64,000 nt of DNA from positions 19,435,207-19,499,206 of the forward strand of contig NC_089983.1 in assembly GCF_036417845.1 (NCBI RefSeq), in the 5' to 3' direction. Below, piece after piece: positions 1 through 64,000 of this stretch. Under the pieces are notes generated by a model. That model worked only from the letters and a program-made list of their open reading frames with translations, ran no database searches and was not told the origin of the DNA. Source of the stretch: Apteryx mantelli. Lineage: Eukaryota; Chordata; Aves; Apterygiformes; Apterygidae. A program made the position numbers and the translations under genes. Positions within the stretch are counted from its first letter, which is position 1; the number at the start of each line of letters is the position of its first letter.

Positions 1-3000
1 AATCAAAACTTCATTTTCAAAAGAATTCTCTTAGAGGAAACCACATAAAGCTCCCTCAGAGGAAACTGCACAGGAGTTACGTTAATATGAAGGAATAATC
101 AACTATTCTGCTCCTTACATGGTATATTTAAAATTGTATTTTTTCAAGCAGCTATAAATATAACCTCCAGCTCGGTGGCCACAAGTGAACGCAGCAAATG
201 TAACAGAATTGAGAGACCAGAAATATCAGACTTGTGGAAGAGGTTGCTATCATAAATGCTAGTATCTTCACCTGTAATGATTTTTTTCTAGTTATTTTAT
301 GTGGGCAAAAGCCTGCTGATAGGTCTCTCAGTTCTCGAAGTTAAGTTTTTATTCCTTGACTAAAAAGATAGAGGATGTTACCTTCAGTATTTCCTTCTGA
401 TGGACTGGACGATTATTTATAAAAATGAAACTCCTTTCTGAACATGAAAGACTTGTCAAAGAACTGTCTGACTCGGCTTTTGGGAGAAATCCAGAAAGAT
501 GTACCTGTAATAATAAAACAAGCACAATACAAAGGTCATTAAAAGAGAATCCCCAAAAGGCTTTTTTGAGGAGGAATATTAAAATGAAATTGTACAGGTG
601 TCCTGGTCAAACACACACCTTGCTCCTTGAAAGTTATGATTCAAACAACAAAAGCACTTAAAAAAAAAATGTTGAGAAGGATGGATGTACGCATTTTCCC
701 TGATCAATTTATTGAGAAATTTCCCATTTGGAGTGTCTGTTGCACGAGGTGGTGCAATGTGATGGTTATGGAGGGGAACAGCAGAACAGCGTCACTTCCC
801 ATGTCCTCCCTCTCATCCTTGAATCAGCCTTGGGGGCGGCGTACAACGGAGGGCTCCAGGGAAGGGCGCCAGCTTTATACTTGCGCACTTGATGGCTGCC
901 AGCTTAACTCTGTATCAGCTAAAGGCATGTGTTGCTGCCCAAGGTGGTGAAGGCAGTAGTAAATGACTTTAGATGGGGAAAACCAAAACACATATAGTCC
1001 CTTCCTTTCTACACCCAGGGCCTTAAATAGCCTGCCATCAGGCATTTATTCAGGAAACCTAAATTTACCTACAACACCTGTACCCAAATCATCTGACTTT
1101 CAAGAGTGCTGATCACCCATAATTCACAGGCTGCAGCAGAACCTGTGAGCACAGGACACTGCCAAGGAGCCTAGGAAAAATCACATTTTAAGTGCCTAAC
1201 ATTAACTCCAAGTTTTAATTTTTTTCTCTTAGCTTTCTTTAGCTCTTTTTTTCTAGGCCAAAATGAGGCTGATGACTTGTGCCGTCTGTCCCATCACTCC
1301 CTCTCTCCCCCACCAAATAACTTAAACTGTTGGATCAATTTCAGTTCAATCTGATGAAGAAGCAGAAATCCCAAAGAGATTATATTTCCACAATTTGTGA
1401 TAACTGACAGCTGTTTGGAGAGAAGAGCCTCAAAATAATGGCCTCACTGAGGAAAAGGCATTGTACCTTTTCAAAAGACAGGATCCATCAGTGTTCAAGC
1501 GCTGATTTGCCAACCAGCCCACATATTGCCCCATAGCCACTTGCCCAACAACAGGAAAGGGAAGACTGGGGTGTAGTGAGAAGGAGGATTTTGGGAAGGT
1601 GTCGAGAATATTTTGGCAGCAGGGGGGATCACAGAAATCAAGCGTCATTAGTTTGGCAGAACCATTTGTGTTTACTTAAAACCAAACTACCATGCATTTG
1701 AAACAGAGCATAAAATCCCTGTGATTTGGCCATCGCTCCCATTCACCTACATCACCCCAGCTATCTGTTCGTGGGCTCCCTTATTCCCTCTTGACCTTGC
1801 AAGAAGCATTCTGTGCTAAAGCTGGAGCGGTCTGGTCAGCAACGCTGCACATAACCAAACACCACTGGACAAGCTAAAGAGGTGTCAAATGTCTGTTGGG
1901 TGATTATCAGAAAACAACATGCAGCACTTCTAGATTTTATTCTGCAATTTTGTCACATCCCATCTGAATGTTCTTCCTTTATGCTTCCGTTTCCTCTTCT
2001 AATTTGCAAATATTTGTACAAATAAGTCACTCACTTCAAAGAATATTTTTACATACAGACAACTTTAAAACAAAACTGAAAGTCTCTGAATAAGTCATTT
2101 AAGAAGTTGCCAGATTTAGAAATGGCTGACTGCTGTTACTATTTAAAGGCATACGGAATATCAGTATGCTCTTTAAAAGTTAATTACAATTTCTAGAACT
2201 AGTCTTAATTGTTAAAATTGCCATATATGAAAGTGCATTTTTTATAAAGACAAAATTATAGAAGATGGGAAAATAGTCAAGAAATTCTGTTTTTAAACTA
2301 GATCAATTGTTAAGGCTTTAATTAAAAAAACCCACCTTATACAGGTGTTAAAAATGTATTTATGTTGGGAAGACAGCATAAACTCTTTCCCCAGCATTTA
2401 CCTTTTCCCAGCAGCTTGCATATCTGTTAAACTCTGCCTTCCCAGAAAAACTGTATCTGCCAAGTGCTTTATAGGAGACTAGCAAAGTTTCCTGTGTGAA
2501 AGTTTTCAGCCAAAATGGATCCATCCATTTCCAAGAATGGGGATATGAAAAACTTAGATGCTGTTTTGCACATGTTAAAAATTGTGCCATTTCTTTAATT
2601 TCTTTGTTTTTCTATTTATTTGGTGAGTAGCTCCTTGGTTTCCATGCTTTGGAGCTGGCTTGAATTGTGTTCTTGTTTCATTCAGTGCTCAGAATGGAGG
2701 TGTTTTGGAGAAAGCCAGTCTTTACAACCCCTGGATCATTTGTTGCAGAAGTTTTAACTGTGCAACTAATAAGGCACAGCTTGCAGAGCTGTTTATAGTT
2801 AACACTAATTTTGTCTTCAGAGTAGACTTTGCAGTAAATGGAGTATGAAGCCACACAATGAGCAAGTGGGAGAGGAAAAGAATTAAACAGCTGCTCTCAG
2901 GTCTGGGTACTGAATGAGGGACGGACCTAATGGGAAGGAAAAAAGTAGCATATGCTGCTTTTCATTTGAATACCTATCCCAATACCTGCACACAAGGGAG

Positions 3001-4487
3001 AAAGATTAGGGTTACCTTAGTTAAGATTAGACAACTTTAATTCAGTCATTTCATAGTCTTTGGCTGCTTAATTTAGAAATACCCATGGTTTCTGAACACA
3101 GATTTGCATATGAGCAATACATATAGATCATTTATATACCTATAAATGATACATGAGGTATTTTACACACTATTTAGAGACAGAGAGAGAGATGGAATGT
3201 TCCCCAACTTCTATTCAAGGAATATGGATGCCTCATGATATAGCAAAGTGGTAACGTGAGACCTGACTGCCTCCTTCCAGCCAGTCCCTTCTAAATACCC
3301 GTCTTCCCTGCAGAGCACTTGTCACATGGGGCACACCCCCAGCGTGTATTCAGGTGAGAAGTTTCTAGATGTTCTGTTCTGACATCAAATACTAAATAAT
3401 AATACTATAAATATTATATTTTTTATATTTTTACATTATATTTTGTATTATTTTATTTATATTATTTTATATTATTTATATTTTATATATTTATATTATT
3501 TACATTATTTGATTTTATTTATATTATTAAATATAAATATATAAATAAAGCTAATAAACTGATAAACATCAAAAACTTTGTAAACTCTGAGAAGCAACAC
3601 CACTTCTTTCTCATTTCCCTGCATATATACACTATAAGCCTTCTTACAAGGTCAAGATAACTTAGACAACTTATTCAAGTTGTCTGAAAAAACAATTTCT
3701 GGCAGCATGACAAGTTGTGCTTAATAGACATTGTGACTTTACAGAGGGTGATTCAACTCATCTATGTTATTCTGGTCAAGATTTATTGCTACAAAATACG
3801 GAACAAAATTAACTTTGAAGGATCATAAGGAGTAAGACTCTCTTTTGTGAGAATGTCTATAACAAAAATGGAAGCAGAACAAATAAAATGTTTTTGAAAA
3901 TATAGCAGAGAGGAGAATAACATGGGGAACTGTCTCCTTAATGTCAGTAGGAGCAAAGAGAGCTCAGTGCACTGAATTTTTTTAAAGCTAATGAGTATTT
4001 CCTTGAAATCAAGGTTTAGCAGAAATTTTGCATAACTTGCTTTACAAATACCTGCTTATTTTACTGTTCAGGTACCTCTGACTGAAATCAAGGGGATATT
4101 CTTTAGACTAAAAGGCTAAGAGGCCATGAGGATAAGAACGACATAAATGCTTACATATCAGTCAGACCACAACCTGCCTGAGGGCCAGGAATCCTAACTT
4201 AGACAGCTCTGAGCAATCAGCAGTTCTGCATTTGTCATCACAACTGTTTTTACTGCCATTTGATCAGTGCCACATGAGTCCTGACTAGATGAGTCTTGGA
4301 GTGCATTTTCAATCACCAAACCAATTAATTTTACAGAGAGAGCAGTAAAAGAATCAAATGTATTAATCAGATGTCAGCCTGGAGATAATATTCTCTTTTT
4401 TAAAAGTCTCCTCTTCTTTTTGAATACCGATTTAGCTCTTCATTGACAGCCTTTATGTGGATTTGGGAGAAAGAAGCTTAGACTCAC
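1..4487 (-). other. PMS1 intron 6, partial
   Basis: No exon, RNA gene or clear transposon was seen. The only conspicuous structure is an AT-rich tract at about 3390-3560. Short open frames here have no recognisable domain and no splice context. Confidence 0.6.
3390..3560. repeat. AT-rich low-complexity minisatellite
   Basis: About 170 bases are made almost wholly of degenerate TTATATTATTTTATAT-type units, with only a handful of G or C. It resembles an expanded and decayed AT microsatellite. Confidence 0.85.
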
Positions 4488-4604
4488 CTCAGGGTCTTCA
4501 GAGCAGTGTTGAAAAGGTACCATACTGCCCATAACGGCTGTTCCCAGAACTGACATACAGGCCATTTTGTGATCTGACACCCTGGTCTTTTGCCAAATAA
4601 CTGC
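4488..4604 (-). CDS. PMS1: PMS1 exon 6 (last PMS1 exon in window)
   Basis: This 117-nt exon encodes residues 195-233 in phase 0. It begins [15 protein letters not shown], a segment closely conserved in PMS1. The acceptor is tttgtttcag and the donor is GAG|GTGAGT. No later PMS1 exon was recognised between here and position 1. Confidence 0.94.
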
Positions 4605-7421
4605 CTGAAACAAATGGCACAGAGTCAAATTTTTGACTTTATATTTATATTTGTTGAACTCAAGTCATGTCTATGAACATGTATACGCAACTGCACACAT
4701 ACTGTATATGTAACATTCTGTACTTTGACCCTCTTACATTCACAACTTTCAGTGTTAACACACACAATATGGTACTTTTCAGCATGTCTCCTCATATGAT
4801 ATTACTTGCTTAGATGAGCAGTGATCAGAAAATTAAGAAAAGTGTTTCCAATTATTTATGAATGTTACAATGCTTATCTGAACTTCTGCAATTGAAACAA
4901 AGAATTGTTAAAAACAAATCAATAAAGAATGCAACTTCTTCTCTTAGATATATAGCAGTAAGCTATGTGTTTTTACTGAGCATATAAATATGACAAGTTT
5001 CTGGCATGTTGGTCAGGATTTGAAGTTGGGCACTGCAATACTTACGGTACTCAAAAGATAAGCCATTTAGGTAGAAATCAGGATATTAGATGACCATCCA
5101 CAGACCCTAAGTCTCCAGATCAGAGCTATCACAAGTCTATTATTTAGAAAGGAAAGAAGTTTCTAAGGAAGTAGTCATAAGAAAAGCAGTTTTGTTTTTA
5201 CTGAAAACTTTGTAAAATATTTTAAGATAGAAGGATAAAAAGGGGGAGGACAGCTTACTCTGTTAGCTACATAACTTGCAATACCGTTGTAAAGCTTTTG
5301 AAAAATATAGTAAAGCAGGATGAACTGTGACTTGCATCAGAAAAACTTTACCTGTTCAGTCCACTTATACAGAGAGTATTAACTACTCTGGGAGATGAAA
5401 TTCTGTCTCTCATTGACAAGAAGTCCTGTATTAAACAGCCACGAATTTAACTTTGAATCTGCTTACTTTTATCACTGTATAGCTAAAAAAAAGTGCTTAG
5501 TTAACTTTCTGCTTCTGAGCAACCGAGACTGCTAGAATCAGATCTGCTTTATATCTATTTCTGTCATTGATAGTTGACTAAGTGTATTTCAACGTGCAAC
5601 GTTCAAACACAAAAGGAAAAAAAATGCAGTAAGTTGCAAATGAAACCCGACATTACAATGCTGGGTTAGAAATAAATGTTTTAAAAAGCTGCTAAGCAGC
5701 CAATATATTCAAACCAAGTTCAGGGTACGCTGGCACAGGCTGCTCTGTGAAAGCATGGTGAGGGAGCACAGAACATACATGCACCAATCTCAAGAAATGC
5801 AATACATAGCCTTAAAATTCCACCTGTCCACAAGGATATTCGCCGGCCTGGAAGGGTGAATGTCACTGAAGAACACGGTGCTCCTGCAAAATGATACTCC
5901 CTCCTTACAGGACAGGTGGAATTTTAAAGCTTCAAGACTGTGGAGCCTAAAACTGTTCCCCAATCCTTAATTTTCCATTTCCAAATACACTCTGCACTGT
6001 TTGCAAGGAGGGGTGTCCCAGTCCTGCCTGACTCTACCTCACCTACAGCACATTTGCAGTGATCACATCTCTGCCATCCTCCAGCGAGCCTGGACCCCCC
6101 AACACAAAAGACAGTGTTTCTGGGGGGGAGGCTGGGAATCCAGAGAAGGGGGGGGGGAGGAGGAGGAGGAGGAGGAGAAAGGCAACAGGGCCACAGGAGC
6201 AGCACCCCTGCCCCAGCCCATGCCACAGGCAGCGGCGAGGGACGGCCGCAGCAGGGCCGCCCGCGGGATGCTGCCTCCCGCCTCTTGCTACACCTGCTGT
6301 AAATCTCCTCAAAGACATTTTGGAGTGATGAAAGAATTTGTCCCCTCCTTTAGAGCTCATCTTATAAAACATATCCTGTACTGCTTCTATTTTAAAAGCG
6401 ATTACTTAAAATGGAAACACAAAGTGCCAAACAATTTTTTCTTTACTAGATATATTTCAAATTAAATGCTCGTGACCAAACTGAGAAAGATACTTGTTAC
6501 GTGACTAATATAAACATCACGCTGTTTATTTTAGGTTATACTAGGGTGATGCCACAGGTACAGATATAAATCTTAGCTGCTGATTAATGCAAGGTTGTTA
6601 TTACACTGCTTGACCTGCTGAATGGCTGATACACATGACTGTAAAAAGATCACTTCGGTAAACTGCTTTTAAGAAAGCTGTGGAACATGAGAACTGATTA
6701 AATGCAATCTTGGTAAAAGTGGATACTGTTAATAAGTACAGGGAATATTTTTTTAATTAGCATGTTATTTATCAAATACTAATATTAGAAACTACAGACA
6801 AAATTTTAGGAACTAGTTACCACCATAGGTTAAATTAAAGCCCACATGGAAGAGGCCAGTCAGCTCCTAAATTTCTATACTAAGTAAACACAGTATAGAT
6901 TGTGTATTCGTTTGTAAGCCTGACTGTATATTTTGAAAGAACAACACAGGAATATCCGGTAATCTAAAGAAAATCATTTTCTAGATTCTCCAGATGTATC
7001 AACAGGCTTAAAAGAAAAAACAAATAAAAGCTACTATGAGACAATGCCCCTTCCATTTCATTTGTTTTAGAAAATGTCAGTTTCCATGTGGTTCCTGCAA
7101 TACTCTATTTTTTAACCTTGATTATACCCTTAAGTTAAGCTAAAAATACAGACACACACACCCATATTTTTTTTTAGGTCATATAAACCTGGTGTCCAGG
7201 ATGAGCCAAGGAAGAACCTGACTCTAGTCAGTATGATGACACTGCAAAAACAGCCTACTCAAAGATATATTATTACATACGACCCATCTTAGGTTTTGCT
7301 GGAGCTAGCCAAATATACCCATCTCCCTCCCCACTTCATTGAAGGGGATTACATTAACGAGATCTTATAAGAAGTTGTACCATATATAAAATCTATTTCA
7401 CATATACAGAAGACAAGTACA

Positions 7422-7462
<41 letters not shown>

Positions 7463-10400
7463 CATTCCCCCCCGTCTAGGATATAGGCATACACATATTT
7501 TATGCTGCCAACACAGACAGAAGAAAGCTCTTAATTAGAGCTGGGGACAGGATGCTGTTTCTGACTGTTCCCAGTTCAGTGCAAGGGTGTCTCTGAGTTA
7601 AACATATCCCTTCAGTTTACCTCACTACATAATGGTAGTAACACAACCAAGCTTTCTTGGCACATCAAGATTTTCAGGTGAAAGGTAACATGTTATTAAT
7701 ACCTTACTTTTACTATGCAAAGAATGACTTTTTTCTTTTTTATTCTGTGATAATCACTGTTTTAGTTATCCTGTAATAAAGTTTGAAGGTGTAAAACTCC
7801 AGTGGTGCAAAGCACTGTATGTGAACTGGAGATTGGAAACGTAACCTATCATAGCTCTGTAAGAAGGCGTATGTCAAAGTCTCTCTAACCGTTCTGTTTC
7901 ACACCACCCTGGCATCTGAGATCTCGCTTCGGTGAGCTAACTCTTCGGGCCAGGACGGTTCTTAGCTCTCCTGACTTCAAACCTGATAGTATATCGGGCT
8001 CCAAGGTAACTGAAAAGACCACTGCCTACCTGTTAAGAGGAGATTCAAACTGGAACAAAACCAGGCAGCAAAATCATAAGTTTGAATTCAGGAAAAAGGG
8101 AAACAAAGAGAAATCTTCTTGTACAATGTATATAATGTCTTTGGCTTACGATACACAGACACTTAGCTGCAAGGGCAGGCCTGTTCACTGCAGTGGAAGA
8201 ACAGCTATCAGCTAAGACCAAAAAGACTCCAAGACAAAGTCTTAATAACCACATTATTTAAAATCCCAGCTTTGAAAAGCATCAATACTGTTCTATTTGC
8301 TCCAAACCATAACTGGTGCCTTGTTTTAGAATCAATAGTAAGTTATCTTACTAAATGACAGCCCTTGCATAACCTTCCCTTGAAAATAGAAATCATGGCA
8401 GTATTGCAATTTAGCTTAAAGAAAAATAATGCAACTGTACATAACCGTAACTATTTTCCCCGAATATTTTATATTGGCCTCTGAGGAATCCGTTGTCTCA
8501 TCCACTTTATAAGCGATGGGGACACAACTGTCAGCGGAGGGATGGAATAGAGCAACTCAAGGCACTGGGTTTTCCTTTGTCAGATGCACTCGCCACACCT
8601 ATCTCTGCAGGCCTCAGGCATGACAGCTAAGAAAGCGATTTGCTCTGGGAAAGGCTGAAGGACAGTCATTTTCCACAGCACTGTTCATCCTACGAATTCT
8701 GAAGTATTTCCTGCTTTAGTTAATGCCTACTGCACTGGCAATAGCTTTCTCAGGTTTCCCTTTAGCAACACCAGAGCACCCTCCCAGTGGAAAGGCATCT
8801 TCGAGCATCGTGCAGTGGAGCACTGCTTGGCAGCAGGAGTCGGGAGCTGGAAGATAAGCGATGAGAGGAACGAAGGGATATTACAGGAGCCAAGGACCTT
8901 CCTGTTGTAACATCTCTTCGGAGGCTTTGGAGAGTTACAAACATGATAGAGAGAACTGTCAGGTTTTCAACTGCTCTAACCACGCCAGTTCAGCTGTGGA
9001 TAGTCAGAGAAATTCCACTTCCATAACAGAAAAAATCATTACATCATTACAGTGAATTCTATTTAAAAAAAAGGGGGGGGGGCTTAAAAGCCTTTTGTAA
9101 AGTAGTGGTTAATAAAAGCAAGAGAGACTATGACAAAGTATATTGCTAACAAAGAGGCAAAACTCCCAGAAAGTTTTGGAAGCATCCTTCTTCTGCTAAC
9201 CTTTCTTAAGCACACAAAGTGAATCTGAAAGCCGTTCAGGAGCTAAAGGCACATCTTGGATACTGCAACATACGCTGCATATTTGAAACAGTAATTGTTT
9301 TGAGATTTCAGACATATATGGTGCTGTCATTTGAAAAGTGTGATGGATGAGAAACTGGAAACCTCAAGGAATTAGTAATAGGATATAAAGTATTTCACCT
9401 CTAGGTCACCAGTTCAAATTCAGCCAGGTTGGTAGTGACCAAAAGCCGTTACCATCTGGCAGCTGTTCACTGGCTGATGTAAACTGAGTTGAGGGTCTCA
9501 GCGCATTTCCTAGTGGACAGGTGTCCACATCACAGAAAACACCATAATTAACTCTCTGTTTGGCTTTCTCAGCAAAGCCACTGAACAGCAAGTGGAAGTA
9601 AAGACTGAACTATGCTCCAGGTCAGCATGAAGGCATGTTGGTTGAAGAACACTGCAGATTCTTAACCATAATTTCCCTTTATGGGACACAGATTAGGGAG
9701 GGACTTAATTTATCATCATTGCACTCCTGTTTTGTATCATCATCAACACAAATGGAGTAGCCCTTCCAACTCAGGAAAGAGGTTACGTGCTGCTATTTCT
9801 GCTCAATGCAGTTTTTTTTTTTTTAAACATGCAGCTATAACAACAATTGGAAGCATAATGAATGGATTCAAAAATAAAGTATTATAATTCAATTATTAAA
9901 AACAGTAAGTTTACCTTACCAGTAAGTTCTAGCTACTCCATCTCAAAAAGCACTTATTATAGAGGACTCGGAGACAGAAAACAAACTGTTGTTGGACAAA
10001 CAGATACAGATTGTAGAAGGCTGAGATTATTCAACTTTGGAAATAAGAGGAAACTTAAAAAAAAAAAAAAAAATATATATATAGCAGAGAATCAAGTGAC
10101 ATTTCTTCAAAAGGAACTAGAATGGTAAATCACTGAAACCAAACAGGATAAGGCACTAGATTCCTGCAAAAAAGGCTGTTTCCAAATATTAAATAAAATG
10201 TTTCTTCTTAATTATTTGAATTACCATTTCCCCACATGGTACATAGTTAGGCTCATCGCTTCGCGGCATCCTTGAGGCCAACACCAACCAAAAATGCAAA
10301 GCGGGTTTCGGCAAGAATACCATTCACAGTTACAATAGCAGCTCTAAAATGGATTGCTTGCACCCAGAAGCTCTAATTCATGTTTCTCTCAAGATACAGT

Positions 10401-13400
10401 AAATAGTTCGAGACAGAGAACTGTGTGAGGCTTCAGAATACTATGCATGAAAAACAAGAAAGCTTTTCCCTTACACAGATTTTTCTAAAAAAGAACTGGA
10501 AAATGTATTGAGTCTACTTACAGCCCACCTGTGCCTAGTGCAAGATGTGGGAGCAGTTGTGTACGGTACCATCTAAACCACCTTTTGCCATAACTTGTTC
10601 AAGCCCTACTGTATCTGCCATTGTTAGAACAGGTACAGTTACTGTGTGTAATCTGAAACACCTCTCTCATTTTGGTGTTTGTGGAATTCAGGCAACTAAA
10701 CAGAATTAAAGCAATTTCATATCATCAGTCTTTCAACATACAACGGCATTTCTTGAACACTGGTATCTGTTCATACAAATGTTCACCATGCTTATAAGGC
10801 TGAGCCAAGGACTGTTGATGTTAAACAGGAAAGAATATGGAAACTGTCATTCCAGGGAAAAGCCCTCCAGCACCTAGTGTAAAAAACAGCCAGAGCTCAG
10901 AGGTGGCTAGAATGTGGCATTTTGGGCTGAAGAATTTGACGCTGTTTAAACAGTAGCTGACTTTGGAATGTTTTTAGCACTCCTTCAGATAATGTTAACT
11001 TTAAATAAACTTGCTGAATACTCATGTAAATTATTTCCATTTGGCTGTCTCATTATTCAATATGCTTTCAAGGAACATGGTGATGAAAGAAGAAAAATAC
11101 CTCTTTCTAACATAACCATACTGGCAAGAGGATCAACATTATCAGTATTCAAAGAATGTCTTGGCAGGATAAACCTTCATAAAAAGAAGGAGCACTAGCT
11201 AATCCAAGTTGTCAAAATAGCAATAGTACTTCAAGGGTTGATCTGCAAAGTGATTCATTATTTATTGCTAATACAAACAAAACATTGTGAGTAGAAACAA
11301 AAGTAATTCAGTATTTCCTATCTCAGAAATTTACTGACAAAAGGTACACTATAAATGAACCCTAAGACAACTGATAAAAGGACATACATTTTTCTTACTT
11401 ACTAGAAAACAACCAAAGGCAGGAAGAGCATCATGGTTCTTCATAGAAAAAAAACCCTGACATTTAATGGTAATATATTCATACAAACTAACACAGATAT
11501 GAAATATGGTATAACAGCAAGAATGATTTCCAGAACCTGTAGAAGCAGCAAGAAGCACACCATAAAAAAAAAAAAAAGTGGTGGAAATAAAACATGCAAT
11601 GCATTGTGGACCCTAAAAATGCATATACATTCAACAGCTCAATAAGAGGCCTGATTTTCTAAAATTAGTTTCTGCTAGAATCAGACAACCATTTTCAACA
11701 TGCCTAACCTCAAACTTTTATGAAAGTTTTGCCCTCATTATATATATTCTTCCTCAGTAAAACTAGAACTATGCATTCCTTCACACTCCTTTCATTTCTT
11801 TTAAAATGCAGGACTTAGAAGAAGGATTTTTTTTAAAAAAGTACTGGTTTTGTCACTTATTTTCAAGGTTTCTTTGAAATATACTGTATTGTACTATCCT
11901 TACTACTCTTTCGACCCATCTTTCCACGTCTTGCACTACCTCATCTCTGCTACCTTCTTGCTCTTTTAAGCCTTGGAACCTGATCCTGATGTGTATCTTC
12001 TTCCATTGCAACAGAAAGTATTGGCTCAGCCTCAAGAATCTGGGATTCTAGGAACTCCTTTGAATGATTGGCCATATAATTTTTTTTTAACTAATATATA
12101 AGTCATGAGCTCCATGAAAAACACAGCTGTTCTCAGAACTCGATTCATTCTCCTAGTACATTTCAAACAGAAATGTAACAACAAAAAAAAAGGGAAAGAA
12201 AAAAGGAAAAATCACAGGCAATACTATTCAGTAGAGTACAGTTCTAGCACAAATACACTGTAGGATCACCATAGGAGAAATGCCTTCTGATCTGAAATAA
12301 TAATTTAGTGACAATAATGTTTAGCATATGAAAGAAAAAAAATTAATGACTATTCATGTCCTTTGATATTACGGTAAAACAGATGCATGTAGACCTGCTG
12401 AAAGTTGTTATGCATTGGAATTACAGAATTTTAAATTTCTTAAAAAATACAACTCAATAAGTAACTTTTATTTTGGAAGGAAAGACAACAGCAGTAGAAA
12501 TACAGGAATCTGTGTTCAGAGCTTTAAAACATTTTACAGACTATTTTAAAACATTTACACATACATAGACTACACTTTCTGTAGGATTTTAGTCCTTGAT
12601 TTTTCCAGATCAGCAATAGCTACTGAGCGACCTCTTGTGTCAAAACGTGTCTGAGCAGTGTTGTTTTTTTTTAAATAAATTAAATGAACATATAAACTGG
12701 CAGTGTAAAATGAAGAGCCTAAAATTAGCACCATTCTACCACTACAGTGAATAAATACAGACTGCAGACAGCATTTGTATTGATTTGTTTTACCAGACGA
12801 GCCTACCCAAACTGTGTATTAATGAATTCACCCATGAAGCCAAAAGGATAGGTAATCTTCATATCTTTCTAGAAACTGGAAACTGTTTGGGTTGTAATAT
12901 GGATGTTTTTCTTCCAAAGCTGGGTTGAGACTATTACCTGAAATGAGGTTCAAGTAGCTATTAAATGAGACAGGTTTTCAATTACTACTACCTTCTCATT
13001 AGGTAGGTAGTGCCAGTTCAAGCAATCTTGTTTTCTTCTTGTCCTTGTTCTGTATCAGAGACTCATTTTAAATGCACGCAATATCCTCTGACCAAGAGAT
13101 TACTAGTCTGAAGGAACATCACGCATGTGAGCAGATAACACCAATTCTTATTATGTTCTTGAGTTCTTTGCTTACATGATCAATGACTTTCAGCTATCTC
13201 TGCTTCTCTGTAAACCATAATGTATATATGTCTTGACCATTGTTCTCCCCACCTTAAGGTTTTTCTTTCTTCCAACTTGCTGAGCTTACCCAGACTTCAG
13301 AGTGCAACTTCACTGTTAAAAAATATTCTAAAATGTCATCTTTTTAACAGAATGTTTTCATGTGTGTTGAGTTATTCTGGCAACAAAATACCCTCATAAT

Positions 13401-16400
13401 GAATTTTACCACCATTATCTCCCACAGAACCAACAGAGTTTAAAGCACATTGGTTGTGTTCCTTCTTGTTCATCAGCAAAAGGATAAGTTGGTAAGACAT
13501 AGCCATTTCTTTCTCTGTGCATTTACTTTAGCTTTCACTGGGCTTTAGAACACACGAAGAGCGTAACAGTGATTTTGCAGACTCAGACCATTGCTCAAAA
13601 GGCTGCATATCAGTGAAAGAACCATACTCTTGAGCCACAGAATGAATTTATAAAGCTGTTCTATCTATTTTACTTTGTCACTTGAGCACAGCCAACACCA
13701 AAACCAACGTGCAATAGCTACTCTTGTGCTTCTCTCCATGCCGTATTTTCAGTAAGTAGTGTGAAAGAGAGATGTGATCAGCTTCCTGCATATATTTCTA
13801 CTGTATTAAAATAAATATAGAAAAAAAGAAAAACAAGACGTAATAGTCTAAACAAATCAAAAGAGGATGAAATCAAAATGTCATTAAATATCAGTTACAA
13901 CTTGTCTGTAGTAATCTCACTGCTGCAGCCCTTTTCCTCATTCCTCTTCCCCCCCAAATCACTGCTTTCTTACCTAGCAATCACATTCCCAAGCCTCTCT
14001 CCCAGCACCCAGAGACGTCAACAGGAATTTCCAAACAGTCTGGAAAGGATCACACAGGTACTGTAACCAAACATGCATAGATGTCTAGTGCAGAAAGGCC
14101 AACTGAGAAACTCCTGCATGAACCACAATAAACAAGATATTTCCCAATACACCATATCAAACTTAAGATCTGTAATAGAAGATAACAAGCTACAGTTGCC
14201 GCAGAAGGGGAGAAAAACGTCAGTAGAAGAAACCGGCAATGCATTGTACTAAGCTCTTGCAGTAGCCAAGGACATTAAATGAAAGCTGCAGCTTAATCAC
14301 AAAATAATTATACCACATCCTTGAGAATGAGCAAAAACCACCAATAAAAGATGAAATTATTTTTATGAACCTATAGTTAAGACCAATACTGTAAAGCACT
14401 GCTAGATATGTCAGGGAGATTAATGCAACCTAAGAAGTGCACACCTCCAAGATCTTTGGTTTCAAACTTTCTGTAGTCTCAAATGAAAGACTGAAAGCAG
14501 TTATACTTACTCAGTTTCAGAGTACTAATTCTATAGCCACAGGGCTGACTTTTTGCTTTTTTGCAATATCTATATTTGGATATTTAAAAATACATACATA
14601 TATATAATCAGAGCATGTTAAACAACCCTAGAAGAGGATGAAAGAATTGTTTTCTTCTCAAGAAAGCAGAGTCAATCATTGTTTCCACTGGAAGGGAACT
14701 GAAGCACGAATGTTTAGTTAATGAAGAGTCTAATTGATCAAAATTGTTCCAGAAACTGGGAAAATAGCAAAATTAACATAGTATTTTAGAACAGAAAAAG
14801 AATTGCTGAGGGATCTGTCCACAAAATGTCACCCTCTACTTTGTGGCAAAATGGAAAGTCATTAGCATAATTTTCCCCTCACATGTGTCAAAAGTCAGGA
14901 GTAGAGCCAACAGAATTAGCTACGTTAAACTGGGCTCAGGGAAAGGAGAATGGCTCAATGTGATATTTCTGTAGCTGTGTTGTAAGATTACTGTTCAGTA
15001 TCCTGTGAAGTCAAAGCAGCCTCCAAGTAGCCTCTTAATTTGTACTCCCAAGTCTAAATAAATAACAACTAGCTCAACTAAAACTTGTTGTTATAACGTA
15101 TGTTACTCTTACTTAAACCAATGTAGCAAACTGTTTTGAATTTTTTAAACTTTTTTAAATGAAGCCATCATTGTGTATTGTGCTCCGATGACTCAGCATA
15201 CAATAAACTACCTGCATGCGCTATAGTGTCTATCCAGGTAAGGAAAGCCAAATAACATTTTCAAGAGTTTATTCAATTAGCTTAGGTTAACACTTGATCA
15301 GCCCCTTAGGCCTAATAAGATCCCACTACTTTGTTCTGTAGAACACCAACATCTTTAGTAACTACAGGCATGTAGAATAATTTTTACACTTCACATATCT
15401 AACCTAGTATCTGTTGGAGCAAATCAAAAGGCAGATCTGAGTCTCTTCTGAGTTTTAGAAGCTTAGGGTCAAGACCTGTAACCATCATAGGTATACGCAT
15501 TTATGGAGGGAAGAATGAAGTGGAAGTCCAAAAGAAACCTATGATAACAGAAAAGTCCTAGGAATGACAAGTTTTATGTAATAAAGCATTGGTGAACTGC
15601 ATAAATTCATCAGAAACTGAATCTTATGATAGCTGATACAGAAAAATTCACTATTACCTTATTATGTGTAAAGATTATCCGTAGGTCTGGTTTTATGATG
15701 CCATAGGCTATCAGAAGATCTTGGATTTTTTTCAGCTCCTCCTTACATTTTTTAGTTGTTGAGTAAAACTGTTTTCTTACAGGAAGATTCTTAAACAACT
15801 TTAGGACTGTTACTGTAGTACCTGCAAGCAGGTGGTAAAAAACGAGCAGAGTTAACATTGAAAGCATACCACTGACTGGATATAAAGGAAACTATTTTTT
15901 ACTGGAAGAGACCTGTCTGTATACAGCTGCACACAGACAATCCCAAATAACACTAAATTAAATTACATTAGCATGAAGACAAAAATATACTAAGTTAGCA
16001 GTCATCTTCCCAAAATACATACTAATAAACCTCACAAGCTCCAACCTCCATCCTTTTAGTTATGATTGCATCGTGAAGCTTTTTTCCGTACATACTGACA
16101 GTAGTAAGAATCAGCCACTAAATAAAGCTAAAGACTCTTTTGGTGCATATTAAGTTAACTTTCATTCCCGAAATGAGTAACAGACCAGAACACAACCAGA
16201 TATATCAGGAGGCAGGGGAATACAGAGCCTCATTAAAGCCCTTCACTATTATTTGCATAGAGACCTGAAAGGCCAGACACCTCTGTTCAAGGCGTAGTAT
16301 ATAATCTGTAGAAGAGAATGACTCTACCAATACAATCATACAAATTCTTAGACTAAAAGGACATTGCAAAGTATTAAATAGACACCACAAAATTCATTTT

Positions 16401-19400
16401 TCAATAGCAGTCAACCATCCCACAGCTTTGACAAAACCATGTCAATGAGACTCAACCTCCAGAACAGGCCTTCCAGCTGTGGAAAATGCTACAACCTAAA
16501 TCTAAAAGAATTTCTCTGGTCAAAACTGGATGTCCAGATCCCACGTTGTGGAGTTTTCAGATTCAACTCTTTCTTCAGTACCTGTCCACTGACTAGCTCC
16601 AGGCAGCTAGCCTCTGACTGAATGGCTCCCTACTGCCAGCTAGTAGAGGAAGAGAGACAAGTCTGGTAGCAGGGCTCCACTTTGCCCACACAAAACACAG
16701 CGTGGCCAGCCATGGTGTTGAATGGGCACAGAATATTGGCAAGCAGTGGTAGCTTCTATGGCTCAGCTAGGAGGTACTAAGGGTGAGAACAGATGCAACT
16801 TTAAACTGCTTCCCCAGAAGCACGCTCTAGTAACAAGGAAGGAATAAACAGTATTTTTTGGGAACGCGCAACTGCTGAAATGCGAATGCAAGGATACAGT
16901 GGTCTTTAACAGTCCTCTCTGGGCAAGAACTAGCTGAACGGAGCACGGAATAGAGGAAATGCTACCCCAAACCTGCACCAAGTCTGAAAAACCAAGGCCA
17001 AAGCTGAGGTGAGGAGAGCCTGTTATTTTTTACATAAACAGGTAGCAGGAATTTCTAGTGCACACACCCTTCCCTGAAGGTTACAAAGAACTGTGACTTT
17101 CTGGGTCCTACAGGCACACTATTTCCAGCAACTCCCTCTCATATAGCATGGTAATTCTTCCTCCTTTAAGCAAGGATTTTGCTCTGTGCAGAAACATTAT
17201 TTTAGCCCTGAACAAATCTTTTATATATCTAAAGAGTAAGTCTGCCTGGACCTGCAGCACAGAATTTATATAGCTTTTATTTGAGCTCTGCCAGCTTGAG
17301 GGAGAGAGTCAGAGAAGTAGAAACTAGTACAATTACCATCTAAAGCAACTTCCAAGATACATTATTTCTTATGCTAATATGTCCTCAGTTGACGGACATA
17401 AGGCAAGAAATGTTTACAGCTACTAAGATTTCATACTCCGGCTTCAAGTAGAGAACAGGTATTTCAACATCAAATGGAGCCGCAAAGAAACATTAAATAC
17501 TTGTTTCGCAATGCAAAACTGCAATAACGATATCCTACCTTGCCCAAGATGGGAAGGCTTTTGAGAAGTTATATGCCCACTGCTATCCAAAACATACTGA
17601 GTACTGAAGTCATCAAGAGCTGTCTTTGTTGTGATCAAAACCTATAAAGAATAAAAAAAAAAATCCATGTTAATCAAAGATTCACAAAGTTTCAAAATGG
17701 GCTCATATAAGCTTTGCTGCCATTCTCAACATCAACTTATTTTAGCTATAGCAATTATATTTAATGAGTTTATAAAATATTTCTTCCACTGGTGTTGCTT
17801 ACAGTCACAGACACATTCTGCATTATATCTGATTTTTCCAACCATTCAACTAAAAGCCACACATTTCTATTACAATACTACATAAAGCATAGCTAGCCTT
17901 AATATCGAAAACACACACACTTCTGTATTTTCTATTCTAAACACTGTTCATTTAAACAACTAAATCAATTGATATTTTTGCATTTTTGTCCTTCATGAGA
18001 GAAGATACAATATGACAACTCTTTTAATTCACGTTGGATTCCACACACATAACAACTATTATCAAACAAACAGTATGTTATCTTTCCACACCCACCATAT
18101 CTAGCAATCAGTCATGGTATGTTTTGTAAGCTATGCAGGTAATACACAGATCAGCTTTAGCAAGACCAAACACACACCAGGAGTTTAATAAAACTGCAAC
18201 TCCCTGATATTAATATTCTGATATCTAATATATCTAGATATTCTAATATCTGATATATCAGATATTAATATTCTGAATGATAAAGCCACTATAACCATCT
18301 GAAAGGACATAAAGGTTATCATTCATACAGAGCTTTAGGATATTTTGGTTTATTTTCATTTCCCATATGAATAATTCTGAGTTCAACCATGCCTCTGAAG
18401 AGAAAAAACAGTAATTGATTAATTGGCAATGACAATATTACAGACCCAGTTAAGGGCCAATAGCATAGTACCTCTTAACTGAAACTACAGGGGGGCAATT
18501 TACATAGACAGAATGCAACTAAGGCCAGGAGTGTTTAATTAACATACTTTAATTCTTGGATCAGTAATTAACACCTATTAAAGTACACAGCACACTCAGG
18601 CCACCTCCCCTCTCTTATGAAATGTACCACAGAGCCGATTAGCTGCTCAGAAGAGATGGCATCCTGCTTGCAACTCATCAGAACGAACCCCTGATCAAGG
18701 TCTGTCATCATCTGTCAAAACAGCAATGCTTCTAAAAGCATCCTTCTTTGGAAATCTCCGTCCAAACACATAGGCCAGTCCTGCGCAGGGTAACGTGAAC
18801 GTAGCCCAAGGTAGCACGGAGTCGAGCACTCCCACCCTCTAGCATCTCTCCCGACCATGACAGTTCCAAGCAGATGCAGATATCACTATCTTGTTGCAGG
18901 ACTGAATCCGCCAGAGACTTAGAAAGCAGAACCCAAAACTTGGCTGTGACACAGCATGGAGACCAAAAGGCAGAGTGCAGCGGAACATGTAGATGCTGCG
19001 CTCTAAACGGTTTGATCATCTTTTAAGTCACTTTTGAACCAACTTAAAAGGTTAGCAAGTTAATTCCTAAATATCCACACACTGTCACAGTCAGCCCTGT
19101 TAACACCAACATATGGATCAGACTCAGGACAGGGAGCAGGTTCCTGTTTACTCATAAGGAGAACAATATGTTTGTGCAACAGCAGTTACGTACTTGTCAA
19201 GGAGCAATATGGAGCCCAGCAAGATCCCATGACTGCTGATCACCTAGATAACATCAAGGCAGAAACCCTCACTGAAACTGGAGCTGTGGGGACCATCAGT
19301 TCTCTGAAGAGACAGTCCTCTGAAGTGATTTCTGCTGGCCCTCTCCTCTTCTTTCTCATTTTGATTTAGCTTAATTCAAGCAGCAAACTCGACCACTCTC

Positions 19401-22400
19401 TTGCACATTATCCTTTCTGATAGACAAAATCACAAAGGATAAGCCACTGTTGTAAGGAACCAACTCTCTATACCCTGATACAAAAGAAAAGGACAAGGAA
19501 ACACTAAGTAGTCTGACCTGCTCTGATGGAAGGAAGGAAATACAGCATCACCAACTACCAAACCAATGCGACAGAAAGGCAGGACTGATCCTAACAAGAA
19601 ATCCACATTGCTTTCTAACCATATCACATGACTTCTAGGTGGAAAAAAAGGCAGCACACACAAAACAAACTGTTCAGGAAACATACCCCTAACAGTATGC
19701 CAGATCAATTTAATGTCTTTGCACTTATATTTTGATATAATTTGCACGTGCGTGCACACACACACACACACCCCGACAACAAAACAACACAAAAGATCTG
19801 ACACATTTACAGGAACTCTCACCTCCGATATACAGCAAATTGATCCCAAAGCTTCCCCACGGAAACCGTATGTTGTCAAGCTTTCAAGGTCCTCAGAAGA
19901 GCTTATTTTTGAGGTGTAGTGTTTAATTGCCATAACTGGAACATCAGCAACCTTGATTCCATTGCCGTTGTCTCTCACTTCTACTTTGTCAAACCCATAG
20001 TTCTCCTAAAAGAGGACAAAAACATATTGATCACTAAAACAGCAACCTAAATGAATTAAGATACAAGTTTGAAACAGCTGAGGGTCCAGCCTGTAGACAT
20101 CAGCGTAGAAGTGAGAATTTTGCTTATTTGGAGAAACTGAACAACCAGAAAATGTCTCAGTTAAAAAAATATATGTACATGTTAAGATTGTAGTGATGGT
20201 TTCTCTAGTTAAATTATATAATTTATACCCTGTAGTTTGGAAACAACACAATTCCAATTTTCAGTTTTACCCTATATATGTTTGTGGAAGTAATTTAACT
20301 ACCTTGCAACTTGTAAAACTTAAACTCAAAAAACGATCTATGGCTGGAAAACTAAAGACTGTCCATTCTTTTTCCACCTCTCTTACCTGTTTGGCATTGA
20401 TTTTTTCAAATCACAAATGCAACCCTGCATCCTTTAAAGTCAGTGGGCCATAACTTACAAAATTTTGAAGGAGAGCATTTAGAAAAAAACATATTTGAGT
20501 CTTTTTTTCTTTCCTGATTAGGCTGGAGGGAAACTGGATATTTGGGGCAGGGCTGGGGAGGTGTTCAGAAGAAGGAAGACATTTCTACATTTATATTCTA
20601 CCCATATTTTTACCTAAGAAATATCAAGAACATGAAGTCAGTTCTTCCTGCTTATTTGTTAGAGGGCTCCTCCAAACTTGGACTTGGAACCAATCCAGAG
20701 TTAATGAGATTGTTGAGTTCTATTATGCAGCCAATCTTACTTAAATTTCACTCAACAAAAATAACATTTTAATATAAAAATATTCTTATCACAAGAAATT
20801 CCCAGAAAAAGAATCCACTGTTTCACAATATTATTTAGTATAGCTGTGCATGTTGCAGGTTTTCTTCTCTACCCTAGTACTCACTGAATAATAATCAGCA
20901 AATCTCATTTAGTCATTGACAACCGGAGTAAAGTCAAGTAACATATTATTTATTTGTTTTAGAAATACAGCTATTTGGATTGGGCTGAACTGACAAGGAG
21001 TAACATTAGTGCAGATGATTTATGCAACAGACTGCGGTCAAAATTGCTCTTCGGTTGATTTGGGACCTCTCTCTATGGAAAGAGCCATTTATTGCACTGT
21101 GAAACTCGCACTGGGTAGAATTCAGCAAGGTTCAGTATTGTCATCCCAGTAAAAAAGACAAGGTCTGTTCTAACAATTACTGAAGGCTCCAAAACCTGTG
21201 GGCTTCCATCAATTACGGAGCAGCTGACAAAAGCAGTTTCTGATACTTTTATCCCCCAAACTGCACATATACTACTCACTTTGGAGTTACTCATGGAGCA
21301 AGATATTATGCAGTCTAAGTATTGGGAAGACACAGGCCATCACAGATCATTGTGAAGACACAGTACCTTCAGTTCAGATAAGGCAAATAACAAATAAGCA
21401 TCTTCCTCAGCAGCCGCAGGAAACCATACTCAGATGGAAACTGCTTGAGACTCATACAGAAAAGACAGCAGTGATATTTGTGGCTTGGACATGGACAAAG
21501 GAACAAGTAGAAATTAGACTACTCTCTCAATTACAAGTATTAACTAAATGAGTCTAACATTTATTTTTTTGACTGGAAACTTGAGAATAGCTTATACATT
21601 CACTGTTATTTGTAGAAAAAGAAATGGACTGCATTTCTGGATACATCTATTTATACACATTGTAACAACACAATTTCTTAGTAAGCAGGAGATAATGTTA
21701 TTATGCAGTTGTTGACAAAATACTGCAAAACCAGAAATACTAATGGAAGGAAGAGAAGCTGATCGGTTTGTTATTTTCCAAATTTAGGGGAAAAACACTT
21801 TTTTTTTTTAAATTATAGTCAGTATTTTCTTGTTTCAGAAAGCATCCTTGAGTGATATGCCAACTTTTTTTTGTAATATCTTATAAAACTGAAATGTTAA
21901 TAGTAGCCGGAGCACATCATGTTGATTAGGGCGCATATGATGATTTATATTACAAAAATGTCCAGCATGGATATCATAAACTTTTTCCACAGTTTCCATT
22001 TTCATCTTCTTGCCAGTATTTTATAGTGAGAACCAGCTATACCAGTCTAGCAGTGAAACAGAAGTCCAACATCTTTTAAAATAAGCTATCAGTCAGAAAA
22101 AGTAAATTGTAAGTAAGAGAAGAAGTATTAAAGAAGTTAGCATTTTTTTCTGAAGATGCATTCAGCACAAATATGCCTTACAGTCCCAGTGGAGCCTTGA
22201 AAAACATTAAGGGGGACTGATCTTGGACCATTTTTATCTGAGGTTAAAATACATATATATAAATGATATCAAACCCCTCCACAAAACTACTATGCCCTAA
22301 AAAATACGCTGACAGTGGAACAATTTCCCCTGCATCTTATATGACATCCAATTTCTGTAATAAGTGTAAGGGTAAGAGAGAGGACTTACCAGTTTAACAT

Positions 22401-22524
22401 CAACACTTGTGGCACTGGCATCCAAGGAATTTTCTATCAGCTCCTTTACTACGCTGACAACTGATGTAATCACCTGAGAACTTGAAAGGAGACGAATAGT
22501 TTCTGCTGACAACTGTTTCATCAT
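4488..22524 (-). CDS. PMS1: PMS1, MutL-family mismatch repair protein, N-terminal half (5 coding exons; rest outside window)
   Basis: Coding exons in transcription order are 22521..22390, 20005..19823, 17641..17539, 15821..15658 and 4604..4488. They join in frame to give residues 1-233 of a protein usually about 930 residues long. PMS1 is a nuclear MutL homologue that pairs with MLH1 (MutL-beta). The visible part is the GHKL ATPase domain. Motif I is [10 protein letters not shown] (E30, N31), the DNGNGI loop is at 56-61 and the GFRGEAL motif is at 91-97. The transducer part begins around 140 with [10 protein letters not shown]. All introns are GT-AG and phases are continuous. Two ATGs lie in tandem at the start. 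I chose the second (22521) because it has A at -3 and matches the human MKQL start; the first (22524) would add one Met. The first exon is non-coding in the CpG island, head-to-head with ORMDL1. The HMG box and C-terminal MLH1-binding region lie beyond position 1. Confidence 0.96.
5809..5930. repeat. Imperfect inverted repeat, 21-bp arms around an 80-bp loop
   Basis: The left arm at 5809-5829 (core TTAAAATTCCACCTGTCC) is the reverse complement of the right arm at 5910-5930, with one mismatch in 21 bases. Pairing continues weakly inward (caagg with ccttaca). No target-site duplication is visible outside the arms, so a small hairpin transposon is only one possible origin. Confidence 0.8.
6120..6300. 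other. Intronic G/C-rich patch with G-run and GGA repeat
   Basis: A run of G and (GGA)n at 6148-6178 leads into a segment with several CpGs near 6230-6270, surrounded by AT-rich intron. Overlapping open frames on both strands follow from composition and low complexity. No promoter motif was identified. Confidence 0.5.
7424..7460. repeat. (TG)n microsatellite
   Basis: Uninterrupted TG dinucleotide repeat of about 37 bases in PMS1 intron 5. Confidence 0.97.
15658..15821 (-). CDS. PMS1: PMS1 exon 5 (start of transducer domain)
   Basis: This 164-nt exon encodes residues 140-194. It contains [10 protein letters not shown], the MutL-family segment around the LPVR turn, and ends with THNK in phase 0. 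The donor is AAG|GTAATA. It is followed by an unusually long 11-kb intron. Confidence 0.95.
15822..17538 (-). other. PMS1 intron 4
   Basis: No feature recognised other than the flanking splice sites. Confidence 0.6.
17539..17641 (-). CDS. PMS1: PMS1 exon 4
   Basis: This 103-nt exon encodes residues 106-139 ([20 protein letters not shown] and following) and ends in phase 1 at SHLGQ-G. The donor is AAG|GTAGGA and the acceptor is tttatag. Confidence 0.95.
18201..18280. repeat. AT-rich palindrome and direct-repeat cluster
   Basis: A perfect 24-base palindrome lies at 18244-18267 (core ATATCTGATATATCAGATAT). A 16-base direct repeat, gatattaatattctga, occurs at 18206 and again at 18261. Together they form a small cruciform-capable block. 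Confidence 0.85.
19755..19771. repeat. Short (CA)n microsatellite
   Basis: CA dinucleotide run 52 bases beyond the donor of PMS1 exon 3. Confidence 0.9.
19823..20005 (-). CDS. PMS1: PMS1 exon 3 (ATPase motifs II and III)
   Basis: This 183-nt exon encodes residues 45-105 in phase 0. It begins [10 protein letters not shown], carries DNGNGI and the ATP-lid [10 protein letters not shown], and ends at E105. The acceptor is cctcttttag and the donor is GAG|GTGAGA. Confidence 0.96.
20006..22389 (-). other. PMS1 intron 2
   Basis: AT-rich intron with no recognisable exon, RNA or repeat apart from short homopolymers. Confidence 0.6.
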
Positions 22525-22543
22525 GGAATTAGGATCAGAGAAG
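22390..22543 (-). CDS. PMS1: PMS1 exon 2 (start codon, ATPase motif I)
   Basis: The acceptor is ctgtgcag|CTTCTC at 22543 and the donor is CTG|GTAAGT at 22390. Nineteen bases of 5' UTR precede two tandem ATGs at 22524 and 22521. The exon encodes residues 1-44, including the ATP/Mg-binding E-N pair, and ends in phase 0. Confidence 0.95.
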
Positions 22544-25000
22544 CTGCACAGAAAGATAATAGAAAAAGAATGTAAAAAGCACATTACAAAGACACATTTT
22601 AAAAGAACTGTTTTTCAGTGACTTTTAAATAAATACATTATAGCTACAGAGTACATTTTTCAAGATACACTAGGATCCAGCTTTCACTGAAGTCAATGGA
22701 CGTTGACTTGTGTAAGAAACAAACAGTACGTGGAGCTCTAGACTAGAAAATATTATTTTATGCAGACTAAACTTCTACGAAAAAAATATAAGGTAGCATG
22801 CCAGGTAGCAGGCTCCAGGCTGTGGCTTCAGATGATGGGGGGAGAAAGAGCATTACCAGACAGCTCTTTACACCTCAGGACTGATACAAGCATGATGTTC
22901 CTCTCTGCCCTGCGAGGAAGGCTTCTTCTCCCCACAACAACCCTCTGTACTGTGACAGGCAGAATAGCTGCATTTACACCAAAAGGCCAGTGACCCTGCA
23001 GTCCTGGTTTTCTGATCAGTCCAGTCCAAGCGATCTGTTGGCGAGTACTGTGGCTGGCCCCGGACTGCACACTCCGCATCCTTCCATAGGACATGAGCAT
23101 TTGCGGAGGATGGAGCAAACCCATATTTCCGCCTGTTGACACAGTTGGCACACGGCAAGGGTGTGCGTGGCAAGGGGGGCAGCCAACACCACAGAGCACA
23201 ACTATCCTGCAGGGTACATGGAGCTGATACAACAATTATAGGACACTTTTCCACACTGACATCCTTCTAAAGAGTGTCACTCTAAACATGGAGGACTAAA
23301 CAAAAAATGCAGTTACTTGGAAAAAAAACCCACCACAATACTTTGAAGCAGCAGCAGAATCAGAACTTTTCTATGAGCAGCTACAAATCGATTTATACTT
23401 ATTTACATTTCAAAAGAAATTCGCCTTTCAGATGTGGTTACAAGATCTGACAAAGTGTTTTTTCACCAAACAAAGCAGAAAAGGAACATGGGAAGATGAG
23501 TGGTTGTTGAGGAAACATCAATATAAATCATTTTCAGAAAAGCAAGTTTCCTCATGCAATCAACATGATATAGGACTCCTGTTTGAACTGTTTTACGATT
23601 TACTAATGACAAATTGGAGCTGGATATTGTTATTAAAGAAAACTGACTAAGACAAGGGAGGATCTTAAAGCAGAAAAGCTGCACATTGCAAAGACAATTT
23701 TTCTATGAGGTGTCACTGATGCAAGTGTTTTGGGAGAGAGGGAACAGCTCTGTGATCCCTCCTCTCCCCCTGGACCCAAAGCATCATACACAGTGCTGTC
23801 CACTATTCACCACATCAAAGAGTGAAAATAAGTGTAGTCATACATGCGTGTTTGTCCAAATCTCAGAAGTACTGAGGCATCCTCTTAGTAAAGCTCCTGG
23901 GGCTCACCCTGTCAAAAAAAAGAAAAAAAAAAAGTGATAGGCACACAGTCTGCTAGAAGCAGGGTCCTCCATGCAAGCAATGCAAACACAGTGTACTCAG
24001 TACTCTGCCAAACTGGATCTTACATCTCCTGCACCTTGCAATGGAATATATTACAAAATGTAAGTGTTTGTTTACAAAGATTAATTTAAAATATCTAGAG
24101 GGTGCAGAGCCAAAAGTGAAGATTAAACAGTATGATGGGTTTTTAGGTTTGCCTGGGTTTCAGGGAGGGAGGTACCTGTGGTACTTGCTACCTGTGGACG
24201 TGCACTCAAACCCTGTCTACTTTTAGCCAGAAGAAACACTTTTCAGCCCGAGCCACACAGCAACCACAATTCTTTGCTGCCTGAATATATTATAACCTGT
24301 AATCAGTAGGAGGGCTTAATATTTTCTGTGTTTTAGGAGTGTCACTTATGTATTTTTTACCCTTCCAGATGAAGACAGGTATTGTGGCAATAGGCACTCT
24401 CTAAAGAGGTGTAGCATTACATACTGTTAGGTAAACTGTGATTAAAAAAAAAATCTTTTAAGCCCTCACAGTTATATATTTTAAATCCTGCCAGTTACAG
24501 CTGCAGCCTCACAGATTTCTGTAGCAGCAGTCAAACTCCGTTTCAACAGCCACTGCTCTTAAGAGTTCCCCGGAACATGCATTCACATGAATTTTCAGTT
24601 GTATAAGAAAAAAAAAAAAGAGGAAAACTGTGAATAAAATCTTCTGAGATTGACCCGTGAATTCACGTAAAAACACACGAACGGTCCCTAACTCCCAGCC
24701 GCGCCTACCGTTAGGGAAAGCACCTGCGAGGGCCTCGGCCTCGGCCCCCTCCCAGCGCTGCCCGCCGCCGCCCCCCGCCCAGCCCAGCCCGGCCCGGCCC
24801 GGCCCCGCAGCCCCCGCGGCCTCCCCAACCCGGGGCCGCCTCCAGGCCCGGCCCGGCCCGGCCCCGCTATGCCCGCGGCAGCGCAGGCCGCAGCGGGGGG
24901 CGCGGCGGGCCCGGCCGCCCCTTCCCGCCGCCGCCCCGCGGCCCCCAGCCCGCCCGCGCCCGCCGCCGCCCCGCGCACCGGCGCCACGCGCCTGCGCTAC
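22544..25000 (-). other. PMS1 intron 1
   Basis: Most is unremarkable. A segment at about 22800-23250 is richer in G and C than the rest and has overlapping open frames on the minus strand (to 135 codons) but no recognised domain. The end near 24.7-25.0 kb enters the CpG island. Confidence 0.5.
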
Positions 25001-25044
25001 CTGCGGCCCCGCCGCCACGCGCCTGCGCTACCTGCGGCCCCGCC
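24983..25044. repeat. Perfect 31-bp tandem duplication in the PMS1/ORMDL1 promoter
   Basis: 24983-25013 and 25014-25044 are identical 31-mers. On the minus strand each carries CGCAG|GTAGCG, a credible donor for the non-coding PMS1 exon 1 (edges 25001 and 25032). Each also carries CGCGCCTGCGCT, which is close to the NRF1 consensus. Confidence 0.9.
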
Positions 25045-25061
25045 GCCGCTCCCGCCGCTGG

Positions 25062-25109
25062 CCCCGCCCCTGCCCTCAGCCCCGCCCCCGGCAGCGCGCC
25101 CCGCCCCCG
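25062..25109. promoter_or_regulatory. Three GC boxes at 18-19 bp spacing
   Basis: CCCCGCCCC-type Sp1/KLF sites begin at 25062, 25080 and 25099. They lie in the C-rich half of the island, close to the inferred start sites. No TATA box is visible, as expected for a housekeeping CpG-island promoter. Confidence 0.65.
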
Positions 25110-25206
25110 GCACCCAGCCCCCGGGCGGCCGGCGGCCCCCAGCTGCGGCGGCGGCGGCAGCCACAGCCAGAGCCGCGGCGCTCGGCGCGGCCAGGCTCCG
25201 GCACAG

Positions 25207-26946
25207 GTGGGGTCGCGCCCGGGCGCGGGGGGCCGCGGCGGCTTCCTAGCAGGCCCCGGCGGCTCCGCGCCGCGCCGCCAGGACCCGCTGCGGCGCCCGC
25301 AGCGGAGCGGGGCCGGAGCGGGGCCGGGCCGTGGCGGCGGCGGCGGTGCGGGGGCCGGGCCGGGCCGGGCTGCGCGGCCCCGGGAAGGCTTGGGGGTTTG
25401 GGGGTGGTTGCAGCCTCCGCAGCAGGTGTCCCCGGGACCGGGGGAGCCCGGCGGGCGGCAGCCGCCTTGCAGGAGCCGCGCTGCCGCCGGCTTTGTTCCG
25501 CTTGTGCCCCCCGCGGCGGCGCCTTTTGCCGCTTCGGGGCGCGCCCCGGGGTGGGAAGGGGGCAGGCGCACGCTCACTGCAAGCCTGCGAATGAGGATGA
25601 CCCTGGTGAGGAGATGCAGAAGTCCGTTCAAATTTCGTAAGCCAAAATTTGGCCGGGCTTCTGGCCATAAGAAGGAAAGCATGTGGATACAGCAAACTAA
25701 CATGTGTTCATTTGATCGAACAAAAAACGTGGGGAAAAATAGGAAGCGACGTTTGATTTCCACAGTGCGTATGCTGACCGGCCTCCATAGGTGCCAACCT
25801 GCCATGCTCCCTCCTAGGGAGGGAGGAAAAAATCTCATTTTACCAGTCCCAAGTAACATGTTCCTTGCATGCACATGCTTTGAAACGCTTTGCACAAGTA
25901 TTGACTGTAATCAGCATTGCTTCAGTTCAGTTCCAGGTTCATCGCATCTATTTTTATTCTACAACCTACTGTTGTTATTACAAAATGCTTAGGTATTGCA
26001 GTGCTTTACGGCACTAAGCAAGTATAAGAAACAAACTCCTTATCAAAAAGCAAACTGTTTCTGCCAGTTAAGCAACACTTTTGTAGAATGATTGAGAAAG
26101 AAGTTAAAAATTCTCCATCCCAGTCCTGTAAACAAATGTAAAGTCCTGCAGGTTATGTGAGCGTGAACTATACAGTAGTATATTTTAATAGTGATTACAA
26201 AGTTTAATACCCCAGGCCATGAGAAAGGGTCACCTCCAGTAAATTCTGTGAATCTCCTAAAGAAAACAGGTTTATGAATTTGTGCTATGTATGTATATGC
26301 ATATGTATGTCACAAACTTTCTGAACGCAATGGCTGGTTTCAGCCAGATTTGCAAGATAGAAGTGTCAAAGATAAGTCTTCCAAAACTTGCAGAAAATAA
26401 ATAGCTAGGGAGAGGTGGAAAATCTGAAATCTGTACTCTGCTGCAAGAAAAGCAGGCAGAAATTAGTCCTTATTCATTCTTTCTAGCAGTAGGTAGCTGG
26501 GTAATTGGTGTATGAAAAATTACAGATTAGCTATAACATGAGTGAAGGACAGGAGGAGAAACAGCCTGATATGGGAAGTGGGGGAGAACTGTGGGTATTG
26601 TAGCGGAAGCAGAAAGAAATTTAGAGGAAAAAAGGTTGCAGATCTGTAGGAGACAAAGCTTTGTTACTTCAGCTTCTCCCAGAACATCTTACTTTCTTTT
26701 TTTCAAATGCTGCTTATGTGGCAGGTTTTCTTTTCTTTTCTTTTTTTTGAGCAAACAATCCCCCACACCCCCTTTGCACTGACTTCTGTATGAATCATAC
26801 AACACTTGAAGATCTTGAAGTGCATCTTAGCTTATGCACAGTGTTCCTTCCAAACTTACTTAAAACATACTTTTTTCTAAAGCTAAGCTTTATTAAGTAC
26901 CTCTATGTTACAACAGTCTCAATCTCCAAGTAGTTCTGTTTTATAG
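25207..26946 (+). other. ORMDL1 5' leader intron (donor uncertain)
   Basis: Several donors are possible: CAG|GTGGGG after 25206, CAG|GTGTCC near 25425 and CTG|GTGAGG near 25605. Past the CpG island it is AT-rich with nothing recognised. Confidence 0.4.
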
Positions 26947-27127
26947 GGCAAAAATGAACGTAGGAGTTGCCCACAGTGAGGTAAATCCAAACACGCGGGT
27001 GATGAACAGTCGAGGAATGTGGCTGACATATGCGCTTGGAGTTGGCTTGCTGCACATTGTCTTGCTCAGCATTCCTTTCTTCAGTGTCCCCATTGCATGG
27101 ACTTTAACAAATGTCATTCACAATCTG
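26947..27127 (+). CDS. ORMDL1: ORMDL1 first coding exon
   Basis: The acceptor is gttttatag and the donor is CTG|GTGAGT. It encodes residues 1-58, ending in phase 0 at IHNL. The ATG at 26954 follows GGCAAAA. Confidence 0.97.
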
Positions 27128-30100
27128 GTGAGTATCCGGTCTTATAACAACATTTTAAAAAGTTGTTATATTTTTAGAAGCAGGCGAAGAGAAAAATAGA
27201 TATATAGATAATGAAAGCTAGCTAGCCGAAACACCTTCTCTGTTTGGCTTATTTGCTATTAAATGGGTTGGGTGTTTTTGAGAGGAGGAATGATTGATTA
27301 TTGCTTTGGACTTAAGCACAAAAGTCATGAAAGATTCCTTTTGTATTCTGTGTACTCTACTTAAAGGCATTTAGTTATGCTAGAATCTTTTACAGGCATA
27401 AAAATCAGCGAGCCAACTGACTCTTACAGTGCTTTGTTGTGTTGGTAAGCAGACATACCACTCCCAGGATAGAGAGCCACTGTGTTTGTGATTAGTGGAT
27501 ATTATCTACTAATGTTTCTGCATAAATCTGTTAGTAACCCCAAAATGTTAAATTTATTACTTTAGATACCTGTTCTTTGGATGGAAATGCTTGTGTTCTT
27601 TTTCTTCTTGTTTTGATTTTTGGTCAAGCTAGGTAAGTTTTAGCTCAGAATTACTTCAACATACAACTCTGTCACTATACATGACATAATACAAATCTGA
27701 TTTGAAAGCAGTGAGGAAAAGCTGGACCACACTGACCCAAGCTCTGAAGCCATTTGTTATTCAGTGGATTCTGGTGCATATGATGTCCTTTGCATGCAAA
27801 AATGCGTTCGGAAGCTGAAGACCTTGGAAAGTCTTTCCCCTTCCTCTCCCCCGGATGCTATAATTCTGTTGTGATCATTTAAAGTAATGCAAGTCTGAAT
27901 AGTGGTCCTGCCAAGCTCAAAGAAAAGAGGGCCATAATCCAGCAGTTTACATCATACTTGAGATTTGCTAACTCAGCTTTCTAAGATTAACAACAAAGAA
28001 GTCTTGACGAAAAGGTAGCTTCTTCTCTATTTAGGAAAATGATAGTCACCTTAAATACAAAGGTTAGGTGATGTCCTCTGTAAGCTTGTAAAACTTCTAT
28101 TTTTTTTCCTCAAGGACTCTCTATTTTTCTAGCTAGGCTTAAAACTAGTAGTGAGCTTGTAAGTATTATTATAGCATTTTGTGCATTCTTTTTGATAGCA
28201 TCAGGCATGCCTGACTTTGGAAGATATTGGCAGACACAGGAATTACTAAGGATTTCCCAAATACATTAGTGAATTCATTGCAAGTAGCTATAGTTAGCAA
28301 CAGGGATGAGAACAAGCACTGGCAAGTACTTTTCCAATGGAGCAACAGAAGATGGGTATAAACCATACTTTGGATATGTCAGTATTTAAACAGAACTTAT
28401 TTTGAAACATAACCTTGAATGGTTTGACCAAAAAAAAAAAAAAAAAAAAACCCTTGCATTTCCACTATTGGATAACTCTTAGCTGACCTCAGAAGCACTT
28501 TTGGTTGTCCTTACCGCAAGCACCAGTGCAAAATAAGACAGGTAGTAAGCATTTGGTTTCATCCTAAAAAGTGACAAAAATAAAATGCCTGTTTGATTGG
28601 GTTATTAAAACTGAGATGCAGCAAACATCATGGATCAAAGAATTAGTTAAGCAAATTAATTCTCTTATCCATGGTAATATGCCACCAGTCAAGAAGGCTG
28701 TTCCTAATAAAGTGGAATAAGACTTGAAGTGACTTGCTTAACCTTTGCTTCCTCTATAAGAACTGTGAAAGACTGTGATTTTTCTATATAAAGTTTTTTC
28801 TAGCAATTTACGTATATGTCATAAGAAATAAATGCACTTGAAAGAAAGAAAACTGAGGTCTTTGACATTTGCTGATAGAGATTCTTGTGTATCTCATGGA
28901 TAGAGGAGAAAATGTTTATGAAAACTGGAAAAGAGCAGACACCACTATCTGAAAACAGTGGGCTAAAATTTATATTTCAGAGCAGATTAGACATGGCTTG
29001 GGCCCATCAATTAAAAACAAAGAACAATCCAGTGTGGAAAGGAGATAGATAGTATTCAACAGGTAGTAGCTTCTGAGCATTTGAAACTAATGGTGGGTTG
29101 AGAGCGCTTTCAAAATTTCTCCTTGTGATATTGCTAGTAGATAGATAGATTTTAGATAGTAGATAGGTAGGTACTTTATATAGATTTTTTTACTTTGCAC
29201 AGACTCTATGTCACTCAGTTTACCACAGTGTTAGAAAAGCAGTAAAATTAACTTGGCAGCCCTAAACTTGTGCTTACTAAAATTGGTTGAGTTCATTCAA
29301 TCTTTGCCATCTAATGTAGAGGACAAGGCACTGGACTGGATGTCACATAGACTTTGGTTCTGACTCTGGCTATGCCACTGATTGTGTAACCTTTCTTTTT
29401 TCTTTTTTTTTTCTTTCCCAATACCTTGAACAATGCAACAATTATATAAAACATAAATAACAGTGCCATTATATTTGCTCTTTATTTTTCCCAGGGAATG
29501 TATGTGTTTTTGCATGCAGTTAAGGGAACTCCTTTTGAAACACCTGATCAGGGGAAAGCTAGGCTACTAACACACTGGGAGCAACTGGATTATGGAGTAC
29601 AATTTACATCTTCAAGAAAATTCTTCACAATCTCTCCTATAATACTGTGAGTTCTCAACTATATTATGCATGAATTGAATCCTAAAACCATGATTTCAGA
29701 TGCTGCAATTAAATGAGTTGCATTTTACTTTTTAAAAGTATTTTTCTCTCTTGATTTTTTGTTTTTTTCTACATCATAGATTTAGGGAGTACATATTTAC
29801 AGGCTATACAGTCAACACTCTTTCCTCACCTAGCTTTCAACACTCTCTAATTCAAATACTGAAGTCAAAGTTTGTTAACAGTTTTTAATGGGACAGGCTT
29901 TAAAGATTAGAAACCTCACAAGGAAACTTGCTATTAACTCTTGATTTTTTTTAAGAGATTGAGAAGTTGTAAATATTTAAAATCTAAACTAATGTAAATA
30001 CCCTTAGTTACATGTACCTTACTTTATGGCACTTATTAACCGTTTTGCAGCTTGCGAGCTATGAGGAATGTGGCAGTGCTCGGTGAACGGGATCCTCCGT

Positions 30101-31284
30101 GATTTTGCCTGCCAGTTTTACTTTGTACAGACTGTCTTCTGTTTACATGAGTTATGTAAGCAGAACTCTGATAGAAATTCTACACCTCATGTCTCTTGAC
30201 AAAAATACGGTTGTGTAACTACAGGAAATCAGATAAGTATTTAACAGCCAATTCTAAAAAGCCATGCTGTTTTTTTGTTAAGCTGGCCATTTGCATGGCT
30301 GGGAAGGGGGAGAAAGGTAAGCTCCTGCATCAAGTTTAGAAAGCTGTCTCACAAGGGATGGAAACTGAAACAATATAAAACTCTACAAAAAGATCTTTCT
30401 TTAGAGATAGCTTGCCACTTTCCAGTGGGACTTTTATAATCATAACCCAGGTATACGGTTCTCTGCACGCACCAGTAATGTGCAAGAAGCTGAACAAACG
30501 CTTTCCTTTTGCTGCCAAAGAAGCAATCTGATAGTCTTATTTCTGTGACTAGTTTTTGCAAAGAATTAGATGGGATTATTGGTTCGAAGTGTAAGAAATT
30601 TGGATGTGAACTGGATTCTGAGGCATGTTCCCCTATTTTCCCAGTTGGACAGGTTATAGACTAGCTTAAAAGATAATTGTCCTGGAAACATCTGCTAGAC
30701 TGGAAGCATTTCAAGATGATGCTGATCACAGATGTGCTCAGCATAAATGACCTTTGCATTGAAAAATGCCAAATGTTTTGTCACTGAGCTTGTCAGGGTA
30801 GCTGTGATGCATATATGTCACTAATGGGTCTTATACCATTTAAAACCTGTATCACAAATTAGGCTTGTAACTTAAGACTTTAGAGACTCCCAAGTTGGAG
30901 GGGAGAAATGTTGGAGGAAAATACCAGCTGAGAGGTACTTTTTAGCACTGTGACAAGCATGGGAAGAAGATACTTGGACCATCGCTTTGCTGTAAAACCT
31001 AGAATCTAAAGTGAAATTTCTAGTGCAGGAATACATGAGTAAACTACTACTGATTAACTAAACCCCTTGTTAAACTATGCTCTGTTTGTTTGCTTGTTTT
31101 TAGACGAGGTTGTTATCAGCTAAGCTCGCTTCCTTCTTTTTCTTGCAGGTACTTCCTGGCGAGTTTCTACACGAAGTATGATCCAACGCACTTTATCCTG
31201 AACACGGCCTCTCTCCTGACGGTGCTCATCCCCAAGCTGCCGCAGCTGCATGGTGTCAGAATCTTTGGCATCAATAAATACTGA
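26954..31284 (+). CDS. ORMDL1: ORMDL1, ORM-family regulator of serine palmitoyltransferase (complete CDS)
   Basis: Coding exons are 26954..27127, 29495..29646 and 31149..31284. The joined frame is 462 nt, giving 153 residues plus stop, the usual vertebrate length. ORMDL proteins are small ER membrane proteins that bind serine palmitoyltransferase and restrain sphingolipid synthesis in response to ceramide. The N-terminus [20 protein letters not shown] is the conserved cytosolic segment, and N13 aligns with the ceramide-contacting Asn reported for ORMDL3. Hydrophobic segments lie near residues 22-45 and 46-66 and again in the last third. The protein ends FGINKY. The start has A at -3 and only seven bases of leader in its exon. 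A non-coding exon 1 lies in the CpG island; CAG|GTGGGG at 25206 is one possible donor. No lesion was seen. Confidence 0.98.
27128..29494 (+). other. ORMDL1 intron after first coding exon
   Basis: It contains an A21 run (28430-28450) and degenerate GATA repeats (29138-29170). Nothing else was recognised. Confidence 0.6.
28430..28450. repeat. Poly(A) run
   Basis: Twenty-one consecutive A. No retrocopy or flanking duplication was recognised upstream of it. Confidence 0.95.
29495..29646 (+). CDS. ORMDL1: ORMDL1 second coding exon
   Basis: The acceptor is tttttcccag and the donor is ACT|GTGAGT. It encodes residues 59 to 108 plus two bases ([20 protein letters not shown] and following). Confidence 0.98.
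29647..31148 (+). other. ORMDL1 intron before last exon
   Basis: No feature recognised. Confidence 0.6.
31149..31284 (+). CDS. ORMDL1: ORMDL1 last coding exon
   Basis: The acceptor is ttcttgcag. It begins by completing Leu109, continues [15 protein letters not shown] and ends GINKY followed by TGA at 31282-31284. Confidence 0.98.
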
Positions 31285-32757
31285 GCAGAAGGTGCGACAC
31301 CAACCAGCCCCGGCACTGCTGCTGCTTCTCCTCCGGAGAAGGAAAAGAGTAGTCTGCTGCTGTGCCGCTTATCTAATAATACTCAGATGCTTTTACCTCT
31401 GGGATCCAATTACTACTTCTTGCGACCCTGTCTGGAATGAAAGTTGAGTTTATAAAAAGATGCCTCCAAATACTTAAATGTGAATTGGAAACCTCTAGAA
31501 GAAAGATTTCCATGAGGAACTGGGTAGGCCCAGCTCTATAGCGTAATCAACACTAAGATGATGCATATGTCTGGCTGATGCAAGTGACTGGTAAAGGGGT
31601 AGGAATAATTGTTGAAATGGAGAGCAATGTTTCACAACCACCCAATCACCATAGTACAAATGGTAACTTAATATTTGAATCCAGAATCCTTAATTTAAAG
31701 GACTGGTGAGGTGGCATTCTTGGATTACGTAAAAGTAGCTAGTTATTGCTTTTTGGATTGTAAATGGTTTTGTTTTGTTATTGCATGGGAAAAGTTTGTC
31801 TCAGTAAATATTGTGACTGCTAGTATAACCTGATGGTATAATCAATGCCTTATTTTTTCCTGTGATCTTTGTCACAAAGACTGAAAGTCCTTAACTGTCA
31901 ACTCAGGGGATTTCTATATCAACCTGATTAGCTCAATTTACTTATGCTACAAATTGCCGATGTTGTTTTTGTTCTGTTTCATTTTTGCTTTTCAGCAAAA
32001 ATTGTCATTGATTTTCTGTGTGTAAATGAGACATTCTGAAAAGCTGAAATTTCTGTTAAGGTGTGGATATTTGATTATTTTCTCTGGTACTTGACTTACA
32101 GATTGTATTTCAATAGTCGAGAGGCCTGTGATGGTGGGGGAACAGTTGCTGCTGTTGTAGGAGAAGCAGCTCCGTTAGAGAATAACAGTGTTAGAATATG
32201 TAAGAGAAACTGTGTAGATCATAAGTTAGAGTAGAAGCCCTACCAGAAATAGGTGAGTAGGCAAATTGTATGGCCTAACTGTATGTGTTTGCAGAAAAAG
32301 ATGTAAATAATCTGTGTGTCTGGGAAATGTGCAGGAATGCAGCATTTTAAGGGTACTGTGTGGTATTGAGTAGTCTTGTATATAATCGACTCTGGAACTA
32401 GAGCGAAGGAGTTACATCTAGAGCACTGAGCACTTATTCCTGTATCTTCAAAAAAAAGGTGAATTTTAAATCTACCGAGTGGCTGCCAGCTGAAAACAGA
32501 TTAGATAGAAAACTCCATTCAAGACTTCAAAGGTGACTTTTTAATTTCTAGTATCATGGCCCTGATTTACATTTTGGTTGCAACGACACAGCCTGTGAGC
32601 AAAAAACAAACAAACAAACCCCACAGTGGTGTGTTTCTTTTCATGTTAGAGAATTTTCGGGTTACTAATTTGATAAAGATGCTGTTTAAAAAAAATAGCT
32701 AATGAGTTAGTTACAAAAAAAATTTTAGCAATTGGATAGGTCTTACAAGTAAATAAA
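31285..32757 (+). other. ORMDL1: ORMDL1 3' UTR (inferred extent)
   Basis: No exon follows the stop. The last good AATAAA before the next CpG island is at 32752-32757, giving a 3' UTR of about 1.5 kb. An additional AATAAA at 31273-31278 overlaps the final Asn and Lys codons. Confidence 0.55.
32752..32757 (+). terminator. Candidate ORMDL1 polyadenylation signal
   Basis: Canonical AATAAA followed within 30 bases by a T/G-rich stretch (ttttcaagttatttgtg). It is the last hexamer before the OSGEPL1 island. Confidence 0.5.
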
Positions 32758-32999
32758 TTTTCAAGTTATTTGTGCACAATGTGATAACTGGCTACTTTTA
32801 AAATAACGTCCATCACACGGCTATGTTAGCCCTCTGAAAGTGCTGTTTCTGAAAAATCAGTGTTTTGTATACAAGTGCCAATGGCTTTAAGACAGGGACA
32901 GAACTTATCAGCACGGACTGATGGCAGCGTGTCGATCGGTGTTACGGCCCGGTAAAGCTTGTCTAGAAGGGGGCGGGAGTTCCCTTCTGGCGGTTGTAC

Positions 33000-33680
33000 C
33001 AGGCTCGCTGACTCACGTCGTGGACGGAATAAAGTCCTTCGCCGCCGCCCAGCCGCCTTTCCTCTGTGGTGCTGCAGCCCGGCCGCGGCGGGGGCGAGGG
33101 GCGCTGCGGGGCCGCCCCCGGCCGCGCCGCCTCCTCCGCCCTTCGTGCGCCCCTCGCCGCGGCCCCCCGGGGAGGCGGGAGAAACGGCGGGCGCGGGGGG
33201 CGGGCGGCGGCGCCCCGTCAGGGACGACAGCGGCCGGGCCGTTGCGGGCGGCGCCACGTGACGCGTGAGGCGGGGGCACGGTCGGGGCGCGGGGCGGGGC
33301 CGTGGGGCGCTGAGATGGCGGCGGCCTGCGCGAGCGTGGCCCGGGCGGCGGGAGGGGGGCCCGCGGCCGGGCCTGCGTGAGGCCGCCGCGTTCAGCCCCA
33401 AGGGAAGGGGTAGCGCAAAGCCGCGCGAAAAAACGTACCGGTACGAGGCAGGGGAGCGACCGGGGGGAGCCGAGCCGCCCCTCGCCGGCGGCTGGCGAAG
33501 CTGCGAGGGGGAGCTGCCCCCGCCTTCGTGCAGCCGTCCTGCCGCCGGCGTCCTGCCGTCGGCGCCCGCCTTGCCGCGGCCCGAGGACGGCGAGAGCAGC
33601 GGGACTTCCTTAAAGGCGAAACTAACAGCAAACGGGGGTCGGGCCACGCGCTGCCTGCGATAAGAGGCTCGCTAACGTTT
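33000..33680. promoter_or_regulatory. CpG island, OSGEPL1 promoter
   Basis: Dense CpG region beginning about 250 bases past the inferred ORMDL1 end. CACGTGAC at 33255-33262 is an E-box of the USF/TFE type. A YY1-type ATGGCGGC is at 33315, usually found just downstream of the start site, which suggests transcription begins near 33.29-33.31 kb. Long open frames on both strands (up to 273 codons) reflect composition. Confidence 0.85.
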
Positions 33681-33730
33681 CCGTCTTCCTGTGAATCTGA
33701 TTTACTCTGTGGTTTGTGTCCCTTCCTTAG

Positions 33731-33790
33731 GACAGTAGGAAGCGTGATAGCAAGCAGGAGCGAAGAAACTATTTTTGGAGCATGGTTAAG
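33731..33790 (+). other. OSGEPL1: Possible non-coding OSGEPL1 leader exon
   Basis: A 60-base segment is bounded by a strong acceptor (tttgtgtcccttccttag) and donor (AAG|GTAAAA), between the CpG island and the first coding exon. An upstream donor could be TGC|GTGAGG at 33376. It could instead be the end of a longer unspliced first exon. Confidence 0.45.
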
Positions 33791-34439
33791 GTAAAACAAA
33801 GACATTAGCTCCCAGCTCTTGTAAGAAAAATAACACTTTTCCTTTTCCTATAGTCTTATAAATCATGGGTAGTAGTTCATACTTGTAAAAGTAAAAACAC
33901 CCCTTCAGAGCAATGTAGGTTTAAAAATCCTGACTTTCAGAGAATTAAATACACATATGGTATATTTTACCTAAAAATTGCCAAATTCATTACTTTTCAT
34001 ATATCTGAAAGAGAACATGCTTTAAAATCCTTCAGTATTAATTGAGTAGGCACAAGAAAACTCAAAGAAAGAAAGAGGTTTCAAGTGGACGTGAAATGTC
34101 CTCCCTCTTGGCACTTGACCCATGCCTGTCTCCTGCTCCATGGTCAGACATGGCACTTCCTTAAGCAGTGGTCTAGGTGAAAGAAGGTGAGAGAAGACTG
34201 GAGAGCATAGCAGCCAGCAAAATACAGGTGGAGTATTTTATCACCCTTGTGCTGCTGGATGTAACAAATGAATAGTATGTAAACCACCTTTAAAGTAATG
34301 GATTAAATTAATCCTCAGTAAATTACAGTCTGGATGAATATTGCTGATACCTCAGTAATTGCTGGTTATTGGCCTTGATAAAAAGACCTTTGTAAAACCT
34401 GAATTCTGAAGAGATGATCTCTGTACAGTTCCTTTCTAG

Positions 34440-34678
34440 ATGTAACTACAAGACAAATTTTTAACAATGAACAGCATTACTAAAAGCCTTTTGAAATCAA
34501 TTAAACATGGCCAAGCTGCATGGCTAAGAAGCAGCTCTACTCACTCTGGAAAACAGTGTCTTCCGAAACTAGTTCTGGGAATAGAAACAAGCTGCGATGA
34601 TACTGGTGCTGCTGTGGTGGATGATGCCGGCAATATTCTGGGAGAAGCACTACACTGTCAAAAGGAAGTCCATTTGAA
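34440..34678 (+). CDS. OSGEPL1: OSGEPL1 first coding exon (targeting peptide, IETSCDDT)
   Basis: The acceptor cctttctag places the exon start at 34440 and the donor is GAA|GTAAGG. It has 27 bases of leader, opening with ATGTAA, then the ATG at 34467. It encodes residues 1-70 plus two bases. Confidence 0.93.
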
Positions 34679-37600
34679 GTAAGGACGTACTGCTCTCAGT
34701 GCTTTATTATGTAACTGTAACTGTGGTTACATATGCTTACTAATGATCTTATTCTTACTTGTAACATTGTCAGCACAAAACTGTTCTCTTCTCCAAAATA
34801 CTTGATATGAATTGTGTGGGTGTAAAGACGTGTCTTTTGGGCCCCAACACATTTTTCTAGTAAGGGTGAGAGTAAGAAATGCTGTGTATTTAAGGAGTTT
34901 CCTCTAGTGTTTGTTTATTTATTTTTTCAAAAAGAGATAGGTTATTTAACTTTATTTTTTTTAGCTTAATTAAACATCAAATTATTATTAGTTATAATCA
35001 CTCAATGTCTCCAATGTTATAAGAGAAAATTAATGAAAATAGGCACCGGTGGCTAAATACCTGAACTGACAGTTAGGGGTCAGTGATTTTGAATATTCAG
35101 TTACAGAAATTGTTTTGCTACAATGTATGGCTACATTTAAGAGAAATATATATCAAACTTGAGCAAGTAAAGTACTTTTCTGCCCCCCCAGTGAAAATGA
35201 TGATTTCTTCACTACATAGGTGTCCTTTACATTAAACAAAGCATTTGAGAATGTACTAAGGAAACAGGCAAGATATGTCAAGGTTAAGAGGTGTTTTAAA
35301 TTTGCTTTTTCTGTGATTCTATCTGTTATGAAATACAAATGTATTATAATTCTTTGTTTTTAACTAGAACAGGTGGGATAATTCCTCTGGTGGCACAGCA
35401 ACTTCACAGAGAAAATATTGAGCAAATAGTAAAAGAAGCGCTTAGCATCAGTGGAGTTTCTGTAAATGAACTCGCTGCTATTGCAACTACGGTAAAACCA
35501 GGACTTGCGTTAAGTCTTGGAGTGGGACTGGAATACAGCTTAAAATTGGTGAACAAGTATAAGAAGCCTTTCATACCCATTCATCACATGGAGGCTCACG
35601 CACTTACCATTAGACTGACAAATCAAGTGGAATTTCCTTTCTTAGTTCTTTTACTATCTGGAGGCCACTGTATTTTGGCGGTAGCACAAGGAGTTTCAGA
35701 TTTCCTTCTGCTTGGACAGTCAATAGATATAGCACCAGGTGACATGTTGGACAAGGTAATATTTCTATGCATACATCAGTCTACTTTTTTTGTTACTGTA
35801 ATTATACTACAAAGTAGTAGTATTAACATCAGCCTGAAGACAGTAATAAAAAACAGTATGAGCTTTAGTCAATGGTTTTTGTGTGTATTGAAATATCATA
35901 GATTTAGGAGGCAAGAGGCTGTTAAAAATCTATGCATTTTAGAGCATCAGTAGTAAATTATATCTATTAATTATATTTTAACAAATAGACAAATTCGACA
36001 ACCAAAATTGGAAGGTTGGAAGGTTCAGTGGTACCCATTGTAAAAATGAGTAGTACTGAGAAGATCAATAATATTTAAAACATAATGTCCAATTTAAAAC
36101 AATACCTGCTAAAACCTTTGTGTTACCAGTTTTATTGTGTAGTTTAAAAAGGTTGGTTTGGCTTTCAGAATCCAAGTTGTTTGGGTCACTGAGCGTAATC
36201 TGTAAAATTGGCTACTTCCAATTATTTTCAAACACAAGCAGAGTTTTTAAACATGTGTGTATTAAAAAAAGGGGTGGAGGTGAGTGGAATGGAAAGGAAA
36301 AGAGGATTGTTATGAAATCAGCTTTGTTTTTATTTACCTGATAATGCAATGTGGCTGCCCACATCTATTTCCCACAGCACAAAAACTGAGCAAATTATGT
36401 TTCTTGCAAAATTTGCTGACCCTCATATTTGCCTAAGTCATTCTAGAACTGCACTTCTAATTATGCTAGCAAAACAATCCCCTACACTACCATCCCACAG
36501 AGTCTTGCCCTTATTTTGCCCTGTTCATACTTTCATGTTAGGAATGTTGGATTTTGTGGTATTTAATTATTCATCTAATTTAACTCCACTAACTTCAATA
36601 CAGTGATGCAGTTACAGGAAGAATTAATTTAGCTCTTCATTCTGAGTCTGTTTTTTATTATTTCCTCCTCAGGTAGCAAGAAGACTCTCCTTAAGCAAAC
36701 ACCCAGAGTGCCACAGCATGGCTGGGGGGAAGGCTATAGAGCACTTGGCTCAAACTGGAAACCGGCAGCATTACACATTCAGAGTTCCCATGCAACATTA
36801 TCGTAACTGTGATTTTTCTTTTTCTGGACTTCAGAATCTTGTCAATAAAGTAATTATACAGAAAGAAAAAGAAGAAGGTATTTTTAAACAAAGTCAGATA
36901 TAAACTATATTCTTGATGAGCTATACTCAGGAAAAACCATTGGTCATACATTTTTACAGGTCTTCAGAAGGGAGAGCTGCTCTCTTGCATTAAGGATATT
37001 GCTGCTGCTGCACAGCACGCAGTGGCTGTTCATATTGTCAAGCGGACATATCGAGCCATGCTGTTCTGCATAAAACATAGCATATTATCACCAAAAAATG
37101 CAACTTTGGTGGGTATACATTATTTTCTTCTTGTGTATGTGAAGGGAACGTTCCATTTTATATTTGACTGTATAATATCACTTGAAGGTGCAGGTGCCTT
37201 TTGGTACTTTCTCCTTCAACAGAGCTATTTCAAAATAAATGAAAACAAGTATTTAATTGTACCTTAAGTATAGTTACTGAATTAAACAGTAGTGCATTAG
37301 TGTTTATGCACAATGGTGTGTTGTTAAAGTAATACTAAATTTAAGATTTTTTGTTATTTAAAGCTTACAACTATGTAGATTGTATTTAGATATATGGCAT
37401 GTTCTTATGGACACACTTTTTACTCCCAAGGACTTCAAAGCACTTTTTTATAAAATTTAGTGTGCTATGCAAATTACAGGTAGGACTAGCAGCATCACCT
37501 TCCACCACAGCACAGCTCCTTCTGGAATGAAACGCACTACTTGTTTCAGTGAACACAGCACACTACAAAGCAGTTGAGGCAAAAATAGAAAAATAATGTT

Positions 37601-39437
37601 TCTAACAGCAATTGCATAAAGAATTTACAGGTGAGGAAGATATCAATAACATTTTACATTCAGTTAAAATACAGAATTAAAACAATGGTCATGTAAATAC
37701 TTAAAATGAAGTCTTTCATAGTTTTGTCTTAAGTTAGAAATAGATTTTCTTACAAACCAATCTAACCTTCCATAACAACTCAGGCGACATAATTTGATGT
37801 AGTGCTGCCCAGTACTTGACAGCTGTTCTATTTATAGCATGTTGTTAGCATAATATGCTCACTTCTCATTCTTTTCTGATATGTTTTAATCTTCAAACTT
37901 GTTATTTATTGCTGTCCTCAGAACTTTGATCTGATATCCTTTTTTAATAGGATGGTAATTGAGTATGGTCCACTACTGTACTTAAAAGCCCTCTTACTTG
38001 CTTATTTTTGAGTTATGCCTTTTTTGTTTTCAAAACTGGTGTCAGGTTGTATCGGGAGGAGTTGCAAGTAATCAGTATATCCGAAAAGGTCTGCAGATTT
38101 TGGCAGATGCAAATGGTTTTGCTTTTCTGTGTCCTCCTCCAAGACTATGCACTGATAATGGTGTTATGATTGCATGGTAAGGACTGTTTTTCTTTGTGTG
38201 TTCTTTAAAACTTAACATCAGAGTGAAGAATTTGTTTATTGTGACTGAATCACATATATGTATTCAGATAATTTATGATGTGCATTTTCATATAATTGCT
38301 TTCTTGCTTAGGAATGGCATTGAAAGGTTACGTGCAGGACTTGGTGTTTTACACTGTACTGATGGCATCCGCTATGAAGCAAAGTAAGTGACTAAATTCA
38401 TTTACAGTCCATTTCTTACTATAGTCAATGAAAACAGAAGGAGATATAGACTTAAAAGACTAGCAGAAGCTGATGTGGAATGTCTTTGCATTGCATAAGA
38501 GCTTTAAAAGTTACAAGCACTTCCTTTTCTATGTAGTTGTGAAATACAGATCATCATGCTTGGGATTTATTTTTATTTTGGCTCAGAAATCTTAATTATC
38601 ACACATCATAAAATTTGTATTTCACTATTACCATTTTAATATGGAAAAATAGAAATAAGTTAAGCAGTACACTTCCCCTAGCTTCTCAGCAACTCTTACC
38701 AGAATAAATCTAAAGGCTGAGCCAAACTGTGTATTCATAATCACCAATCAAGTTTAAATAAAAATACATATTTGACATACAACAGCTGATAATGTTGATT
38801 GAATTTACTATGTTTGGTAGACCAGTAGTAATCTTAGATAGGTCTTGTTTTATGGATTTAAGTAGATTCTGGGGCTTTAGGGTTGAATAAAATTATAGGT
38901 AGTATTTTGAGTTTTCAGTATTTCAAAAATGCCAGCTGGGACTTAAACTTATGAAATAGTTTTTCAGTTTTTCCCTTTCCACTGCCAGTAAGATAGATGT
39001 GGAAGGTCTCAGGACAAGAATTTTGTTTTATAGTTGTCACTGAAAAAAATGATAAAGTACTATTCTTCAAAAGAAACTTGCTTTATATGTCTTAATGAAT
39101 AAAATCTTAATGAAGTTTTCTTTGCTGTAGGCTATACCTCCTTTAGGATTATCACTAAAAACATACCTATGAACCGCTAGTGTGTCTTGCATTCATCAGT
39201 GAGATGCAAGATGAATTACCAGCTAATACTGGAATCTAAATAAAGTGACTTTCCAAAAAGAAAACTTTGAAATCACTGCTGTGTTTCCTGAGCTGTCCTC
39301 TTACTGCAGTAAAAATGACATTTGTTAAAAACAGGTAACAAGTATTATTATTTTCTAGCGCTCCCCTTGGCATTGATATCTCAAAAAGAGTTGAAGAAGA
39401 TTCCATCAAAGTGCCAAGACTAAAAATGAAGATTTGA
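34467..39437 (+). CDS. OSGEPL1: OSGEPL1, mitochondrial tRNA t6A37 threonylcarbamoyltransferase (complete CDS)
   Basis: Coding exons are 34467..34678, 35368..35755, 36673..36877, 36960..37108, 38046..38176, 38312..38383 and 39359..39437. Together they give 1236 nt, or 411 residues (human 414). It belongs to the TsaD/Kae1/Qri7 family, which transfers the threonylcarbamoyl group to A37 of ANN-decoding tRNAs. OSGEPL1 is the mitochondrial form and uses the intermediate made by YRDC. The first 30 residues are rich in K, R and S with no acidic residue, as in a mitochondrial targeting peptide. The fold starts at [11 protein letters not shown] (36-46). The metal-binding H144 and H148 lie in HHMEAH. 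SGGH is in the second exon, VSGGVASN is at 320-327, and a late CTDNG motif is present. All seven exons are phase-consistent with GT-AG introns. The ATG has A at -3. No lesion was seen. Confidence 0.97.
35368..35755 (+). CDS. OSGEPL1: OSGEPL1 coding exon 2 (HxxxH metal site)
   Basis: This 388-nt exon encodes residues 71-200, with TGGIIP, the HHMEAH metal-binding motif (H144, H148), a SGGH motif and LDK at the end. The acceptor is tttttaactag and the donor is AAG|GTAATA. Confidence 0.97.
36673..36877 (+). CDS. OSGEPL1: OSGEPL1 coding exon 3
   Basis: This 205-nt exon begins [20 protein letters not shown] and contains [10 protein letters not shown], a TsaD-family segment. The acceptor is ttcctcctcag and the donor is AAG|GTATTT; it ends in phase 1. 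Confidence 0.96.
36960..37108 (+). CDS. OSGEPL1: OSGEPL1 coding exon 4
   Basis: This 149-nt exon is separated from exon 3 by an intron of only 82 bases. It encodes the helical segment with [20 protein letters not shown]. The acceptor is tttttacag and the donor is TTG|GTGGGT. Confidence 0.95.
38046..38176 (+). CDS. OSGEPL1: OSGEPL1 coding exon 5 (nucleotide-binding SGGVASN, CTDNG)
   Basis: This 131-nt exon begins [15 protein letters not shown] and ends at the CTDNGVMIA motif. The acceptor is ctggtgtcag and the donor is ATG|GTAAGG. Confidence 0.97.
38312..38383 (+). CDS. OSGEPL1: OSGEPL1 coding exon 6
   Basis: This 72-nt exon encodes [20 protein letters not shown] and a few residues more. The acceptor is ttgcttag and the donor is AAA|GTAAGT. 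Confidence 0.96.
39359..39437 (+). CDS. OSGEPL1: OSGEPL1 last coding exon
   Basis: The acceptor is ttattttctag. It encodes [20 protein letters not shown] and ends with TGA at 39435-39437. Confidence 0.95.
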
Positions 39438-39465
39438 TGGTTGACATCAAATTAAGAAGCAACTA

Positions 39466-39648
39466 AATAAAATTCCAACTACAAATTCTTCAGTAAGAAC
39501 TGTTTGAATGCTGTTACATTTAGTATCAATACTTGGTTTACAGTTGTTGAAAATCACGTCATAGAAATAAATGCTGTGTAATATCACCAAAATGTTTCAA
39601 GGTGCTGTTCCACAAATGTGTAAGTTCTAGGTATCAAAGCAAAATAAA
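39466..39648 (+). terminator. OSGEPL1 polyadenylation signals
   Basis: AATAAA occurs at 39466-39471, only 29 bases after the stop, and again at 39566-39571 and 39643-39648. Alternative 3' ends giving UTRs of about 50 to 230 bases are likely. Confidence 0.6.
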
Positions 39649-39669
39649 AAATGAAAATTAAAAATGTGT

Positions 39670-40732
39670 TTTCTAGTTAATGTAAATTTACACTAAACAA
39701 AATATCTCATTGGTTTACATGTATTTGTATTTTTATCATTCACATTATACATAAAATCATACCTTCTGTGATGAAAAAGTTGGAGAAAGTAAACAAGAGC
39801 GATCATAGATTTTCATAAGGGTCCCAATGTATTGGCTGTGCAAATACAGTTGAATTTCAACAGTACCTACTTTTCTTCTTTTGGTTTAAGCAGCCCATTA
39901 ATGCAACCTTTGAATTTTGGAGTACATGGCTACTAGTGCTGTTTAATTTTCTCCTTTTTAAAAACAGCTCAGTATAGCTATTAACAGTGTAAGTGGGGAT
40001 ATCAAGGTGCAAGTTTTGATGTGAATAATGGGTTACTTTTACCTTGCCTTTTGACAATCAGTAGTAGATGCTTTTTTACATTACTGTTCACTGCACTGGT
40101 GTTTACTGGAATATGTATTAAGCACCTCTTAGTTCTAGATGACAATTAACAAAATGTTTTAATACATAATGCATATATTTAAAGTTACCTCTATTTAAAT
40201 AGAAGCAAAAGTAATTGGGATATCTGAGACAGTTACAGACAAAAGATCAATTTCCCTCCTGTGGTAAAGGAGGCATATGTTTGGACCAGATTTGTTTTTT
40301 CTTCTTTTCTTTTTTTAAACTTTAATGCAAGATTTAACACAAATTAACAAGTTATGTGCATTATTGTTGCCAGTGCTTTTTGTAAAAAGGTGAAGATCCC
40401 TCATTAAACAGAAGGTGGTATTTGAAGAATGCATACTCAGTATTCACAGTTTGTCACATAGTGTTTTAGGAGGCATATTTTTGTATAATTTTATGGGATT
40501 TTTAAGCACAATAGCTCCAATGATCTAAGATGGCTGTAAATGTTGACATATGCTCTGTAAAATAGGTTCAGACACTCTCAAAGGTTATTTTCCAATTCTG
40601 CCATATAAAAACTTCAGAGACCACTTTGAGGGATAGAGTGCACTTACTTGATTAGAAATAGAAGCTTAAACCCTCTAAACCTGCTAAGTCCTCTTTGAAT
40701 GATTACTTCACAGTTTTTAAATTTTTAATGCA
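39670..40732. other. Convergent intergenic segment OSGEPL1/ANKAR
   Basis: About 1.1 kb between the tails of two convergent genes. AT-rich, with no gene or repeat recognised. Confidence 0.6.
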
Positions 40733-40738
40733 TTTATT
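40733..40738 (-). terminator. Candidate ANKAR polyadenylation signal
   Basis: TTTATT on the plus strand (AATAAA on the minus strand), about 246 bases beyond the TAA that ends the last ANKAR exon frame. Confidence 0.4.
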
Positions 40739-40983
40739 CTTTAGCACTGTAGCTCTTTTTAAAGTATTCATAGATGGTCTTCCTTCATCTAACACAGTCT
40801 CAAGAACTGAGATTTCACAAAACATGTTTGTGAAATAACTGACATAAGAAACTTTGTAAATACAAAGTAACAGAACATTGCATAATTACATTAAGTGCTT
40901 TTCAACTCCATCGTTGACACAGGACTTAAACTTTTCTCCTGGTGCAGTGCTTAAATCTTACTGACATTAACAATTCTTGGTCT

Positions 40984-41168
40984 TTAAACTTTTGTGATGT
41001 CTGACGAAACTGCATATGTAAATGAATATATTCTAGAAGTTTGTCTATGGAACATATTTGCTCTCCTGAGTTTTCCCCTTAAGTGAGCAGGGGTAGATAT
41101 TAAAAGTAGTGAATCCTTGGGTTGACATTTAGTCCGGGGATGTCTTCCTCTACAACTCCACAACCTCT
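40984..41168 (-). CDS. ANKAR: ANKAR last exon recognised (basic C-terminal tail)
   Basis: The acceptor is atatttttcag. The frame carries RTKCQPKDSLLLIS and, later, IYSFTYAVSSDITKV, then TAA at 40986-40984. The next in-frame codons read RPRIV, which human ANKAR also has after DITNVS. The TAA therefore replaces a codon that is open in human; it may be the normal sauropsid end. Confidence 0.75.
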
Positions 41169-41645
41169 CTGAAAAATATAGTAAATTATTTTGTTAGAAT
41201 TTATATCATATGTAATATATTGCAACTGTGTTCTGAACAACATAAGCTATAGGTTTGAGACTTCTAAAAAAAAGACCTCAAACTAAAGTTATGTATGACC
41301 CAAATAAAGTATTTTACATCTGCACTGATGACTTTTGTGACCTTTTTGAATTTACCCATCATCTTCATTGTTTAGCAAAATTAGGAAAATGGCTTGCTTT
41401 TTTTAATACAGTGGTTAAATTTTTCCGCTTAGTTTCTCCAGTAGGAAACTGTATTTAGTACAAACTGGTACTGGTTTGCTGTGCAGGGACAAAAAAGTAT
41501 TAATAGTTTATGACTAATACATATCTCATGGCCATAGAAAATACAAACCGATTCTGGAGTTGCTTTGCAGATCCTTACTTTGGGGATGCACCAGTAAACT
41601 GCTTACCTGACTCCGCTATTCAAAGTGAGCTGAGAAATAACATAC

Positions 41646-41692
41646 CTCTAGAGTAAGTTGGAACTGCAGGTGGTCCTCCGTTTATCATCAAA
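41646..41692 (-). CDS. ANKAR: ANKAR exon R (47-nt C-terminal exon)
   Basis: The acceptor is ttccatttgcag and the donor is GAG|GTATGT. It encodes LMINGGPPAVPTYSR, matching a short NGGP-containing stretch in mammalian ANKAR, and phases fit both neighbours. Confidence 0.8.
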
Positions 41693-44600
41693 CTGCAAAT
41701 GGAAGAGCGACATCTTCAAAATGAGTGGTTTATTTTAAAGTACTCAACACATTCTTGTACTAATGAAAAGGAGCCCTTCAGCCTTTTTTTTTTGTTTCAG
41801 CTTTCCTTATACACTTACTTATTAGGAAACTCAGTCAGATTTTTCACAGTTTAAAAATGTAAACTTGCCTGTTTTGTTTTAAGGTAAGTTTTTATCTACA
41901 TAACTACTAAGAATAGTTGGCATTTGGGGGCAGGTTCTAGGTAGATGAAGGTTATCCAGTGCAACCCTTGCTTGCCTGACCATTGACCATAGCCCCTGGC
42001 CATTACTTCTAAGAGGAACTCGTTCCTACATATTTACTGGTATTAAGCAGAATCTTATTCCCGGAGCATTTCTGGTATTGCAAGATACTAAAATCTTGTC
42101 TGAACTACTGAAGTCAAATGGCAGATTTCATTGACTTCACTGGGAGCTAAACAGGGTCTATATGTAATTCAAAAGATGAGGGAGAAGTAATACAATAGGA
42201 AAGCATTTCTCTCAATATTTGTGTTTAAGCTGTGTATTCAATACTCAGTTGGCAAAAATATGAAGAATTTCTGATAAATAACTATGTACGATTGAACAAC
42301 TTAAGTGTACAAAACGAAATGATGCTGGCATCATACCTTTTTGTTGTCAAGTTTTTCCAATTTTGAAAAAAGATTTTAATTACAGCTGAACTTTTATCAT
42401 TTACAAGTAATAAGACTATTCAGAACTTGCAGTTACATATTTTATACTACACTCCTGTGAAAACTGCAACAGTTGGTGAAAAACAACTTCTATTAAGGGG
42501 AGCACAGCACTTCTGAAAAATCCCCCTTTTTTTAACCATTCACCCATACACCTGCACACATCTTTAAAATCTTAAAGTTTTATTAAAAAGAAAAAAAGGA
42601 ATCTCTGCACACCTTAAAGAAAAGTTACAGCAGAATTCACAGTAAAATGCACTATTTTCAAAGTGTTTGAGTAATTTATCTTAAAGTAGTTTATCCTCTC
42701 AGTAAGTTATCTTTTAATAGAGTCAACTATCACATTGCCTAGGCCCAGTGCAGCACGTTTATACACCCTGCTCACTGATTTCACCACAGATCAGACTGGA
42801 CTTTGTGAAACCAACAGTGAGCAAAACCCTTTCTCTTTCTGTATGATACCTGATCTGGTCTCAGTTATCCCAGATCTTAGCGCTGGTCATACCCTTCTCC
42901 GGATCAACAAGTCAGTCTAGCTGCAGAAAAAGTCTGTCCCTGCTTCCAAACTTTCTGCACACTGAGGAAGAGGGAATCCCTAGACAGCTGTGTTCTGTCA
43001 TACAAGAAAGAGAGACAAAACCCGTTGCAGATTTCCCATCAGGGACACAGCCTCATGCACTGGATCTAGATTGGTTCTAGTATGTCCCAAGCCTTACAAA
43101 AGCTTGATTCTATCAGGCCACAAAAATTTTCTTGTGTAATTCAACAAAAGATATGGTTAGCAGATCACTATTAGATTTATCTCATCCTGATTAAGTGTTT
43201 GGAACTTTACGCAGGCAAAAATGATACTTCGATGCCTTACAGTCTTCCCAAACATGGTTCTTTTTACAAAACTGTCACAAGGAAGTGGAGATGCTATCAT
43301 AACAGAATGATTAAAGTAAAATTACTTTAGAATATAAAAATCCCAAGTAGTCAAAAAAAAATTCCCCTTGAACACATAATGAAGGCAAAAAATACTTCTA
43401 TCAAGTTTTGTTTAACTACAAAAGATCTTTTATCACTAACATAGATGAATCAGATCATTCTTCAAGAGGGAATAGGTAATTACTACGTTTCTTGGAACTG
43501 CTGGCACTTGGTTCAATAGTAGAATTTATTAGCATTGGAGTGAATTGCTGAATAATACTAATACCTGTAGTTGAAAGTAATCCCCATATTCAACAGAAAT
43601 GAGGGAAATTATTAAATTAGAGCCCTCTCAGCCTCTAAAAATGGAGCAGCATGATTGTTCGCAGTCTGTTCCAATACAAGAAGAAAGAATCAGTTGAAAT
43701 GAATAGATAGCAGGTTGAAAACAAACAATAGGAAGTTTAGGAATGCTGGAAATTGAAGAAATTTGTGGAGCTGTTGCTGACAGCTTCAAAAAAAAAAAAA
43801 AAAGGACAGAATAAGCTAATGGAAGATGAAAAAAATCTACTGAATGTTATTAAACAGAAAGACACCATCTCTAGCTCATGAAGACTCTGAACTACAAAAT
43901 GAGAGAGACTGTAAAAATTCTCGGGAAGTCCTGATACATACTCATGTTACAACCGTTAAAGTTATGCTTTAAGATCAAAGACTCTTTTGTTCCTTTTTTT
44001 GCTTTTTAATGGCAGCTTCCTCTGCATGGTGTTAGTTTGTTTAGAACGATAATATGGACTGACAAATTGGTCAACTAAATTTGACTGTGCCGATTTTCCT
44101 ATTGCACCTTACACTGGACTGTTTTACAGAACAATTTGCTCTGGGAGGCATTCTATACCTTTCTTGTTTATTCTTAGTACAATGTGGGCTGTATCTTTGA
44201 TTAAGTTTAAGTTTTGTGTTATTATAATATCATTAACAAATTAATTTCACTGTTTAGAAATTAGATTCTTAACATTTTCCTTTGCTATGACACTAATCTT
44301 ATTTTTAAATGCTTTTTTCACACTGACTAGCACATCCATGGACTACTACAATCGATTCATCCTAAATTTTTCTCAATAGTTCTGAGTACTGAATGAGTGT
44401 ATTTTTAAATGTTACAGATAAATAGAACAGACAAATTAGATATAGAGCAGGGTTTTTTTGAACAAGCAACAACCTCCAACTTCCATGGAGCAATGGCACC
44501 AAATGAACCGCCATCAATAAATATGGTACAAGGAAACACTAACATGTTTTGACTAGCATGGTGAAATACAAACGCTATCCATACAGAATAATTCCTTCTT

Positions 44601-45250
44601 CTCAGTTCATGCAAAATACATGGCTTATGCTAAACCAGATATTTATTAAAAAAAATCAGACTATATTTCCTAGCTGTGAGTCCCCAAAGAACTCTAAGAT
44701 TGAAGATGTCATATTAGTAATATAGAAATTCAATTAAGTACACTTCCTGAAATATGCAACCTCTGTTTGGCTAACACCAAGAATCCCACCAGGATTAATT
44801 AGATTATTACTTCAAACTTTGTCCCATTGATCAGATTTTCTAGAAAATTCAAAATTAAAATAATATGCTAACATTTTGAGATTAGAAAATCCAGATGACC
44901 TCATATGACTAGTTATGACAACATATATCACCCTTTTAAGAAGGGATGAAGAACATAAAGGAAGTATTTAGTGTTTAAGAAACATTTTCATAAAGTTGGT
45001 TTTATATATGGCTACAGATACATCTGTATATTTACAAATATAAGTTGGCTACATCAAAAAAGTACTTGCATTTACAAAGATCATATTGCATGTATCACTA
45101 CTTTGTCTGTGGGCATATATGAAAACATTTCTTCCACAACAATCTCCTTAATGCGCCCTTAAAATAATTAAAAAATAGTTTTAGGGTTTTTATAATACAT
45201 TATTTTAAATTTAGTAAAACATACACCTGTAAAAGTACAGTAGAGAGTAC
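41693..45250 (-). other. ANKAR intron between exons Q and R
   Basis: 3.6 kb with an A-run near 43790. A slightly G/C-richer stretch near 42730-43050 has no recognised content. Confidence 0.6.
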
Positions 45251-45447
45251 CTTAGAGAAGGCAGTCCCACTCGTCTTTCTCACTGGAACTCATTTACAAA
45301 ATTCTGGTCTATTTGTGCATCTCTGCTGAGGTTATTCATTAGACAGCTAAACTGCTTTGGTTTATTCCTGCACTCTACTAATAGATGGCGGTACGCAGTC
45401 TGGTTAAATGTTAAGTATCCCAGTGCAGTGGCAGAGGCCATACAAAC
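45251..45447 (-). pseudogene. ANKAR: ANKAR exon Q with in-frame TGA
   Basis: 197 nt: MASATALGYLTFNQTAYRHL, ECRNKPKQF, NNLSRDAQ, then NEFQ followed by TGA at codon 56 (45282-45280), then VGLPSL in the same frame. The acceptor is tttcttctag and the donor is AAG|GTACTC. In human the frame is open through this point. Confidence 0.9.
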
Positions 45448-46833
45448 CTAGAAGAAAAACAATTCTCACCCTTAGGTCAAAGGATATTCTTTTTAGTAAA
45501 TAAAGAGACCATTTTGTCAAAATAAAGCAAGTGCATAGAAGCAGCTCTCCAATCACCCAACAGAATTCCAAAATGGGTCAAAAAAACAATGGTGTGAATG
45601 AAAAAGTGAAAAACATTCCTGTTAAATGAACATAAATTTGGTTCTATAACTGAAAAGCTGCTCTACTTTGGGCCAAGTAATGGGAGATCTGCAACCTACT
45701 TTACTGAAAGAAAGAGTGAAGCTCCTGTACTCACATGTATCTGAAAGCAACGAATATTCATAGAGAGATGGGAAAAAGTATACAATTTTGATTTGTGTGA
45801 CACATGTGATGACAAATGAGGCTCTTCAGTAGTCAAATTTTTCAAGTCACTGTTTGGTCAATTATTAACATTATTACTTCACTATCTCCATATACAACTT
45901 TATAACATACAGAATTTTCCAAGAGAGACATGTAATAGAAGATAACTAAATACCTTATGCTAGTTTCCTAAGACACCCCAGGCTAGTCATATAATCATAG
46001 TCACACAGTCATCACTAGTCATACAGTCAACCTACAAGTGTTGTAAGAAGCACTGTTGGTAATTAATCAATTCTTCACTGAATTAATGTTGAACCACATA
46101 GTACTGGAGATTATCTGCTATTACCACTGCTGTTTTGATTGGACAGCAAAAACTAAAGCTTTGATTACAGTAGTAAATATGTTATGGTCTTTTGCAAAGG
46201 CTGGGTGCTTCTCCCAATACACGACCCATTTAAACAAAACAGAAAACTAAATCCTGCCTCCATATGGAATTTGTAAACTTAGATAAAAAGGTGGACTATA
46301 TCTGCTTAAGTTTTACAAAGATAACAAGACTAACTTTTGATTATTGAATAACAGACTAAGCGAAAATTCAGGGAAAGATGCACAAATAAAGTGCTGACAG
46401 ACTTAAAATCCATAGAACATATGGAAAGTATGTTCTACAGTCTACAGAGACCAAGAAAAGTGAAAAAGAAAACATACCTACTATACTAGCTAAAATTGAA
46501 AATGGTAAATCTTTACTATAATTGGTAATTCAGTATCACTGTTGTTCCAAAGCACTACTTTCAAGTCAACAGGAGTCTTCACGGGCTGAATCTGATGGGT
46601 AGCTGACATATACTGAAACATTTAGCTGAAAGACTGCCCTCTTCTGAAATCCCTGATTTCAATGAAGATAAGAAACCATTGATTGCCATTTAATTATCCT
46701 ATTTCTTGAGGTTTTTCCAAAATACTCCTGTTAGCATGAGCTGTACTGTCAGCCAGCTGTACAAGTTGAATTTAACACAGAGCAAAAATAAACAGAAACA
46801 CACAACACAAATGCTACTTTTCTAGCATTTTAT

Positions 46834-46943
46834 CTCTTCATCATCTGAGTACAGATGATAACAAAGATGCTGGATAGTTCCTAATGTAGTAATGGCTTCT
46901 GGAATTCCTGCCCTTGTATGAGCCAAGCTGGCCAGTAACTTCC
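46834..46943 (-). pseudogene. ANKAR: ANKAR exon P, donor GT replaced by AT
   Basis: The acceptor is catttccag. The 110-nt frame LLASLAHTRAGIPEAITTLG and on to YSDDEE is intact. After GAG the intron begins ATAAAA where GTAAAA is expected (46832-46833). Read-through meets TAG four codons later. It does not match the U12 AT-AC donor ATATCC. Confidence 0.85.
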
Positions 46944-47631
46944 CTGGAAATGAGACATGACAAGTGTACAAACGAACTGTAAGCATATTCTATCTTCTTC
47001 ATAGTCTTAATGATATACATCAATACTCTTTCTGAAACAACTACAGAAACTGTTAACTGGTTGTAATATCAACAAACTTGCCACCATTATTTCTATGCAA
47101 ACTCTCAGTGATTTTTTAATGTAAAATATTATATTTCTCTAAGAAATCTGCCTTGGGAAGAAAAAAAATCATTCTATAGCTATCAATACTTTTTTTCCTC
47201 TAATCGCCAATCTTTTGACAAGCTGTTGAAATCCTTACTCAGTTTTATTTTTCATTGCTAAGACAAAACCTTCCCCCCACCCCCCATTAAAGGTTTTTTT
47301 AAGATGAATTAGGTATTCATTTCTCCACATTTCCCCAGGAGGTGGAGTAGCAGCTATACAGAGGCTGGTTACACTTTATGTTACAGTACAAGATGTTAAT
47401 GGTACTTTGCCATCAGATAAGGGGTTACTTATTTTTTTATTTTTTTTTAAACTTCTCATGCAAGTAACTTGGGCATGTTGTAATCTCCTGACTTTGCATC
47501 TAACATTGCACATGTTCAATTATCATATCATTTACTACATTATCCTAGAGGAAAAATAGTCCTTTTTGGAAATGCATACGCTTAACTTTTGCTACTATAA
47601 AAATACGCTGTTCATTTTCTCTATTTCCTAC

Positions 47632-47749
47632 CTGTAAGAATAAGAGCAGCTGTGTTCTCAGAAGTTAGCAGTTCAACTAACGTAGTAACACCTCTAGCAG
47701 ATAAAGTAACCTGATCAACATCCACTATAACTCTGGCTAACACAACAGT
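47632..47749 (-). pseudogene. ANKAR: ANKAR exon N, acceptor AG replaced by AA
   Basis: The 118-nt frame TVVLARVIVDVDQVTLSARG and on to ALILT is conserved, and the donor ACAG|GTAGGA is good. The phase-correct acceptor position reads tttgatttcAA instead of AG (47750-47751). Nearby AGs upstream or inside the exon all lead to early stops given the phase of exon M. Confidence 0.85.
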
Positions 47750-48372
47750 TTGAAATCAAAAGACAACTTGATTTAGGTAAGCCTCATATTTCCTTATCCT
47801 TCTCTTTATTATTGGAAAAAAAATTATACATGTTGCTCTAAATTTAAACATCACAAGCAATGTGATACACTCATAAGCAATACCAACTGTGAAAAAGATA
47901 ACTGGTTTCTCTATGGATGTAAGAGTGCAAGACAAACAATACAGTACATCAGGTTTTAGCTAGCTAATATCTAATGTCCTCAAGTAATACTGTTTTTTGC
48001 TTACTTCATATCATACTACTTTATTGGAAGAATTATAATATAATACATTTTATTTAACGCTAAATTAATTAAAACACAGAAAGAATGCTGCATGCTTTAA
48101 GGCAAAAATCTAATTTTCCAGATGAATGAAGGGTACAGAATAAGTCAACATGGTGTAATAAGCATGAAAAAAGTACAAAATGTTCTTTAAATAGTTCATT
48201 ACAGACACTCAAAAAGAAAAACTTATAAATATTACTATACCATCATATGTGATTACACAAAGGCACCTAAGCTTCTATAAACTATATATATGAACATAAC
48301 ATTATGCAGAAATTTTTTTCTAGTTTCAAATATCTAAAGCCAGTGCTTTGAGAATACTCCCTAATCTCATAC

Positions 48373-48531
48373 CTGAAATGCTGCCCATGCTTTATCTGTT
48401 TCAATTTCTGACTGCAGAAAAGGTTCAAATACAGATATTGTAATTGCTCCACTCTCCAGGATCTGGAGTTGTTGGACACAGTTATTGTATGCAAAAAGGG
48501 CTAGAGCATATGCTGCTCGTAAACAAATATC
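48373..48531 (-). CDS. ANKAR: ANKAR exon M (armadillo), frame open
   Basis: 159 nt encoding DICLRAAYALALFAYNNCVQ and ending AWAAFQ in phase 0. The acceptor is cttttattttaag and the donor is CAG|GTATGA. Confidence 0.93.
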
Positions 48532-49631
48532 CTTAAAATAAAAGTCAGAAAACCACATAAATTCGTATTTTCATACTATCAGCCTCTCCCCAGACTGTTT
48601 GTGGCTTTTTTAGGTATGCTAGAATAGTTACTATCCCTGCACTCTATCAAACATACATCTCTTCTTGCCACTCCACTTACCTTATTTTTAGGGATTTCTA
48701 TAAATGTATTCCAGACCAAAGTCTTCAGAGATTGAAAAATAATAAAGTATGAACACTTAACATCAAGGAACCTTTATTACTTAAAGCAAAAAAACAGCAA
48801 ATAAAATACAGCAAAACTAAGTAGTAAAACAAGTAAACCTAAAATAAAATCTGTAATATTTATAAGAAAAACAATTCATCCTACCAAAGGATATTTTACT
48901 TTTACCTCCAAGGAAGGCTTTGATAACGTCCACTAAGACTTCTTCATTGCAACAGGGACAAAGGGGCAAGAGAGAAAGAAAAAAAAAAAAAAAGATAAAA
49001 TAGCTAATGTTGTGCAGCAGAAAGCTTTGACGAATGGCAGCTCTTGGTTTGTTTTTTCCTCTGTGCTAAGATTACACCAGACATGTGCGTGCCTGTCCAG
49101 CTCCTGACACTGCATGCTACGATACTGGATGATGCCATTAATAGCTACAATGATCACGTCCAGCATTTTAATTCCCCTACAGGTGGGCTGGTTGAAGGGA
49201 CTCTGTGGGCAGTCAGCTCATCAGGAATCTTGCAACAGAAATATCTTTAAAGGAAATGCCTTTCTGTAAAACCTGTTCTGGAAATGTGGGGTTTATCTTC
49301 CGGAACTTAAGGTCTAGTTGCCTTAAATGTAGTGTGTGCTTAGACTGTAACAGTATTTATGTCTTTAAATCTTCTGAAAACATACCAGACTATTGTATAG
49401 TTTTTACCTCAAAACATGTCCAAATATAAATGAATAATTTCATTATCAGAAAATAATAGTCCGGTTAAAGATGAGACAGTTTTGATTACGGCTAACATGA
49501 AAAAAATTCATACAGAAAATACAAGGAGCTATTGTATAGTAAACTTTGTGCATATTAAACTTGCTGTGACATTATGAAAGGCAAATTCTTGCTCCTAAAT
49601 TGATATTGTTATTTTATAGAAAAAAACATAC

Positions 49632-49754
49632 CTTATTCGGTGCGTGAAGAAGTTCAAGAACATCAGAATAAACAAAACCTTCTTCCTCTTGTAACACCTT
49701 CTGTAACTTACTGTTTCTTAAAACAATACAAGCCAAGGAATATGCAACTTCAGC
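49632..49754 (-). CDS. ANKAR: ANKAR exon L (armadillo), frame open
   Basis: 123 nt encoding AEVAYSLACIVLRNSKLQKV and on to LLHAPNK. The acceptor is taatgtttag and the donor is AAG|GTATGT; phase 0 at both ends. Confidence 0.92.
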
Positions 49755-50547
49755 CTAAACATTATGAAAGAGGCAGTTACTCTGCACAACAAAATAATTA
49801 AAGACACTTTACAGGGAATAAACAATTTATCTTTTCTATTACCAAAGTGTGCACACTTCCAAATATGAGAGTTGTCATATTGGAACAAATCATTACTACT
49901 TCTATCACAGGAAAAAGTAAGACTTCACACATTTGAAAAAATACAGGAAATGAAAAATATGAAGCTGTAATTTACTCTGTCGCACAAAATTTTAACCATA
50001 TTTTGGGAGGAGAAGGTGAAGTTAAAGAAGGGGGTATGATAGACACATTGAAAATAATAGAAGATAGAAAAATGGTAAGCCTAGCAATCTATCCTTGTAA
50101 CAAGGACAATTAATGTAACTGAGAGGCAATAGGCAACAACTTTAGATAAAAAAAATACATTTACATAACTTATAATTCACACATTGAATTCATAACTACA
50201 ATATCAGAGAGGCCAAGGATTTAGCAAGTTTTAAAGTATTAGCTATTTATCCAGGTAATGAAAAGATCCAGTTACAGAACATAGGATTTATAAAATACAT
50301 GTTTGAAAATACTAAAATCTCTTTTCATTTCAGTGACCTGGAGGAATCAGAAAAAGATTTCTCCAATGGTCAGATAACTACTTAAATGCCCACTAATAGG
50401 CTTTTTGCATCTTCTTCCAAAGAATCTGTGACTACTTACTGTTCTAGGATGTCAGAGAACACGGATTTCTGCTACGATTTGGTAAATTAATGGCTATGTT
50501 CCTAACCTCAAATCAACCTCTTTGTGCCATGTAGTATGAGAACAGAT

Positions 50548-50650
50548 ACACACACACACACTACAAGGATTATCCGGTGTGTGTATATATATATATAAAT
50601 ATATATATAAATATATAAATATATTATACATAATATCTATATATTTTTAA
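50548..50650. repeat. Compound CA / AT microsatellite
   Basis: (CA)n at 50548-50561, then a mixed TATATAAATATATA tract from about 50583. Confidence 0.9.
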
Positions 50651-51616
50651 TATATAATTAAAAAACAGATAAATGTAATACTGCCCTCATTACTCTGTAG
50701 AGATGCCTGCTTAACTAGCTTTTTATTCTGTGATTTAATAAATCTTATCTGTGCATTAGGATTAAAATATACTTTCTTGTAACTCTCTTGAAGATATCAA
50801 TAACAGACCCACCTACAGAAGACTACGCTTCTGTACGTTATCAGATTCAAAAGTTTTAAACCTTTTCCTTATCAGAGCTTTGACAATCTTAAAAAAATCC
50901 ACACCACAAACTACGCACATTCCAAAATTCTAAATGAGGTAATGCTAAGGAATATGCTTAAACTACGAACTTACTGTATTTACTCTAACCTCCTAGAAGG
51001 AGAGTATTCATGTGATCTCACAGGATCATGTTAGCAGCCAGATTTGGTCCCATTTGCTTAATGTGAGTGAAAGGTAAGTTTAACATATCTGTTATCTATT
51101 ATTCCCTACATAACTCTTTAAAGAACTAGGTTATGAGTTACTACAGAGTAATATCACATTCATGAGCAACTATTTCGGGGAAAAAAAAACCCACCACCAC
51201 AAACAACAAATAACATGTACCTAACATGCTCAGGAGAACCATTCAAATAAGAGAATCATTCCACCAAATCTCTGAAGTTTTACATTATTTTCTGTTTACA
51301 GAAGAATACATACATATGTACGTATTCTTCAGCTCCTCCTACAATTCAATCCTCCATACAATTAAAAATAAAACTGGTCATTGTTTACAGCAACCATCTG
51401 TAAAATCAAGACTGACTATAAAACGGCTTTACAGATAACTTCTTAGTAGCTGATTTTTTAAGGTGTTTTACATTCTTCCTTTCTGTCTCACTTCTGACTA
51501 CACTGCAGAAAAGACAAGAAGTATTTTTATGCCCCTATTGTTGCTCTACCAGGCAAGGAAGACAAACACATACATGTACACACATACACATATGCATGAA
51601 ATTTCTTACTCCACAC

Positions 51617-51723
51617 TTTTATCTGAAGTGAACTGTGATGTTTCAGCATATGCACTAGGATTGGTAAGGCCTGTTCCTTCAATATGCTTTTCTGGCTGAC
51701 AGGATTGTTTGTATGAGCCACAC
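51617..51723 (-). CDS. ANKAR: ANKAR exon K (armadillo), frame open
   Basis: 107 nt encoding VAHTNNPVSQKSILKEQALP and on to QIK. The acceptor is ctcttacag. The donor AAA|GTGTGG is the only choice that keeps phase with exon L, and it is weak. Confidence 0.88.
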
Positions 51724-51969
51724 CTGTAAGAGTTCACATAACAAAATATTTCTCTTATATAAGGAATTTGTGCGTGTGGTGAGGGGAAGAAACAAGGGCA
51801 GTGGAATTTGCAGATGGGTGTATGTGTATGTATATATTAGTATGCATACATTAGTGTATACATATTGACAAATAATATGCAAAACACACACGTATACAAT
51901 ATATAGTAGAAGCAAACTATCTAAGTATACCTGAACTATCATCTTTACTCTTGAAGAATTTTAAAGCCC

Positions 51970-52011
51970 AGACTATTAAAAAGCATAACTAGACTGTTAA
52001 AAAGCATAACT
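51970..52011. repeat. 21-bp tandem duplication
   Basis: agactattaaaaagcataac at 51970 is repeated directly at 51991 with one base change (actatt to actgtt). Confidence 0.93.
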
Positions 52012-52409
52012 AATGAATGTACGCCTTTAAACATACAGGCAAAAGACATCAAACGCATTAGGAAGTCACGGTGATTTACTGCTGTATATCAGCTGACAAA
52101 AAGCAGCATTAGAGACTGGTGAGAACAAAAACAATATGGTGTCTAAATGTGATAAGGTAGTCACATTTACACCTCAATAATGTTGGGCAGATAGCTTTTC
52201 ATGGACACATCACAGGTTCCGAAATTTATCATAAGTGGATAAAACAAGAGTGTCATTTATGGCATCATATATTCAGTGACACATAATGGTTCTGCTACAT
52301 ACTGTACAAAAGAAAATACAATCTGTTAATTGATACAACTTCTATTTAGTCCATTTTTCTATTCAGAATCTTTTGCTTCAAACAAACAAATTCAATAGAT
52401 TCTACAAAC

Positions 52410-52571
52410 CAATGCATATGGTCCCCAGGGCTCTGATGACATTCAGGAGTGTCCCCTCTGCTATTTTTACATTTCTCAACAACCAAGCTAAAGGGCTGAT
52501 TCCATTCCCTTCACATATTTGATTTTGATGATGTCTGCTCTCTTTGCAAAGAGCAACAACTGCTTCTCCTC
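52410..52571 (-). CDS. ANKAR: ANKAR exon J (armadillo), frame open, weak splice sites
   Basis: 162 nt with GGEAVVALCKESRHHQNQIC and GTLLNVIRALGTICI. The acceptor is tttgttggaag and the donor is TTG|GTTTGT. Both keep AG and GT but fit the consensus poorly. Confidence 0.88.
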
Positions 52572-52661
52572 CTTCCAACAAAAAAATTTGAAAATTTTAT
52601 TGAAGTTCTTTTTAATAAACTGTCCAGTATTCTTACAAACTTGCACAAAGAAGTATCTTAC

Positions 52662-52815
52662 CAACGTGCTGCATTTTATCAGATGGTGATAAAAGCATAT
52701 CAGTAATTAAGTTATATCCAATCTGCTCTGCCACAAACTTTTGCTGCTTCAGTTTTTTTCCTGCCAACGCCCACAAAGCTGTTGCACCCTGTTCCTTAAC
52801 TTTCAAGTGAAATGC
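52662..52815 (-). CDS. ANKAR: ANKAR exon I (armadillo), frame open
   Basis: 154 nt with VKEQGATALWALAGKKLKQQ and EQIGYNLITDMLLSPSDKMQ. The acceptor is atcattatgcag and the donor is TTG|GTAAGA. The next intron is only 90 bases. Confidence 0.92.
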
Positions 52816-53004
52816 CTGCATAATGATAATAAAAAAGCTTTTTATATATAGCAGTATTTTAAGATGTGCATATTAAAAGCCTCAACTATCTACTCCATGA
52901 AATTAAAAGTTTTCCAAAACTTCAAGGTAGCTGCATTTTCTACACTCTTTTCTCCTGAACAAATTGATGTCAAACAATCCAATAAACACAAGAGAAATTC
53001 TTGC

Positions 53005-53246
53005 CTTTAAGAGCTTCAACAGATCCTTTGTTACCAATTTCTCCAGGAATGCCTTCTGCACATGAGTGTTGTTTTCACACAGTGCCTCTATAGCCATAGC
53101 ACCTTCTATTTGTACATTGACATTCCTTCTTTTTAGGAGTTCAACTAGAGGATCAATTGCCTCTGCATTTGCAATGGCATCCTGCATTTTTTTATTCCCT
53201 CGAGCAAGTTCTGCAATAGCTGCAGAAGATACAGCCTGTAGTACAC
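53005..53246 (-). CDS. ANKAR: ANKAR exon H (armadillo), GC donor
   Basis: 242 nt with VSSAAIAELARGNKKMQDAI and GAMAIEALCENNTHVQKAFL, ending DLLKLLK. The phase-correct donor is AAG|GCAAGA, a GC rather than GT site. Confidence 0.88.
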
Positions 53247-54247
53247 CTTTAAATGCAATAAGTATTTATCAGTTAGAGGTAAGAACCAGTGCAACCATCT
53301 ATCATTTTTACATATAGAAACTCATGTAATCTAAACTAAACAGATTCTGTTTCAAATAGATGTTAGCATTGACAGTTTTTAAGTGAACTAATACAGATAA
53401 ACAAAAATCAACAAAATATTTAGTTATTTTGCCCAGATTCCTGTTCAATGTATCTGATCCCTATGTATTCTGAATGGCTTTCAAGTCCAAATGTCATCAC
53501 TGAGGACTATCAGATGCTCTAAAATTTTACAGTATCTGCATTCATGTACCAAAACAAATTTTATTGTAGTTATAAATGCTTTGCTTTAAATGGTGATTTT
53601 ATCTTGATTTCATGCAAGATGAAAATGTTTTTTTGATCAAGTGTGGAATTAAAGATGATACTTTTATGCTACTTGCACATAAAGTTTTTACTCTTAAAAT
53701 TTCATTCACACATAACTGTTACCAACATGTTGTACATCTGATGCTTGTACTTATACACTGTATGTTAGACAATCATTCAAAACCAATATAAGAAAAACAA
53801 CGCTGATTTACCTGACAGGCAACTCCACACAATAATATCAACCAAAACCCCCCAAAATAAGTGATCGAGCTATGTGGGCTGCAGCTGAGAGGGAGGCCGG
53901 GGGGAAGAGTTCTCTCTCCACTTAATTCATTATATATTTCCTTCGATGTTTGTGTATTAAAATTTAGTTTGTGAATCATCTTATACAAGACATTAAAGCA
54001 TTTACATGTACCTTACATACAAGTATGCTGCTTAAACTAGTCTGATGTGAAAGAAAAGAAAAATCCATATTCGATAAGGAACTGATCTAATTTCTTTCAA
54101 TTAACTTTGGTAGCTTTCTCTCAGATCCCATGAGCAAACAAATAACAGCCACATTGCAATCAATAATAAAAGCTTATGCTTTTCAAATGTTTACAACAAG
54201 AATATGACACACACACAAAAAAGGAGTCTATATAGATTAATTTTTAC

Positions 54248-54416
54248 CTGAATATGAAGTTAGAAACTGAATAAGTAATGGAATACTCTCATGTTCCTTC
54301 ACTTCCTCTTGATTACTTTTGTTCTGAACACATAACACTCAGATACAATTTATTACATTTACCAACAAATCATCCATTTTACTTTCCAAAAGATTTACCA
54401 AAGATGGGATTCCACC
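54248..54416 (-). pseudogene. ANKAR: ANKAR exon G, armadillo exon with in-frame TGA
   Basis: 169 nt with good splice sites (ctactttag; CAG|GTAAAA) and the correct phases. It reads GGIPSLVNLLESK, then NVINCI, then TGA at codon 26 (54341-54339), then VLCVQNKSNQ. Human has Arg at the stop position. Conservation resumes after the stop in the same frame. Confidence 0.9.
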
Positions 54417-54554
54417 CTAAAGTAGAAAAAAAGAGAGTATGTCTGTTATATGAAACTACCCAGAGAAAGACCTGATAGTATGTGTGTGTGTGAGGGCAGG
54501 CTGACAGCAGCTTTATCAGTTAAGCTTAATTAATAATTCTGGATTCTGGCTTAC

Positions 54555-54799
54555 CAGCTCAGCAATGACATTCTGATAATTGTCCAAATGAGCAATGTCA
54601 TATAAGATAACAACACAGCGAGACTGCAATTCAGGTTCACCACAGCCCAATAAATCAACCAATACAGAAATGCCCCCAGCTTCTGCAAAAGCTTTGGAAA
54701 TGGCATCATGAGTTGAAATATTACTAAGAACACCTGAAGCTATGCATGCAAGCTTGATATCCTGGCTTTTTAACAAATTTATTATAGGGGATATAGTGC
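54555..54799 (-). CDS. ANKAR: ANKAR exon F (armadillo repeats), frame open
   Basis: 245 nt containing ISPIINLLKSQDIKLACIAS, GVLSNIS and AGGISVLVDLL, typical armadillo helices. The acceptor is ttttttgcag and the donor is CTG|GTAAGC. Confidence 0.93.
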
Positions 54800-55394
54800 C
54801 TGCAAAAAACAAAAGACACATCAATTACTTTCAGTCATTATGACAATAAAATCCAAAACAGTATTTATTTTCAATTGACATTCAGAATATCAGATAAATA
54901 AGAGAAACAGACAGGTAGAAAATATCTTACCTTTAAAATTTAACCTCTTGAAATATAAATATAATGTAAAACTTAATCAGAAATCTGAATATATTTATAA
55001 AAAAAATGTGCAACTTCTCCTGGAAAAAAATCTGAAAGCTATGATTTTGCTATAGCATGTGCACAACTATAGAATGTAATGAAAAAAGCCTCTGAGTTAG
55101 CCTGAGTCCTGTTCTTATTATATATACAAGATTTTGAAACATGCCAAGACAAGCATACTACTCTTCTGATTCTCAAGATAAGTATACTACTTTTGTCAAA
55201 TGAATACTAACTTACAGCCAAATACAAAAGGGATGCACATATCGATCACGACTATATATCCCAAATTGCTAGCCTAAAAGCATGGCTCAAATGTTATCCA
55301 ACCTAAAGACATCTAACTACCTCTGGTTTCAAAATTCCTCAGGAAGGTACACTTCTGCACACATCTAATTACTCTAGCTTTATAAGACTACCAC

Positions 55395-55650
55395 TTATAA
55401 AAACTGTTAGACCATATCAGACCAAAGATCAGTCTAGCCCAGCATTTTATCTCCAGTTTGTAGCTGATGTTTAGAAAAGAGAATGGGAAAGAGACTAATC
55501 TCTAACACTTTTAGTTTTTACAATACTTACAATCCACAATATGCCTGAAAAAGCATTCAACTTTGTTGCTTTTAAACTTGCTGCAGGATAATTTCATTGA
55601 TGCTCCATACTGACAGCTGACACACAGACAGTTTCTCATGCTTGTCCTTT
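55395..55650 (-). mobile_element. Old CR1/L3-like LINE fragment (3' end)
   Basis: On the minus strand this reads tgggctagactgatctttgg followed by tctgatatggtctaac. This resembles the well-known 3' end of CR1/L3 LINEs (GGGCTAGATGGACCTTTGGTCTGA). Just upstream, atgaaattatcctgcagcaa resembles the end of the reverse transcriptase region (MKLIGSRF). It is strongly diverged, truncated, and in the ANKAR orientation. More of it may extend to about 56.0 kb. Judged from memory of the consensus. Confidence 0.6.
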
Positions 55651-56144
55651 ATAAAAATAGTTCTGACATTCAGTCTTTCTGCAAAAGCCTTGGCTGTACC
55701 TGTTAACATCTTGATTCTGTACTAACCCATTGACTCTCCGGCTTCTGACAAGTTTAGTTTTAAAATTATTATTAGCTTTTTACCTTTTACACATTGTTCT
55801 TCAAAATATTTTTATCTAGTCTTTATACAGCTTTAGATTTAATATGCTGGAGCTTAATCTTTTTACTTACTCTGTTTTATGATACCAGAAAGAAAATTAT
55901 TCCCCAAGATAAGTAGTTATTTAACCTTTGTGATCCATATTACACATACATCAAGCAGCCATTTTAATCTCTGTTCTGAATAAAACTGAAGTTATTGCTG
56001 TTTTGCTGCATTTAGCACTTTATGAAAACTTTGTTTCTGCAGTAGCTTTGTTGCTAGCCACAGATGACAGCATAATTAATTTTATGCCTTATCACATGGT
56101 AATGTTCAAGTAAAATATCAAGTACATTTGATGTACTGTATTAC

Positions 56145-56249
56145 CTGCATCCAAAATGCACTTCCAGTAGTAATCTTTTGCTAAACAAAGTACTTCCAAG
56201 GACCTAATAGCCATTTCTCTCCTTGTAGTATCTTCACAGTTTAACATTC
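56145..56249 (-). CDS. ANKAR: ANKAR exon E (entry to armadillo region), frame open
   Basis: 105 nt containing RREMAIRSLEVLCLAKDYYW and ending at a split Gly. The acceptor is attctgaatag and the donor is CAG|GTAATA. Confidence 0.88.
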
Positions 56250-57536
56250 CTATTCAGAATTTAAACACATTTTACACATAAAATGATCCACAAAACAATT
56301 ATACATTTGAATAGGAAAGGTAAAGATTGCTAGACCCTTAAAACAATGTAGTGTATTTCACCACAATGATATTCCATTTCAGTCACAAATTCCTATTTCA
56401 TGAAATCAATAGTAAAATTCCCATGAACTTAAACAAGTTTTCATGCCAGGTATATTTCTGTTGTTGGTAGGCCAAAAAGAATTTCCTTTCCTGAAGCTCA
56501 ATTTTTAAGACTAAAAATTTATAACACACTGTTTTTAAAAAATGGCAGACATGCTATGACAGAAATTAATATTCAAGCGTTCATGTATGCTTGTCACTGG
56601 AGGAAAAATCCTCCTCTCAGAGGCAAAAAAAAAAGTCATTCTTATGCAAGGCCTGTGAAAAATTTTCCTGACTGCACCACGAACTCTGAAGAATGCTCAG
56701 ATGTTATTCTGGCAACAGTAGGAGCAATGTAGAGATATTAGCTCTTACCTTTAATCAAGCTCTCTTTTCATAGTCTGTATCTTTCAGCATTTAATGCAGT
56801 AAGAATAACACATAATAGCCTATCTATCCTTTGCAAGGCCCTCTTCACAAGAAAGAGAAGCTAGAAACAACAGTAAGTATACTTGTGCCATTTTGGGTGA
56901 CAGCTTTGCAGATAATGAAATCCTTTGTTCTGTTTAAAACTACAGTTAAGCCAAAAGGATCACAATTATGTGGAACATTCTTCCAAAAAGAGCACGCATT
57001 TCTCCAAGACAACACCTTTTCCATTGTCAAGTTGTCTTATCTTACAGATACATCTTTGATTAATACTAGAAGATATTGATCCTGAAAGCATATAACAGTC
57101 ACTTGAATAGCTTTATTGCACTGCATGAGATTAATCGCATATAAAAATTCAAAAACATTCTTAAATGTTAGCATATCACAGCCTCAACATTGTAGAATAA
57201 AGAAATGCCTGAGAATGGAAAAATAAACAGTACTTTAGTGGACAGCAGTCTTGAAATGAAGATGAAGTCCAGCATTCATGTGACAAATTTAGATTTTTAG
57301 CATGCAGAGGTTATACTTTTTCCATCAAATTCAAAACATCAAAGAGAAGGAATAACCCAAATAATGCTTAGCTTCAAGAGTGATGTCTCTAGAGACATTC
57401 TGATCCCAAAGTACTCACTTTGGTTTCATTACTTGTAATTTGAGGGTTATGCAATTTCAGAACTGTAGGGAAACTGCAAGTGGTTAGATAAGAATTCTAA
57501 CCTATGAATTGCTTGGAGACACACTTATGTACTTAC

Positions 57537-57748
57537 CTACGATAGTACTCCATAGTACTGGAAGATCTGGATGATTTATCTCTAACAGATGCTTAAGAAT
57601 TTCTGTGTGAAAGTAAAGCACTGCTAAATGAATTACATTGTTTCCTTCACTGTTAGTTTTTTTGCAGTTGGCACCAAGAGAAAACAAATACTGAAGTGTG
57701 TCTAACGTTCCAGATATGGCAGCGAGCAGTAGTGGAGTAACTCGATAC
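57537..57748 (-). CDS. ANKAR: ANKAR exon D (ankyrin repeats), frame open
   Basis: It contains RVTPLLLAAISGTLDTLQYL and GNNVIHLAVLYFHTEILKHL. The acceptor is tgtctcaaag and the donor is TAG|GTAAGT; 212 nt. Confidence 0.92.
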
Positions 57749-58741
57749 CTTTGAGACACATGAAGACATTCTAATATAAATACACATAATAAAATCTGAC
57801 ATAGAAAAAGTTATTTAAGACATGGTCACTTAAAAAGTATTTCACTTAAATATTAAAACAGTACTTTTAAATGAAAGCCAAAAAGATGCAAATAGGAAGC
57901 TTTCTATTCCAATATATTAATTTACCTTATTTAACAAATTTTGTCTGTTCAGTTTTTATTTGCTTATTTGCATTAGGCTGAACTGAGGCTAACAAGGAAA
58001 CTTCAAATTGGATTGACAATGCTTGATTTTCTGTCAACTTCAATGAATGTTATAAAAGATCTTTCAATTTCTGTTGCTCATAGATATACGGCACAGTATC
58101 GTGAGGCCAAGAACAAATCTCAGCACATCAGCAGTTGCACAAAACCCTATCTCTTCTCCTTTGACTATTGTTCAAAATACATTTTAATTCTACAAGTTAA
58201 AGACATGAACACTTTCAAATAAGTTATTTTACTTTCATATGGACAAATAATCCATATCTGTTCCACACTGAAAGAATGGTCATTGGAGCAGACTTGCACA
58301 TGACAAGCTCTACATCTTGTTCTCTTCTGTTCCCTGAAAACAGCCAGCAACCAACCTGCTTGGATGTACCTATGACATACTAGTCACCATAAGTAACAGT
58401 AGAAAAAGGCACAATTGCTGATGCTTGTAATATGCTTTCAATCATCCAGTCCATAGATGTATCATAAAAATATAAAATCACAATAATTGATATTTCCATA
58501 TTTAAATTGTACAGCCTAAAGAATAAGAGATGATACTCCGTCCTTCAAGGCAACTAAACTTTTAATTGGAGATAACACTGGTGGATCTGCTTCCATACAT
58601 TTAAGGATAGTGCTGAAAATGTATTGTTATCCTTATTTTGAAATGTTTTTTTTCTCTCTTAACCTCACATATTATAATTAATATTTTACAATGAGATTTT
58701 TTTGTTATACAGCATTCTTTAAAACACTTCTAGTAACTTAC

Positions 58742-58943
58742 TCAGCTGTTGTTTCACGGTCTAGTAGATTAGGGTCTTTTCTGCAGAGAACTGTGATACA
58801 AGCAATGTTATCATAGAATGCAGCATAATGGACAGCCAGCCATCCTCGATGATCAGACACTTTATAATTTGCCTTCGTGGCAAGGAGACAGTTAAGTGCT
58901 TCAATGGATCCACACTGAGCTGCTAAGTGTAAGGCAGCAGGAC
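58742..58943 (-). CDS. ANKAR: ANKAR exon C (two ankyrin repeats), frame open
   Basis: It contains AALHLAAQCGSIEALNCLLA and GWLAVHYAAFYDNIACI. The donor is TGA|GTAAGT. Two acceptors six bases apart (edges 58943 and 58949) both keep the frame, so two residues may be optional. Confidence 0.9.
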
Positions 58944-59014
58944 CTAGAACTAATATACATACACAAGCAAAATCTCACATGCTGACCTAAATAAGTAAAT
59001 GAATTAAAATGTTT

Positions 59015-59040
59015 TTGTGTGTGTGTGTGTGTGTGTGTGT
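59015..59040. repeat. (TG)n microsatellite
   Basis: Uninterrupted TG repeat of 26 bases, shortly beyond the acceptor side of ANKAR exon C. Confidence 0.95.
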
Positions 59041-61405
59041 AAGGCTATTTTCATTGCATTTGCAGAAACAGCTTATGGAAACAACTGATAAAAGCTGTTA
59101 GTTCAGTGGTAGCACAATCACATTCTACTTTTCTCAAAAAACAAAACTAAAATATCCCACCTTCGTACTACAGGATGCATATTTTGGAAAATTTTATTTT
59201 TATAGCCTTCAAAGACTCTGATTAAAATCTTCTTCATTTAAAATGTGAATACTGTATTTCCTTTTTCCTTAGTGTATGGTACCATGTTTCCCCACACAGC
59301 ATGGGTAATAGGTAACTTACCAAACTTTTCGTAAGTCTGCACACTTTTTTTTCCTGACAATAAACATAAAATATACAATCAGAAACAATACCATCACTTA
59401 AAGACCTGGCAGTGCCAACATTTGTATGGATGAACAGTAGTTACTGCTAAATAACAAGCTCCAGAAGTATAGAATTAATCCCGCTGTGAAATAAAATATC
59501 CCCCTTTGCGATGGGATAAAGTTCTATTCCACCTCCACTTCCCTATAGAAATGAAACACAGAAAGGAGAGAGTCACCCTCTAACATGGCAGCTCTTGCAA
59601 CTAACCAAGACCACTGGCATCAACAACTCTCTCTGAAAAGTGGAAAGAGAATGTAGCACAGCAAGCAGTTTGAAATAAGTTAGGAAAAATAACATTGCAT
59701 ATATTAGGCATAGATTTCAAGATACATAATTTTAAATACAAAAATATCAAATATTAAGCTATTCAGGGAACTAACGGTCTTCATTTATCTCTAAGTAAGC
59801 AGACAATAAACCAGTAAGGTAAGAAATCCTTTCCTTAGGCAGGGAATAAATAGAGATGGGAATAAATGTTACATATATGAACTAGTTTATCACAGAGTAA
59901 TGTTTACTATTGCAGACTCAGAACTACTTTCAAACGAAACTCTGAATACAACACTGTTTGTTTTTCCATGTCTACTTTTTTTTTTTTTTAAACTAAAAAT
60001 CTTGGAAGTACCCAGTCAACATTTATTATTCTAAGGTAAATTATTTTCTGTGAAGACTGAGAAGGGATAAGACTAATTTTCATTTCTCTTGTGGTGAATT
60101 TTATTGTTTCCCATACATTATTCATTTAGCAATTTATTAATTTATGTTTTTACAAGACACATGTATTTGACATCCAGGGCTAATATATTCAACAAAAGTT
60201 AGTGAAAATAAAACACTGATAAACTTAGTACTATACTTACTTGCTTTTTCTGTCTTACTCTTCTGTGAGTGTTTTCCTGTAATAAAATATCAGTTTTATA
60301 AATGTTATAATATATTCTACTTTAATTTTATACACAAAAATATTGCATATATCACTAAATATTTATACATACATGTATGAGAGAAAAGATGTAGGTAAAT
60401 GTATAATTCTAGAGGTATATACATAGATATTATTAAAAAAAAAAAAGTCCCATAGGGAATAATATAAACAGACATAAATTTAACTGAAACAAATGATCAA
60501 GACCACTATAAAATGAGGCTGAAGTTCATGAATAACCTTATATATTTGCAAAGAACAGAGCATATTTTCCCCCTCTTCTACATAGCTAGTCCAATAAAGG
60601 AGATGCCTAAAATTTACAGAAAGAACAGCATATTTCTGTTCAAATAGACATACTAGTGCACAGGAATTTGTTCCCATTTCTCTTTCCACTACAGAAGATG
60701 GCAGGGATCCAGCTCTACTATCAAACTAGTTAGAAAGGGCAACGGTAAACTCAAATTGCCTAAGAGTTTTAAAAATCTGTATCAGAGACCTTCCTCAACA
60801 AGTCTTTATCATTTAAGTATGGTTCCTGACTATGCTTACTTTTCTTCACTGGTACTTTACCTATGAAGTAAAAAAAAACATAGTGCTGCAGGAATGAATG
60901 GATGGCGTTCTTAGAAAGTCAGACCTCACCATCCTACTGGGCTTACAAAGTATGAATATTTAATTTCATTTTTCTCAAAGGTCTATTACAGACAAGGACA
61001 GTCATGTGAAATAATTTTTAATCTATTCTGGCACCTGGCATAGCTGGCTCCTTGTCAAAAGAAATAATGCAATTACAGTCATTCTTTGAACTTGCAAATC
61101 CTACAGCCCATAAAGGACAGATATTCTACAGGTCAGTGCACAATTGCGTATTCAACCTAGAATAGTTTAAACTAGAAGGGTAAAGTTTTGAAGAGAAGAG
61201 GAGAAAGTGACTTGCTCAGGTCCATTTTTTACATCAGAAAGCTGGTTTCCTGTGAAGTTTCTTCACTGAAGTTTTCACAAGGTTTAGAAAAAGAGCACAT
61301 TTCTCTGTACTGATACCCTCCTTTTACAAAACTCCTCTTCTAATAGGAGTGAAAAAGAATAGGATCCTAAAAATCATTGCTCTCCCAACGCACATCATAT
61401 CTTAC

Positions 61406-61625
61406 CAAGGTTAATGTGAACAATGCATCTCTGATTGATATCCACATGGGATTTAATCAGCTGATATATAATTGGAACACGGTTGTACATGGAAGCATGG
61501 TGAAGAAGGGTGAAACCAGATTCATCAATAACACTGAAACTGGAGGTAGATGCTTTATGACAAAACCTAAGGAAGATAGCAGCTAGTCCTCTCTTGGCAG
61601 CTGATTTCATACCATATGGCAAGCT
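61406..61625 (-). CDS. ANKAR: ANKAR exon B (ankyrin repeat), frame open
   Basis: 220 nt with SAAKRGLAAIF and the ankyrin signature GFTLLHHASMYNRVPIIYQL. The acceptor is taaattttag and the donor is TTG|GTAAGA; ends in phase 1. Confidence 0.9.
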
Positions 61626-62379
61626 CTAAAATTTATGGAAAATAAAACAGTATTAATATCTCAGAAGAAATTTATTATAATTTGCACTTTGGAAAAGATA
61701 ACAAGAATGCATTAACTTCAGTTCTTTAATTTTAGATCTTCCTAGATGGTAAAGTTTTCAATTGGTATAAATTTGTATAACAATAGGGCTTTATGAATCT
61801 ATCAAATTTATACCAGCTAAAGATCAGTCTCTGAGAATGATTGTGCAAAAATGTTGCCATGCTATCTCTACAGATTTGTCCCTGAGGTTTACACATTGTA
61901 CCTATGTGCTACGGAGACTAAACATCACTTTATTATAGTTTACTTATATCAGAAATGAAGTAACCACAACAGATGTACACTAGCCAAGTGAATGGCTTCT
62001 ACTGTGGCTCACATCATCCATGTAGTGTGATCTGCTAAAGTATAAATCTGCAATCAATTTTTTACCCTTCATCAGCTTTATATCATAATGTTGAAGACAA
62101 TGGAACATTGTTCATGTGCAACTGAATGAGAAATGTGAAAACAATAGGGTTTGAAGATGTTAATGAGGCTAGAATAAAGGCTGCAGAGACATTAATAGCA
62201 GTGATGATACATAAGCCTAGAGAGTATAATTCCATTTATTGATATCGGGTGGACTCCACAGGCATGGAAACAAACAGTTCACTGTAGACTGCATAAATAT
62301 ATTCTACCATAATGCTTGTATTTATATTTCTTGAATGCAGACGCACTTTAAGAGAAAAATATTTTCATTAATTAAGTAC

Positions 62380-62560
62380 CTTGCATTTAATAGCTTCCTT
62401 GTAACCAAATCTTTTTTTGAATTGCTCAAGAGTCTGTGAATCAGTAAAGGCAACTCCTTCAGGCTTAAGAGTGTTTATTCTTTCATTTATGGCTGCCCAC
62501 TGTGGTGTCTTATATAGCTGCTGATAAAACCCTTCAAATTCAATACAGATCACATAGTAG
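62380..62560 (-). CDS. ANKAR: ANKAR exon A (upstream of ankyrin repeats), frame open
   Basis: The acceptor is tttaattacag and the donor is AAG|GTACTT. It contains EFEGFYQQLYKTPQWAAINE; 181 nt ending in phase 0. This is the first ANKAR exon recognised; earlier ones lie beyond 64000 or were not found. Confidence 0.85.
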
Positions 62561-64000
62561 CTGTAATTAAAAAACAAAACCCCCAAGTTAGAAAGAAAAT
62601 ATATTCAAAAACTCTCCATAACATTTTTGGTTTATATTCTTTTCTCAGGATAGCAATTTACATAGATAAAGACAGGAACATGCATGACATACGCTGATTT
62701 TGGTAAAACTTTTTACAACATCCCACACGACTTATCATTAGCAAACTGAGGAAATATGCTCTCAGTAAATCACAGTAAAGCAGACTGCACACACAGCTGA
62801 TTGGAAATCTGTGCTTAATGACTAGTTATTGATGGCTTATTGGTGAACTGTGATAACAGACTACATCCATAAGAGACAAGAAATATGGGGGATTTTTTTA
62901 TTACTGCAGTAAGAAGCTGAAAAAAGGAATGAAGGTGGTATACTAGTGGACTCCCAGTCTGTAATATGTTAGAGAACAGTGTTAGTTGCTCTTCATTGCA
63001 GGAAGAATTAAAGTTTTCAGCTAAATTTGCAGAAAAGAAGGCTTAAATAAATGTAATGAAAAGCTTTCCACTTTAAGTACGGGCAATATAGGAGCACATT
63101 GCCTATTGAAACAGAATCTTCAACCACTGAATGTTATGAAGTAAAATATCTGTTAGGAATGGTCTACAAATACTTCATCTTCACTCAGAACAAGGTCATA
63201 AAACACACGACATCTAGAGGCCCCTTGCAGCCTTACACTGTTACAATGTATGCATTAAATATATATGCCTTGTCCTCCACCTAGCTAATCTTCAGGGTAT
63301 TACTGAAACCAGTAGAATGTAACTAGTTTATATTACCTCAGGAGTCAACTTGTTTTTTAAAGTATTTTCAGTAACTGTAATAGTCAAACAATTGGTAAGA
63401 TTTTAAACCTAAAAATATTTTCATCTTGAAATTCTCTATTTATGAAATATGTTTGAGTAATAGTTTTAGATTAGTTAGCACAAATGAAAGTACTTGGAAT
63501 TTAATACACCTTCATCAAGACTACCACTTTTCTTTACATGAAATGATATAACCATGGCCTCCTATAGGACATTTGAGCATTGTGAAATTTGAAAATAAGA
63601 GAGGACAAAACACAACCACAGCCTCTGCTTATTTTCAAACTTAAACATTAGTTTTATAGTGCTTTTGTAAGAATACCTTCAAATGTTTGGATTTAAGTCA
63701 TTGAAAAAGACAATTAAGGAATCTTATATTTTAAATGTATTTTAATATATCTAAATGAAAAAAATTAATGATTTTTTTTCATTTGTTTCTACAGAACTTT
63801 AGGTTTTCATTATTTCCAGAATAGCAACTACATTATACAAAACCAGTGGTTGCACAAAATTTAGCCAGCAACCCAATTAGATGCATATACAATAGTTTAA
63901 GTAGCATTTGATAGAGTTAAGCTGTTAAAATGAAACTTGGATCAAATTACATTTTCTCTATTAAGCTATAAAAATCTTTATTCCTGTCAAACTTTCATAG
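62561..64000 (-). other. ANKAR upstream intron, partial
   Basis: No exon was accepted here. The ORF encoding the N-terminal part of ANKAR is presumably beyond the window. Confidence 0.5.

Follow-up and report, generated by a model that had tools for sequence, protein, structure and literature searches.

In Anatidae, an AG-to-AA change drops exon 6 of WDR93 from the transcript with the reading frame kept, and geese additionally carry stops (PMC10445033). STK33 is reported to be a unitary pseudogene of neognath birds, about 100 million years old and marked by large exon deletions (PMC4509753). ANKAR appears as a cattle GWAS candidate close to MSTN (PMC10568825) and as a gene that is up-regulated in rabbit cerebral arteries and, by the same source, affected when the aorta dilates or dissects (PMC3712983). 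The gene seems to be little studied; among the matches listed, judged by title or abstract in searches of open-licence papers in which ANKAR was not always a compulsory term, none dealt with ANKAR loss or ANKAR function. To judge by titles, many of the matches use the word as a surname or in another sense, and the text of PMC13341116 does not mention the gene.

The locus described here, located in a 64,000-nt stretch of the Apteryx mantelli genome (the window), is very probably an intron-bearing bird ANKAR, without a second copy found, that was disabled recently, that is, a unitary pseudogene early in decay. It resembles the WDR93 loss in Anatidae and other birds in having premature stops, an AG-to-AA splice change at a frame-keeping skippable exon, and a conserved gene order (PMC10445033). 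Whereas the history of WDR93 given there draws on RNA-seq and a comparison of many species and includes whole exons lost in several lineages, that of ANKAR is read here from one genome, every exon needed by the phase chain is present, and the skippable unit would consist of two exons. With STK33 it shares the loss of a gene in a bird lineage together with indels and premature stops, but the STK33 loss is old and involved large deletions of exons (PMC4509753).

The repeats encoded by the locus were arranged with ankyrin first, followed by armadillo (Pfam Ank_2, E 2.1e-19; Arm, E 7.2e-25), and the armadillo exon E8 matched solved armadillo proteins; for the N-terminal 498 residues, no Pfam family was found at E 0.001. 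Gene order deduced from open frames was PMS1 (minus), ORMDL1 (plus), OSGEPL1 (plus), ANKAR (minus), and ASNSD1 (minus), with ASNSD1 past the right edge of the window and ANKAR between ASNSD1 and OSGEPL1. The names of ANKAR and its neighbours were recognised from the translations and are presumed to be correct, that of ANKAR being based on domain order, neighbours, and the human sequence. Human ANKAR presumably also has ASNSD1 on one side and OSGEPL1 on the other, the latter followed by ORMDL1 and PMS1, and we take its product to be about 1,434 residues. Compared with what we take to be the intact vertebrate gene, the present locus is alike in length (about 1,440 codons), in the order of ankyrin then armadillo repeats, and in the ASNSD1-OSGEPL1 position, but differs in that frame and splice sites are broken.

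The rebuilt ANKAR had 24 coding exons totalling 4,324 nt, 20 of them inside the window, on the minus strand from 62560 down to 40984, and four in the 3.4 kb by which the gene extends beyond the right edge. Coordinates of the latter follow the window numbering carried past 64000, the window having been joined to the adjoining sequence. The exons, in the order of transcription, were as follows.

67417-66820, minus strand: exon U1, outside the window; start codon placed from open frame, splice sites, and phase only
66144-65709, minus strand: exon U2, outside the window; carries the frameshift
65340-65180, minus strand: exon U3, outside the window
64223-64108, minus strand: exon U4, outside the window; from the gap search
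62380..62560, minus strand: exon E1, start phase 2 and end phase 0; from open frame, splice sites, and phase chain
61406..61625, minus strand: exon E2, ankyrin repeat; from the exon chain and Pfam Ank
60241..60276, minus strand: small exon E3, 36 nt; from splice sites and phase only
59321..59353, minus strand: small exon E4, 33 nt; from splice sites and phase only
58742..58943, minus strand: exon E5, ankyrin repeats; donor TGA/GTAAGT in phase; Pfam
57537..57748, minus strand: exon E6, ankyrin repeats; from the exon chain and Pfam
56145..56249, minus strand: exon E7; from the exon chain
54555..54799, minus strand: exon E8, armadillo repeats; from the exon chain, Pfam, and the match to solved armadillo proteins
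54248..54416, minus strand: exon E9; from the exon chain; holds a premature stop
53005..53246, minus strand: exon E10; GC donor AAG/GCAAGA, probably usable
52662..52815, minus strand: exon E11; from the exon chain
52410..52571, minus strand: exon E12; weak donor TTG/GTTTGT, 1.8 bits
51617..51723, minus strand: exon E13; moderate donor AAA/GTGTGG, 4.7 bits
49632..49754, minus strand: exon E14; from the exon chain
48373..48531, minus strand: exon E15, end phase 0
47632..47749, minus strand: exon E16, 118 nt, first half of a 234-nt cassette
46828..46943, minus strand: exon E17, 116 nt, which completes the 234-nt cassette
45251..45447, minus strand: exon E18; from the exon chain; holds an ambiguous stop
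41646..41692, minus strand: exon E19; best-scoring gap candidate, with a phase that fits both neighbours
40984..41168, minus strand: final coding exon E20, including the stop codon TAA

These exons are spread over about 26 kb and introns are present, indicating that the locus is not a processed copy. Junction phases agreed throughout (23/23) when the single frameshift in U2 was discounted, and the frame was otherwise open over about 1,440 codons. U4 came top of two gap-search lists, one limited to the needed phases and the other with the start phase free; E19 came top of a list drawn up without phase restriction, and its phase then matched both neighbours. A stretch of open reading frame near 48930, considered as an extra exon, was dropped by eye with a stop in the required frame. 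A preliminary description of this DNA had placed the gene at 40984..62560, which coincides with the start of the first in-window exon and the end of the final stop codon; it had also counted eighteen exons retaining order, phase, and open frame, of which the chain holds in the window and the count becomes 20, two of these being the small exons E3 and E4.

Seven lesions were present in the 24 exons, comprising four premature stops, one frameshift, and two dead splice sites.

67075-67073, minus strand: lesion 1, stop TAG in U1, visible in the raw sequence; outside the window
67057-67055, minus strand: lesion 2, stop TGA in U1, visible in the raw sequence; outside the window
65968-65962, minus strand: lesion 3, extra base that shifts the frame, in a T7 run of U2, visible in the raw sequence; outside the window
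54341-54339, minus strand: lesion 4, premature TGA stop within E9, clearer than the other stop inside the window
47751-47750, minus strand: lesion 5, dead acceptor of E16, AA for AG
46827-46826, minus strand: lesion 6, dead donor of E17, AAA/TGCTAG
45282-45280, minus strand: lesion 7, stop TGA in E18, ambiguous, overlapping the in-frame donor CCA/GTGAGA

Within the window, no ANKAR lesion other than lesions 4 to 7 was found; these fit the pair of stops and the pair of dead splice sites noted there previously without positions. The E18 stop is ambiguous because it is positioned inside an in-frame donor, and may be no lesion at all. The further statement that no indel breaks the frame is correct for the 20 in-window exons and incorrect for the whole gene, in which U2 has an extra base in its T run; since this frameshift lies just outside the window, the argument for early decay drawn from the lack of frame-breaking indels fails once the full gene is considered. 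Seven consecutive T are a typical spot for assembly errors, and the position of the frameshift was counted against the pseudogene reading, which is based on a single assembly.

Splice sites were scored with general consensus frequencies, without calibration on the Apteryx genome. By these scores, the sites of U3 (donor AAG/GTTTTA, -0.1 bits; acceptor, -8.1 bits) appear eroded rather than dead, and the same applies to the E12 donor (1.8 bits). The GC donor of E10, GCAAGA, is plausible and may well be working, and was therefore rejected as a lesion; the apparent stop after E5 was likewise rejected, being part of the in-phase donor TGA/GTAAGT. An intron in U2 hiding the frameshift would have a length of 27 nt (counted by eye), which is too short. 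Upstream of the U1 stops, the strongest in-frame donor scored 2.5 bits, the normal donor 11.0. Two in-frame sites could remove the E9 stop, a donor at 54383 that scored 4.5 bits (normal donor, 7.7) and an acceptor at 54266 that scored 6.2 bits (normal acceptor, 15.5). E16 had two cryptic in-frame open acceptors, both inside the exon (47710 and 47656). For E17, the GT sites listed from the exon interior to 150 nt beyond included no donor that would keep an open frame.

E1 DNA gave a single match in the 1.5-Gb genome (1.504 Gb in 408 contigs), and with a 587-residue query running from E8 into E18, for which 21 candidates were scored, all 11 matches fell inside the ANKAR locus. Thus, no second ANKAR copy was found in the genome with E1 DNA and the E8-E18 stretch; a retrocopy or recent duplicate of the searched parts would be expected to rank high, and a distant paralogue could escape. 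Prokaryote genome contigs scanned with exon E8 gave no match, as expected. Globin exons of the same genome were nearest to bird hemoglobins, in line with a bird source, but they pointed to no particular clade. Exons 1 and 2 of an adult-type alpha globin had 3a59 (ostrich) as the top single alpha chain, ahead of 1faw and 1a4f (geese). With exon 1 by itself, 3eok and 1faw led and 3a59 ranked sixth among single chains, and for the beta exon 3eok and 3a59 were tied.

The earlier statement that neighbouring genes show no lesion agreed with a count of zero lesions in 1,042 codons, taken from the main exon of ASNSD1, which is outside the window, and from such exons of OSGEPL1 and ORMDL1 as were found. 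At the ANKAR rate (five stops and frameshifts in 1,440 codons), 3.6 lesions would be expected in these control codons and the probability of none is 0.027, a figure to be read with the facts that the exons had been selected for being open, so that a zero count was favoured, and that lesions at exon ends could be missed. PMS1, of which a few open exons were seen, and the later ASNSD1 exons were left out of the count.

Four stops in about 1,440 codons are few for a long-unconstrained sequence, which suggests that the frame was intact until not long ago. A lesion clock based on the seven lesions, which expects some 166 stops, 92 splice hits, and 173 to 519 frameshifts for each unit of neutral divergence, gave d = 0.016, 0.012, and 0.009 substitutions per site at indel/substitution ratios of 0.05, 0.10, and 0.15, respectively, the 95% limits being 0.0036 to 0.0335 over the three settings; these ratios, as well as the bird rates, are assumptions of the clock. 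Omission of the E18 stop lowered d by one seventh. If bird lineages accumulate 1 to 3 substitutions per site in a billion years, the inactivation of ANKAR would date to roughly 3 to 16 million years ago (1 to 34 at the extremes). The inactivation is thus recent. One frameshift among seven lesions is below the neutral expectation when indels are common (P = 0.157, 0.027, and 0.007 for ratios of 0.05, 0.10, and 0.15), and at the ratios of 0.10 and 0.15 this low share speaks against the view that all seven lesions arose by purely neutral decay.

E16 and E17 together measure 234 nt, and it is precisely at the two outer ends of this pair that the splice sites are dead; therefore, skipping both exons keeps the frame from E15 to E18. 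Frame-keeping cassettes limited to one or two exons would be bounded by 15 of the 1,035 pairs of splice sites in the gene, and cassettes of any size by 97. In E18, the in-frame donor at 45284 scored 5.1 bits versus 4.1 for the model donor 33 nt further on, and its use joins E18 to E19 and E20 in an open frame; among 542 stop-making single changes, counted over 22 of the 24 exons (U2 and E20 omitted), six would leave an overlapping in-frame donor of at least the E18 donor's strength. These figures are suggestive only, because they were computed after the pattern had been noticed. The bypass sites of E9 score below its normal sites, whereas the bypass donor of E18 scores above the model donor; that the E9 stop is also removable in frame runs against a contrast between the C-terminal lesions and that of E9. 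The idea that E16 and E17 each correspond to one armadillo repeat in the same register received no support from peptide alignment, the scores of five exon pairs being reached by 413, 225, 495, 182, and 15 of 500 shuffles.

Any remaining ANKAR transcript would meet a stop within its first exon and could be degraded by nonsense-mediated decay, and for this reason a full-length ankyrin-armadillo protein would not be made. Less surely, the C-terminal lesions may have been the earliest, because they can be bypassed in frame (by skipping E16 and E17 and by the donor at 45284), with the frame-ending lesions at the 5' end and in E9 later killing the gene. On this post hoc ground, ANKAR may have lost part of its C-terminus in frame before it was inactivated. 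The full sequence of events, in which two C-terminal exons and 11 codons were shed, the trimmed ANKAR stayed functional for a while, and the 5' stops and frameshift and the E9 stop then killed it, is possible and on balance unlikely. A single base change would account for both the E18 stop and the in-frame donor that removes it.

The same bypasses bear on whether a shortened ANKAR is still alive, starting downstream of the U2 frameshift, skipping E16 and E17, ending E18 at 45284, and passing E9 through a weaker site. The frame-keeping 234-nt pair bounded by dead outer sites (15 of 1,035 pairs), the position of the E18 stop within an in-frame donor that outscores the model donor (6 of 542 changes), and the in-frame donor (4.5 bits) and acceptor (6.2 bits) of E9 are all in line with such a gene, and a parallel exists in Anatidae, where WDR93 exon 6 is skipped after an AG-to-AA change and the frame is open in ducks and swans (PMC10445033). 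However, the sites of E9 itself are stronger (acceptor, 15.5 bits; donor, 7.7 bits), a new start would be required to avoid the frameshift and the two stops of U1 and U2, and the pattern was seen after the fact, with cassettes of any size fitting 97 of the 1,035 pairs. A living short form is therefore considered improbable.

An intact gene that looks broken through assembly or sequencing errors is very improbable: a single assembly and the frameshift in the T7 run would fit, but four stops and the loss of two splice sites are unlike homopolymer errors, and the open exons of the neighbours had no lesion in 1,042 codons. The lesions might instead be polymorphic, with a dead haplotype in this assembly and ANKAR surviving in the population. 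The low lesion count is compatible with this, and geese are reported to carry polymorphic inactivating changes in WDR93 (PMC10445033); however, seven lesions across about 22 kb of one haplotype would point to a long-lived null and not to a single young allele, so that polymorphism is judged quite improbable. A unitary pseudogene in early decay, as proposed in the preliminary description, is the best reading, being supported by the introns, the single copy found, several independent lesions, and the open state of the rest of the frame, and no longer by the argument from missing indels.

This ANKAR is very probably an ordinary recent unitary pseudogene with one twist, which lies in its C-terminal lesions. 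If these frame-keeping lesions occur in relatives in which the gene is otherwise open, they would provide a model of splice trimming before gene death. A recent natural knockout of ANKAR in a bird, if true, would let the need for this gene be tested.

The intron following exon E10 of ANKAR, a minus-strand gene read as a recently inactivated unitary pseudogene, begins with GC rather than GT in the exon model with splice sites:

Window 53003-53004, minus strand: GC at the intron start after ANKAR E10 (AAG|GCAAGA)

Judged from its sequence, this intron is probably of the GC-AG type and the donor would not be a lesion. TTTTTTT, the type of run in which the ANKAR frameshift outside the window is located, occurred 238 times on both strands of the window versus approximately 78 in shuffles, all overlapping matches within longer runs being counted. 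Homopolymers are therefore common in the window, and indel calls within them need reads.

Past the right edge of the window, a 186-nt unit forms a tandem array (nt 2778-10000 of the stretch L004; 86778-94000 in continued coordinates) of at least 39 copies, with matches of 96%, that reaches the end of the stretch; most units possess a short run of telomere-like AACCCT.

Another contig carried the following exon:

L014 (G000:C1:1349071-1349229): exon resembling beta-globin that carries unusual substitutions and a TGA in its reading frame

The copies on either side have open exons, and the L014 sequence is possibly a decayed beta-globin copy.
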